Shown: positions 1 through 64,000 of the stretch, in pieces
Position numbering within the stretch: position 1 is the stretch's first letter
Layout of the letters: each line of letters begins with the position of its first letter
Assembly (NCBI GenBank): GCA_037367355.1
Contig: CM074703.1
Coordinates: 930,001 to 994,000 of the forward strand
Reading direction: 5' to 3'
Source: Neoscytalidium dimidiatum
Lineage: Eukaryota; Ascomycota; Dothideomycetes; Botryosphaeriales; Botryosphaeriaceae
DNA length: 64,000 bases
The notes under the pieces: generated by a model
What the model saw: only the letters and a program-made list of their open reading frames with translations
Databases searched by the model: none
What the model was told of the DNA's origin: nothing
Program-made: the position numbers and the translations under genes

Positions 1-1665
1 CCGCATACAGTCCAACGTTTCCGCCTCGAGTCAATCTCTCTAGAAGAGCATAATCGTGACGATATCCAAGAGTACGCAAAGCAGAAGATCGAAAATTTGA
101 TAGATGTCCAGGATGATTCGGAACTATGGAAAAAGATTTCTCGCCGTGCGGAAGGCAACTTTCTCTGGACGCGCCTGTTCATCCATCATGCAACAAAAGA
201 CGGGGTCTCTCTAAAAGCAGCTTTAGACAATACGAGAGCGGTTACTGAACCGCTAGCCAAGCTCTACAACGATACATTGCAGAGCTTGAATCCCGAAGAC
301 CGCGCCGCATCCCTGAAATTGTTCAGATGGATGTCCTGCGCACGAAGGCCACTGACACTCAACGAACTTGGATGGGCCATGATTATCGAAGAACAAAAAT
401 CATTCATTGAATGCCAAAGATCTATGGAATTCCAGGCTCCAGCCGAGACTATGGCTCTAAAGTTGGCACCACTGTCGAGAGGCTTAGCTGTCCGGCGATT
501 GAATAGGGCCGACTTCATTCACAAATCTGTTCTTGATTTTCTTGTAGACAAAGGCCTCGCGATACTAGAACAACCGCCCATTGGAACTTCGGTGGGGATG
601 GCTCATCTCAGCATCGCGAAACGCTGCATTCATTATATGAAACTCGTCGAATCTCAGGATATTGATGACGAAGAGCACTCTGACTCTGACTCATCGCTAT
701 GCAGCGATCCGGACACTTGCAAAAGTAGCCTCGATTCGGGCTCTTTCCGAGACTATGTCTTTGAACATTGGTTCGAACATGTCAGAAAGATTGCATTGGA
801 TCAACTGCAACATGATTTGCACCAGCATTCAGACCAGTCGTCAGTCAAAAATGTCCACGAAGGCGCTCATCAGATGCCGAAGCATGCATCAAATCCGTAT
901 GCGCTCCTCAATATCTTGCTATCCGAACGAATGGATCGCGTAATCGTCCGGTGGTTTCAGCAATGGATCCGAGGTCGAGACGCATCCAAGAACAAACTAA
1001 GCTCTCCAGGGAAACATATTTTATCGCAATTCATCAGAGAAGGTTTTGAGAATCAGCAGCCTGCGCTCCGGTACGCATTCATCCATCTTGCTGCCGGGTT
1101 CAATCTGCGCCATGCACTGAAAGCCTCCTTGTCTATCTCCGGTACATTTGCAGGAGGTAAAGATGACCAAGGTCGCACGCCACTTATCTGGGCTGCTTCA
1201 CTGGGCCACTTAGGCATCATGAAGACTCTGACGAAAAAGCGCGAGGACGTCCTCATTGATGTCCGGGACAAGGGAGGCCGGACTGCTTTGTCATGGGCTG
1301 CAGGAGGAGGACACACGGAGGCAGTCAGGCTTTTGATCAGGAAAAATGCTAAAATTAACCTGGTGGACAAATCTTCTCGTTCCCCACTGCAGTTCGCTAT
1401 TCGAGGAGGTCATCATGACGTACAGAAGGAGCTTGAGCACACAATTACCGACGTCGCACCATCAAAGAAGTATCAATCAGTGGTTGCCCGCAGTGCTATC
1501 ACACAGCAAGCAGATAAGGGTTGGCTCTGGGCGCAAAAGCAGATACTCGATGACCTCATTCAAGAAGTCGAAACTAGTCCTCTGGGAGATTCCAACAGAA
1601 TCGACCCAAAGGCCCTTTCACTCCTTCGAGAACGGTCACGCCCCAAGATGCGTCAGGATTCGTAA
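1..1665 (+). CDS. NACHT/ankyrin-repeat protein, C-terminal part (5' end outside window)
   Basis: The frame is open from base 1, so the gene starts to the left of the window; the stop is TAA at 1663-1665. About 555 codons are visible. The first 60 residues contain a stretch ending RAEGNFLWTRLF, typical of the region just after the NACHT NTPase in fungal HET-E-like NLR proteins. The NTPase itself is not in the window. A helical middle part with an acidic Asp/Ser-rich patch (coded near 660-710) follows, then about three ankyrin repeats coded near 1165-1440 (GRTPLIWAASLGHLG, GRTALSWAAGGGHTEAVRLL). Such proteins sense non-self or trigger heterokaryon incompatibility; that role is inferred from the family. 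No intron is needed in the visible part. A plain ankyrin-repeat protein without a complete NACHT cannot be excluded. Confidence 0.72.
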   Translation, partial: PHTVQRFRLESISLEEHNRDDIQEYAKQKIENLIDVQDDSELWKKISRRAEGNFLWTRLFIHHATKDGVSLKAALDNTRAVTEPLAKLYNDTLQSLNPEDRAASLKLFRWMSCARRPLTLNELGWAMIIEEQKSFIECQRSMEFQAPAETMALKLAPLSRGLAVRRLNRADFIHKSVLDFLVDKGLAILEQPPIGTSVGMAHLSIAKRCIHYMKLVESQDIDDEEHSDSDSSLCSDPDTCKSSLDSGSFRDYVFEHWFEHVRKIALDQLQHDLHQHSDQSSVKNVHEGAHQMPKHASNPYALLNILLSERMDRVIVRWFQQWIRGRDASKNKLSSPGKHILSQFIREGFENQQPALRYAFIHLAAGFNLRHALKASLSISGTFAGGKDDQGRTPLIWAASLGHLGIMKTLTKKREDVLIDVRDKGGRTALSWAAGGGHTEAVRLLIRKNAKINLVDKSSRSPLQFAIRGGHHDVQKELEHTITDVAPSKKYQSVVARSAITQQADKGWLWAQKQILDDLIQEVETSPLGDSNRIDPKALSLLRERSRPKMRQDS

Positions 1666-2584
1666 GGAGTAGGGTTCTTGTCAAATCAATGCTGTGAACA
1701 ATATCCTGCTCGGCTTATGTTCCGAATCAAGTCTTCTTGAACTTTATCTCCCACCTTCCTTTTCTTGATGAAAACCGGCAAAACGATGTGGTATTATAGA
1801 TAAGGCTGATTCCTCTACGTGAACGCGCTAGCGGAGTGGCTCTATGCACGCAAATGATATAGAAGAGAACCACACATATTTTGATGCAGAAAACAGCCGG
1901 TCCTTGCAAATGGCCATCAGGGCCTTTTGTCGTAGGTTCCAATCTAAAACTCCAAGCTCAACACATGCGTTGCTCGTGCCCGCTGTAGCTCCTATATCTT
2001 CGCGCCCTTCCATCTAATAGCATGTCCCCTAACAGTTGACGTAAAAAACATTCACTTAACGCGTCTGTTTTCTGGAATCAGTTGTGGATTCGATCCACGA
2101 AGTCATTGTGCCGCTTCCTGAAATAACAACAAATATTTAGGGAACAGAAATACATGGGATTGGCATTTCATAGATGTTCGAATGAGTCAATACGATGAAA
2201 CCTTCCAGAAAACCGTTCGGCTCGTATATTCGCATGACTGACTCGACTGAGCCTGTAAATTTAGTCCCGATGCGGCCACAAAGCGCCCAGCAGGCACGAG
2301 AAGTCAAAAACAGTTATATTGTACACTACTGGATCTCTTTCGTCATCTTTCATTCCTTAAAGAAGTTAAAAATACTCATATAACTATCTATGGTGATCTC
2401 TACATTTATCATCGACCTCTTTTTTTTTTTTAAAAAAAGAAAAAAGAAAAATCTACGCGCTGTTCTTGCCTCGCTTACCTACCAAGCCCTCTCCAATAAG
2501 CCTCTTACTAAGGGGTCGGGATAAGCGTTTGCTTGTCAACTTGTTCGATTCGTTCGTCTCTGCTTGCTTCCTGAACACCGTGAT
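1666..2584. other. intergenic, no gene seen
   Basis: AT-rich spacer between the 3' end of the ankyrin gene and the 3' end of the transporter. It holds a T-run followed by an A-run near 2419-2452. Short open frames here (for example 2195-2383) have no recognisable features. Confidence 0.6.
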
Positions 2585-4471
2585 CTAAACCACATTCCCG
2601 CGCACCTGCTTAATCTTCTTCACATTCAAATCCCGCCACAGCGCCACGCAGGCCAAGGCGCCCACCAGCAAGCAAATCGCCGTGATACACATGATTCGCT
2701 GCGTCTCGCCGTACGCGCGATCGATCCCGTCCCTCGTCGGAGTACCGTTGGCGTAGCTCGTCTGAACCTCGATGCTCGCGTAGATCGAGGCGACGTCCGT
2801 GCCAGCCGGCGTGTACTTGACCAAGTTGTCGTAGAACGTCCCCGTCCAGATGGCGGCGGCGATGGTGCTGCCGACGGAGGAGCCGACGCTGCCGAAGAGG
2901 TCGAGGACGGCCATGATGACGGCGACGTGCTGGTGGTCCGAGGGCGACAGCATGGCCATCTCGCCGCAGATGACGATGGGCCCGCCGGCGAAGGCGACGA
3001 AGATCTGCGTCATGACGATGTAGCCGACGCTCTGGTCGGGCTGGCGGAAGTGGATCATCAGGCCGACGCCGAGCATCATCAGCGGGACGAGGAAGTAGAG
3101 GGCGAAGGGCTTGAAGCGGCCGGTGCGGTAGATGAGGGCCGAGACGAGGATGGAGGAGGAGCAGGAGAGGGTGCGGTAGATGTTGCCGATGTAGGTGGTT
3201 TGGTCGGGGGAGGTCGTCCACACGACTGGCAGCATGCTGTAAAAGTAGGCGCCCCAAATGGAGGAGTTGGCGAAGACGAAAACGAACATGAGACCGCCGA
3301 AGAGGACGGTGCGGTCGGCGAGGAGCTTGAATGGAATGAAGGTGACGGGGGCGAGGAAGCGCTCCCAGAGGACGAAGGCAACGATGAGGACGAAACCGAC
3401 AACGAGCATGGCGATGATCATTGGCGCGCGCCAGCCTTCGGATTGGTAAGAGTAGAGGCTGAAAGGGAGGAGAAAGAGGGCCATGCCGGCGCCGAGAAGC
3501 AGGACACCGAAGAGGTCGACGTCGACGCAGAACTTCCAGATACCTTGGAGTGAGATGTTGCGGAGTTTGCCTTGGGATTCAATGATGCCCATCTTCTCGG
3601 CCTTATACTGGTTCCAGAGGAAGATGAGAACCAGAGGACCGACAACGACGGGCGCAATGATGGCCCACATGCCGGTACCCCAGCGCCAGCCGATGCCGTT
3701 GGTACCCAAGACGCTATTGGCAATGGGACCAGCGGCCCAGGTGGTGAAGATGTAGGGGCTGGTGGCGAACGACAGCATGAGAGCACGGCTCTTCAGGGTT
3801 GAAGTGTCAGCGACGAAAATGGTGAGCACATAACTAAGGCCTTGGGATCTGTTGACGGAGGGAATTAGAACTAAATCAGTCACTCCGATGGGGCTCTAAT
3901 TACCCAACGGAGTAGAAGACCTGAGCTGCAGCATAGGTGGTGACGCTGTTGCAGGCGGCCATCATAATGAAGCCGAGAATCCAGATAAGGAGCATCAGGC
4001 CAAGGCCCTGCGGACGACCCCATGTGTCGAGGATCTTGGAGAGCGGGAGCTTGACAAGGCCGGCGACAATAGTGGCGACAATGGAGGTAGCGGCAGTCAG
4101 TGAGTGCAAGGCAAAAGCGCTGGTGATGTATGGATTGTAGACGCTGATGGCAGCCTCTTGTATGGATGTCACTACATAGAAGAGCCAAATGCTGTTCAAT
4201 ACAGTCAGCGAGATTGAGAGGCGGATGGTTAGGTGTCTGCAAAGGCTCACAAGAGATATGCCAAGATCAGATGCAGCTTGCTCCAAACAGCGGTGACGGC
4301 CTCGACCTTTTGAACACCAGATTGAGCCTCCTTAGAAATCAGGTCATCGATGCTGTCCTTCTCCAACGGCTGATCATGCGAATGGATCGTCTTTTGATCG
4401 GTAACGGGGTCGATGGGAGCAGGCCCCTCGGCCGGCTGGATGGCCGGAGTGGATCTTGAGAGGAAACCCAT
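2585..4471 (-). CDS. Siderophore-iron MFS transporter (SIT/ARN family)
   Basis: Three exons on the minus strand: 4471-4251, 4191-3904 and 3848-2585, with introns of 59 and 55 bp. Phases agree and give 590 aa, the usual size for fungal 14-TMS siderophore transporters. The N-terminus is hydrophilic and acidic (about 65 aa), followed by the first membrane segment across the exon 1-2 join, then the family-typical IQEAAISVYNPYITSAF stretch. The third exon carries most of the membrane segments and the loop with NGIGWRWG, also typical of this family. The family imports ferric siderophores across the plasma membrane; the substrate cannot be read from sequence. Regulation by iron is strongly suggested by two SreA-type GATA sites about 310-350 bp upstream. 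Confidence 0.9.
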
Positions 4472-4771
4472 TGCTCGCAGCAGGAATGAATGAATCAGCG
4501 TCTGAGGGTGTGGATCAGGCCAAGACGGGAGAGCTGCAGCAGCTAAATACTCAATGCGAATGCAGATGGCACCGCTATCGGCATGTCGTCGATCATCCCA
4601 CCACTCTGCCGGTGTGCTCTTGGCAGCGGCAGAAGCCAGAAAATGCCGGCGTTAATAGACATTACGGGCAGCAATGGCGCCACGACGGGACACTGGTTGG
4701 TTGCAGAGTCGGGGTCTGGGAGTAACAGTAGCGAGAAGGATCGCGGTGTGGGGACATGGGCGGAGAAACAA

Positions 4772-4820
4772 CCAATAGCGGATCTGATAAGATTGATAAA
4801 AGCGGGCGCAGATCAGATAA
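4772..4820 (+). promoter_or_regulatory. SreA-type GATA sites and CCAAT box upstream of siderophore transporter
   Basis: ATCTGATAA at 4782-4790 and ATCAGATAA at 4812-4820 both match the consensus ATCWGATAA known for the fungal iron repressor SreA/Sre. Another TGATAA lies between them at 4794-4799. A CCAAT box at 4772-4776 lies 5 bp from the first GATA site, an arrangement compatible with CBC/HapX control. The sites lie 301-349 bp upstream of the transporter ATG at 4471. Confidence 0.75.
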
Positions 4821-5237
4821 AACTTTTCCCGTGGCGCGATCCACGTGCCTGAGCCCGCCCGACTTTTTGCCCTGTCCCTCCACTTCAGCTCTTGATTGTT
4901 ACCACATTTCCTCTTCGGAAGAGCCACCGCTTGCTCTTTACAGCCCACATTGGTCGCGTCGGGCTCTACCGTTGCCACTTTCTCCTACTAACTTTAGGCT
5001 CTCGCTCCTTCTGCAACCTTAGAAGATGTTACTTTGCGAACAATCTCTAATGTGTGGCCGCCATGGACGGTAAAGGGCTGCCACCGAGCTGCGTGTGTCA
5101 ACTCGTCGCACAGGAAGTCATCAATTATTGTTCTGGACAATACGATCCAATTTTGCAAGCCTATACGAAAGAAATCTATTCAAGACACTTTTCCCTTCAG
5201 CCCCAAACTCCAAAGAGACTTATTCTGTGGTCAGGAG
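4821..5237. other. intergenic, no gene seen
   Basis: Spacer between the 5' region of the transporter and the 3' end of the DUF2235 gene. No supported feature beyond possible promoter sequence. Confidence 0.5.
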
Positions 5238-7229
5238 TCAGGCTGCCTGAACCGCACCGCCGTTCATGTGATCCTCCTCCACCGTACCATTCACACCTCC
5301 ATTCTTCATGCCTTTCTTCGCCTTCACTGACAGGCCACTGTGCTGGTGCTTACCCGACGCCGCCTCACGCGCGCCCGCATGGACCTCATTCAACGCCTTC
5401 TCGCGCAGCACATGCTCCCACTCAACGACGTGCTTGGTATAGCCCTTGCTGGGCTTCTGCGTCCGCGGCTCGCCAACCCACGCGGTGCGGGTCCAGTACT
5501 GCCTGCTCACGACGTCCTGATCGTTCTCGTGCGAGTGGGCGGCGGCCTCGTTGATCAGGCGCTCGTTGCGGCGGGCGAGGCGCTTCTTGAACATGGGCGG
5601 CAGCAGCGCGGCCTCGAAGTTCATGCGGCCGTCGACCTCGCGGATGACCCACTCGTCGATGGTGATCTGGTCCTCGGCGCGGTACGGCCACAGGCGCGGC
5701 ACCGCCGGCCGCACCCACACCGCCCCGTTGCCGTCCGGCTGCCCGTCCTCGACGCTCATGCTCTCCTTCCACTGCCACTTCGGCGCGTGCGGCTCCCGGT
5801 AGTTGGGCAGCCACCCGGCGTGCTCGTTCAGCACCGCCGGGAAGTAGCGGAAGAGGCGGTGCTGCGAGTTCTCGATGCGGTACTGCACCGACGGGTGCAT
5901 GGTCTCGTTGGTGCGCGAGTTCCACTGCTTGTTCTGCAGGTGGTAGCGGCCGGGCGTGCGCGGCAGGTCGCCACCGAAGGTGCTGAAGTGGAAGAACCAC
6001 AGCAGCCAGGTGGCGTCCGTCTCCATGGCGCTGGCCCAGTTGACGCGGTCGGCGTCCTCGCGCAGAAGGATGGCATCGCTAGCCTTGCGGTCGAAGCGGA
6101 GCAGGCCGTCGACCTGATCGCACATCCACGCCAGAGTCACGTCGTGCATCTCCGACAGGTCCGGTACGAAGTATTGTGTCCAGTGGTTCGCAGCTGTGTC
6201 GCCACCGCCGATCGACTCGTGCCACCCTGGGAACCAGCACTGCTTGAGGTTCGGCACCTGCCCTTCCTCGAGGAACTTGTTGTCCAGGTACCACAGCGTC
6301 GGCGTAAACGCGCCGCGGTGCTCGTCCAGCGCGAGCGCCTGGAACGCATTTTCGATTTCTGAAAGGGTCAGTGCTTCTTTTTCGAAGGCCGACGAGAATC
6401 TGCCTTGACTTACTCGAGTTGAGCGCCGCGTCGTGGAACTTGAACTTGCTGTTGACTTGCGGGAGGAGCCTGCCCACCCAGCTGCTATCCGGGATACCCA
6501 GCGCGCCAACCTGTTTACCTCCGCGTCAGCAAAATCCGACTGAACGACGAACGGCTCGGTATCACTTACCGTGTCCCACACACCCACGACCTTGATCCTC
6601 ACATCGTCGTACATCTTCCTCCGGCCACGCACCCCGTCAACCACCACCTTCGGCCCCTCGTGCAACTCCATCAAAAACTCGTAATCCTCCCTCTTCAACG
6701 ACTTGGACAGGCCCTTCACCTTTTCGAAAAACTTGACGTTATCAAGGCCCCTCGCCGCCGCCAAGTTGCCCACGTCGCGATAGAGCCGGTACGCGCGCCT
6801 GAACTCGTCGAGGAACTCGGGCTTCATGAGGCCCAGCTCGGTGACGAGGCCGGCCAGCGCGCGCGCCGTGAAGGCGCCGCGCGAGAAGCCGAACAGGAAG
6901 ATCTCGTCCGCCAGGTACCGGTCGTCGCCGTGGTGGTAGTTGGTCGACAGGTAGTGGTACGCCGTCAGCACGTTGTCCTCCAGCCCGACGCCGAAGCCGC
7001 CCGACAGCGGGTTGGGGAGGTAGTCGAGGATGCCGCCGTTGGACGTCGTGCCCACGCCCGACTGGTAGTAGACGACCTGCGGGATCGGGTGCGCGCCGCC
7101 GCTGTCCGGGTGCAGCATCCGGCTCAGCTTGGCCGCGTTGGAGAGCGACGTCGTCGGGATCTTGTCGCCCGCTTGCCAGGTCCCGTCGCAGGAGATGATG
7201 AGGCGCTTGCGGGGCTGGGTGGGAGACAT
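5238..7229 (-). CDS. DUF2235 (Tle1-like) alpha/beta hydrolase, intact
   Basis: Three exons, 7229-6570, 6510-6414 and 6358-5238, joined through canonical introns (donors GTAAGT, acceptors AACAG and TTTCAG), giving 625 aa. The start is the ATG just after a (GGT)n run at about 7250-7275, directly before the family opening KRLIISCDGTWQ. The nucleophile elbow GFSRG is at residues 114-118 (Ser116). The family core VVGVWDTVGALGIPDSSW appears only after splicing, which supports the intron model. DUF2235 proteins resemble type VI phospholipase effectors and fungal uncharacterised hydrolases; the substrate is unknown. A decayed paralogue lies 4.3 kb away at 11500-13012. Confidence 0.88.
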   Translation of the reverse strand: MSPTQPRKRLIISCDGTWQAGDKIPTTSLSNAAKLSRMLHPDSGGAHPIPQVVYYQSGVGTTSNGGILDYLPNPLSGGFGVGLEDNVLTAYHYLSTNYHHGDDRYLADEIFLFGFSRGAFTARALAGLVTELGLMKPEFLDEFRRAYRLYRDVGNLAAARGLDNVKFFEKVKGLSKSLKREDYEFLMELHEGPKVVVDGVRGRRKMYDDVRIKVVGVWDTVSDTEPFVVQSDFADAEVNRLARWVSRIAAGWAGSSRKSTASSSSTTRRSTRVSQGRFSSAFEKEALTLSEIENAFQALALDEHRGAFTPTLWYLDNKFLEEGQVPNLKQCWFPGWHESIGGGDTAANHWTQYFVPDLSEMHDVTLAWMCDQVDGLLRFDRKASDAILLREDADRVNWASAMETDATWLLWFFHFSTFGGDLPRTPGRYHLQNKQWNSRTNETMHPSVQYRIENSQHRLFRYFPAVLNEHAGWLPNYREPHAPKWQWKESMSVEDGQPDGNGAVWVRPAVPRLWPYRAEDQITIDEWVIREVDGRMNFEAALLPPMFKKRLARRNERLINEAAAHSHENDQDVVSRQYWTRTAWVGEPRTQKPSKGYTKHVVEWEHVLREKALNEVHAGAREAASGKHQHSGLSVKAKKGMKNGGVNGTVEEDHMNGGAVQAA

Positions 7230-9004
7230 GGTTGCGGTGGAGGGAACGGGTGGTGGTGGTGGTGGTGGTGGTGGTGGTTTGTTGTTGCAGTTAACGAATG
7301 GTGTTCCGTATTTAATTTTTTTTCTCTCTCCCTCTGGCTCTACTTTCTTCTGCTCGATGAGAGTTTTTGACCGTTGATCTTGGAGATCAGTCTGCTTGAT
7401 TTTATATTGTCGTGTCGTAACTGGTCGTAGGGCTGGGTGCAGCAACCGTGAGGCTGAGCGCGGTAGGGCTCGACATGTGAAGATAAGGTGGCTCTGTCAG
7501 CTGAAATAAGCCAAGCATGTGCAAACCTGCGTTCCGTCAACGGTATAGGCTGGTCCGTATAGCTGACCAGAATAGCGGCCCAGCTTTTCAGCTGGCATAT
7601 GACAGTCCCGCTACATTATGCCTTTTTCGGAAATATCTGCTCTGCGCATCGTCCAATCAGGCGGCTTTGTTTTGCATCTGCCTTATATTGAGTGTTGTGG
7701 GCTGTGTTTGCCTTCTTCTGCCACAGTCGCCGAACACGAACAAAATCAACACGGGATTCAGCTCCAGAAAATAGGCAGAGGCGCCGCATTTCACATGCTT
7801 AAAGTCAAGCTCTTTCGATGTTGACAAGGCTGTTCTGTTTCTCCTTGCATAATTTGGAGAAAAGCTGGTTCTGGAAGCCGGCTACGCGTTCCGCCTGCAT
7901 CATTGGAAATTCCTGACAGAGGCTTCCCTCGGTAACCTCACTGCAGGTATGTAGCATGTTTCGCGGGGAGCAAGTCTGGACGTCCTCAGGAATGCTAAGG
8001 AATGGATCGGTACCCGGCCCGACGCTAGCGACTTATCGCCGACAGGGGAAACCACGCGAACGGAAGCAAGGAAAGTTTTTTGCGTGCCGGGTGCGGTGAC
8101 CGTTCCCCCCGATGCAGTGCAGAACTTTCCACAGGAGATAGAGATCAGACGAAGTGGTAACCGATTTTTTCTTACGCATGCAGATGAAATGTGAATGGCA
8201 AGGGGAGGGGGGTGGAGGCTCCGTTCTGCAGCATATGCGCAGTGTTTATGGCTGCTAGCACTCGTGGTATCAGGGTGAGCCCGTCCGCAACTTATCCCAG
8301 GTGCGGATCAGCTGATGCCTCAGGCGCTCTTCCTGGAACATGCGTGGGCTCCGGGCGAGTCTCTCGGTAGGTTTTCAGCGAGAAGTTTTAAGTAGTGCCC
8401 GCCAAGGCCGTAGAAGAGAGCGCACATCCGGAAGAGCCGGTGCTGCCCATTCAGCGGGTTTAACGTTTGAAAGATGCAATTGACGGTAAGCCAGCGGGTG
8501 GAGTAGAAAAGTTACAATCCTCCGAGCCTTGCGAGCCTCACTTCGGGAAGCTTTCCTTAACAAACACGGCAGCTGTGAGAAAGATCAGTCGCCACGAACA
8601 TTAGAAGATACAGAGCAGTAGTTTTCGTTAACCCCGAGTGGTGGACGCCTGATCCCCGTCAACCACCCTAATTCAGCTAGTTGCCCACTTCATCAAACAC
8701 TCGATACGCGTATGCGGGCATTTAGAGGATTCCCACCAATCAAACACCCTCAGTCCCGCAGATGTGGAGAACATTTATCAGACGCCGGCGGTGCGCTCCT
8801 CATCGGACGCAAGTGGCTTGTCGGTGTGCACTGGCTCTCAGTGCCACCACTAAATGTAGCTTTTGTTTGTACGGAAGATCTCTTCCGGGCCGAACGGAAA
8901 GTCGATATCCGATGTCAGGACAGAGATGCTTGGGAACGGAACGGCGAAGAGCGCAGAGGCGCCTACGATATTAACCTACCAACGTCGTCCAATTTCCTGA
9001 CAGG
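7230..9004. other. intergenic, no gene seen
   Basis: 1.8 kb without a supported gene. It holds the GGT repeat at about 7250-7275 just upstream of the DUF2235 start and unremarkable sequence after it. Open frames such as 8712-9161 have no family features. Confidence 0.5.
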
Positions 9005-9011
9005 TATATAT
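9005..9011 (+). promoter_or_regulatory. TATA-like box of secreted beta-propeller gene
   Basis: TATATAT lies 50-56 bp upstream of the ATG at 9061. The position is close for a fungal TATA box, so this is tentative. Confidence 0.35.
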
Positions 9012-9060
9012 GAACCTCAGCTTGAGTCTATCTGGGCAATCAAGCTTTACATCCTCCATC

Positions 9061-10741
9061 ATGTATCTTTTAAATACGAAAGTTCATTGGTTGGCATCAA
9101 TTATGCTTTTTTCAGCCGTAACTATAGTAAGCTTCCACACATGCATGGCTTACCCCACTGATCTGACAAACCCAGCAGGGTTCCGCGGCTCCAGGCCTCG
9201 GATGGGCAAATCAAAATTTGGTTCCATCTTTGCAGCCTCTTCTCGGAGATGGATTCATTGGAAAGCCTGTGGCCGCCGATCCTTTGCAGCCCAAGACCAA
9301 GTACAATCCTTTTGTCCTCGCCTACCACAGGGATACGGGCAACACTCGTTCGGATGATTACTTAGGCCCTCTTGGCCGAAACCTTACTACGGCATCTTCT
9401 ACGCACATCAAGCCTGCTCCTTTGTTTTGGGACGACGAGGGTCGCCTGACTGCGGGTGCCATCTGCAATGACACCACGACCTGCATCGTAGCACTCGACC
9501 CTCAGACTTTCGACCTTCTTGCAACATGGAGTGGCCCTACGGATCAGGGATCGATTCCCTTCTTTCCCTTCTTTACCTACTCGACAATGTACCAAGGCCG
9601 TTACGTCACCCCAGCACTAGGACCGCGTATCCTAGAGATCCAACGGACCGACTCGGCCAGTGAAACATCACTCAAGCTTGTAAACGAGGTGAACTTATCG
9701 GGTCTGGTCGGAGAGCAGAACCAAATAATCAACTCGGCGTACGACGGCGACGGGAATCTATGGTTCACAACCGGAGGCTTCCGCGGCGCTGGAGTAGGCT
9801 CAACCAACACCTCAGCTGTAATCGGCTACATCAAGCGCGACGGGACGATCAGACACCTGGTCATCCCGGACACCAACGTGGAGAACGGCGTGGCCATGAG
9901 CGGCACCACGGTGTACGTCAACACCGGACCCGCTGGAGCCAACGACCACCCGAACGCCGTCGGCCACCTCTATGCCCTAGCGCCCAGTTCCGACGGCATC
10001 CGGATCCTGTTCAACGAAACCTACAACGCCGGCTCCGGCATCAAACCCGGCGGCATCTCCCGCGGCTCGGGCTCGTCGCCCAGCCTGCTGGGCACAGACT
10101 ACGTCGCCATCACTGACAACGCGGACACCCAGATCCGACTGAACATCTTCAAGCAAGCCAACAGCGACGCAAGCGCATCCTACTCCCCCACCGGAAGCCG
10201 CAAAGGCGGTAGCAACAGCAGCAACCTCGTCTGCACCGTCCCGCTCTTCCGCCCCAACGCCAGCGCCACCGAAAACACCCTCATCACGCACTTCGACGGC
10301 ACCACCTACAGCGCCGTCGTCACCAGCTCCTTCGCCGCGCCGCCCGTCATCAACTTCTTCAACAGCAGCACCACGCTCAACAGCTCCGCCCACCTCGTCA
10401 CCACCGCCGCCCCCGGCTTCGTCCGCGTCGATTTCGATCCGCGCGACGACTCGTGCCGCGTGCGCTGGGAGGTCGATCTCCCCGGGACGGGCATTCCGAC
10501 GCTCTCGACGGCGGCGGGGCTACTGTACCAGTACCACCAGGACAGCGAGCTGGCTAGGGAGGGGAAATATGTGTGGTATGTCTCGGCGGTAGATTATGAC
10601 TCTGGGGAGGTGGTGTGGCAGGTGAGGACGGGTGTGGGTCCGCTGTTCAATAATAATTATCAGAGCCCGACCCTGGGACCGGATGGCGCGGTGTATGAAT
10701 GGGTGCAAGGTGGGATTGTGAAGGTTTTTGATGAGTTGTAG
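9061..10741 (+). CDS. Secreted beta-propeller-like protein, function unknown
   Basis: Two exons, 9061-9117 and 9179-10741, with a 61-bp intron that has a CTGAC branch site and a CAG acceptor; phase 0, 539 aa. The first exon codes a short signal peptide (MYLLNTKVHWLASIMLFSA) that is absent if the long downstream frame is read alone, which supports the splice. The mature part has repeated beta-rich units such as YDGDGNLWFTTGG, TVYVNTGPAGA and YVAITDNADTQIRL, as in PQQ/NHL-type propellers. It has many Asn-X-Ser/Thr sites, consistent with secretion. No catalytic motif was recognised. Codon use becomes very GC3-rich in the second half. Confidence 0.75.
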
Positions 10742-11499
10742 GACCGTTTGCGTTGTTTCGGTTTTGGGAATTGTAAGGAGTGTTACCCTCGTCTCTCTGT
10801 ACGGTAAAGATGGTTGACTGAGGTTGGCGAGCGGTTTTCCCACATACATTGTGTTCTCATGAATACCTTTACTCGACATATTTTGTACATAGTACATTGA
10901 CAAATCATAGTAGAAAGCTAAGGAGAATGTTGCCAGGAAGAAGAAGATCATAACCGACGGGCAATATTTATGAAGGAATGAATACCACTCAACATTGTTT
11001 CATTGTGTAGCTGCTGCCTGCTGGTCGTTTCAACCGGCAGATCCGTATCAGCAGCTGACAAACACTCTTTAACCCGCTTCATGCCCGAGCGGGCGGCTGC
11101 GAAGGCAAGCATGGAGTGGCTTGAGCGTTTGAGGCCGACGGCGGGTCGGCCATCCCGAAAAAAAAAAAAAAAGGGATATGGCACGCTCGCCGCCGTTCGG
11201 CACTACTTTAATTTTGACAGCTAGGTTTTTAATTTCTGAAAATACAGGGTCCGATTATTCAGATCCATCAGTGATGGCTAACTCGAAACGTAATTCGTAA
11301 GATACTACATACACTGGGCTAATTGTGAAAAGTGAACGACGGCGAACACCGTATTTGGGAAGAGACTTTTACTTCGAGCAGGACATGTGCCCAGCTTTTG
11401 TGCAGCAAGTTGTGTTCATGCTGCAGAGTGATGCTAGCAACCGCAGCCCGTCAATGCTACTTCCCAGAATCAAATCGTTTATCCGCCTTCAGTTCTTCT
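10742..11499. other. intergenic, no gene seen
   Basis: Spacer between the propeller gene and the 3' end of the DUF2235 relic. It contains an A-run near 11159-11172 and no supported gene. Confidence 0.5.
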
Positions 11500-13012
11500 T
11501 CGAGTCATGGCGATCGACTTCCTTTCCAATGATTGGTATAGAGGCCGTGATAGCCTTGCCTGTCGACCCTTCGCCATCTTCGACTGTCTCGTCCGCTGCA
11601 GTGTGACTGTTGCGCTGGACTCCACGCTGTCTAAGCCTCCATTGACCCGTCACGCTGGCGAGGCTTGGAAGATGCGGATTGTCGCCTCTTTTTTCTGGGA
11701 TCGATGATTTGTTCAAAATGCCGGCTTGGATCATCTCTTACACGCTCGAGTGGATTTCCACATCTAGAGGGATGTCGCGGGGCGCTCCCAGGTTCGGAGG
11801 AAAGCGAGTTGGGACCCACTTAACCCCAATCAGCTCAAGCCGCATAAAGACTGGGAGGAGTTCTGCGAGACGCTACAGTCAGCTAGCCACAGTCAAACAG
11901 GGGGTCATGAACAGCGCACCAATGATTCATCAGAGGATCACACTTGAAAACCCTCACCGCCTCCGAACTTCAGCATATCGTGCGGCTGGTTCGTGCGTCG
12001 GCGCACTTCGAAGGCCGTCGTGCCGGGCTCCTCTTTGCCTGCAAACGCGTTTTCAGCCTTGACGACATCGGCTACGTTCAGCGTCTCGAAGGAAAGCATG
12101 GTGGCTGAGTCCTGCAGGTGGAGCACTTCCTGGATCATCCAGTTGAGCAGTGTGTCGGAGAGAAGATGCCTCTGCCCACGTTGCAATCGCCATCCGCCGC
12201 CCACATCCGTATGGTTCCCCGCGAACCATACTTCCTTTAGGTCCACCGAACGGCTGCCCTTATCGAGGTGGAACAATTCTGGTTTGGATTTCAAGCGTCG
12301 CTCGTGGACGGAGACGGCGTGCCGGATGTGCCGCGCGGCCGGGCTTGCCATGCATCGATACGATTTCCGGTGCCGAGGGACCTCAATCTGACCCACGTTG
12401 TTAACGCAGTCAAAGATCCCGAGAAAATGTATTGCCGCTCCTGGCCGGCAGAAGGCGTTCTTGAACTTGACCATTAGCTCCTCAGCGCCTTGTTTCCGTC
12501 CGTCTGCGGCTTGTTTCCGCGCGGGTTCTGGAAGTTGCTGAAAGTCTCCCACGCGAACGGCACCATCTCCTCGTTTCCTTTAGACAATAGTCCGATCTCG
12601 TGTACTATCTCAGCTAGAAAGCGGGTTGTGTAGGCGCCGCGCGAGAAGCCAAAGATGTATATGTCGTCGCCCTTCTCAAAATGTCGCATGATGAACTTGT
12701 AGCCCGCCAGGACATGGTCTTCGAAGGATACTCCAATCTTTGGTCCAGGGCTGTGATGAAAGGCGGCTTGGCTGCTGTCCAGAATCGTAGAAGAGCCTTA
12801 GTGAGGGATTCGCCCTTAACATACGTCCCAATTTCCTGTCAGTGCTATCTCCCGCCCAGCCTACGTTCTATCTGTCATACGCTGAAAGTAGTGATATTGT
12901 CCTGGAGTATCCCTGAGGAGCATTTGGTAGATCTTGACAATTTCGGTGTCCTCCTCGGCTCACTAGAAACGATTTCTTGTGCCGTCGAAACAAAGAACTA
13001 TCCGCCGTGATC
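11500..13012 (-). pseudogene. Decayed DUF2235 hydrolase gene
   Basis: Read on the minus strand, the family signatures appear in order but in several frames. RRIVLCFDGT near 13010 is followed by TAG and TGA stops. EIVKIYQMLLRDTPGQYHYFQ follows, then a probable intron (about 12832-12877), IGTYVKG, a frameshift near 12735, and DHVLAGYKFIMRHFEKG with the nucleophile elbow GFSRGAY near 12630. A one-base loss lies near 12476, where the frame otherwise meets TAA just before MVKFKNAFC. EVWFAGNHTDVGGGW is near 12210, and a C-terminal PNLGAPRDIP near 11780 lies before another stop. At least three stops and two frameshifts make it non-functional. The intact relative at 5238-7229 is not a close duplicate. 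Confidence 0.85.
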
Positions 13013-13321
13013 CTGCAAAGGATTCCGTGGTAGGTGTCATGGATGAGGGCTTGATGACAAGAACGATTTTCTTGAGAAATGGTCGGTTGGGAGTGTGTGA
13101 TTGGGTTCAACAGACTCTACATACATCGAGCAAAGCTACTCATTCCCGTGATTCTGCTATCTACGGCTGTGTCTTAGGCTCGTTGCAGCTCAAACTCTGG
13201 ACTTGACTCGCCCAAACGAGGAAATTTTCTGCTGCACATGCACTCTCCACTCTAGCCCATATAGTCGAATGTATCGCAGACTGCAATATAATCCCACCCG
13301 TGTGATGACAAATTTTAGTAG

Positions 13322-13794
13322 GTTTCGTCCAGTAGCGCTGCTGTCATCGGACTAACTATTCTGTTGTACTTCCTGGTCTCAAAGGCGATCCAGAAAAGCC
13401 GTCCCAAAGACAAGAAAACGCGCTCAAGAACACCAAAGGCGACACTGGCAGCCCTGAAGAGCATTCGTGGCACTACTCCCGGCATTGGTTCTCGGGTGAA
13501 CAAATGTCTCAACCAGAAGGCCATCGCACAACGGGAAGATAACGAGAAATTCGAAGTCGGAGAGCCGTACGGTGACCCCACGGTCATTTCTACAGGCTTG
13601 GTAGACGACCTACAAATAATTAGTCTTAAAGCCGGGATTAAAGATCTTCAAACCTTGATAGAGGTATTTAAGAATAAAGGGAAACCTGTTAATGCTCGTC
13701 AAATGGAGGTGAATAACCGGCTGGGAGTTCATGATTAGTATTTATATAACTGACCTTCTCCAGATGGAGAAGATGATCGCCATTACAGCTTCGT
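13322..13794 (+). pseudogene. Ppo-type fatty-acid oxygenase, 5' fragment (split by LTR element)
   Basis: Exon 1 is open from 13322 to 13708, and a 55-bp intron with a CTGAC branch site leads to exon 2 at 13764. Exon 2 is cut at 13794 by the LTR element. The sequence ISLKAGIKDLQTLIEVF followed by PVNARQMEMEK corresponds to the N-terminal region of linoleate diol synthase / psi-producing oxygenases, which make oxylipins from linoleate with a haem-peroxidase and a P450 domain. No convincing ATG is seen in the open frame. A hydrophobic stretch (AVIGLTILLYFLV) precedes the basic KSRPKDKKTRSR segment. The reading continues exactly at 31955. Confidence 0.8.
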
Positions 13795-13921
13795 TGTTAT
13801 GGCAAATACGCTTAGTACGCTTAGCGCGGCGCTAGCGCCGCTGGGTAGTTTAGCTCCTTCGCTCTCTTCCAAACGAAGACCAGACAACGAATACAGATAT
13901 ATACGAGTTTTTACTCTAACA
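13795..13921 (+). repeat. 5' LTR (127 bp)
   Basis: Begins TGTTATGGC and ends CTCTAACA, the canonical TG..CA ends. It aligns without gaps to 31823-31949 with six differences, all transitions at CpA or TpG. It is preceded by the target duplication TTCGT. Confidence 0.95.
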
Positions 13922-13923
13922 AT

Positions 13924-13937
13924 TGGTAGCTGCGAAC
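13924..13937 (+). other. Primer-binding site of LTR element
   Basis: TGGTAGCTGCGAAC starts 2 bp after the 5' LTR. TGG is expected opposite the CCA end of a tRNA. The first seven bases TGGTAGC equal the start of the initiator-Met primer sites known from yeast Ty elements; the primer tRNA here was not verified. Confidence 0.6.
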
Positions 13938-14040
13938 TTTTTCGACTATTATCCGCGCGCTACTCGCTTTGGGGCAGTGCTGTAGGGCACCTACGGGTAA
14001 TATTAAAAGGGATTTATACTACTACGCAGTAACAGTAGTA

Positions 14041-14176
14041 ATAGTCAGAACGCCTATACCGCTATACTAATAGTTAGAACGCCTATATAGTTATCGTAAT
14101 AATAGTTAGAACGTCTATATAGCTATAGTAGTAATAGTTAGAACGCCTATATAGCTATACTAATAGTTAGAACGTT
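14041..14176 (+). repeat. Tandem repeat in LTR-element leader, about 30 bp x 5
   Basis: Five imperfect copies of a 28-32 bp unit with the core TAGTTAGAACG followed by CTATATAGCTATA, starting near 14041, 14069, 14101, 14133 and 14162. It lies between the primer-binding site and gag. Confidence 0.75.
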
Positions 14177-14289
14177 AGCGAGCTAGATAACGTTATCGTA
14201 TATTATCTTAATAGGGTTATTACCTTAATAGAACCGATTAACGCTAGCTACGGTTAAATTAGTACTAGTTTCTATATCCCGCCGCGTTA

Positions 14290-15006
14290 TTTATTTATTT
14301 ATTTATTTATTTATTCGTTTAACGTCCTTATGCAAGCTAAGCTTATAAAAGACGGCTAGTCTACTAACGTATCTATTCCGGTATTTCGACCGGGGTTTTT
14401 ATTCGGGTTTTCTTCGGGAAGGAGTCTAGAAATAGTAGGGGCTAAGCCGGTGCTTTTTTAGAAAGAAATAGGAAAGTAAGTAGGAGAGTAGAAGAAGTAA
14501 AATAACGCTAAGAAAATTAGGAGAGGATATTTCTTTATAAAGAGAGACTAAAGTTAGTTTTTCGAAAGTACGTATTTAGACTTCCGTCGAAGTAAGTTCT
14601 AATAGCCACTTTCAGGTAGCTATTTTAGTTGTTAATAAAAAGCTTAGAAGAGCCTTCCGTCCTTCTTCGGTATTAAAAACGAGGTCTAGAAAGGGGTTTT
14701 TTGTTTCTAGACTAGTATATATATCTTCTCTTTCGAGTCGATACTTTTTACAGTCTAGAATTAGATGCCGGGGGGTTTATTTAGCCGTATTATTACACGG
14801 GTAGCTATTAGAGGGGTTTAGTCCGAAGCAGTTTAGATAGGACTTAAAGTATCTGTGTCCTATTTTAAGCTGGTAAAACGCGGAGCTAGTTTCTCTCTCC
14901 GTAGAGAGGTCTATTAACTTTCGTTTTATTTTCTAGTTAAACCGCCTTAGATAAGACTCTTTAGAGGCTATTTCCGCTTGCTTATTCGCTGTTTTTTACC
15001 ACGAAT
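14290..15006 (-). mobile_element. 5'-truncated Tad1-like LINE copy, antisense
   Basis: 717 bp, reverse complement of the 3' end of the LINE at about 28000-28707, ending in a (TTTA)n tail at its left side. It is flanked by a 15-bp target duplication TATCCCGCCGCGTTA at 14275-14289 and 15007-15021. A 5' truncation with a tailed 3' end is the signature of target-primed reverse transcription. It keeps some TG/CA sites (near 14990-15000) that are TA in the longer copy. Confidence 0.92.
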
Positions 15007-15021
15007 TATCCCGCCGCGTTA

Positions 15022-17600
15022 GCCGTAATAAGCTTCGAAATCTTAAGCTTTCTAATATTTAAGCAATAAATAGGCGAGGGCAACGATATTTTCCTCCGTC
15101 CCTAGAACGCCTTCCTTCGTATTCGCATCTACGACTATCGTTAGACATATTTCCTAGAGATTTACGGTCGGCTATTTACGAAGCGGCGAATACTCTAGCC
15201 CGTTAATCGAATAGTCCTAAGATACGGGTTAAACGAGTATAAAAATTGTCGTCGTCTAACGAGATCGAGCTCCGTTTCTAGCCTCGAACTCTTATTAAGC
15301 TAGTATTTAATTACTACCTTACTCGCTCTTAACTCCTACTACCGATACCGAGATCGAGGCGTATAGACGCCTCTCGACGAGAAACTCTAATCGTATTCGA
15401 TAGAAGTATAGGCACGGACTAACTATAATAAGCGTAAGTCGTATTACTAGGACCTATAGATAATACGCTATAAAGGATAATATTAGATAGGAGGGAAGAA
15501 GGTTCGATTATACCTTCTTAAAATAAGGATAAGCGACGAGCGGAATTAGAACTATTATATAGCTACCCGTTCTAAGGCTATTCGAATAATACTTACTAAA
15601 GAGACGTAATAGTAGTAAAGATTCTAGCTAAAAAGGAAGATTTTCCCTAGCTAGCCTATCTTACTTTCCCGTAGGATATTCTATTACGGGCCGATACGGT
15701 ATATAGTTTAACGTACCTCTATATAGAATAGCTACGCCCTTAAGTAGAGGCGGTAATTTAAGAGTAGTTTCTAGCGCTAGGTTTTTACGAGGAGCGTTTT
15801 AATAGGTAGTATAAACGATTTTAGAAGGGTCCGACTACTAATAGCTAGGCTTTAGATAAAGTAGTATCAATACCGCCTAAATAGTAGATAACGCGATAAT
15901 AGAAAGTAAGGCCTTAGCGATAGCTACGAGAGTCTTACTGTCCGCCGGGGGTATAGCCTTTTTATAAAGAGGAACGAGAGAGTAACCTACTAGAACGTCC
16001 TTAGAAATAACCTTATAACGTATTATAAGGCGCCGACCTATTACGACTACTAGAAGATCTAATAGTACGCTAGAGGCTAAACGAAATCTTACGGCTAGAG
16101 TTATTAAAACCGACTTAGTTACGGCCGTATTAACTCTAGTCGAACCGTTAGAAAATAGAAGAGATTAGTAGAACTTTCTCTTCCTTCGGATAGTAGGCAT
16201 TAGTTAAAGAGAACGTACGAGATATAATAAACCCTCTTAATAAGTCTCGCTAGCGTCGTTATATACTACCCCCTAGAGAATATAGTATAGTACCGTCTAT
16301 AAGGTCTACTTATACAACGTAAGCGTAATATAGCCCCCCTTAAATACGCTACGCCTTCGGATACGTTCTCTACTATAGTCCTCTACGTCGCTACGAAGCG
16401 TATCCTCTAATATATAGATATAGTAGAGGCCGCCTATAGCGTAAACGTAACCGTTAGCTACGAGTAGAAGATATAGGTCTATATAAGGATACTACTAGTA
16501 TATACGTATACGTTCGTTAAATCGTATAGCGAGTTAACGAATATAGAACCGCGCGTATATTAGAAGTATTATCGACGTATATAAGAGATAAAGCTACGGA
16601 CTAGTATAAGTCGTTGCCCGATACTATCTACGATAAGATAATAGGAAATATTAACAAATAGTATATCTAATTACGATACCGTTTCGCGAAGAATCTATTA
16701 GAAGCGGAAGAAGAGGCTACGCTTTATAAGTACTTATTTAAAAATAAATACCTCCTACCTTTACGAGAGTATATTACTAAGAAGTAAACCCTACTATACG
16801 AAGCGGGTTACGAGGAAGAGAGCTCTCTTATCCGCCGTATTTAGCGAGATATAGATCCGATTATTATAACCGCTATAGTTATCTAGCCTAGTATAATAAT
16901 AGAGCTATTTCTAGACGTAGTCTATATATAGGAATACGTAGTAAGGACGTAGTACCTCCGTTATAATAGATACTAGGGTTAGCGCCGTAATTAGTACGGG
17001 TAGTTCTAGGTAGTATAAGGCCTCTTCTAGCCGATTATACCGATTACTTATCCGCGTACGACCTAAGTATTAACCTCTACCCTAATAATACTAGCTAATA
17101 CTCCGCGCTCGACCGGAGTACCCCGATAGACGACTACTAACTAAGAAACCGCCTAACGCCCGGTTCGTTATCTCTACGTATATTACGATAGTATAGACTA
17201 TATTAATCCTTAATATCCTAAGCGTTCTAAGCTACTTACTACTACGGCTAATTACGCTAGTAAAAGCGAAGATAACGACCTAATAGATAAGAATAGTTAA
17301 GCGGACTATACGCTAACTAGACTAAATATAAGGGACTACCGAATCTACGCGGTTAGTAATAGTTTACTCGAGTCGTCCGATACTTTAAACGACTAGAGGA
17401 GCTACCCGAGAATAGAGGTAACTCCTCGGTATAGGAACTACTAGGACTTATAAAGAAAGTTCCCCCTACTAAAATACCTAAGAAACCGAAAATATATCTA
17501 TAGACTTTATCTACCCTAGAATAATAATATACCTCTATCTAAGCGTATTATTTATCGGATAAGAACGAGTCTATCGAATTTTACTCTAATACGGATTTAG
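15022..17600 (+). pseudogene. gag of the LTR element (RIP-inactivated)
   Basis: Reading TAA/TAG as former Gln/Trp gives a capsid-like helical region near 16700-16950 (LLPLREYITKK) and a nucleocapsid knuckle at about 17175-17216. There the spacing C-X2-C-X4-H-X4-C is kept, but all four ligands read as Tyr, as TG/CA to TA mutation predicts. The knuckle is in the frame whose codons start at positions divisible by 3. The exact start and end are not resolvable because ATG codons are lost. Confidence 0.7.
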
Positions 17601-20600
17601 GCTCGTTACTAATTCGTAAATCTACTTTACGACGTTTTTTTCTAAAGTTAGTAACGTATAAGTTATCCGCGGACGATAGGATAACGGTAAACGGCGTCGG
17701 TAAGAATACTTCTACCTAGATCTAGTATTTTATAAATTTTATACTTTAGATACGCGCTACCGATAGTACGATCTATAAATAGGCCGACCGAGTATACGTA
17801 CTTAAATACTTACTAGTTCTAATTTTAATCGGTAATAATTTTCTCGTTATATAAGGGATCGATATTTTATAGTTATCTTCGGTAGGCGTAGTATTATATT
17901 ATATAGGCTACTATTTTAAGATCTATACGACGCCCGTGCCTCGGCGCCGACGTATTATTTTACGCGCGGCTACCTCCGCGATAGTACTATCCGGAATAGG
18001 AGTTAACCTCCGGATACGGTATTAATTAGTTCCCGCCTATTTAAAGGGATACTTAGTAGAATCCTAGACTCTAGGCGATTTAGTTACGGGAACTTTTAGA
18101 CGCGTCGTAAGCGTAATTATTAAGAAAGACGAACGATAGATTTCTTTTACGAACCTAGGCCGGTCGAATATACGCGTCTTAAAAGGTTAGATAATAGGCT
18201 TCTTAGAATAAGCTCCTATCTCTATCTACCGTAAGATATTAGCCTTTCTATTTCTTAAGGAAATCTTCGAAGGAAAGCTACTAGAGTCGGAGATAGAAGA
18301 TAATAACTCTTTAATAGGTATCCCTTATACGGTAGAGCCTATAGAGGAGGCTATCCTAATTAATTAGGCCTATATCTTAGACTATTAGAGACTAAAGTAT
18401 TACTAGTAGATACTATAGCTATTAAGAACTTACTCTACGCTATTTTATTCTAAACTAGGAAAGTTTAACGACGGAGTAACTATACTAGTACTATTTAAAG
18501 ATAACGTTAATTTATTCCGACTTAAATAGGCGCCGTATAGTTTATCTAAAAGAGATAAGAAAGTAGTAGACGAGGTACTTAATCCGTTAGTAGAATAGAG
18601 AAAGGTAATTAGAATACTATTAGATAAGTCTAGTATAGTCGCTTCTCTAGTATTCGTAGTATAGAAGAACGGTAAACTATAGGTAGTCGTCGATATAAGA
18701 CGCGTTAACTAAGCTTTATACCCTAACGCCTACCTACTACCGAAGTAAGATATAATCTTATCCGCGATAGAAGGAGCTACTATTTTCTCGTCGATCGATT
18801 TTATAAAGGGATTCTTCTAATAAGAGATCGACGAGAAGAATCGCTAGAAGACGGCTTTCGTTACCCCCTACTAGAGATAGAAGATATTTACCGTATTAAT
18901 AATAGGTCTAGCTAACTCTCTAGGGTTCTTCTAATATCGAATAAAAGAGTTATTCGCTAACTATCTCTAGCTCTTTATACTAGTATACGTAGATAACGTT
19001 ATTATTTTTAGCCGTAATAAGGAAGAATATCTATAGTATCTATCCCGGATACTTTAGTTACTAGAGTTATCCGGCGTTATAATTTCCCTATCTAAGTATT
19101 ATTTTAGATATTTTTTAATTTAGGCTTTAGGCTACTACGTCTTCCGACTAGGTCTTAGTACCCTAGAAGCGAAGGTAGAAGCTATTAAAGCTATAAAGTT
19201 CCCGGATAACCTAGTCTAACTCGAATACGTAATTAGATTTCTAGGATACTACCAAAAATTCGTAGAGTATTTTACGTATAAGGCGGAGCCGATAATACGG
19301 GTAAAGACTAAAGGCTTTAAAAATATACTTAGTAGGGGATACGAGCGCCTTAAGTACGCCGAGTCTACGATACTAAAGGATTTACTAATCGAGGAAGAAC
19401 TATCCTAATATTAGTAGTCTTTCGACTATATACGTAAATTAGTTTATAATACGCTAGTTTTAATATTCTTAGATTTTAACCGGGGTTTTATCCTATATAT
19501 AGATAGGAGCCGAGAGAGAGGGTTTAGCTATATAGTATACTAGTTAGACCTTACGGGTCTAAATATACTCGAGAAGCGTCCGGTATTATTCCTATCTAAA
19601 AGTCTAACGCTAGCGGAATATAGATATTAGCTAATAGAACTCGAGACTACTACTCTAGTATAGGCTTTATAGAAGTTACCTTAATATATAGACTAGAACT
19701 AGATTATAGTTTTTACGGATTATTAAGTACTTTAGAATGCCTTTAAGAATAAGGGTCTAGCTAAAGGTAAGCGGTCTAAACGTTTAACTAACTAGAGACT
19801 ATTTCTATCTAAATATAAAGACCGTATAGAGGTTAAGTATATTACTAGAAAGGAGTATCGTAATACCGACGGTTTATTCTAAATATAGACTATATACTAC
19901 GCGATCTTATTCTAACTAACTACGTTATCTAGATATCGAGCCGTACGTATTCTCTATACTTCGCTATCCGCGACGGGAGAAATATAGCGATAAGACCTAC
20001 TAAATATTAGCCTAGAGTTAAAAGAACGAATTATTAGAGATCTACTAGCGGATCTAAAGCTCGGAGTAATATACTAGGCTATTCGAGAGTAAATTAATAA
20101 GAATCCTAACGAGCCTTAGACGACCGTATAATTCTTTTGACTAAGTTAGGACTCTAGATTACTCTTTTAAATAGTTCCGGATAGCTATAACCGGTTATAT
20201 ATACTATAAAAGATATACGTAAGTATATTCCGCGTTATATACGATAAGTACGCGTATATAGGTATTTACCGGACTTATATACGGATTTAGACGAATTTCT
20301 ATCTACTAGGACTCTATAAATTAGCTTACTAGTATATTACTACTTATCCTACTTATTAAACTATAAAGGCTAATCGCTAGTTACCGTTAGAAGAGCTATA
20401 GCCTATCGATAGCCCTACTATCCTATTTTATACTATTACTATAGATTTTATCGTAGGGTTACCGCTATCTCGTGCTAGGTTTAACACGCTATTAATAGTA
20501 ACGGATAAGTTTACGAAGGCCGTTAAGCTAGTACTAGAAATCGAAATCTAGAACGTATATTATTAGATAGTAGCGGTCTACGATTACGTTTTCTTATAAT

Positions 20601-21540
20601 AGGGACTACTATAAAAGATAATTAGTAATTAGAACCCTCGTTTTCTATTAGCGTTCTAGACGGCTCTTTTTCGCCGAATAGAAACCTAGCTAGCGTTTAC
20701 GTCGGTATACTACCCCTAGGTAGATAGATAGAGTAAAAGAACTAACTAGACCGTAGAAACCACGTTACGAATATTTATTACCGCGGAATAAAAAGCCTAG
20801 TCTAAATAGAACGAGTTATTACCTAATACTAAGTTTGTTCTTAATACTTTATCTAACGCATCTACTAGTAAAACTTCGTTTAAGCTTATATACGGTATTA
20901 ACCCCCGTAACGGTACGGCTTTAATCGAAACTATACGGTATAAACTAGCGGAGTACTTTCGAGGAGAATGAGAATAGATCCGAAAAGACGCTTCTAATAT
21001 ACTCTAGCTAGCGTAAGTAAAAATAGCTATAGAGTATAACTCGCGCTATCGACCGCTTTAGTAGATAGATAAGGTCTTCCTTAAGATCGTTCGTAGAGTT
21101 AAGTACGGTTATCGATTATCTTACTCGATAGTATTAGATATTATTAAGATTAGACTATTCCCCATACTTAAAAGAATCGGGAAGAATATATACCGGCTAA
21201 AGCTATCCGAGTATATTAAGATCTACCTAGTAGTTTTAATTATATATTTAGAACTAGTAGTCGATAATCCTTACTACCGTAAGTAGGCCTCGATACCTCC
21301 GGTAGAGAGTATTATAGACGTAGAACCGATTAAGTACGACGTCGATCGTATTATTCGTAAAGAGTAGCGACGATAGCCGGGCGATAAGAAAAGACGATAG
21401 TATTACCGCGTCCGATAGAAAGGATACGGAGTAAAGAATAATACGTAGATTCCCGAGGAGTAGCTTAGAGAAGACGTGCCTAAAATCGTAGACTAATTCG
21501 AGGAAAATCTTTCTCGACGCCTATAACGTTCGACGCATCG
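17600..21540 (+). pseudogene. pol of the LTR element: protease region, RT, RNase H, integrase, chromodomain (RIP-inactivated)
   Basis: One continuous frame (codon starts leave remainder 2 on division by 3, i.e. -1 relative to gag), full of TAG/TAA at former Gln/Trp codons. A protease-like segment lies near 17650-17880. RT spans about 18600-19300, with the active-site box YVDD mutated to YVDN near 18986-18997. RNase H follows near 19430-19900. The integrase core lies at about 20430-20860 (a DFIVGLP segment and a Tyr-Pro-Gln stretch near 20710). The chromodomain lies at about 21335-21500, with a mutated KGYG..NT.IPEE core. Integrase followed by a chromodomain is typical of chromoviruses, where it directs integration into heterochromatin. 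Confidence 0.88.
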
Positions 21541-23379
21541 TTAAAATAGCCGGTAAATTTCGGGCGTTTAGGTATTTTTATTACCTCTTACTTTTTCGTT
21601 TCCTACTTCCCTCTTATTTAACTATATTATCTTTATTAGCGTTTTTATTAGCGTTATTTAGGTATTTATTCTATAAGGGTTCTAAGGTAGTTTTAAACGA
21701 TACGTATTACGACGGTACGCTATATACGTAGACTAGCGGACTATTCTTTAGACCGTCGGTATTTTCTCTTTAATAATACGAACCCCTATACTAACCTACT
21801 ATTATCGGCCGGCGATATTTTCCTTAATATTATAAGCGACGCTATAGTAAGCGTAACTAAGGTACGTACTTTAGAGCGGTCTACTAGGCAGCTATTTCCC
21901 TTCTAGCGTCTTTTCCTCTATCTATTTTCGGCTCGCCTTAGGGTCGTCTATAGAGCGCCTAGGGGCGAGAGATTACTATTACTATCGAAAATATCTTATA
22001 TAGCCGAGGCCGTTCTTTTATATATAGGTCGACGCCTATTATTAGTTCGTTTAATAAGTAGATAAAAATTTTTTTTACTTTCTAAAGAATTACCGATAAG
22101 CGAGGATATCTAATCTAAAATCGCGACCGGGTTAGCCCTATTAATATAATACCTATATCTCTAAATATCTATACTACTCTTATACCCGTATTATCGATCT
22201 AATATATCCCTACTAATTAGCACGCGTTCCGCTATAGCGTCGGCTCGTTAGATTCTATTAGATATAAAGACCGACTCGTTCTCGGCTTCTAAAGACGAGA
22301 TATACGCTTATATTCTTGGCTTTTAGGCTTATACTAGCGAGTACGCGTACGTAAGAGAATTAACTATTAACCTCGCCTCTAAATCTAGCGAAGTAGGCCC
22401 GAAGCGTAACGCTAAGTAAGCTAAGCTTAATAATTATTAGAATCTTAATAACGAGCTAGAAGTTCTAGAGCCGATTCGCTCTTCGAATAGCTTTCGCGTC
22501 TTAGTTACTTTCTCGTTATTTAAGAAATATAACTCTACTATCGAGCTTCGGATTATATAGTACTTAATAACACCTTCGAATTCGACCCCGAGAAAAAGCG
22601 CTAAGACCGATATCTATCGAAAGCTCTTAATTTCCTTAGCTAGATTCTCGAATCTTAGCTTCGTAGCTATACGCGCTACTACGTTATCGCGTGGAAAAGA
22701 GACCTCGTTAGGCTAAATCGCCTCGCTCTACCTTCGTACCCCTATAAAATTTCTAAATCGACCCGAAAACGCACGAAATTTTTAGAATCTACCGAAAATA
22801 CCTACGCGTACCTCCGTACGAAGTTATACTAGATTTAGAGCGCGTTTACGTACCTAAATCTAAGGCGAAGAAGCGCTTTCTCCTCTTCTCCGTCCCGCCC
22901 CTTTTCCACGGCCCGTATACGTAGAGTTTTTACTATCTCGCTACCTACGCGAACTAAGAATAACCGAAAATAAGCGAAAAAGCTTAATCGAACTACCCTA
23001 AAAACGCTTCGTTACTTCTCGGGAGAAAATAACGAAGAAAATTCCCCACGCTCGCTAGGAATTTATTTATTTACGGCTTAGTTTAGACGAAACTAAAGCC
23101 GGCGATTTCTTTCTAGTCTAATTTCCTACTTCTACTATTTCCTTTCTAGAAAAAGTATAGAAAACTAAGAATATCCGCCTCCGGACCCCCCGGATTCCTT
23201 AGATCCTCTACGCCCCTCGACTCTAATTCGACTATCGACTACGCCGGTAGTTATCGAATCTTCGAATACTACGGGATCGAGTAGTATCGAAGATATCGAG
23301 ATAGAAAACGACGAAGTAATACCGCTATCGGAAGAAGGAATAAGTAATAACAGAGAGCCACGCCGACGCTAGAAAAAAG

Positions 23380-24575
23380 ACTTTCCTTCTCGCCGATAAC
23401 TACGGGCACTAACCCGTTCGAATACCGCCCCGAGAAAAGAACCCGGTATATACCGAGATCGAAACTAAAGTCCTCCGCGGAATATATCGAAGCCGTATTC
23501 GATTGCCTTATTAAGGCGATCGACCTTAAAGACGACCGGTCTAAGGTAAATAACCTTAGCGAACTTCTTACCGTCTTCTACGAATATACGGCGAAAGGGA
23601 AAATCGACTTTACTAAGTCGATTCTCGTAACTAAAGTCCGCGTACTTAAAAACGTATCCCGTACGCTTTCGAATAAAACGAGGAATCTTAGAGCTACCTC
23701 CGTAGCTACGACGGGAAAATCCTAGCCTAAACAACCAACCCCGGTAAAAAAACCTACCTCCTACGCCTTAGTAGCGGTAAGTTTAGGTCTAAACGACGGT
23801 TTTACAACCGTATCGTATAAAAAACCAACTAAAAAAACAACTACGAAGCTCGTAAAACTAACGTCTATTAAAGATAGATAAATTACCGTCTCCTACGACG
23901 GCGTACGAGACTAATTTAATAGAATCCGACTCCGATAAAAGCTAAACCTCGCGTTCGCGGGAGCCGGTTTCGTAAATAAACCCGTTATCTAAGGAACTTC
24001 CCTTTCGTTTAAGGGAAATATCCTAATTACGGGTATCGAAGGCTATACTAGCTAATTTCTCTTAGAAAAAGAGAATATTATTAGGAAAGTCCTTCCTAAT
24101 TCTAACTCGAAACTAGTCGAGGCCTAGTATAAGGTTATTATCTACGGAATTCCTACGCGGGAAACTAAGGATATTCTAATCGACTTCTTTATTAAGGAAG
24201 AAATAGAGACCTTTAACGTAGGTCTTTCTCCTATCGGTAAGCCCTACTGGGCCACCTCTAAGGAGAAAAGAGAAAACTAATCCGCGGGATCCGTTATAGT
24301 CTCGTTTCGCACCGAAAAGGAATAGAAAAAGGCTATTAATAGCCGCCTTTTTATATACGGAATAAGCTATAAAGTAGAGAAAGTACGGGTAATTCCTAAG
24401 GGAATTTAATATCGTAACTACCTTAAAAACGAACACGAAACGGCTAAATATATAAGGACTCCTATATACGAAATCTATAAAAAGGAGCACCTTACGGGAG
24501 AGTATAAGTATAAATTTATAGGCTATAAAGCCTCTAAAGGTATACGGTACTAGTATTACCCTAATTCGAATTAAC
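23380..24575 (+). pseudogene. LINE ORF1 (gag-like), RIP-inactivated
   Basis: A frame with many TAG/TAA in place of Gln/Trp. It includes a segment near 23400-23720 (EAVFDCLIKAIDLKDD) and, near 24480-24560, a run in which Tyr replaces the Cys of nucleic-acid-binding knuckles (YKYKF.GYKASKG). The start is not defined because ATG codons have been lost. Confidence 0.6.
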
Positions 24576-24599
24576 TAACCCCCTTTATCTATAGATAAA

Positions 24600-27500
24600 C
24601 TAAGGGTATTTTAAGTAAATTTAAATAGAAACGCTCTAGCTACGGAGAGCCTTCTATCTAAAGTAATCGATCTTAAAATTAGCCTAATTCTTATATAAGA
24701 ACTATAGCTAATAAACCCCGAAAATCCTAGAGAAAGGCGGTCGGTTAACTACCCCGCGTTCGTTTAAATTCTACCGGATTATTCTCTAACGAAAAGACCG
24801 CGTACGTTAGTATATATATCCCGTTATCTAACGGGAATAGATATTAACTATAACTCCGCGGTAACTAAATCCCCCGACCTAATAATTCTAAAAATAATAG
24901 AGGAAAATAGCTAATTCTACCTCTTTAATTTATATAATTAAAAGAAATAAGGAAACGATAATTCCCCCTATACGCTAGAACGTATTCTAGGCTACTAGTA
25001 ACTAGAATTCCCTAGTATTATAGCCGGGGACTTTAATATTCACCACCCGTAGTGGGACCTAAGGTCCCCCTACTCGAACGGGGCCTCTACCCTAATTAAT
25101 TAGATTGAATCTAATAACCTAGACCTACTAAATACGCCGGGAGAAGGTACCTTCTACCGGCCGAACCTAGATAGGCCTACGGTAATAGATCTAACGCTCT
25201 CTAGCCGAGGGCTAACGAATAAAATAACGGACTAGTAAATACTCGAATCTATCGGATCCGACTACTTCCCTATTTTATTTTAAATCTAATTAAATAAACG
25301 AATAAACTAGGAGAAATCTAAGCAAATTAGATTTAATTACGAGAAGGCGAACTAGGATAAATTCTCTAAGATCTTTAAAGAAAAAACCTCGAACTTTATA
25401 GAAAAGCTACGCCCCTAGCTAGCTATTCTAGAAGAAGAGAATAAAGATCTTAGCCTAGAGATTCTAAAAGACCGTTCGAAAGAAGTCTTACTCTTAGAAA
25501 AACTAGGAGAATCCCTAACTAACCTTATACGGTAAGTAGCGAACTAAGCTATTCCGAAAACTACCCCGCTAGCTAAAGCTAAATCCTAGTAGAATTCTAT
25601 CTTAACGGAGGCCCGAGGGAACCTTAAACGACAAACGCGGCTTATACGACGCTCGCCGAAGCTTATAAATAAGTAAGATTTCCTAAAAACCCGAAACGAA
25701 TACTTCTCCTCTATTCGTAAAGCTAAACGGGACCACTAAAATTCGTTTCTAAGTAAAAATACCCCCGAAACTATCTTTAAAGTAATAGCCTATATAAAAC
25801 ACCGTCCGATAGAACGAATCCCTCCGATTCGGGCTAAAAATAGCCTACTATAAGATAGCTAGAAGGGGAAAAGCTCTGCGCTAAGAGAAACGTTATTTCT
25901 ATTCCCTCCTAACGTACGAATCGAAAATAACTAGATAAATTACCAGCCGGATCCAAGCTAGGAATAGCTAATTCTAGATAAAAAAGAGCTCGAACGAACG
26001 TATTCGAACCTAATAAAAGAAACTACGCCCGGACCTAATTTAATATCCTAATAAATTATTATTTAGGCCTATAACGTATCTCTAAAAGCCTTCTATTTCG
26101 TCTATTCGAACCTCTTTAAATATAGCTACTATCTAAAGTGCTAGAGACAAGTAACGGGGGCAATTTTAAAGAAACCTAATAAGCCGGATCCCGCGAATCT
26201 AAAGACTTATAGGGTTATCTCTCTATTAAATTGCCTAGGAAAAGTACTCGAACGAGTAATAGCTAAACGCCTCGGTTTTCTAGCGGAAACAACAAATCTA
26301 ATTTACCCTATATAAATAGGGGGAAGACTTAAAAAATCCGCTATAGACGCCTGCTTTATTCTAACGAATTTAGTAGAGGAAAATAGAAAGGTAAAGCTAA
26401 AAATATCTACGCTATTTCTAGACGTACGCGGTGCTTATAACTACGTCGCGTAAGAATAACTCCTAGGAATTTTAAAAAAGTTAAAGCTTCCGACTAATCT
26501 ACTCGCGTAGATTAGAACTTTCTTAAATTCCCGATAACTACGCCTTAGTTTCGATAGAAATATAGAAGAGTTTAATAACGTAGAAACGGGTATACCGTAA
26601 GGAAGCCCTATTTCGCCGATACTATTTCTAATTTACATCCGAGATCTATTCTAAACAAACTCCGCTAGCTATCTATCCTACGTCGACGATATCTCTTTAA
26701 TAGTAAGCTCGAAAAGCTAGAAAAAGAATATTAAGATACTAGAAAGAGAAACGGAAAGACTCTATAAACTAGGCGCGGAAAATACTATATAATTCGACCT
26801 CGAAAAAACCGAATTAATATACTTTTCTAAAGAAAAAACGATAAGAGATTCTACTTTAAAACTACCTACGGGTTTAGTTATAAAACCTAAGAATCTAGTC
26901 CGATATCTAGGAGTTTTTTTAGACCCACTCCTTAATTTTAAGGAACACGTCGATATTAGAATAAGCTAAGCTCGTTCGAGCCTTTTAAGGATAAACCGAC
27001 TAGCTAATATCGAAAACGGACTAAAACCTAACGCGGTACGGCAGTTATACTTAGCCTACGTTACCTCTATCTCCGACTACGGCTCTATTTTATACTGGAA
27101 TAACTAAGCGAATTTTAAACGAAAAGCTACGATACTCTAGAATCTAGCTCTACGGAAAATACTAGGCGTTTTTAAAACCGCTCTAATTACTCCCCTCGAA
27201 ATAGAAGCCGCGATCCTACCCTCGGAAATTCGCTTAGAAAACAACCTCCGATTCTACGCCCTACGAAGTCTTAAATTAGACCGAAAACACCTAATTCGAA
27301 GCCTTCTAGAAAGAGAGAACGAATACGAAAGTAAGCTCGTTCGAAAAATTAAAGACTTTCTAAAAGATAAGCCGTATAACCTCGAAATAGTTAATCCTTT
27401 CTACTTTCCACCTTAGGAGCTATCTACCCTATACTCGGTTAAAGTCTCTAAACTCTCGAAAGAAGAACAAGCTAAGAAATACCTAAACGAACTCGAAAAC

Positions 27501-28270
27501 CCTCCGGATAACCTAATATCTATCTATACGGACGCGAGTTCGATTCCGAATAAAACCGGAATTAGACTAGTAGTTTTTATAGATAGAAACGACCCTACTT
27601 TTAAAGACGAAACTACTATTATAGTAGGAAATATCGGGGATAATAACCTAGTTTATAACGGCGAACTAGAGGCTCTTACGAGAGCCCTCGAACTCGTAGT
27701 TAAAAACGGATATACCGATAAAGATATTAGAGTCTACGCGGATAACTAGGCCGCGCTCTACCGTCTAAAAATACCATCCGAAAATCTAGGATAACTAGCG
27801 TAAATACGAGCTTTAAACGCAGCTAAAATGCTCATCCTAAAAAGAAATTTAGTTTAATTAGAATAGGTCCCCGGCCATTTTAATATACGCGGCAACGAAA
27901 AAGCAGATTCCCTAGCTAAATACGCCTATAAAATAAACCCGAATAACGAATCGACTAGCTTTGCATTCTTTCGAGTGCTAACGTAAGCAGATTTTATTAA
28001 TTTGTAGTAAAAAATAGCAAATAAGTAAGCGGAAATAGCCTCTAAAGAGTCTTATCTAAGGCGGTTTAACTAGAAAATAAAACGAAAGTTAATAGATCTC
28101 TCTACGAAGAGAGAAACTAGCTCCGCGTTTTACTAGCTTAAAATAGAATACGGCTACTTTAAGTCCTATTTAAACCGCTTTAGACTAAACCCCTCTAATC
28201 GCTACCCGTATAATAATACGGCTAAATAAACCCCTCGGCACCTAATTCTAGACTATAAAAAGTATCGACT
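24600..28270 (+). pseudogene. LINE ORF2: endonuclease, reverse transcriptase, RNase H (RIP-inactivated)
   Basis: The apurinic-type endonuclease is seen as IIAGDFNIHHP near 25020 and VIDLTLSS near 25180. RT spans about 26150-26950, with YRVISLLNCLGKVLERV, FLDVRGAY, a P-[Q]-GSPISPILF box and YVDDISL near 26680. RNase H follows at about 27510-27940 (IYTDASS, GELEAL, YADN, VPGHFNIRGNEKADSLAK). A C-terminal Cys/His motif is seen as its mutated form near 28195-28265. The order and the RNase H domain fit the Tad1 clade. Confidence 0.88.
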
Positions 28271-31200
28271 TAAAAGAGAAGATATATATACTAGTCTAGA
28301 AACGAAAAATCCCTCCTTAGACCTCGTTTTTAATACCGAAGAAGGACGGAAAGCTCTTCTAAGCTTTCTATTAATAACTAAAATAGCTACCTAAAAGTAG
28401 CTATTAGAACTTACTTCGACGGAAGTCTAAATACGTACTTTCAAAAAACTAACTTTAGTCTCTCCTTAAAAAAGAAGTTATTCTCTCTTAATTTTTCTTT
28501 TATCTTCTACCTCTTCTTATCTTCCTACTTACTTTCCTATTTCTTCCTAAAAAGCACCGGCTTAGCCCCTACTATTTCTAGACTCCTTCTCGAAGAAAAC
28601 CCGAATAAAAACCCCGGTCGAAATACCGAACTAGATACGTTAGTAGACTAGCCGTCTTTTATAAGCTTAGCTTATATAAGGACGTTAAACGAATAAATAA
28701 ATAAATAGATTATATAGTACTAGCCTTACCTAACTAAGCCTAACTAATAAAAGTTACGCGTTATATTAATTACGGGTAACCGCGATAGCATTAACCTAGA
28801 AATTCGTTTTAGCGGTTTTCGTAATAAGGCGAGTAAATAGGCTACCCGGTACGGAATAACGCGTAACTAGATTTTCTAACTATATAAGGCCGCTAGTTCG
28901 CATAATAACCGGCTTTAGGAAATTAAGATTCCTTTCTACGAGGACTTACTCTACTTCTAGGGACTATTTTCTACGAATAAAGAGCACGAAGATCTTTTCT
29001 AGGAATAACTACGCGAATATATATACGGCTCTAGAGTGTTTTATATACTAATTTAAAGTCCTAGTATCGAAAAGACGGTTAATCGGATAAACGACGAAAT
29101 AGCTAAGCTCCGGGAAAATAATCTACTAGACGCCTAGTTCTCTACGTCTAAGAATAAGAAGTTTATTTAGAAAGGTATAATTAAAAGTAAGGAGAACCGC
29201 CCTAAGATTAAGTTAGGAGTATTTAATATCTTTCTAACGTTTAACTACTATCTAACTACGGTTGGTTTTATAGCGGTTTAAGAGTAGAAATATAGCGACG
29301 AGAATAGCTAGCCTTTCTTTACTAATATCCGTTTTCTAGAGATGCCCGGTAGCTATAGTAACGCTTTTTTTAGTTTCCTATCCGGCTTTCCTAACGGAAT
29401 TTATTTAAACGCGGGAGATAGCCTTAAGATCTACCCTATAGATACGAGCGAAGAGATCGATAATAAGGCTTAAAATAGATTTATTCTTAATTCTTTACTA
29501 TTTATAGGATTAAGCGATATCTCCGCTATTCTCTATCGCTACTAGTACGAAGGCGTATAGGATTAAGTTAATATAGGTAATCTAGCTAGAATCTAGAATC
29601 TTAATACTTTCAATAAAGCTCGTAAAGCCGTTATATAAGCCCTAGCCTTACGATCTACCCTTAAAATCTATAACTCGTCTAAGTTCTTTAAACTATAGAT
29701 AAACTCCTTATAGTAAATTACGGATAACTAGAAGGAAGCTTTTAAGCTTAAGCGCGAAATCTTACTAGGTAACTACCCGTCGCGTCTACCTTACGTAAAC
29801 CTATACGCTCGGATCGTTACTAAACCCCGCCTATATAAAATAAAAAAGCGTATTTACGATAAGTTTAATAAGGGCTAAAGGGCTATAGCGAATACTTATC
29901 GAAGTCTATTCGGCGGTATCGGTATTATTAAAGGTCCCCCCGGCACTAGAAAAACGTTCGTAGGAAATTAGATTATTTAACCTCTACTCTATTTAGATAA
30001 GGGCCTAGAGCGTTAACCCGTCCTATTAATCTTAGCCTCTAATAAGTCTACTAATATATTTACGGAACGCCTAAACTAACTTACGGTCTAAACCTTTAGA
30101 GAGATAGGCTTTTAGACTCCGCCGATAATTATTCGTATATTCCTAACGTAGGTAGAAGACTAGATCGTAAAACGGGAGGTAGAAGCGGTACGACCTAATA
30201 AGAGGCTTACTTATTTCGATAATACGCTCCTAGACCTTAGTTAAATATTAGCCGCCTAGATCTTTATAGAGCGATATAATAAAGCTACGTACCGTTCTAT
30301 TACCGGAGTTAATAACTAGCGAGTTAAGGAGATTAGTCTTATCCTTAGTTTCCGTATACTATAGATAAGCGGTTTCTCGGATATACTCTTTACTACTAAG
30401 GACAACGAATAGTACTAAGAGTTTCGAAGAATATTCGTAGAGTATAAGAGTGGTAAAGTCTTTACGGAAAAGAAAAAAGAGTAGTTTACCCTAGCTATTA
30501 GCGAACTCCGCGTCGTAATACTTTAACGCGCGGAAGCTATCGTTACGACTCCCGCTACCGTCGGCCTTTTTAAGTTTCGCGACGTAGTATAGCCGAGAGT
30601 TATTCTAGTAGATAAAGCCGCCCGTATTAACGAGGCTAACCTATAGTATTATTTTAGCTAGTTTCTAGAAGTAATTCGTATTCTCTTAGACGATACTCGG
30701 TAACTACGCCTATTCGTATATCTGTAAAATAATCTATACGCTTAGGCTGGCGTTTCGCTTATACGTCGCCTAGTACGCGTAGGCTTTCGCACTATCTAGC
30801 TTACTAAATAGCAGCGCTACGGCTAGAAAATCTATAAAATTATTTTAGAAGTCTAGTACGAGGGTCTTCTTACTATTACGTAGTATCTCGTTAATAAGCC
30901 TTATAAGGAAGATTAATAATTTCGGTTATAGTCTAAGAAGTTCTACGGTATAGAGACTTAAATTCTCTACGTTAATACTAAGGATAGTATTACCGTTAGA
31001 GATTCTTTCGGATCCTCCTTTAACCTTTAGTATACTTACTTAGATAGAGGAATTATCCGTAGCCTACTCGATAAGGGTTTCTAGCTAAAGTAGATTAGTA
31101 TTCTCTATACGTACTAGGCCTAATTTAATTTATACGACTAGGTTATTACGTAGATTTAGTATAAAAGACCTAACTAAGATCTTCGTACAATTCGTAATAA

Positions 31201-31808
31201 AAAGATCGACGGATTCTAGGGCGATAAGATTCTAGTTATAATTATTAATCTATCTACGACCTAGACTCTAGGTTTTCTAGAAGATAGCTATCGTATTAAT
31301 ACTGCTTTATCTCGTAGACGTTCGGATATTATTTTAATCTATAATTACCGCGGCCTATCGTTAGATCGGAAGTACTAACGCTCTAATCTCTAGTCGGTTT
31401 TTAGGATTATACGCTAGAAAAGAAGGTTTACTACAATAAGTAAGGAGGCTATTTAGAGTCGTTTCTCTAAGCTCTAAAAGGACCTAACGAGCGCTACTAG
31501 TTTTAAAATAGAGAAGGACTCTCCTATAGCGGATACTCCTTAGGATAGTAGTAACTAGAAAGCTCCTATAGCGGATATCCCTTAGAATAGTAGTAACTAG
31601 GAAGCCTCTAGGAACTAGAACGGCTAGAATACCGATACGACTAGCCTAGATCTTAATATTAAGGAAGAAGCTACCTAGCTTTCGAGGGAATATTAGAGGA
31701 CGAGACTTTCTTTTTCCTTTCTTTTTCTTTTCTTACTTTTCGAGTTAATAATAGGAGGACGAGGCCTTTTTCTTTTACTCTTTATAGTTACTAAGGATAG
31801 TAATAATT

Positions 31809-31820
31809 AGGGGAGGGGTA
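31809..31820 (+). other. Polypurine tract of LTR element
   Basis: AGGGGAGGGGTA lies two bases before the 3' LTR, the expected place of the plus-strand primer. It fixes the element's orientation as plus. Confidence 0.75.
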
Positions 31821-31822
31821 GA

Positions 31823-31949
31823 TATTATAGCAAATACGCTTAGTACGCTTAGCGCGGCGCTAGCGCCGCTAGGTAGTTTAGCTCCTTCGCTCTCTTCTAA
31901 ACGAAGACCAGACAACGAATACAGATATATACGAGTTTTTACTCCAATA
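31823..31949 (+). repeat. 3' LTR (127 bp)
   Basis: Begins TATTATAGC and ends CTCCAATA, i.e. TG..CA mutated to TA..TA. It is followed at 31950-31954 by the duplication TTCGT, after which the oxygenase coding sequence resumes in frame. Confidence 0.95.
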
Positions 31950-31954
31950 TTCGT

Positions 31955-34250
31955 TGCCGCGAAACTCAACAACGCGTAAGAAGCTAACTGGAATCATTAT
32001 CTATACACTCCAGTCAAGCCTGCAGCATCCACCACTGAGCTATCTGGGCTACCAGTTTCAGTATGGGACACCCGATGGAAGTTTCAACGTGTGTAGACTT
32101 CAATATAATATCAAGCCTTAAGCGCTGATTACTCTACAGAATCCCTTATCCCCTGAAGATCCGAACAATGGAACGAGGCCCTCTGAAGCCAGCTCCCTTC
32201 CATGAGTGGAGACTTCTAGGTCAGCCACCGGGTATCAACGTCATGCTTATCATGTACAATCGCTTTCACAACTACGTAGCGGACGTGTTGCTCAAGATCA
32301 ATGAAGGAGGGTGCTTTAGCCTGCCTCCTACGAATACGGAGGAAGAGCGTGAAGCGGCGTTGGCGAAGCAAGAGAAAGACCTCTTCCAGACCGCAAGACT
32401 ATTTATATCAACATTTGTCTCCACGACTATCTGCGGGGACTCACGAACACCCACCACTCAGCAAGCGACTAGACGCTAGACCCCCGCATCGCTGTCAACA
32501 GGGTTCCCAGCAAGCGCAAGCGGCTTGTCAAGCGATCAAGCAAGCGGCTTGCAACCGGGCATTTTTGGCCCGCTTGATCGATTTGCCAAGATCAAGCGCT
32601 TGAGCTTGCAAGCGGGATAAAATACCCCGCTTGCTTACAAGCGCTTGGTAAGCAGAATTAGAACGAAGGTATATTTTAAAAAAGTAATAGTATAAATCGC
32701 CGCTTAGATCGTATATTATAAGTAGAAATATATAGAATTTAGCTATTTATTTAATATACGTTATTATAATTTACCTTAGAGTAGCTTTAGATACGCTCGG
32801 GTACGCTCGGATACGCTTAGATATACTTAAGTATACCCGGGCGTATATTCCGCTAGCTAGTACGTACACGCTAAACTTAATATAGGAGTTACGTATATAT
32901 TAGTAATAGATAAAAAGACTAGATAAGAGCCGTATACTACTAATTCTAGTAGTTTATTACTTATATAAGTCTGCTTATAAGCGCTTGATAAGCGAATAAG
33001 CAAGCTAAGCGCAAGCGACTCCGCTTGCTTGATCGATCCGCCGGCGGCCATTTGCTTGCAAGCGGGGTGCCGGGGTCCGCTTGCGCTTGCAAGCGGGTTC
33101 AAGCGGGACCCGTGGCTGTCAATAAGCAGTTCGACTCGGAAGGCGTTCCCGAAGGTGTCGGGAATCAGGTCTCGGCAGGTTTTAATCTACTGTATCGGTT
33201 CCACTCGACAATCTCAAAGCGGGACGAACGGTGGTTAAATATCTTCCTCCAGGGACTGTTTTCTGAAACGGATAGGTTCTTGGATCAACTTACGCCGCAG
33301 GATTTCGTCCAGGGACTCTTCCGTTTTGAACGCAGCATACAGACGATCCAAGCCAGTGCGAGTTTGTGGTCTCAAGCGCGGTAATGATGGCAAATTTAAT
33401 GGTGCTGATCTAGTCCGCATCATGAAGGAAAGCATGGAGGACCCAGCCGGCCTCTTCGGACCGCGTATGGTGCCTGGCAAGGCCCTGCGCGTTATCGAAA
33501 TCACCGGCATCCTCACAGCTCGCAAATGGCCATGGGCTTCGCTGAATGAAATGCGCGACTTCTTCAAGCTGCAACGCCACGGTAGCTTCGAGGATATCAA
33601 TGCAGACCCTGAGATCGCTGACCTCCTCCGCAAGCTCTATGATCATCCCGAAATGGTCGAGATATACCCTGGAATGTTCCTTGAGGATGCAAAGCCGCGT
33701 ATGGATCCTGTCTGCGGTGGATGCCCTCCGTACATTGTGGAACGGGCGGTGTTCAGCGACGCCGTCACGCTCGTGCGGTTTGATCGATTCTACACGGTCG
33801 ATTACACGGCATCGAACCTCACGAACTGGGGCATCGCTGAGGTTCAACAGGACTACGACGTCCCTGGGGGCTCGATAGTCTACAAGTTGTTCCAGCGCGC
33901 CCCGTACCACTTCCTGCACATCATGCAACCCATGTTCACGCGTAAGATGAACGAGCAAATAGCTCGGGGGATAGGCACGATCGACCAGTACACCCTCGCC
34001 GATCCCGCTCCGCCGCGGCGACCCGTGTTCGTCGAGAACCACTCGACCGTCAGCCAGCTGCTGAAAGATCAGGTCAATTTTCGCGTTCCGTGGGCTGTGG
34101 CCTTGAACGATCTGTTCCCAGGAAAGAAGGACTACTCCTCCTATACGCTCGGCGGTGACAAACCCGCCAACACGGCTCAAAGGATTCTGTTGGGCGACAT
34201 GTTGTTCACGGCTGTCGAGCTTGGGCAGTCACTTTCTGAGACTGCAATGA
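31955..34250 (+). pseudogene. Ppo-type fatty-acid oxygenase, main fragment (haem-peroxidase part)
   Basis: It resumes exactly at the codon interrupted at 13794 and runs through SSLQHPPLSYLG near 32020. A deletion of roughly 100 codons removes the distal part of the peroxidase domain. Then come the RLLGQPPGINVMLIMYNRFHNY region (32208-32280), YINICLHDYLRGLTNTHHSASD followed by a TAG stop at 32470, the hAT-like insertion, and GVGNQVSAGFNLLYRFHS (33150-33205). A one-base frameshift near 33340 follows, then GLKRGNDGKFN through YPGMFLEDAKPRMDP and DRFYTVDYT to about 34250. The C-terminal P450 domain is absent. All breaks make it non-functional. Confidence 0.88.
32499..33114. mobile_element. Non-autonomous hAT-like element (616 bp) in oxygenase pseudogene
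   Basis: Flanked by the perfect 8-bp duplication GCTGTCAA (32491-32498 and 33115-33122), the hAT hallmark. Removing the element and one copy restores an uninterrupted oxygenase frame. Terminal inverted repeats are imperfect: CAGGGTTCCCAGC at the left, CACGGGTCCCGC read inward from the right. Both ends carry dense CAAGCG/CGCTTG subterminal repeats (32510-32645 and 32970-33108), as in transposase-binding regions of hAT elements. The core (32650-32960) is TA-rich and almost free of CA/TG. No transposase is coded. Confidence 0.88.
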
Positions 34251-34951
34251 TTACCTCGTGGTTAACGTGCATTAGTAGCTCCAAGCTATGGTATCTTCAG
34301 AGCGTCTGGCTGGAGATCTCTGATGATGGAAATTATAGGGACGTCTTAGTGGGGAGCTACGATTTACCCAAATCTACAAGTATCTCCTCCATGCCCACAA
34401 CGTACCTGGAGTCTCCCCTGATCTTGTTCCAAGACCTGGGCGTCGGCGATACCGCACCCAGGGCCAGACCCCGAACTATCATCCCCTGGATCTCAGGCTC
34501 CTCTATCGACACAACATCTCAGTGCGCTCCTTTGGGAATGGCGGTCGGCGCGATACCAAGGGCGGGCCCGACAAGGGAGGAGGGAGTCGTTCTTTTGTGT
34601 AGGAAGACGACCTTAGAAGTGAACGCAGTACCGAGATCCGCGCGCATCAACTTCCTCGCCTTCTTTGAGGACGATAAGGAACTCAGTCTCAGCCATGCGT
34701 CCGCCTTCGCCAATTTCCCATACCAGAGCACCCGCTCTATCATGGTCAGCGTGGAATACAACATTCCTGCAGCGCGCTCGGTGGCCGGCATCGATCGATT
34801 CCTGTACACACACAGCACCTCGTCCATCCATCTGCGACTGGTGGACAAACATGATAGGCCTAATGAGGCCAGATATGCCTTAGAGTCATTGTCCAAGCCC
34901 TTTGCACACGACCTGCCAGCCTCGATCGTCATGATTCCGAAGGCGGAGTGA
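34251..34951 (+). pseudogene. Open frame fused to oxygenase fragment, origin unknown
   Basis: The reading frame of the oxygenase fragment stays open to a stop at 34949-34951, but its similarity to oxygenases stops near 34250. A short piece resembling the linker before the P450 domain (YKYLLHAHNV) lies in another frame near 34365. The last 130 residues (INFLAFFEDDKELSLSHA and onward, 34640-34948) look protein-like but I do not recognise them. This may be the 3' end of another gene joined by deletion, or read-through of decayed sequence. Confidence 0.45.
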
Positions 34952-36103
34952 AAAGATGCGGGTGTTGTCGGGTATAGCTGGGTGCCTTGTACATGTTTTG
35001 TATCTGCAACGCTCTGATACTTCCCTGGGCGATGATGTCGACGTTTTTTTTTCTAAAAAAAAAACCTAAGAAGCTTGGCCTGGGAAATCTAAAATTTTCA
35101 TTATAATTACGATCTATCACTATATGATCCGGTGCTTCGAACCACTGTCCTATCCTCTTTGGTTGAAGGCAATAGTTCTTGTGGAATTTGATAACTTGCA
35201 TAGCAGTAGCATTCAGAGTTCTCGCAGGAAGCAAGTACTGTGACACGAACGTCTTACCACTCGCAGATTTCAGGTACCATTTGAGAATGGCCTTCACGCT
35301 TTTAGAATTAGTTTCGGTGTTGGAAATGATTAGTGCAGGTCCGAAGTATTTCTGCAGACACTGGACTATTAAATCCTTAGTTCTCAGCTTACCATAGAAA
35401 GGCCGTTATCAATCGTACATCGACTTTCTCAGCAAATTGGATTAGCTTAAGTGGAGAAATCCGGAACTTAACCAGTTACGAATAAGTCATTCGTGGAAAT
35501 AATTTTATGATGGCTACACTGTGTAGCATACCGTTGAAAGCTGGACTATTGATGGACGCGCAAGTGCCATCTATAATCGTGACGTAATGCACTGGTACTA
35601 AGATGTCGCAACACATTGAGACTTCTACTTATGCTAAAGCCAATTCTGGTCATATCGAGTTTATTCGCATGATATTACTGCTACGTGTCTGCTTGTCTGG
35701 CTGATATTCAGTGGCGAGATGAGATAGAAAGGTAGTTACCTAGTGATAATAAATATCTTATTCATCCAACTGGCCCCACACACGGACAGCAATACCTTCC
35801 AGTAACTAGTATTTTTCGTATATGACGTGCTTGTTACTACATAGTTGGTAAATAGTTGTGTCAATTTTTAGTGTTATTAGGGAGCACGTATACGTAGACA
35901 TGAGACCCTGACTGTCCTCGCGTCTCCACGTCACGCTGACGTTCAACCACACCATCACAGATACGTAACATGATTTCGCCTGCACAGAACCTCCAACGTG
36001 AATATATATTCATCGCCCATTCAGTGATCATTTCTTTCAGAGATTCAACATTCTTCTGGCATCCAACCATCAATCGCACGACTCTCTACACTTTTCGGTT
36101 ACC
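34952..36103. other. intergenic, no gene seen
   Basis: AT-rich 1.15 kb with no supported gene. A TATATATT stretch at 36003-36010 could be the TATA region of the Con-6-like gene. Confidence 0.5.
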
Positions 36104-36400
36104 ATGTCTTTCCAACGCAACATTGACAGGGACGCAACCCTACAGAACATCAACGACCAGCCCGAGGACATCAGCAAGAGCGCTCAGGGCCACAAGGCCA
36201 ATCTCAGTAATCCAAGTATGCAATTACTAACGACATGTACTCTTGGTTGCGAATCATTGACATCTTCCACAGACACCAGTGAGGAATCCAAGAAGAATTC
36301 TCGCCAAGCACTTGAAAGCCTTGGTGGAGAAAATGCCTTCTACGGCAAAAATGAACCGGAAAAGGACCCCAACAGAGTTGCTGGTGGCCTGAAATCGTAA
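36104..36400 (+). CDS. Con-6 family conidiation-specific protein
   Basis: Exons 36104-36215 and 36273-36400, with a 57-bp intron (donor GTATGC, acceptor CCACAG), give 79 aa. Splicing creates the family motif NPNTSEESKKNSRQALE, absent from the unspliced reading. Neurospora Con-6-type proteins are small, hydrophilic, highly expressed in conidia and of unknown biochemical role. The C-terminus PNRVAGGLKS looks like the start of a second Con-6 unit that ends early at TAA. A GTAAG at the stop could allow a further splice, but the alternative frame also stops quickly. Confidence 0.85.
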   Translation: MSFQRNIDRDATLQNINDQPEDISKSAQGHKANLSNPSMQLLTTCTLGCESLTSSTDTSEESKKNSRQALESLGGENAFYGKNEPEKDPNRVAGGLKS

Positions 36401-38666
36401 GTTCATGTCGGCCATCCCATTACAGGCGATATATTCGCGGATGAACGAGAGATCGCCAAGCTGACAGTCGTGTTCAATGAAGCACTATCAATCAATCTAA
36501 GCCTGAAGTGAGTCAGGAAGCCCGTGATTCGGCAAGTGAGAGACTGGATGAACTGAGTGGTGGAAAAAAATAAGCCGGCAAATGCAGCTCAAACTGCGTT
36601 TGACGGTGTCAAGGGTCAATGGCAACCAACTGTATTGTAGGAGCAATGACACGGTGCCACGTTTTTGTTGCACTATGGATACTATTGTGTATCCATGAAT
36701 CAGACCCCTGTATATGCGTGAATTCCTGCAAATTAATATTCTGAAGGGAATTGAAAATACTTTCTTCAAAAAGCATCAATTTTGATGTAGTATATATTGA
36801 TGTCTATCAATTCGCGGGAAATTTCCCCCCTTTGATTTCTGAGCAGTTAGGCGTTTGATGGGAAAGCCACAATATGATATAAACCTCCATATTCTGAAAA
36901 TATTAGCTTGAGATAACATCAAGTATGTCAATCGACTAAAGTCTGTTGAACAAAAAGCGGTGCTTAAGTTACCATTGCGTGCATTATATTGCAACAAAGT
37001 CTTGGATGCACATTTTACTACCAGGAGCTTGCTATTAGGTGCGTCTTTCAACTTCTGACGACAGCTATATTTAGCCTCCACACACCCATCGATATGGTCA
37101 TTCTTCAGGGATATGTCTTTCCACTGTTTCGACTTATGTATCACTAGCTCTCCTGAATAGGTTTTTTTTTTTCGCTCTATCAGGGTTCGCATCATGAAAG
37201 TCAACTAAATGTGGGAAAATTTTCCCTTCTCGAGCTCTAATCATCTAAAAAAAAAAAAAAAAAAACCTTCACAAGCTACCAACCCCTTCTTAATCCATCC
37301 CCACAACACGATTGTGCATTACAGCCAAGGACACACTAGAAATAATCTCATGCGGCTCCTTTTCTCATCTAATCCCTCATCTTCCTCGATGCATGCACCA
37401 CACATTGGCCACGATATCCATTACCATTATAGTCTTACAGCATCGGCCTAGCGCTCCGCTGTTCCGCGCAACTCCCCACCACCCACCTCGATGTACCAAG
37501 CATCTTTATTTGGTGCACCATTGCGCTAATATCATCAACCAGGTCTCCTAGTATATGACGATGGAGCCTTGAGTGCACCGAATACGTATTCGTAGGGGTG
37601 CATGAGGTACTAGCGTACAAGTACATGATTATCTTATATCGGTATTACGAAATTGCTCATACGCGTAAAGAGAGCTATATATCTCTTCTAACTTAAGGAG
37701 CCACATGGCTATAGCATTAAGTGGTTACTTTGATAGTTAACAGAGAAAATCAGCTGCTTACTACATAGAGATCTAGTCCGGTAGCCGCGCAGTGTAAAGC
37801 ACGGAGCTGGGTGAAAAAAGAGTTCTCGTTGCTCCCCAGCACGCATCCGAACACGAAATTTAGAGCACTCAAGACTTCGCCGTACTGTACCGGGCGGCCA
37901 AGTAGGTGATTTCCAGCGCTACGGTGCACTATATAAAGGCTTTCGGTGCACAAACAAAGCGTTGCGTCCATTTTTGGGCGGGACACCCACCAACCGACCC
38001 AATACTACAGGAAACCTCGCACCGCCACGCACCCTCCACTTTAACCTTAACAAGAACCATTTTTGGTCCACACGACCCCAACTCCCGTCCGCCAACCAGC
38101 ATCACCTGCCCTGCGCCGGGCCCACTCGGTCCCCCCCGGCCCGCGGGCACTCCCGCGGCCGCGTTTCAGGCTTCCTGTTTCGCATCGCCCCCACCTTGCT
38201 AATGCCGCTCCCGATGGCGTATAACAATATAGCTGCGGCCCCGGTCGCTTGCCAAGGGTGGAGCCAGATGGCGCAATGACCTCTCGGCTGCAGCCGATCG
38301 TGGGACGATCTGGGAGGCGGGGTTAGGCGTTGGGGAGGGTTAAGCTTAAGTTTAGTAGGTAAGGTTGCAGTGGCGTGGTATGTGCAGAACGTCGGTGTCT
38401 TGGGTAGTGCTGTGTCAAATGCATGTGGCGAGGCGGTGTTTGACATATGGTGAATGACGTGGACCAGTGGGCGGAGCTGGGAGAGATGGTAGGTCTTGAG
38501 TGGTGAGGAGGATGTTGGAAATAGATGCGGAGGAGGGACGAGACCTCGGACCGAGTTTTGGTTGCGGGATTGGGAGGGCGATGGTGCTGCGACGGTGGTG
38601 TTAAGGTGATGGGCTTACTTCTTAAACGTGGAAGGCAGACTTCCGGCAGGAGGGATGTGAAGAAGG
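36401..38666. other. intergenic, no gene seen
   Basis: 2.3 kb without a supported gene. It contains a long A-run near 37248-37265. The segment from about 37980 to 38640 is GC-rich on C/A-skewed sequence and may be promoter of the gene at 38874. Confidence 0.5.
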
Positions 38667-38674
38667 TATAAAAG
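38667..38674 (+). promoter_or_regulatory. TATA box of glycine-rich secreted protein gene
   Basis: A clear TATAAAAG lies 200 bp before the ATG at 38874, followed by C/T-rich sequence and an A/C-rich leader just before the start. Confidence 0.65.
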
Positions 38675-38873
38675 ATGGGACATCTTGCTTCGCTCATCAG
38701 CACAACGACCACAATCTCTTCATGGAAACAAAACTGCAGAGCAGTCCTTTCACTCCCTTTCGTTCAACTGCCAGGTCTTCTCAGGACACATATACGTGCT
38801 CTTTTCTTCATATTCAACTCAATCTCCAAAGACTTCTCAAATTTTGATCACTCATTCACACAACAATTTCAAC

Positions 38874-39536
38874 ATGCATTTTACCCACATTCTCCTCCTC
38901 GCCACCGCTGCGTCCACCACCTCCGCCGCGGCCATTGTCCGCCGTGACGAGCACGCTAAGCCCTACGCCATCCGCCTCGCGCCCAACAATCCCATCCTCG
39001 ACAAGCGCACCGTCTTCCCTATTCTCAAGGTCCGTCAGAGCAGTAGCGGGGAGACTGATTCAGAGAGCGGCGCTGGTGGCGCTGGCGGTGCTGGTGCTGA
39101 GGAAGGGGAGGGTGGTAAAGGGAAGGGGAAGGGCAAAGGTAAGGATAGTCCGGGTGAAGAGGCAGGTGGAGCTGGTGGAGAGGGCGAAGGTCCGAGTGCT
39201 GGCGGAGGGGTTGCTGGCGCTGATGGTAAAGGACCCGGTGCTGGTGGCAAGGGTCCTGGTGCCGGTGGAGAGGAAGAAGGAAACAGTGGCAGCAGCGGGC
39301 CGGCCGGCGAAGAAGGTCCTGGCGTGGCCGCTGGGGGTGAAGAGGGTGCGGGTTCGGGTGCTGGAGGTAAGGGAGGCGGCGCTGGTGGAGAAAAGGAGGG
39401 CTCTAGACCAGGTGCTGAGGGCGCAGGAGAGGAAAATGGACCCGGATCAGGGCCTGGTGGTAAGAGGTCGGGTTCGGCGTCCAGCTCGGGCGAGAGTTCT
39501 AGCAGTTCTGGTGTGGACAAGCGTGATCCCATGTGA
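38874..39536 (+). CDS. Secreted Gly/Glu-rich low-complexity protein with dibasic sites
   Basis: 220 aa, no intron. The ATG at 38874 is chosen because it starts a signal peptide (MHFTHILLLATAASTTSAAA) cut before a dibasic VRR; the frame is open further upstream but without a hydrophobic start. Residues about 57-200 are a low-complexity run of Gly, Ala, Glu and Lys with loosely repeated GAGG and KGPGAGG units, followed by a Ser-rich tail. Kex2-type sites occur after the signal (RR), at LDKR, GGKR and VDKR near the C-terminus. Cell-wall or extracellular protein is an inference; no known family was recognised. Confidence 0.75.
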   Translation: MHFTHILLLATAASTTSAAAIVRRDEHAKPYAIRLAPNNPILDKRTVFPILKVRQSSSGETDSESGAGGAGGAGAEEGEGGKGKGKGKGKDSPGEEAGGAGGEGEGPSAGGGVAGADGKGPGAGGKGPGAGGEEEGNSGSSGPAGEEGPGVAAGGEEGAGSGAGGKGGGAGGEKEGSRPGAEGAGEENGPGSGPGGKRSGSASSSGESSSSSGVDKRDPM

Positions 39537-39920
39537 TTTGGATGAGTTTACACATCTCGCCAATACGATGGGTTTGGGATGAAGCGAAGGGGATCTAAGA
39601 GCTTCTGTATACATACCAATACCTTTCCCAGTTGTACTCGTACCACCGTCCATGGCTGTCTCTCATTAGTCGAAACCCACCTTTGCAGTGGGGTTGTTCG
39701 TGGATTCATGTGTTTAAATGGCCTCTTCGTTTTCATGCTTGTTCGTTCGTGGCAGCAAATCTGGAGTAGTCCATAACTATGATTGAATGGTGTTGATTTT
39801 GGTCAGGATTCGTGTGAAATCGATCGCTGTGAACCGTATGGTAACTGCATGGTATCTGGCATAATCTAGTTGGCCTTCTGAGCGATAGTCAACGGAAACT
39901 CTTTGCTCTTAGGCGGTCAA
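39537..39920. other. intergenic, convergent 3' ends
   Basis: Spacer between two convergent genes. Nothing further supported. Confidence 0.5.
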
Positions 39921-40748
39921 TTATAGCTTTGCTCGCTTATTGTCTGTCCTTTTTGCCTCTTCTTCCTTCTTGAGCTCTGCCTCGATCTCATCATCCCAGG
40001 GCACTCTAAAACTGGCATGCTTATCATTCATGGCGACATTGACCTTGTGATGTTCGGCGGTAGCGTACACGATCTTGCCATCGAGTGACGTCATTTCTCC
40101 TCGTATCATGGCCATGGTCTTGCCGGCTTGCACGACACGGGAGGTAAGCAATACGGTGGCACCGATTGGAACAGCGCGTAAATAGGAGATGTTGAGGGAG
40201 CGGGTGACACCGCCCATGAAACTGCGCCACGTGAGTGATGGGAACCCGAGAGTCGAAAGCGAATACGCACAACCAGAAATTCGGACGGGACAGCGGATTT
40301 AAGGCGGAGGTGGTGGCCATGTCTGCAGGCGTCAGAGCTTGTGTGGAGCCGGTGGACTGGGACGACAGACCAAAAATAACACCTGCGGCTCCACCGTGCA
40401 TCACATCGTTCAGGTTCGAAAACTCGTTGCCGATGGTAAGCTCGTACTGAACGTAGCCTTCGGGCCCAGCATCGACGAGCTTCAATTGGTTCATCACATT
40501 GCCGTCGAAGTCCTACATGTGCGGTCTACGGTCAGTATACAGCGACATCCCGGATGCGGAAGTTGGAGAGTGGTAGCACTAACCACATGGCCATGTGGGC
40601 GCTGGGCTGCGATGCGCTTATACCTGTACACCGTGTAAGCTTTGGCGAGAGATGACGGTGGGGCCGAGGAGACGGAAAGATACCGGTCGAACAGCGCCTG
40701 GACGGCGCGCATGGCCTTTGCTCTGCCGTCAGCATCCGCGGGGGCCAT
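39921..40748 (-). CDS. Hotdog-fold acyl-CoA thioesterase (4HBT / ACOT13-like)
   Basis: Exons 40748-40632, 40512-40271 and 40221-39921 give 219 aa. Intron 1 (119 bp) uses a GTGTAC donor, the only one that keeps phase; intron 2 is 49 bp. The catalytic-type hotdog segment NLNDVMHGGAAGVIFGL lies in exon 2 and GGVTRSLNISYLRAVPIG in exon 3. These are typical of small PaaI/ACOT13 thioesterases that hydrolyse acyl-CoA. The C-terminus is charged (EAELKKEEEAKRTDNKR). The gene is divergent from the MFS gene at 41164. Confidence 0.83.
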
Positions 40749-41163
40749 GGCTATTGTGTGTATCAATCTGCGCATTGGCTGGTCAGCGGAGACGAGCAGG
40801 ACTGCGCAAGCTGATATCGACACGGCCGAGCCGAGCAACCCCTCTCTTCGGTCAGCCCTGGGAGCTGCGACAGGCCAGCCAGCTAGCCAGCAGGCCAGGA
40901 CACCTCGGGCCGGCCGGCGGGGATCTGCAGCTAGCGGGAGGCTGTTCGCGTGCAACACGAAACCCAAGCACCGCAACGCGAAACAAGTGGTTGACGATCA
41001 CACGTCCCGCCGCCCATCTCACCCTACCCGCCCCAGCTCGACACGTATATACTTTTCTTTGCCCCCATGCCGCCCTGCCCTTTCCTTACTTGTGAGTCCT
41101 TCGTTTCCTCCATAATCTGACAGCTGGTCTCCTGTCTCCACGTTCCATCAGCTGCCGAACACC
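40749..41163. promoter_or_regulatory. Shared divergent promoter region (thioesterase / MFS gene)
   Basis: 415 bp between two head-to-head start codons. No specific binding site is claimed. Confidence 0.4.
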
Positions 41164-42678
41164 ATGGCTTCTTCATCCCCGCCTGTTCCCAAAGAGCTGC
41201 GGCGCAAGGTGTTGCGCGTACTTTTTGTCTCTCTGCTGCTGGATCTGGTAATTCTCCGCCCTCAACCCAGCTTCTCTTCCTCCCAGCAATCAATTAACGA
41301 GCTCCGTCTCCTAGATTTCCTTCACATTCATCCTTCCGCTCTTCCCGAAGCTCCTCGAATTCTACCGCGACCACGAGGCTGCCAATGCTTCGTCCAACAC
41401 CGTCCTCAACCGCGTACTCGCCGGCCTCAACGCCTACAAGAACGCCTTCGCGAAGCCCATTAACGACCGCTACGACATCGTACTTCTCGGCGGAGCCCTG
41501 GGCTCCCTCTTTTCCTTCCTGCAGGCCATCGCATCTCCCATCATTGGCAAACTCTCTGACAAATATGGGCGCCGGACCGCACTTCTCTGGTCCATGGTCG
41601 GGAACATCTTCTCCGTTGCCCTGTGGGTCGCTGCGACCGACTTCCGGACCTTCCTGGCGTCGCGGGTCGTCGGCGGGCTGAGCGAGGGCAACGTGCAGCT
41701 GGCGCTGGCGATCGCGACGGACATCAGCGACGAGACGCAGCGGGGAGCGACGATGGCGCTCGTGGGCGCATGCTTCAGCATCGCCTTCACCTTCGGACCC
41801 GCGCTCGGCGCCTGGCTCTCCACCATTACGACCGTTGCCGCGAACCCGTTCGCCACCGCCGCCGGCTTCTCGCTGTTCCTGATCGTCACCGAGACTCTCT
41901 ACCTATACGCAGCCCTTCCAGAAACGCTACCCGTCGAAACCAAGGCCAACGGAAGCGCGGAACAGAAGAAGGCGGACAGGCAGGAAGAAGAGCAGAAGCC
42001 CCGCGCGCGCACGAACTCGCACGCGATCCTAAACTTCACGCACTTCATCTTCATCCTCTTCTTCTCGGGCATGGAGTTCTCGCTGCCGTTCATGACGTAC
42101 GACCTGTTCGCGTACGGCTCCAAGCAGTCCGGGCGGCTGCTCGGCTTCATCGGGCTGGTGGCGTCGCTGCTGCAGGGGTCCGTCACGCGCCGCCTGCACC
42201 CGCTGCGCGTCGTGCAGACGGGCGTGCTCAGCTGCGCCGTCGGCTTCTTCCTGCTCGGCCGCCTGACCACCGAGCGCCAGCTGTACGCCGCCGCCGCCTG
42301 CCTGGCCGTGACGAGCGCCACCGTCGTCACCGGCCTGAACAGCCTGAGCAGCTTCGAGGCGAGCCAGGGGGAGCGGGGTGGGAAGCTGGGGAACCATCGG
42401 AGCTGGGGTAAGTCTGGATTGTGCGGTTTTGGACCGTTCGCTCCTTTCGCTAACGGAATCTCCTTTCTTTAGGTCAAATTGGGCGCTCTCTTGGCCCCCT
42501 GATTTTCTGCTCGCTGTACTGGTGGGCTGGCCGTGAGTTTGCCTACGCTGTGGGTGGTGCCGGCATGGTCGGAGTCTGTGGCCTTGTGTTCGGTGGACTT
42601 AAGGTGCCGCCGGGTACGGAAGTGAAGAGAACGAGCAAGCAGCCCGCTGCTACCACAGAGAAGGCGGTGAAGTCATAA
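41164..42678 (+). CDS. MFS transporter (TetA/MFSD10-like)
   Basis: Exons 41164-41247, 41315-42407 and 42473-42678 give 460 aa, about 12 membrane segments. The first exon ends LLLDL and continues ISFTFILPLFPKLLEFY across the splice. The MFS signature GKLSDKYGRR lies between segments 2 and 3. SRVVGGLSEGNVQLALAIATDIS matches the antiporter motif region of DHA-like carriers. A charged cytoplasmic loop (KANGSAEQKKADRQEEEQK) divides the two halves. The family includes fungal and animal proteins of the tetracycline-transporter-like type; the substrate is unknown. Confidence 0.87.
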
Positions 42679-43058
42679 ATTCTATAGATAATTTAAAGTA
42701 ATGGGATGCTTTTTTTTTTTTTTGGATACCAAAGGGCTACAGGGAGGATGTAGAGATGCTGGCCACGTTGTCTCCGAGATGCGGCTCTTACAGAGTCTTG
42801 TCATATTTGAAGAGTGAACGCACTGCGGTGAGCCCATCCATCTCATTCAACTGATCGCTTTCGGAAACTGGAGAATTCATGTCATACAAACAAGTCTCGC
42901 GAAGGAGCTGAACCGTCGAAACCCGTAGTTTCCTGAACGGGATACTGTTTCCCTGACCATATACAGTCTCTCTTCCAGATTCGCCCATCGATCCCAGAAT
43001 AACGCCAATTGATGCTCTACACGTGATGATACAGAACCCAGGTACAACTGCATACCAT
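42679..43058. other. intergenic, convergent 3' ends
   Basis: Spacer with a T-run near 42711-42723 after the MFS stop. No gene supported. Confidence 0.5.
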
Positions 43059-43704
43059 CTACTTCTTCTTCTTTCCCCCACCCTTGAGTTCTAGAGGGAT
43101 TGTTAGTATTCGGCGTATATCAACAGCCAGCGATGACAACTTACCTGGTGGGCCCCTCTTCTTCTTCGGGGCACCCTTTCCACGAGCCTTGAGCCTGAGG
43201 TCCAACATTGTCAGCTTATCTACAAAGCCATGCGTCTTCCTGCGATGTTCCTCTCCCAATGTCCCATTTATTCTCGCCGCCCAGTGCAATCCCCTCTACA
43301 AAATTTATACATTGAATATGATGAAGGATATGACGTACGCGGCAACTTTCTCCTGGCGATCCCACTCGGCCAAATCCAAGCCCTCCCACTCCGGATACAG
43401 CTTTGCGAGGTCGTTGAACGTTCCAATGCGTCGAGGGTAGTATGCGGCGACCGACGGGCCCTTCAGACGCTCTCGCAAGATCTTAGTACCGAGGCGTGCA
43501 CCGGTGGGATTGAACACGGTGTTGAAGACTTTGCATTGGACCTGCGGAGGAGATAGTTCAGCGGACCATGACACGATTCGTGCGGCGCGATGCAATGGGC
43601 AATTGTGCAGGGGCATTTGGGCCGCAAGGTTGTATTGTGGGCGGGCAGAAGAATGGGAGTGTTACCCTCATCAGGTCGACAATGCGTTGGCGGGGAACCG
43701 ACAT
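43059..43704 (-). CDS. RSM27: Mitochondrial small-subunit ribosomal protein mS33 (Rsm27/MRPS33)
   Basis: Four exons, 43704-43666, 43541-43339, 43194-43145 and 43090-43059, give 107 aa, the size of the family. All joins keep phase and restore family sequence: the start RIVDLMR joins VQCKVFNTVFNPTGARLG, followed by LKGPSVAAYYPRRIGTF, and exon 2 to exon 3 gives LKARGKGAPKKKRGPP. The basic tail ends GGGKKKK. It is part of the mitoribosomal small subunit. The gene is divergent from the RNase III gene at 44067. The presequence is minimal. Confidence 0.93.
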
Positions 43705-44066
43705 GGCTGCGTGACGGGGGAGAGAGGCGGTCGCCGCCGGGCGGAAGTCGTCGCGCACGCGAAGTTCGAGGCGCCGCGGGCGGTGAGCAGTTTCTGCCGA
43801 TAGAGCAATCTGAAGCCTTACCGGTATAGGCTAGCTCCCGCTCGGTTAGCGGTTCGTGGGGCAGCGGGCTGCGGGCAGCTCTGTTTAGATCTTGTCGCGC
43901 GTCAACTTTCGCAACTTTTCTGCCTTCCTCAACGCCTTCGTCACTCGAGCTCGCTGACGACACCACGACTTACGGCACGAGCACTTGAACTTGCGACAGC
44001 CTTCCTGTACCCTTTAAGAACCTATTTCAGCGAGCTGAACGCCATTGCAACGCGCAATCACTCACC
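43705..44066. promoter_or_regulatory. Shared divergent promoter region (mS33 / RNase III)
   Basis: 362 bp between two head-to-head start codons. No defined site is claimed. Confidence 0.4.
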
Positions 44067-45210
44067 ATGGCGACCAAGTACGGATCCAGCAGCAAGGCCG
44101 CCGCCGGCGCTAAGCGCGCCTTTCCTGACAACGAGGAGGAAAGCAATGGCAGCAAGCGCATGCTCTTCGACATCAAGAAGGGAGAAAGGTCTACTACTCC
44201 AAACTTTTGGGCCTCGAATGGTAAAATACTGGTTAACCTCTGCCTCACACAGTTTCCTCTGCCCGTGTCACGGCCCCACAAACCAGTGGCTCGTCCACAC
44301 CTCCCCTCTGAACAGTATCCGCTGCACTTGCATAAGTAAGCTCCTCTAAAAACAACCTCAAGTCGCTGATTACGTGTTGCTAGCACAAACCGCTGCAGGT
44401 GTAGCTGTGAGCACGCTACCTCACATCCACAACGCCGAGACCGAAAAGCTCGTCTTCACCCATCCGTCAGTCGCCGAGTATCTGACCGACACCTACAACC
44501 GCCTTGAGTGGTACGGAGATTCTGTCATCGAGATGGTCGCGACCGACCTGCTGTGGGAGACATACCCGGGCCTCCCTGCCGGCCGCCTTTCCCAGATCCG
44601 CGAGTCGCTCGTCAACAACATGCGACTCTCTACCTTCTCGCGCGCTTACGGTTTTGACAACAATCTCCTTATCGACAAGAAGATCTGGGTCAACAGCACC
44701 AGCGGCACTCGGACCAAGATCCTCGGTGATGTCTTTGAAGCTTACGTTGGTGCCATCGCCCTCGAAGACCGCGGTACGGATGAGGATCGCGCGGGCAAGT
44801 GGCTTCGTGAGCTCTGGAAGCCTTTGCTTGTAGATGCCGATAGGTTCGAGCTCGAGGACGACAAGAACCAGGATGACATCAAGATGCGCGCCAACTCCAC
44901 CTTCAGTCCCAGCGGTTCCGGCCTTCATGCCTGGTTCGAAGACATGGGCATGGTCATGGTAAACAAGGCACAGCAGCAGTTCCGCGTCGGCTACTTTCTT
45001 AAGGGATGGGGCCACGAGAAACTCAAGCTTGGTGAGGGAGTCGGTCAGAACAAAAAGACGGCCAAGACCCGTGCTGCTGCGGAAGCCCTTAATAGGGCCA
45101 AGACCGACCATGTTCTGAAGGAGATCAAGGAGAAGACCGATAAGTACAAGGCGGAGAAGAGGGCGGAGAAGGAAGAGAGGGAGAAGGAGCTTGCTCTGGA
45201 GAAGGAGTAG
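44067..45210 (+). CDS. Ribonuclease III (Rnt1-like)
   Basis: Exons 44067-44220 and 44384-45210 with a 163-bp intron give 326 aa. The signature RLEWYGDSVIEM is at residues 91-102 with Glu93 and Asp97, and the second metal-binding half KILGDVFEAYVGA lies about 70 residues further on. These are the acidic residues that cut double-stranded RNA. A C-terminal segment resembles a degenerate double-stranded-RNA-binding domain, then a long charged Lys/Glu helix ends the protein. The family processes rRNA, snRNA and snoRNA precursors in the nucleus. The intron has other possible donors and acceptors inside it, so the N-terminal 20 residues around the join are less certain. Confidence 0.88.
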
Positions 45211-45391
45211 GCAAAGGCGGAGACCCATCTCTTCGGAGATCTACATTTTGCATGGGGGGGAACGGAGTTCTGGGAGATCATGCTCGATACCCATATAGGC
45301 AATTGACATTCAATTTCTTGCTCTTTGCAATTGCTCGTACTGATACTACCGATGAACCATCCAACCATCCAGGGCTATCCCAAAAACAAAC

Positions 45392-48300
45392 TCACTCCTC
45401 CAACCCGCCGCCGACCAATCCGCCCAACCTCCGCACCTGCTCCTCGCACGCCTTCCACACCTCCCTCATCCCCCTCCCCTCCATCTCCCTCTCTACCAGC
45501 CCTTCAAACCGCCTCCCCACCTCCCTCACACTCAACACTCCCCCCTCCCCCTCCACCCCAATCTCCCCCGTCCCCGCCTCCACCCAAACCCTCTCGTCGC
45601 ACCAATCCAACATCCCCCTCACCTCCCTCGGCCTCCCCGCCCTCCTCAATCCGCCTCCCCTAACCCCGCCCTCCCCCGCCGCCGCGGCAGCCGGCACATC
45701 CACCTCCTCCCACTCCCACAGCTGCGCGCTCTCCTCCGCCCACCCGGCGAACCTGACCGCCCACGCGCACGCGTACCCAGCCCGCAGGTACGCCGCCTCG
45801 CCGCTCCGCCGACGACGATGCCCAGGATGGCGCGGGAGAGCCGCGGCGTGGGTGGCGAGCTCGCGCGCGCAGTCGCCGAGCGCGCCGGCGTACTGCGCGT
45901 GCGCGATGTGCCGGACGTGCCCGGCGATGCGGGCCGCGAGGAGGGGCAGCGGGAAGCGCGTCGACGACGACGGCGGCGGCGGCGGCGGCGGCGGCGGCGT
46001 GGACGGCGGGTACAGGCGGGCGTGGGCGTCGTGGGCGACCGTGGTGCGCAGGTCGGAATGGGTGAGGTGGGTGAGGTTGTTCGTGAGGGTCGCGAGGTCT
46101 CGGCCTTTGAGGCGGGCGAGCGTGTCGACGTCGAGGGGTCGCAGGGAGGCGTGGACGGTTCGCGCGGTTTGGGCGGCGGCGGCGGCGGCCGCCGCCGCGA
46201 CGGTGGTAGTGGTGCGAGAAGATGGTGGTGGTGCGGCGAGCGCGTCCCAGGCGCGGAATTCGCGGATGAGCTCTTCGAGGTGCGCGTCGAAGGCGGTGTA
46301 GTCGGCTTTGCTGGTGTCTGCATTGGAGGAGGAGGCGTGTGTTTGCTTCTGCTGTGGAGGTGGTGGCGGTGGCCGCTGCGGTGGTGGTGGAGGTACGTCC
46401 TGGAATGTACTGAAGTCTACCGTGGAGGCGAAGCTAGATCCAGGCGACATCATAGACGAGACGGGTGTGCCGATATGAGGGCTGAAGATATTGCCGTCTG
46501 AAGGAGGCGGAGGTGTCTTCCTGCCCCTAGCCGGCGTGCTGCTGGAGGCTTCCGAGGAGGCCCTTTTGGGGGGAATATTAATGCGTAAGGGAGTGCCGTC
46601 ACTGGCGAGCGCGACCTTCTTCTTCTCACCGGTAATGCCGCCTGCGTTGCTGTTGAAGGACGTGGACGGTGCTCTGCTGACCGTGCTGTTGGCCCAACTG
46701 TTAAAGGTTGGGGTGCCGCCAAAAGATGATGAGATCTTTTTCATCATGGAAGGGCTTGAAGCGGGCATCGATGAGACTCGAGTGCTCATTTGGGCACTGT
46801 CGAATGACGTCGACGGTGTTTTCTTGCTACTGAAGGATGCGGGAATGGTTGGAACGGGGGGAGCGTCAAGTGGCGTCGTCACAATCATGTCAGACTCCGC
46901 GGCTGACGACCTCTTACCGGACGACCTACTTCCTCTTTTCGGAGACTTTGGTGTCTGAGGGGTCTTCGGAGTCTTGCTGAACATATTGGTAAAGGACGTC
47001 ATCTTGTCCCTTTTCGACGGTGTCAGCGAGCCAGGATGGTCCATAGACTGTGCGGAAGAGCGTTTGCTGGAACTCCCTCCAAAGGAGGATACTGGTATGG
47101 GTGAGTTAAAATAATCCGACATAGACGACTTCGGCGGAACAGCAGCGACTGCGGACGGCGGGCTCAAGATCTGAGCAAATGGGGGCAAGGCCGGCGTGCC
47201 TGAGACTGAGTTTGACTTTGACGATTCGCTGCCAGACGCCCTCTTCGAAGACGGCTCCGGTATCTTCAACGCCTGCCTCCTGTGCTTCAGCTTTTGCTCG
47301 AGCACCTTCAGCTTGGCTTCCCGCTCCTGCTTCTCTTTGTCGAAGAGCGATTTCATGAGTTTGTACGCCGCCGGATTCTCTGACGGCGAGATCTGGCCGG
47401 TCATAACCATCCAGCTCACCTTTAATAAGTCCAGAATCGTCTCATAGGCCTCACGGTTCTGTGGGTCCGAGGGCTCTATTCTACCGAGCTCCGGTAAGCC
47501 AAGCGAGCCCAGGCAGGCATCAGCAATCTTCCACTTTGACTGCAGGTTCTGAGGGGACTTGTGCACATAGTCATCCCAGAGGTTGGGCCATGGATGAACC
47601 ATGTCTGGAGAATCAAATGGTGTGTTGAGCGTGTCGTTTATGGTCAACTCAGTCTCTGAGTCTGCACCGGAGAGCCTAGGGCTGTCTGATGAAGACGAGC
47701 CGTCATAGTTGGTGGGGCGCGGCGGTCTGAGGAACCTCACTGGGCTCGGGCTATGAGACGAGTTGGTAGCAGTCTCTGCAGCAGCGAATCTCTCGTGACT
47801 TTTCCGCAGTTTCTGCGGGTCTTGGTGATGGATCGTAGTCGTGACTGACACAGCGTGGGGCAGTTTGTTCTTGAAGCGCGGGATAACCGTGATCTCCGAT
47901 TGAGCAGAAGTATTCGTGAGAATTGACGATGGCTTATGCTTGAGGCTCCTCGCGCCCAAGGGGCGGAGTATGTCACTACCGATAACAGGACCTGCTGTTT
48001 GTTAATGTTGAAGCACGCGAGATGGTGTCGGGTGTAACATACCATCCTCGTCCTCGCTATCAGAGTCATCGGAGTCCGGGTATCCAATCAGGGATAAGCG
48101 CTGAATGTTGGGCATGAGACGATCAGCAATCTGATGGACGTCCTCGATGGATGATAGGACATGATCGTCCTCTTCATGTTCGGTAGCGGCGACGAAGTCC
48201 CTGACCTTGATGTAAGGTGACACGGCATCCTCCACAGTCGTGTCCGAATCCTCATGAACATCCGCATTTCCAACACCAGAGGTCACCATCAGAGCGGAGG

Positions 48301-48762
48301 ACGTCTCAGTTGCTCGCTCGTCTTCCAAAGTCTCAATCACGTCGCGCTCATCGGAACCAAACCCCCTCTCCAGCCTCTCCCTCCTCTCCTCCGCCCTCCT
48401 CTCCCTCATTTGCTTCTTCGTGTAATCCGAGTACTCCGGCTGCGTGCATGGCGGCTCCGTGCGCAAGTGCGCGTATTTGTAGTCCGGGTGGTAGAAGTAG
48501 CCGCTGATGTTGGCCGCCGCGGCGCGGACGGTGTTGGCCACTTCCTCCTCCTCCCTGGCTGTGACACCGAGCTCCGTCAGTGAGGCATCATAGCCCTTTG
48601 CCTTGAAATTGTTGCTTAGGGAAGTGGAAACAGACTGAGATTGCGCGTCACAAAGCGCCTGGATGCGTTTTCTGCGCGCTTGTGAGTCTCTTCCTCCTTC
48701 TGTTCCCCCCAGCGGTGCATCCTGCGGATCTGCCGGTTGACCGGATCCCTGTCCGGTGCCAT
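45392..48762 (-). CDS. Large low-complexity protein of unknown function
   Basis: Model: exons 48762-48652, 48601-48043 and 47994-45392, giving 1,090 aa. The second intron (48 bp, GTATGT..CAG) is firm; the first (49 bp) is chosen because it keeps frame, and an alternative upstream frame (RRKRIQALCDAQ) cannot be excluded. N-terminal acidic and coiled-coil-like parts are followed by a conserved-looking block (HPWPNLWDDYVHKS, then WMVMTGQISPSENPAAYKLM) and a predicted coiled coil EKQEREAKLKVLEQKLKHRR. A long Ser/Pro-rich disordered region follows, then Pro runs, an Ala run and an Arg/Gly/Glu-rich C-terminal helical region. I do not recognise a family. Confidence 0.65.
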
Positions 48763-49497
48763 GGCGGAGGTTGGATGTGATTTGTTCGCTGTTTGAGTTG
48801 AATTGGGCTGAGCTAGCAGACGAAAGAAATTTAGAAGAGGGTTGGAAAGGAAAGAGGATCTGGGAGTGAGCAGCAGCGACTTTAAAAGAGCACACACACC
48901 GCAGCGATAACACGTGTATGTGTGCTTCACGTGCTGTGATATGACAAACTTCTCAGTCATTGCTCGTTCGGGAAAGAGCGTGGTCAGCTCGTGCAAATGA
49001 GTGCACAGCGGATTCACTCTCACCGCGCTATAAATTGGATACTGTCGTAGTACATGATAGGAGCGGGACAATACCGCCGAATATAACCTACACAAGGTGT
49101 ATGAGGTCTTCATAGACAACTGAGCAGCTAAACATCCAATCATCATCCATGGGGAGCCGAAGCAGCCACCCGGACGTAAATGTTAGATTTTTGTTAGACA
49201 GTTGCGTCCAGGTGACTGCTTCAACTCCCCATATACATATATTCTTGTCGCAAAATTCGATGAATCGACGGCACTCTTCTGGTCTCAGGATGGACAGCGT
49301 CCTCAACTGAACATCGTTGAATATTAACACTATGTGTCAGAGATATCTTCGCCCTCTACAATGCAAGATATTCGTCAGTCATCCAAATTGTGTGGTCTCC
49401 CAAAGGAAATATGCAAAACGCTTTTTTCCAAGGATAACCTTTCTTTTGTTTTTTCCCCCGCTCTCCGTAATATATCCAACGCCATGTCTCATGCGAT
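48763..49497. other. intergenic, no gene seen
   Basis: Promoter side of the large unknown gene and 3' side of aspartokinase. No supported feature. Confidence 0.5.
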
Positions 49498-51251
49498 CTA
49501 CTCTAGAAACGTGAAAAGGTTCGTATGTACAACGTTGAGGGCGCGGTCAGCATCCCTCTCTTCAATGACGCAAGAAATGTTGATCTCGCTGGCACCTGCA
49601 TCCACTTCATTAGTACCGTAACAGTATGTCGCTAATAGACGTGTGGCTTACCCTGCGAGATCATCTCGATATTGATGTTATTCTCTCCCAGCACGGAGAA
49701 GAAACGGCCCGAAATACCGACCATATTCTTCAGCTGCTTACCGACCAAGCTCACGATAGCCATGTTCGGAACAAGATCAATGGTACCGATCTCGCTCAGG
49801 TCGACAACGCAGCCCTTCAGGTCCTCGTCCTGGATGTGGTACTCCTCGTCGGTGCCGTACGTCAGCATGGACGACTCCGAATGCAGCACCAGCGAGACGT
49901 GCACCTCGGACGAGGAGATCAAGTCGACCGACATGTTCCACTTGTCCAAGACGGCGAAGATGTGGCGCAGGAAGCCCGGGGCGCGCGTGCGCTTGTTGCT
50001 GTGCACGTTCAGCACTACAATGCCGCGCTTGATGGTGACGGCCGTGGGGCGCTTCGGGCCCTTCAGCGCAGTCACGTTGCTGGTGGAGCGGGTGCGGAAG
50101 AGCTTGGGGTCGTGCAGCGGGTTCTTGGAGTTGAGCTCCTCAATCGAATCGGGGAAGATGACAGTGCCGGCGTTGCGCGGGTTCATCACGTTCTTGATGC
50201 GGATGGGGATGCGCGCGCGGATGACCTGTTCCATGGTGAAGGGGTGGATGACCTCCGAGCCGTAGAACGTCAGTTCCGCAGCCTCGGACGGCGTGACGGA
50301 TGGCAGCAGCGCGGCCGTGGGCACCTTGCGCGGATCCGCGGTGAAGATGCCGTCGACCTCCTTCCAGATCTGAAGCTCTTCGGCCTGGGTACCAACGGCA
50401 CAGAGAGCGGCACACAAGTCCGTGTAACCCCGGCCGACTGCGTTGAGCAAACCACCTGGCACATTGCCGAAATATCCAGTCACGACGGGAACCTTGTCAC
50501 CACAGGCCCGGAGTTCCTCACCCAGTGACGCTGCCAGTCCCGCGTAAAATTTCTCGTCCAGAACCTTGTTGTGGCCTGGGCTGAAGTTGATGACGTTGGA
50601 TAGGTCGACGTACTGCGCCGGCACGCCATGCTCCTCCAGCAGCGCTGCCATGTAGCGACAGCTCAGCTTTTCACCCTTGCTGATGATCTTGTCCTCGACG
50701 CGGACGCTGACCTCCTCCAAGTGTTGGGCGGACTCGAGGATTTTGACGAGGTGGTGACACTCGGCGTTGACATCTTCGGTGAATTGGGCAAGAATGTCCG
50801 TGTTCTTGATCGTGTCGGTAGCGGCCTGAATGTGGTCGGTACGAATGGCCTCAACAATGTCGACGTAGCCTTTAGAGCCGGGGGTTTCGGCCTCGCGAGC
50901 GGAACGCAGAAGCCTGAGTGCAGCGGAAGCAGTCGCCGGTCAGTTTCAATGTAGCCAAAAGCGAGCGCGGAGCAGGGTACCTGTTGGTGGTGCCCTCGAG
51001 CTTCGTGTTGTTGCTCCGGGCCGAGCAGACAATTGCGACGCGGTTCTCGCTGAGACCCGACCTGGTGACTGTTCAGCAGGGTGTCTGAAGAGTGCGCACA
51101 AGGCACACGCTCACTTCACAATCTCCGCTATATTCACGGCGAATTTGCCGACACTCGTACCACCAAACTTGAGAACCACCCAGCCTCCGGGAAGTTCCTT
51201 TTCTTCCTGGTGGGCTATTCTCGAGGTGCCGTTCGTAATTGTGCTAGACAT
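49498..51251 (-). CDS. hom3: Aspartokinase (Hom3-type)
   Basis: Four exons, 51251-51115, 51061-50981, 50913-49652 and 49595-49498, give 525 aa. The N-terminal VVLKFGGTSVGKF is the ATP/aspartate kinase motif. VDGIFTADPR and SYGSEV-like HPFTMEQVIRARIPIRIKN belong to the kinase domain. The C-terminal ACT regions contain FLRHIFAVLDKWNMSVDLIS and GRFFSVLGENNINIEM, which bind threonine or other effectors in feedback control. The final small exon (GASEINISC) completes the second ACT unit and is missed if the long frame is read alone. The enzyme phosphorylates L-aspartate, the first step to threonine, methionine and homoserine. A TGAGTCA site lies upstream. Confidence 0.95.
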
Positions 51252-51817
51252 TGTGGCGGAATCGCTTGAAAAAAGGGAAGCGTGGGCGAGCGGGTAGTTA
51301 TGGACGCGGACAAAACGTGGTATGATGTGAGAGGAGTCAGAGAATCAGTGCGGTGTGGGGGGTGAGTCGTGAGAGACGGCGACGTCGGCGGGGCCAGGCG
51401 TTGCCGTATCCCTGCAGCCGCCATTGTCATTTTTTTTTTGTCTCGGTACCCCCGATATCGTCATTTGCCGAGCGCGCACCGCCCTGCTTCCGACCTGCAT
51501 TTCAGGGCCGATTAATCCTCGTCCACTCACCCGTCGCATCACTATCACCTCACTGCCCTTCTCCTTTGTTGTGAGTCATTCTATTAGATTTGTTTGCTAT
51601 TTGAGCTATTGTTACTGCTACAAACGGGGGTATTCTGTCGACTGCAATTCTTCGTGTAACAGCTTGTGTGGCCCTCCTGGTGCGCCGCGCTATGCATCCG
51701 TCCGCCCATTCCGTGGAGAATTAAAGAAAACATGTAGTCGCTGTCCTAGCGCCGTGTCGAACCGCTCCCAGATTCATAAATGCCAGTTTTGAAAAGATTC
51801 GCTGGAACGCACTGATC
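51252..51817. other. Intergenic promoter region of aspartokinase
   Basis: 566 bp between the aspartokinase start and the 3' end of the CDK gene, which is on the same strand, so it serves as promoter of aspartokinase only. Contains T-run 51430-51438 and the TGAGTCA site. Confidence 0.5.
51572..51578 (-). promoter_or_regulatory. Gcn4/CpcA-type site (CPRE) upstream of aspartokinase
   Basis: TGAGTCA, the reverse complement of TGACTCA, the perfect palindromic consensus for the general amino-acid control activator. It lies 321 bp before the aspartokinase ATG. Amino-acid biosynthetic genes are known targets of this factor; binding here is inferred. Confidence 0.6.
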
Positions 51818-53910
51818 TCATCTCCTGTAAATGTCCCTTTCTCGCTCTCGGCGATCGCGACGCTCATAGGCATCGCTAGCAGGGCTCCTGCTCCGTGTTC
51901 TGCGGCGCCCTCCTTCATCATAGTCAAGTGTGTCATCATCACGAGGGCGCCTGTCCCTGTATCCTCTTCGGTCATCTCTGGATGGAGGTCTACTCCTATC
52001 TCGGGAACTGCGGTCATCCCGCTCTCGCTCGTTCGATCCACGTCGACCAGCATCTGCGTAGCTGGGGATGTATGTGTCTACGTTGGGAGCCCTTGGGGGC
52101 CGGCCGACACCAGTTCCATATGCCCTATTGGTAGGCGGATGAGGTAGAGGGTGTCTGCTTCCTTCAGGAGGAGGTGGTGGGAGGCGTGAACCTGGAGGGC
52201 CAGCATAAGGCAGGTTCGTGTGACGGTGACCATCTCCTTCCCACGGTTGGCGGCGAGGCGGAGGCCCTCGCTGATCGTATGGTCCACCAGGCCCCCTTCC
52301 ATCATAACCACGGGGAGGACCAGGAGGCATGACGCCTGGAGGGCCACGATCCCGTGGGTAACGATCTCCATTCATGTATCCTGCGTGAGGCGGTGGCCCA
52401 GCAACCCAGTCGCCGTTTGGGTGGGGGCCCATACCAACTGTTCCTCCCGCCGGGGCAGGTGGGAGGGCTTGCTGTTTACCGCGAGCAGTGCGACGATCCA
52501 ACTCGTGGGAATCTGCGAAACGGGGGAGGTCTTCAGGCCTTGCAGGTTTTGGATGTTCCTTGAAGTATGGATGCTCGAGAGCATCGATGGCGTTGATGCG
52601 TTTCCTCCAGTCCAATTTAAGGAGCTCCTGAAGAAGTGAGATTGCCATGGGTCCTTGTCTAAACAATGTGATTAGAATAAATTCAAGACCAACCAGCGAA
52701 ACCACTCACTCTCTGAAAACCTGGGGAAGGTTGCCCCTGCGTGGGGCAAATTGCTTAACACCATCACAACCAGGTAGCTGGCTCCATCCAGGCATGTTTT
52801 CTTCAGTAGGTGAGCCAACTAGGTCGAAGATGATTTGTGCTTGGTTGAGATCACTGTTGCCAGCCAAAATAGGCTTCCTCTTGAACATCTCACCAAACAC
52901 ACAACTTTGCGAGATTAGCCTAGTTTCCGGTCGAGGGATGGAATAACTCACCCGGCGCCCCACATGTCGATTGCCGTTGTGTAACGACGAAGGTTGAGCA
53001 GCAGCTCCGGAGGGCGGTACCAACGCGTTACAACAAGTGCGGTGTAGTCTCTGTGAGCCTCGCCACCACCTTTGCCTGGCTTGGGGGTCGGCTCATCGTA
53101 GTGACGAGCAAGACCGAAATCACCAATCTGCAAGATGCCTCTATTGTTGATCAACAGGTTCGCCGCTAGACCGGATCAGCCCGAGATTGCACATTTTTTT
53201 TTTACTAATGTCTCAGACTCACCTTTCATATCACGGTGAAGGATATGGTTCTATCACGGGTCAGCGAGGATGTCTCTTGGCGTAAAACCGGGGATGCCCT
53301 ACATCATGCAAGTACCGCAGTCCTTCCAATAGTTGCAGCATGTAGCACTTTATCTGGGGCTCGGTGAAGCGGACATCGGGATTATCGAGGAGGCCGGAGA
53401 GATCGTGATCCATGTAAGGAGTGACCATGTACAGGATCGCGCGTTTCCTTCCCTCACCTATTGTGCCGTCAGCGTCAAACAATATCTATTTCCCAGCTCT
53501 TTATATCGTACCTCTCGTTCGTTCAACAGCCATCTCTTCCAGCTTGAGCACATTCGGGTGGCTGAGCAGCTTGAGAAGCTTGATTTCGCGGAGCGCAGTT
53601 ATGGGAAACTAGGCCAAGGGTTAAATGCTGTCGGCTTGCCGGGGAACCGCAACACATACGCCATCCTTTTCATTGTGCATGAGAATCTTCTTGAGTGCGA
53701 CGAGAGCACCGGTCCGGCGAGAGCGGGCCTTATGGACCTCACTGTGCACCTGTAAGCTAAGGCTGCCATCGGACGCGCTTGGGCTGCGACATACCCAAAA
53801 GTGCCCTCCCCGAGCTTGCCCATGACCTCATATTCGCGGATGGAGGAACAACCGTGGAATTTTCGGTGGGCGAGGCTAGGCGCGGGCGCTGAGGAGGTCG
53901 GTTGCGCCAT
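51818..53910 (-). CDS. BUR1: Bur1/Sgv1-type cyclin-dependent kinase (CDK9-like)
   Basis: Eight exons (53910-53795, 53741-53660, 53608-53512, 53457-53303, 53250-53223, 53165-52952, 52904-52710, 52658-51818) with consistent phases give 575 aa. The Gly-loop GEGTFG is at residues 34-39, Lys56 in VALKK, catalytic HRD Asp157, and DFG at 175-177. [20 protein letters not shown] sequence in exon 4 and [16 protein letters not shown] identify the Bur1/CDK9 group rather than Cdc28. The C-terminal 230 residues are Pro/Gly-rich then Arg/Asp/Ser-rich, as in fungal Bur1. The kinase phosphorylates the RNA polymerase II tail and Spt5 in elongation. Divergent from the NDUFB2 gene. Confidence 0.93.
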
Positions 53911-54466
53911 GGTGGGCGCGGTGCAGGATTGAGAGCGGCCGTGGGCGAAGCGGGGTGAGCTCGCAGTCGGAAAATCAATCGTTGGCGTGGTGGAGAGGAT
54001 CGAAAGGCCTATGTCGTCGCGACATGTAGACGGCGCGCGGGCGGAGCAGCAGCCACGGGGTTCGGAACAGGCGACGCAGCAGTTGCCATGCGCGCAAGAC
54101 GCAAGGGGTTGGAGAGTGTCGCTGCGATGCGATTTCACGCGTTGGCGTCACAGTGCGTCGTGGCGTGGGCGGTGGGCGAGGTCGCAAGGTACGCGGTTGT
54201 TCGGCGCAGGCGAGATTCTGTTCCTATCGCTGCAGATCGCCAAGGCCCAAGCCCCAAGCCTGCCTGCCCTCCCGCCTGCCGGCCGCCGCTAGCCTCGTGC
54301 AGCCCAGCCGGCAACCGCAACCTCGCGCCTTCCGGCCCTCAGACAGCTACTGCGTACATATCCACACTGCATCTTCTCCACCACCCAGCCCGTGTCCGGT
54401 ATGCATGACCCTTTCGCTGCTTTTCGATGCTCGCCGCTGATCTCGCCCGCTGCAGACTCCCGAAAA
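53911..54466. promoter_or_regulatory. Shared divergent promoter region (Bur1 / NDUFB2)
   Basis: 556 bp, GC-rich, between two head-to-head start codons. No specific site is claimed. Confidence 0.4.
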
Positions 54467-54695
54467 ATGGCTGGCCCCACCGGTGCTCACGGCCACGGCG
54501 GCCACCCCATCCACGTCCACCCTGCCCGCCCGCTCTACCGCTTCTTCGCGACCGGCCTCGGCGCCAGCATGTGGTTCTTCGTACGCAGTTCCAGCGCTGG
54601 CTTCGCATCCACGCTAACCGGAGTCACAGTTGATGTACCGCGCGAAGAAGGACGGCCCTGCATTGCTGGGCTTGAAGCACCCTTGGGACCATTGA
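54467..54695 (+). CDS. Mitochondrial complex I subunit NDUFB2 (AGGG)
   Basis: Exons 54467-54580 and 54630-54695 with a 49-bp intron give 59 aa. His/Gly-rich N-terminus (GAHGHGGHPIHVH), one membrane segment with ASMWFFLMYRAKKDGP across the splice, and a C-terminus LLGLKHPWDH. The MWF..(F/Y)RAK.DGP...G..HPW pattern is that of the small accessory subunit B2 of NADH:ubiquinone oxidoreductase from fungi, plants and animals. It sits in the inner mitochondrial membrane. Confidence 0.88.
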
Positions 54696-55293
54696 ATGCG
54701 CAATACGGGGGAAAGGGAAGCTACGAAATTCAATAGAATTTTCTACACACGTCTGGCACACGAGCATTCCGGATTGTACATATGTGCTTGTGGACAAGCT
54801 GTGGCAAAAATGGACGCGTTTGAGATCCGAGCCATATCCTGAGATCCTGAGACCCTTCCGTAATTGGCAATGCATTTTCCATTATCGGGGCCAAGTCACG
54901 CGCCGCCCACTCGAAACACCATGCGCCGACAACGAACCGGCTGTCCCGCTTCTCAGTCCGCCAAACTTTTTGAAACTCCCGTTCATGCCGGAAGATTAGA
55001 ATGTACTGGGATTACCGCCGTGCAAGTCACGTGTGGAAGGGATCGGATTTGGGTACAGTCCCGATTTGACTTTGGTGTTGGGTGAGAACTGCAGCAATGA
55101 TCAACCGAATTAGATTGCCACTTGTTTTGCTGTGTGGCCCTCGTTGGTGTTCTGGCTCATTAGCAAGTGGCAAGACATTCATTACACGTCAACACTGGAC
55201 GAAATCTAGACTCTGTTCGCGAAACGCTACACCCAGGCCATGATCACATGCTCGCATACCAGTACGCCTATCGATGCGTTTCGGAGCCACCTT
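54696..55293. other. intergenic, convergent 3' ends
   Basis: About 600 bp between convergent genes. No supported feature. Confidence 0.5.
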
Positions 55294-56570
55294 TCACTCC
55301 GCCCGGTTGGTAGGCTTCTCGAACAAATAATGAGTAACGCCCCATGTCTCTCCGTCCTCATAGGCGAATAGCTCCGCGCAAGCCATATAAAAAATTTGCC
55401 ATCGATGGTACCACGTAGTGGTGTTCTCCTTTCCATAGGTCTCCTCTAGATGCGGCCAGATTTCCTTCTTGTGAGCCGTCATCTTGGATAACCAATCCTG
55501 CGATATTGTCAGTGGCAAGCTATCCCCCTCTCATCGCGTACACGACCTACCTCGCAAGTCTTGGCATAATGTTTCCCATTCACCCACCACTGCTCCTTCA
55601 CAGATAGATCCCTCTGGAAATACAGTAGCAGATCCGTACTTGGCATCGTGCCTCCAGTAAAGAAGTGCTCAGTCATCCAACCACTCTCGAAATCATAGGG
55701 CGTGCTCTTATGCGCAAATATATGGACAAATAGCTTTCCGCCCGGCTTCAATGCTTGAGCCACCTTGGCCATCAGCAACTCGTAGTTCTTCATATGCTCA
55801 AAGAGCTCAATGGATACCACCCGATCGTAGGCTGCTGGTTCAAACTCATAGTCGACCACGTCTCCCGTGATGACCTTCAAATTCGTAAGGCCCTTCGCCT
55901 TAGCGCAGGAGTCAATATACTGCTTCTGCGTCCGCGAATTGGAGAAGGCCGTTATCGAGCTGTTGGGGAAGATTTCGGCAAAGTACAGGGACGCCGATCC
56001 CCAGCCACAGCTTCACCAAGTCAGAAAAAAAGAATCTCATCAGAAAGCGCTTCAAACACAACGAAACACACAAAAGAACCGAGTAGAAGAGGAACTCATA
56101 GCATACCCTAGATCCAGAATGCTCATGCCATCCTTCAACTGGGCGCGTTGGACGTAGAGCTCAAGCATGGCCATCTCGGCCTGCGCCAGCGTCTCGCCGC
56201 CCTTGGGATACAGGCAGCACGAGTACTTCATGCGGGGGCCGAGACAGGCGCTCAGCACGCCGGTGCCGACTTCGTAGTGCTGCTCGTTGGCGGCGGCGGT
56301 CTCGATGGCGATGGGCCGCTCGCGCAGCAGCGCGACGTACTGCATCTTGCGCGCGTACGCGGCCTCGAGCGAGGTCGAAGCGATCGCCGCGATGCGCTGC
56401 TTCAGCTGCTGCCGGATGCCGACGCGGATGACTGGGGATGGCAGGTAGCCGCGGTCGAGCAGCGTGTTGAGGTAGTCGCCATTGAAGACGTATTCTGGTG
56501 CGCTGTCAGAGATATGTTCTACTTGTGAGTGATGGTGGTCGATGCGGTGTTCACCGTAAGCGGAGTTCAT
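55294..56570 (-). CDS. Cyclopropane-fatty-acid-synthase-like SAM methyltransferase
   Basis: Exons 56570-56107, 56010-55551 and 55497-55294 give 375 aa. The SAM-binding motif LDLGCGWGS is completed by the first splice (residues about 152-160). [25 protein letters not shown] and [15 protein letters not shown] are conserved blocks of the CFA/mycolic-acid/coclaurine N-methyltransferase group. The N-terminus carries the helical extension [21 protein letters not shown] found in the eukaryotic coclaurine-like branch. The methyl acceptor is not known; lipid or small-molecule methylation are both possible. The second intron (53 bp) has no obvious branch site but is phase-consistent. Confidence 0.85.
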
Positions 56571-57500
56571 GGTGGAGGATTAGTAGCGGGCCGTTCCGCG
56601 TGGACTGCACGACAATGCCGGCTGGTGGTGAAGTAGCGCGGATGAAGTGGATTAGCTGGCAAATGGTGTTGGAGAATGCATTGAGGCAGCCTGAGCCTCA
56701 AGAGCTGCAGGCTACTGCTCCCAACGATGCGGCTGCGACACTAGGTTGTTTTGAATGTTGACCGCGCATTTCTGGTTAGTCGCGACATGACGTCATGGAT
56801 GCTACGCGCGGTCCTCGCCGGCATCGTGCAATTGCAATCCCGAATCGGAGTCGATGGAAGTTAGAGTCAAAATTCTGAACGAGCAGTGCAGTGTGATAGC
56901 AATCTCAACTAACCTCAGAGTGTGCCCAGTGCCTGGAACGATGGTGTTATCTACGCAATACTTCGCCTGCATTGAGGCAGGAAAGGCCCACCAGTCTCTG
57001 GTAATCAATCCCCCTCCCAAAAAAAAAAAAAATGACCTCTAACAATGCATGGACATTTGATAGGCTCGCATGCAATTGGGGGATATTTTGGTACTGCATA
57101 TATTAGGACTCCGTCCTGGGATGGCGCTTGATCAGCCGGCGCCATTGATCAGCCACCAATACGTCGCCATCTAACCCTGCTTCGCCTCCTATCCCCCTTC
57201 TCTCCTATCTTACTCTCCCTCAATATCTCTAGCTGTTTCTACCGCTATCCAGACGATTTGTTCCCTATCGATCGATTTCAGGCTCTACGTTTCTCTCTAG
57301 GTTGCTCCACCGATCAAGTTCGGTAACATCCAATCTGTCATCACCCCTATGGATTTCTGTGAACACAGACTAAAATCTGTCTTCCAGGGCCTTTACTACT
57401 GTAATCATTTCGTCATAGTCTGCAAGACTGAGAATGGATTACATAATCAGCTTAGAAGGTGGTGTTCACGAGAGAGCCAGTCACTCACTCAACACTTCAA
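56571..57500. other. intergenic, no gene seen
   Basis: About 930 bp with an A-run near 57019-57031 and C/T-rich sequence at 57180-57250. No supported gene. Confidence 0.5.
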
Positions 57501-57594
57501 GGTGCTGTGATCCAGTGGTAGGATACTTCGTTGTGGTGACCAACACCATAAGATCAGTTCCGAAGCAGCCTGGGTTCGATTCCCAGCAGCGCCA
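57501..57594 (+). tRNA. tRNA-His (GTG), intron-containing
   Basis: The cloverleaf folds by eye. Acceptor GGTGCTG pairs with CAGCGCC (57587-57593), discriminator A at 57594. D stem ATCC/GGAT with loop AGTGGTA. Anticodon stem CTTCG/CGAAG with anticodon GTG at 57533-57535 after T. T arm CTGGG-TTCGATT-CCCAG. A 23-bp intron (about 57537-57559) lies one base 3' of the anticodon, the standard eukaryotic position. TTTT at 57597-57600 is a Pol III terminator. Confidence 0.9.
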
Positions 57595-59227
57595 GCTCTT
57601 TTGCCCTTGGATGCTCTCCTATGGTTGTGATGTTTTGAGGTTTGGCTGTGGTAGAGCATCCGAAAAAGTTTTTGGTCTTTAGGATGGCCCCTGCCGCCAT
57701 GACTCAGCACAGATCTGGGCCTTCGCATTCTTTTTCGTGTCTTGTCAATCGCTGGCTGAAGCTTGTCTGTAACAAGGACGAAATTTGCCAAAACTCATCC
57801 GTCCTGCTCCTACGAAAATGTTTTCCGAAAAGTCAATATACTCCAAGCGTGTGCATCAGTGTAGCATCCTCGGCAGTTCTTCGGATTGGGAGTACTGGAA
57901 ATAAGACCAAACGGATTGCAACACGCATGAGAAGCAGTCAATGGGATGTAAATACCGTCAATGTTATACGTTCATACAACTATTTCATTTCTGCATATGC
58001 TTGCTCTTCCTGCGCCTTTGAATAGGACCTCGTAATTCACGGCTACTTTCCTACTGTCTGACCGGGACGTGGGGGCCAGGGAGATATCAACGGGACCGTG
58101 CACATTAGACTCCCTACGTCTTTTCAGGATCTGCATCTGGTAAAGTGAGAAAGCTCGATTGATTAGTCCATAGAAAGGATCATTATCGTCCAGAATGCAG
58201 GCGGAGAGCTCTCATTGGCTCTCAATGCAGCTCTAGTGAAAATCTGCGAGAAAGAGGGTCGAGACTGGCCAATCTCAAGATCAGCATGCACGAAAGTCTG
58301 AGCGTCCAACCGCTTATTATAGAGCTCAGCTCCATACTCAGATCCACTTTGATCTGTCGATAGGATTCGTCTGGCCGATTGTTGGCACACTGGAGGGCTG
58401 TTCCGCCAATTCCGGCCGTGGTGAGTGGGCAGGGGTCCCGGCAGATGCTAGCTGTTCTAGGAAGTAATTTTGAGCTTTACCATCTTCCGCTCGCAGGCTC
58501 ATCCGTTGGCGAATAATTCATAACCAGGCCTGCGCTGTCGAGAAACCAACCATGGCTACGCATGGAAGAAAGAGTGAGACGAAAAACATCAGAGTGGTGA
58601 TGTGTAGTCGAATGGTACTATTCAAATTTAGGTCCTCAGAAAAAAAAAAAAAAGCTTGCTCATGCCGCGGACCGTAGATAAAGATGTCGAGGAGACATGT
58701 ATGTCTGAATTAGCAAATCCTATCGCGACTTCGTCTACAGGTCACAAAGACATGACAAGGCTATAGAGCATGCCGAGCTTGTGCGAACTTCGAGACCCCT
58801 GTGCAAGATCCTAGATCCTAGAGGATTAACGCTACAGTTGCTGGATGGTGTTGGACGCGCTCAGCCGCAATCGTGGCTGTGGTTTGCAGTCGGCCATCTG
58901 ACGAAGCATTTTGACCCCAGAACAGAATAATTACATCAGTAGAGCGCATCGGGAGCCTAAGAGTGTTGGTGTTACTAGCGGTTTTGCAATCAGTCGTCCT
59001 TGGCTAGCTGCTGAGTCCGAGAGAATAGTGTGGTGGAGAACGAGGAGCCAAGTGTCGAGTTTTTCAACACCAGGCGCACGGACGTGCTCTTAACCGCACG
59101 TTATCCAGATCGCACGATACTCGTCCGGCCGCTGCCAACCACAGCGGACCCACCGTTGCAGGCCATTCATACCGAAGAAGAGCCTGTTGCTGACAATTGC
59201 AATACGAAGCCCTTCCAGACGGCGGAG
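57595..59227. other. intergenic, no gene seen
   Basis: 1.6 kb. It holds the Pol III terminator at its start, an A-run near 58639-58653 and probable promoter of Rit1. Open frames such as 58163-58390 on the minus strand were not convincing. Confidence 0.45.
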
Positions 59228-61602
59228 ATGTCCAAGCCGATCCAGACAGCGGACATCATCTTCCCCGTGCTCTCCACCGATTTCTCCACAACGCTCTCCT
59301 CCCTTAAGCGCTCCACACTCTCCGTATCCAATCGACTGCGCTCTATCGCTGAAGATGCCGAGTTCGTGTGCGCCGTAGCCGACGCGTACCAACGGCCGCT
59401 GGTGGCGAACGAGAGATGCGGGAGCTGGTACATCCCGCCCGAGCGCAAGGCTGCAAGCGCTTATTTCAAGAGCACCGACGGCCACACCGGTGAATGGTCT
59501 TTTAGCCTGCGGCGCCTTAACATCCAGGTGCTCGAGCTCGTCGGCGAACATGACGGGTAGGTGAGCAGAAGCAGAGCTTTCTCCGCCCGTAAATCCAAAT
59601 GCTGAGGGACGCGAGCAGGTGCATCATCGTCGATTCTACGAGACGTGGCAAAAGTAAGTCCCTACTTGATCCCTCTGGAAGGAAGAAAGAGAAGAAAACA
59701 AATACACTCAACATTCCTTTCTATCTACTTCTATGTGCCTTTTCTACAATTTCCCCACCATCCATCCCCCACCTCTAACAACCCCCCGACCTCTCCCCAC
59801 AGGAATGCCCGACGCCCTCTCCAAAACCATCCCCATCTGGTGCGCCACCCTCAACGCGCTCCTCTTCCCGTCCGACCGCCCGCCCACCCTGCACACGCCC
59901 CCGCACACCGTCTCCCCCTCCGAGCACGCGCAGATGGCCGCGCTCCTCCCCTCCTTCCTCGCCGCCGCGCGCACGCTCTCCCTCCCGCTCGACCGGCTCC
60001 GCTCCCTCGTCAGGAAGCCCCTGCGCCCGCTGTGGGTGACGCGGGACTCGCCGCTCCCCGCCGCCGCTGCTGCTCCGAACCCGGGGGGTGGTGGCACCGC
60101 AGAGGAGGCGTTCCCGGACTTCCACCCGCTCGTCCTGTGCACGGCGTCGCGCTGCGTGGCCGGCGGCGACGGCGGCGAGGCGGGCGCGGGCGGGTACGTG
60201 CAAGGGGCGGGGGACGACGCGGAGGGGTGGGCGCCGCGGGGGTTGACGGCCGGGCTGTTCTGGGCGCACAAGGAGGTGCTCCTGAACACGGCGGAGGCGG
60301 AGCTGCCGGGGGTGATTGCGGAGTTGATCGAGCGAGGAGGAAATAGTGGCGGGGACGCGGTCAGCGTGGTCATCGCGCCGGCGGGGTGGGTGCGGGTGTG
60401 CTCGGCGGACGCGCTGAAGAGGGCGGAATGCGACGCCGTGATCTGGTGCGGGGAGGAGCACGCGGGAGGCGATGAAGGGCTGCAGGAGAGGTTGGAGAAG
60501 GAGAGGTACCTCCATCTGCGGTGCGGCGCCGGCAAGCTGGGCAGTCGCGACCTGCGCGCGCAGATACCCAAGATCGAGGCGTTCGTGCGGGACCGCGTGC
60601 CCGCTGACGGCGGCGGGCGGCTCGCAATCGCCTGTCGGACGGGCAAGGATCTCGCGGTCGGCGTAGCGCTGGCTGTGTTGTGCCTATACGCAGACGATAA
60701 AGGTAAGTCCTTTTCTTCTTTTTTTTTTTTTTTCTCTCTCTCTCGGCGACGGGCGCCGCATGCTGACGCCTTTCCCCTCAGGCACGCGCCTCCGCGCCCC
60801 CAACCCCAACCCCACCATCACCAAGCCCTTCATCCGCCAGCGCCTCGGCTGGCTCATGACCGCGCACCCAGCCGCCAGCCCCTCGCGCGCGACGCTGCAG
60901 TCGGTCAACGCGTTCCTCTTCTCGCCTCGCCAACCACCGCATCATCCCGCACCAACCACCACCACCACCACCACCAGCAGAACCATGGGCCCCGCAACCA
61001 CCACCACCACCACCACCACCACCACCACGAAGACAACCCCCCTATCAAAAACCTTCGCCGCCCTCACCACCGCGCCCCCTTCCTCCCCCTGGCGCCTCAC
61101 CCGCACGCTCACCTCCGCCCTGCCCGCCATGCCGTCCGGCACCTTCACCGGCACCGCGACCTTCACGCCGCGCGCGCCGACGAGCGCCGGGGCCGAGCGC
61201 GGCGGGCGCGCCGACGCCGAGTACCTGTACGCGGAGGAGGGCGTGCTGCGGACGGACGGCGGGCTGGAGCTGCCCGCGCGGCGGCGGTACGTGTGGCGGT
61301 ATCGGGCGGGAACGACGGCGGCGGACGGTGGTGGCGCGGGGGAGAGCATCACGCTGTGGTTCGTGAAGGAGGACGGGGAGGGCGTGGACTACCTGTTCCT
61401 GGACATGGAGTTTGAGGGCGGGGGCGAGGGGGAGGGGCCCCTGAGGGCGAAGGGGGTGCATCCGTGCGGGGAGGACGTGTATGATGCCCGGTTTGAATTT
61501 GGGGGGCAGGGGCAGGAAGGCGGCGGCGGCGGGATGGTCGTGACGTACGTGGTGAAGGGCCCGCGGAAGGATTATGTGAGCGAGACGAGGTATACGCGGT
61601 GA
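59228..61602 (+). CDS. RIT1: Initiator-tRNA A64 2'-O-ribosylphosphate transferase (Rit1) with extra C-terminal domain
   Basis: Exons 59228-59556, 59619-59653, 59803-60702 and 60782-61602 give 694 aa. The ATG at 59228 is the first in frame and precedes LSSLKRSTLSVSNRLRSIA. NERCGSWYIPPE, STDGHTGEWSFSLRRLN and, across splices, CIIVDSTRRGKRMPDALSKT are hallmarks of Rit1. A DUSP-like C-terminal part with CRTGKDLAVGVALAVL follows. The enzyme marks initiator tRNA-Met so that it is excluded from elongation. After a Thr-rich linker (coded 60950-61030) a further 180-residue domain appears (SGTFTGTATFTPR, LYAEEGVLR, RRRYVWRYR, LWFVKEDGEGVDYLF). It resembles the lipocalin-like DUF6314 family; that assignment is from memory of the pattern. 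Confidence 0.88.
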
Positions 61603-61868
61603 GCATGTGTTGGGAGTTCGGAGTTTTTTTTTTTTTTTTTTTTTTTTTGGAGAGGGAAATTTTCACCTTTAATGATCGTGTATTTCGAAATGAGTGTGTG
61701 CTATCTGTGCGAATCGATCAAGCAGTATGTAACGACCGGACGGGTTTGAAAGAAAACACGACTCCAACGACAACTACCGAGAAAGGAGCGTCTCATCGCA
61801 TCATTCACGCTCGACAATTTAGTCCCACCTTCCCGCCATCCATCCAACCTCTCCAAATTTCAAAGCAT

Positions 61869-64000
61869 TCAAGCCTTCTCCACAGGCGCTAACCCCGCTC
61901 TCATTTCCGCATCCTCCACCGTCAACATCCGGTGCTTGCCCGCGCCGATGCCAAACCGGCGCTTACACGCCTTCCAGCTCTCGACCGCCGCGAGGTAAAC
62001 TACCACACAAGCGACCACGATTCCCCACTCCCACGTGATCTGCTGGTGCTTGAAGACCTCGCGGTTAATCACCGGGATATACACCACGGGAAACGTAATC
62101 ACGAAACCCGCGACGACCGCCCAGAAGAGGAAGCGGTTGCGCCAGACGGCGCTGAAGACGGACAGGGACTTCTTTGAAGTAGGGGTGTCCGGAGGCTGGG
62201 GATAGAGGTTGAAGAGAGAGCGAGTGAAATGCTTGACCTCCCACGCCGTGACGAGCAGCAGGAAGGACAACGTTGCGTACGTCGTGGCCCGCGCGCGGAA
62301 CACCGTGCCGCACGTGTCGTTCCATCCTTCGTTGCAGTCCTGGCCCAGCGCACCGTCTCCGACGCCGAACGCGACGGACGTGAAGGCTGCGATGCAAAGA
62401 GACCCCATAAACGTGCCATAGATGAACTTGTCGATAATGAGCTCAGGCGTGAAAACACCGACGGTCAGATCCTGCGGCGGGCGCAGCATGATGTCCGGTT
62501 GAGCTTCTTCAACACCAAGGCCGAGGGCGAGGAAGGACGAGGTGATGAGATTGACCCAGAGAATCTCGAGAGGGGAGAGAGGGAAGACGGAGTTGTTGTC
62601 ACCATCTTTGAATGCGAGGCCAATGAGAAGGAGGATCACTTGAGAGATATTGGAGATGAGGAGGTGGAGCAGGAACTGGAGGTTTTGTTAGTTTTTAGCT
62701 GGTCACCCACATGGTCGCGTTGGGTCTTACCTTCTGAATGTTGTCAAAAAGCCTGCGGCCCTCCTCGACGGCCTTCACAATAGAGGCGAAGTTGTCGTCC
62801 GTCAAGACCATGTCGGCCGCCTCCTTAGCGACGTCGCTACCATTCAGACCCATGGCCACACCGACCGAGGAGATCCGCAAGGCAGGAGCGTCATTCACAC
62901 CATCACCGGTCATGACACAGAATGCTTTCCGGCGGTGCATCGCTTGAACCATCCGGACTTTCGTCTTCGGGCTGCACCGGGCCAGAACCAGAGGAAGTGT
63001 CTCGATGGCGTCAATTTCCTCGTCCGAGAGCTTATCAAAGTCCGAAGCAGGCATGATAGCAGACCCAGATTTCGAGTTGGGCGCTATGCCATTCAGAATA
63101 CCCACCTCGTGAGCAATGGCCGTGGCTGTTTTGATGTGGTCGCCGGTCAACATATGGACTGTGATGCCGGCCATCTGGCACCTGCGCACGGCATCGGCCG
63201 ATTCCAATCGAGGTGGGTCGTAAAGGCCTACAAGGCCGACAAATTCAATGTTTGATTCAGCGGTAGCACGGTCAGTGAGTTGCTGGGGATCATCCAAAAC
63301 TAGCTTGTGGCCTACGCAGAGGACGCGTAGACCCTGTCCAGCCATTTCCTCAGCCATGGAGTTGATTTGCTTCTTCTCCGAGTCTGAGCTCAGGAGAGCA
63401 GGGAGCATGACCTCCACCGCACCCTTCATATATGCGTGAGACGAGGAGTCTGCCTTGTCTTTGTAAATTACTGTCATGCGTTTGAAGTTGGAGTCGAAGG
63501 GGAATTCGGCAAGGAGTTCCAAGTTTTCGTCCTCCATTAAGGTGGGTTTTCCGTAGTTGAACCGCATCGCAAGAACCTGGAGGGCGATTTCCGTAGGCTC
63601 GCCAACGGAGACCCAGCCAGAGTCCGATGCCGTGCTGACCGAGGCGTCATCCCCAGAGGACTTGTAGACCGATGAAAGATTGCATAGGGCAATGGCCTTT
63701 AGGAATGTGTCCAGAAAAGCGGATTTGTCATAGTCTTCCATGTCGATATCACAGTCGTTCATTTTGACAAAACCACTGGATGGATCAAATGGGTTTGTAG
63801 TGTCGTGGACCGTGATTGTTCCCATGGACGGGATCCAGGCCTTCCGGGCGATCATCTTACCCTGGGTCAAGGTGCCAGTCTTATCGGAACAGATGTTGGT
63901 CACACCTCCGACCGCTTCTAGAGCAGAAAGCTTCCTGACGATGACGTTACCCTTGGCCATGGCCTTGGTACCGACGGCAATTGTGATCGTAAGCACCGCA
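61869..64000 (-). CDS. ENA-type P-type cation ATPase, C-terminal part (5' end outside window)
   Basis: Exons 64000(partial)-62731 and 62675-61869, with a 55-bp intron, give about 692 visible codons; the N-terminal third lies to the right of the window. The phosphorylation site DKTGTLTQGK is near 63880. KGAVEVML, TGDHIKTATAIAHEVGI and the hinge MTGDGVNDAPALRISSVGVAMG follow in order. The second exon carries the last membrane segments and a loop with two Cys (DCNEGWNDTCGT). Motif set and order fit fungal P2D (ENA) ATPases, which export Na+ or K+ across the plasma membrane. A P2A Ca2+ pump is less likely. Confidence 0.88.

What the first reader, a model, noticed from the sequence alone, without database searches (positions are those of the whole stretch)
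13795..31949. Chromovirus-type LTR retroelement that carries an Upf1-like helicase frame 3' of pol
Between the end of the pol chromodomain (about 21540) and the polypurine tract (31809) lies a decayed frame of about 1,100 codons with helicase superfamily 1B motifs in the right order. It is on the same strand as gag-pol, in a frame different from both, and inside the LTR pair. Gypsy elements normally have nothing, or an env-like gene, at this place; I know of no described chromovirus with an Upf1/Nam7-type helicase. If other copies share it, the helicase would be an accessory gene of the element, perhaps acting on its RNA or helping it escape RNA decay. The alternative is a one-off capture of a host gene or another nested element whose ends I did not find.
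Basis: partly seen in the sequence, partly recalled or inferred. Interest (0 to 1): 0.9.

Follow-up and report, generated by a model that had tools for sequence, protein, structure and literature searches.

The report
Fungal retrotransposon carrying a helicase gene
A mutated jumping element in a fungal genome carries, besides its usual genes, a large gene for an RNA/DNA-unwinding enzyme, and the other copies found there carry it too, so the gene moved with the element rather than landing there by accident.

Summary
Confirmed and extended. The window holds a RIP-mutated Ty3/gypsy chromovirus: 127-bp LTRs (13795-13921, 31823-31949), a 5-bp target duplication (TTCGT), one protease-to-chromodomain pol frame (17567-21508), a polypurine tract, and between them a UPF1-like SF1B helicase frame (AAA_11, AAA_12). 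Two other LTR-bounded copies lack the LINE and run from pol straight into the helicase, giving one ORF3 of roughly 1,270 codons. All 3 pol-bearing copies found in the genome carry the helicase, each between its own perfect 5-bp target duplications, with two LTR subtypes; a fourth remnant holds helicase plus LTR. So the helicase was mobilised with the element. Of 25 further LTR loci examined, 20 are solo LTRs with perfect duplications. No close host paralogue was found, and two protein-database searches with the RIP-damaged helicase found no relative, while pol relatives at 38-46% identity were found. What the helicase did is unproven; evidence of selection on it is weak, and a passenger gene remains possible. 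Nearest precedent: virus-derived SF1 helicases in insect retroelements. New variant of a known kind.

The parts
13790..13794 (.). left target-site duplication TTCGT
   Evidence: matches 31950-31954
13795..13921 (+). 5' LTR, 127 bp
   Evidence: 41 LTR matches in the genome
13922..13937 (+). presumed primer-binding site (ATTGGTAGCTGCGAAC)
   Evidence: position next to the LTR; no tRNA matched, not tested
14034..14174 (+). short tandem repeats in the 5' leader
   Evidence: D2
14290..15007 (-). nested LINE 3' fragment, inverted; 14-bp duplication ATCCCGCCGCGTTA at 14276-14289 / 15008-15021
   Evidence: absent at this point in the C9b copy (L035)
15008..17500 (+). presumed gag region
   Evidence: position only; no Pfam match
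17567..21508 (+). pol frame: protease, RT, RNase H, integrase, SH3, chromodomain
   Evidence: tblastn of P0001, P0002, P0003, P0006 in one frame; Pfam
21697..22564 (+). ORF3 (helicase gene), part before the LINE; start approximate
   Evidence: phase-1 frame that joins the helicase frame in copies without the LINE
22565..28707 (+). nested LINE (Tad1-like by domain order, label recalled); 14-bp duplication GATTATATAGTACT at 22551-22564 / 28708-28721
   Evidence: endonuclease, RT, RNase H; empty site in the C3 and C9b copies
28709..31690 (+). ORF3, part after the LINE; end approximate
29909..31342 (+). SF1B helicase core, AAA_11 + AAA_12
31810..31822 (+). polypurine tract GGGGAGGGGTAGA
   Evidence: similar tract before the right LTR in C3 and C9b
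31823..31949 (+). 3' LTR, 127 bp
31950..31954 (.). right target-site duplication TTCGT

Best explanation
This is a RIP-inactivated Ty3/gypsy chromovirus whose genome had, besides gag and pol, a third sense-strand ORF between pol and the polypurine tract, encoding a UPF1/ZNFX1-type SF1B helicase of roughly 1,270 residues. An ancestor acquired the helicase before the copies now visible spread, and it was then reverse-transcribed and integrated as part of the element (shown by three separate insertions). Afterwards RIP mutated the copies, and LINEs and other gypsy elements landed in them. Inferred, not shown: the ORF was made as a separate product, and the protein remodelled the element's own RNP, helping reverse transcription or keeping its RNA from host surveillance (NMD or RNA silencing).
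For: 3 of 3 pol-bearing copies found carry the helicase collinear with pol and next to the right LTR; each copy has its own perfect 5-bp duplication, TTCGT, TCTAC, GAGTC; two LTR subtypes carry it; pol and helicase show similarly low transversion divergence between copies; ORF3 frame crosses the LINE insertion point with fewer stops than the other frames upstream of it (10 against 23 and 27; p=0.004, the start of the stretch chosen after looking at it); helicase homology by Pfam and PDB, seen again in the C9b copy; third-position excess of transversions in ORF3, 8 of 13, p=0.035.
Against: One genome only; all copies decayed; no transcript or protein. In the helicase part one other frame has fewer stops (68 against 81). 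Pfam scores in the C9b pieces and C3 are under the cut-off, and the C2 remnant gives no Pfam match; the family search of the genome found only the window copy among element copies. Two database searches found no helicase relative while pol relatives were found, which leans towards a local capture. The selection signal rests on 13 non-independent changes.
Confidence: 0.8

Rival explanations
1. Passenger: the element transduced a host or foreign helicase gene once, and a small burst of copies spread it by hitchhiking; the protein never served the element. The structure is the same as in the best explanation; only the function differs.
For: Few internal copies (3); no helicase relative in two database searches although pol relatives exist; only weak sign of selection.
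Against: No close source gene in the genome: best host matches 22-24% identity, E 6e-4 or worse; the reading frame was carried through to copies with two LTR subtypes.
Confidence: 0.42
2. The helicase belongs to a separate nested element or gene insertion inside the LTR element.
For: Nested insertions are common here: two LINE insertions in the window copy.
Against: The helicase is at the same place in 3 of 3 copies with different insertion sites. The LINE has its own duplications and empty sites without the helicase being touched. The inverted repeats found around it are AT-rich and short: best 38 nt at 74% among 54 pairs. A duplication bounding the helicase alone was not searched for systematically.
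Confidence: 0.04
3. The copies are segmental duplications of one insertion, so the helicase moved only once.
For: Few transversions between copies.
Against: Three different target duplications right at the LTRs and two LTR subtypes; the flanks outside the LTRs of the C3 and C9b loci gave no match to the window.
Confidence: 0.02
4. The helicase similarity is an artefact of a decayed, AT-rich frame.
For: 81 stops in 976 codons; one other frame has fewer.
Against: AAA_12 1.1e-9, ZNFX1 1.6e-11 and UPF1 2.1e-7; 22 of 24 UPF1-family entries in those lists are SF1B helicases of one superfamily by their names, and the C9b copy gives AAA_11 1e-5 and AAA_12 4.4e-5.
Confidence: 0.01

Closest known systems
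Fungal Ty3/gypsy chromoviruses (pol relatives P0001-P0007; P0007 is named Pyrenophora tritici-repentis)
   Same: LTRs, 5-bp duplication, one frame for protease, RT, RNase H, integrase and chromodomain
   Different: an extra helicase ORF 3' of pol; whether the relatives have one could not be read, because the protein search gives no gene context
Virus-derived SF1 helicases in insect LINEs and LTR elements (PMC5563155, PMC6338049; passages seen)
   Same: a superfamily 1 helicase carried by a retroelement
   Different: there the helicase is of viral type and fused to element proteins; here the matches are to cellular UPF1/ZNFX1-type models (AAA_11, AAA_12) and the ORF is in another frame than pol, in a fungal chromovirus
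Additional sense ORFs between pol and 3' LTR (PMC7264820, PMC5408684; passages seen)
   Same: place and orientation; shared by the copies
   Different: the enzymes named in the passages seen are env-like, GDSL esterase, DEDDy exonuclease; none is a UPF1-type helicase
UPF1, ZNFX1, Aquarius, SMUBP-2 and SEN1 helicases
   Same: SF1B core by sequence
   Different: no UPF1 or NFX1 zinc-finger model reported in the frames scanned; long branch, weak place beside ZNFX1-like rows (71/68)

Membership tests
Ty3/gypsy chromovirus | LTRs with a 5-bp target duplication | tested here: met
   3 of 3 LTR-bounded copies; 20 of 25 further LTR loci perfect, 3 with one mismatch, 2 without
Ty3/gypsy chromovirus | pol order protease, RT, RNase H, integrase, with C-terminal chromodomain | tested here: met
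   one frame 17567-21508 against P0002 and P0003; Chromo and SH3 Pfam hits below cut-off on their own
Ty3/gypsy chromovirus | polypurine tract before the 3' LTR | tested here: met
   31810-31822 and the same place in C3 and C9b
Ty3/gypsy chromovirus | primer-binding site | tested here: inconclusive
   TGG start two bases after the LTR; no tRNA compared
Ty3/gypsy chromovirus | gag | tested here: inconclusive
   space of about 2.5 kb, no Pfam match in window or C9b pieces
LTR retrotransposon with an additional sense ORF 3' of pol | ORF between pol and 3' LTR shared by copies | tested here: met
   3 of 3 pol-bearing copies found
UPF1-like SF1B helicase superfamily | AAA_11 and AAA_12 in order on one strand | tested here: met
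   (AAA_12 over, AAA_11 under cut-off)
UPF1 proper | N-terminal zinc-binding domain | tested here: not met
   none reported in the + frames of 19701-22900 and 28700-31830, but the query is RIP-damaged
ZNFX1 proper | NFX1-type zinc fingers | tested here: not met
   as above
Virus-derived SF1 helicase of insect retroelements | viral helicase model as best match | tested here: not met
   the Pfam matches in the helicase frame are AAA_12 and AAA_11 only
UPF1-like SF1B helicase superfamily | ATPase and unwinding activity | not testable with these tools
   copies are decayed

The most novel reading that the evidence does not exclude
A lineage of fungal chromoviruses encodes its own UPF1/ZNFX1-type helicase as a working accessory protein that shields its long multi-ORF RNA from host RNA surveillance (NMD on the long region 3' of the pol stop, or RNA silencing): a retroelement counter-defence built from the same enzyme class as the host's surveillance machinery.
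Probability: 0.17. Interest if true: 0.87.

Novelty: new variant of a known kind. Interest (0 to 1): 0.62.

Why it matters
Extra ORFs 3' of pol are a known place for retroelements to gain functions, env being the best known. A cellular-type SF1B helicase there links retroelements to the enzyme class that polices RNA (UPF1, ZNFX1). If relatives in fungi without RIP keep it intact, the question whether retroelements carry their own RNA-surveillance helicases becomes directly testable. It also warns annotators that helicase hits in RIP-rich DNA need not be host pseudogenes.

Tried and rejected
Separate-element, segmental-duplication and artefact readings: see rivals. A host source gene was sought by family, DNA, protein, tblastn on 11 fetched host loci and a tree: none close. 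The best tblastn value was 1e-5 at 21.6% identity, to the UPF1-like host gene. The tree is unsafe: the element row has branch length 3.19 and a skewed composition. Stop counts alone do not single out the helicase frame, so I rest on homology and on the copies. Protein database: the helicase gave no hit at E<=1e-3 or E<=10. The first drew its words from the first 500 residues; both used RIP-damaged sequence, and only about 8,000 candidates were scored each time, so absence is only moderately informative. Viral contigs: 48 pattern matches to the pol profile, none confirmed. Prokaryote genome contigs and metagenome contigs were not searched. Print: eight searches listed no paper that I could recognise from title or abstract start as describing a helicase in a fungal LTR element; most subscription journals are missing. 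Counts of repeats are lower bounds: 40 of 142 LTR candidates were scored, 150 of 251 RNase H candidates.
Full report
WHAT IS THERE. The window is contig C9, 930001-994000, of a 43.76-Mb, 40-contig assembly. From 14001 to 32000 the DNA is 34-43% GC, against 53% and 58% in two flanking stretches. RIP indices TpA/ApT and (CpA+TpG)/(ApC+GpT) are 1.83 and 0.03 for gag-pol, 1.94 and 0.06 for the helicase, 0.71 and 1.13 or 0.67 and 1.18 in the flanks. A direct repeat marks both ends; read to its limits it is 127 bp, TG..CA on the left and TA..TA on the right, and TTCGT is duplicated outside it. This is a complete LTR insertion.

THE COMPONENTS. Pfam scans of the three + frames in pieces, X at each stop, found RT, RNase H, SH3_Tf2-1 and a chromodomain. 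The SH3 and chromodomain scores are under Pfam's cut-offs, but proteins from the database that carry these domains align along one frame from 17567 to 21508. A second scan found an endonuclease, a second RT and an RNase H between 24918 and 27926, then AAA_11 and AAA_12 at 29909-31342. The three minus frames of 21600-30700 gave nothing; the minus strand of the first 7.8 kb was not scanned. The middle set is a LINE with an ATAAAT-like tail (Tad1-like is a label from memory). An inverted copy of its 3' end lies at 14290-15007. Both are insertions into the element. A 14-bp duplication flanks each; the empty site of the LINE is seen in C3 and C9b, that of the fragment in C9b only.

OTHER COPIES. 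The helicase region matched five places, which make four copies: window, C3, C9b (two pieces) and C2. Pol matched four places in three copies, the gag region three. The LTR-bounded copies are the window, C3:3391330-3420448 and C9:3224158-3241942 ('C9b'). Their duplications are TTCGT, TCTAC and GAGTC, each perfect. In C3 and C9b the DNA that matches window 21055 (21053) to 22564 runs directly into DNA that matches 28706 (28709) onward. So 3 of 3 pol-bearing copies found carry the helicase, collinear and next to the right LTR. Limits: in C3 the matches skip window 18075-19512 and are spread by gaps of about 5 and 8 kb, which I take for nested insertions, since RNase H matches on the other strand lie there. 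The C9b helicase is interrupted by 6.5 kb that holds another RNase H match. The C2 locus holds only 3' helicase, LTR sequence and adjoining LINE sequence, so it says nothing about pol.

SOLO LTRS. The LTR gave 41 matches; 40 of 142 candidates were scored, so this is a lower bound. Of the 30 loci fetched with them, 5 belong to the three copies. Of the other 25, 20 have a perfect 5-bp duplication, 3 have one mismatch and 2 have none (the script allowed a few alternative ends). None of the 25 shows a match of 40 bp or more to the inside of the element. Two LTR subtypes exist: 127 bp (window, C3) and about 120 bp (C9b).

ORF3. The helicase frame continues upstream of the LINE. In 21790-22560 the frame that joins the helicase has 10 stops, the others 23 and 27 (Fisher p=0.004; I chose the start after seeing the frame). 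ORF3 then runs from about 21697 to 22564 and on from the LINE to about 31690, roughly 1,270 codons. Neither end is fixed, since RIP also removes ATG codons. In the helicase part 81 of 976 codons are stops (54 TAG, 27 TAA, no TGA), much as in the pol frame with 75 of 975. One other frame there has fewer stops (68), and TGA is nearly absent in the others too, so stops do not prove the frame; homology does. Copies give AAA_11 (C9b, E=1e-5) and AAA_12 (C9b 4.4e-5, C3 0.0076 in one of three frames), all below Pfam's cut-off; the C2 remnant gives none in three frames. C3 has a frameshift in ORF3.

DIVERGENCE AND SELECTION. Between window and C9b, transversions, which RIP does not make, number 5 in 2831 bp of pol and 1 in 2091 bp of helicase; window against C3 gives 7 in 2929 bp of helicase. 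LTR pairs differ by 6, 12 and 9 transitions and by no transversion. So the copies were nearly alike before RIP, and pol and ORF3 diverged alike. Transversions by codon position, pooled over copies: ORF3 3/2/8, pol 1/1/11; p=0.035 and 0.0002 for a third-position excess. The comparisons share the window copy and are not independent, so this is only a hint.

WHICH HELICASE. PDB by sequence: ZNFX1 1.6e-11, a splicing factor 1.1e-7, UPF1 2.1e-7, SMUBP-2 1.5e-4, Aquarius 0.0012, SEN1 0.0031. NCBIfam: IGHMBP2-family model 1.4e-9, 37 bits against a cut-off of 349. The host's own SF1 helicases, which I label from memory as SEN1-, UPF1-, DNA2-, HCS1-, ZNFX1- and Aquarius-like, are distant: three matches beyond the element copies, 22-24% identity, E 6e-4 to 0.013. 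In a tree the element sits weakly beside the ZNFX1-like rows (71/68) on a branch of 3.19. I call it SF1B, UPF1-like superfamily, subfamily unresolved. Motif I reads GPPGTRKT in window and C9b; motif II reads DKAAR in the window and DEAAY in C9b (motif names recalled). These look like RIP-type changes.

BEYOND THIS GENOME. Pol finds 39 proteins at E<=10; the best seven have 38-46% identity over 44-100% of the query. The helicase finds none. This suggests a restricted or fast-evolving gene, but the query is RIP-damaged, only about 8,000 candidates were scored in each search, and the gene context of the pol hits could not be read.

HOW IT LIKELY WORKED. Shown: the ORF was carried and integrated with the element. 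Inferred: it was made as a separate product, since its frame differs from pol's once the LINE is discounted, and acted on the element's RNP. The long region 3' of the pol stop would make such an RNA a candidate for NMD (established UPF1 biology, recalled), so an element-borne UPF1-type enzyme is an attractive idea; nothing here tests it. A passenger gene fits the data nearly as well.

KNOWN OR NEW. Additional sense ORFs between pol and the 3' LTR are known (PMC7264820, PMC5408684; passages). Virus-derived SF1 helicases occur in insect LINEs and, as the authors state, in LTR elements of Diptera and Hymenoptera (PMC6338049, PMC5563155; passages). The main text of a survey of fungal LTR elements does not contain the word helicase (PMC3248453, passages). 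A fungal screen names transposon helicases of Academ, Kolobok and Helitron type (PMC10799480, passages). Eight searches listed no paper recognisable as describing a UPF1-type helicase in a chromovirus. I rate it a new variant of a known kind.

Noticed in passing
window 32490-33110: A stretch of about 600 bp rich in CAAGCG/CGCTTG motifs with an AT-rich middle and weak terminal inverted repeats (32569-32598 and 33078-33107, 70% complementary); possibly a small MITE-like repeat.
   Followed up: partly
LTR 13795-13921; L013: The LTR is very short for a gypsy element and holds a perfect palindrome (GCGGCGCTAGCGCCGC). L013 has three LTR matches within about 1.1 kb, one of them inverted.
   Followed up: no
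L015-L038 and others: Solo LTRs far outnumber internal copies: 20 of 25 loci examined have perfect duplications, against 3 LTR-bounded internal copies, so LTR-LTR recombination seems frequent in this family.
   Followed up: partly
window 31521-31604: Two tandem 42-nt units near the 3' end of ORF3.
   Followed up: no
window 34900-38300: A GC-poor stretch (41-45%) that is not a RIP-mutated transposon by Pfam: only a conidiation-protein-6 domain at about 36182-36325.
   Followed up: partly
G000, many contigs: 150 RNase H matches of gypsy type (150 of 251 candidates scored), some in frames without stops, so other gypsy families look recent.
   Followed up: no
L053 (C2:17001-21500): A subtelomeric 1,096-aa open frame with SF1 helicase motifs, without stops, unlike the other host helicases in the tree.
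   Followed up: no
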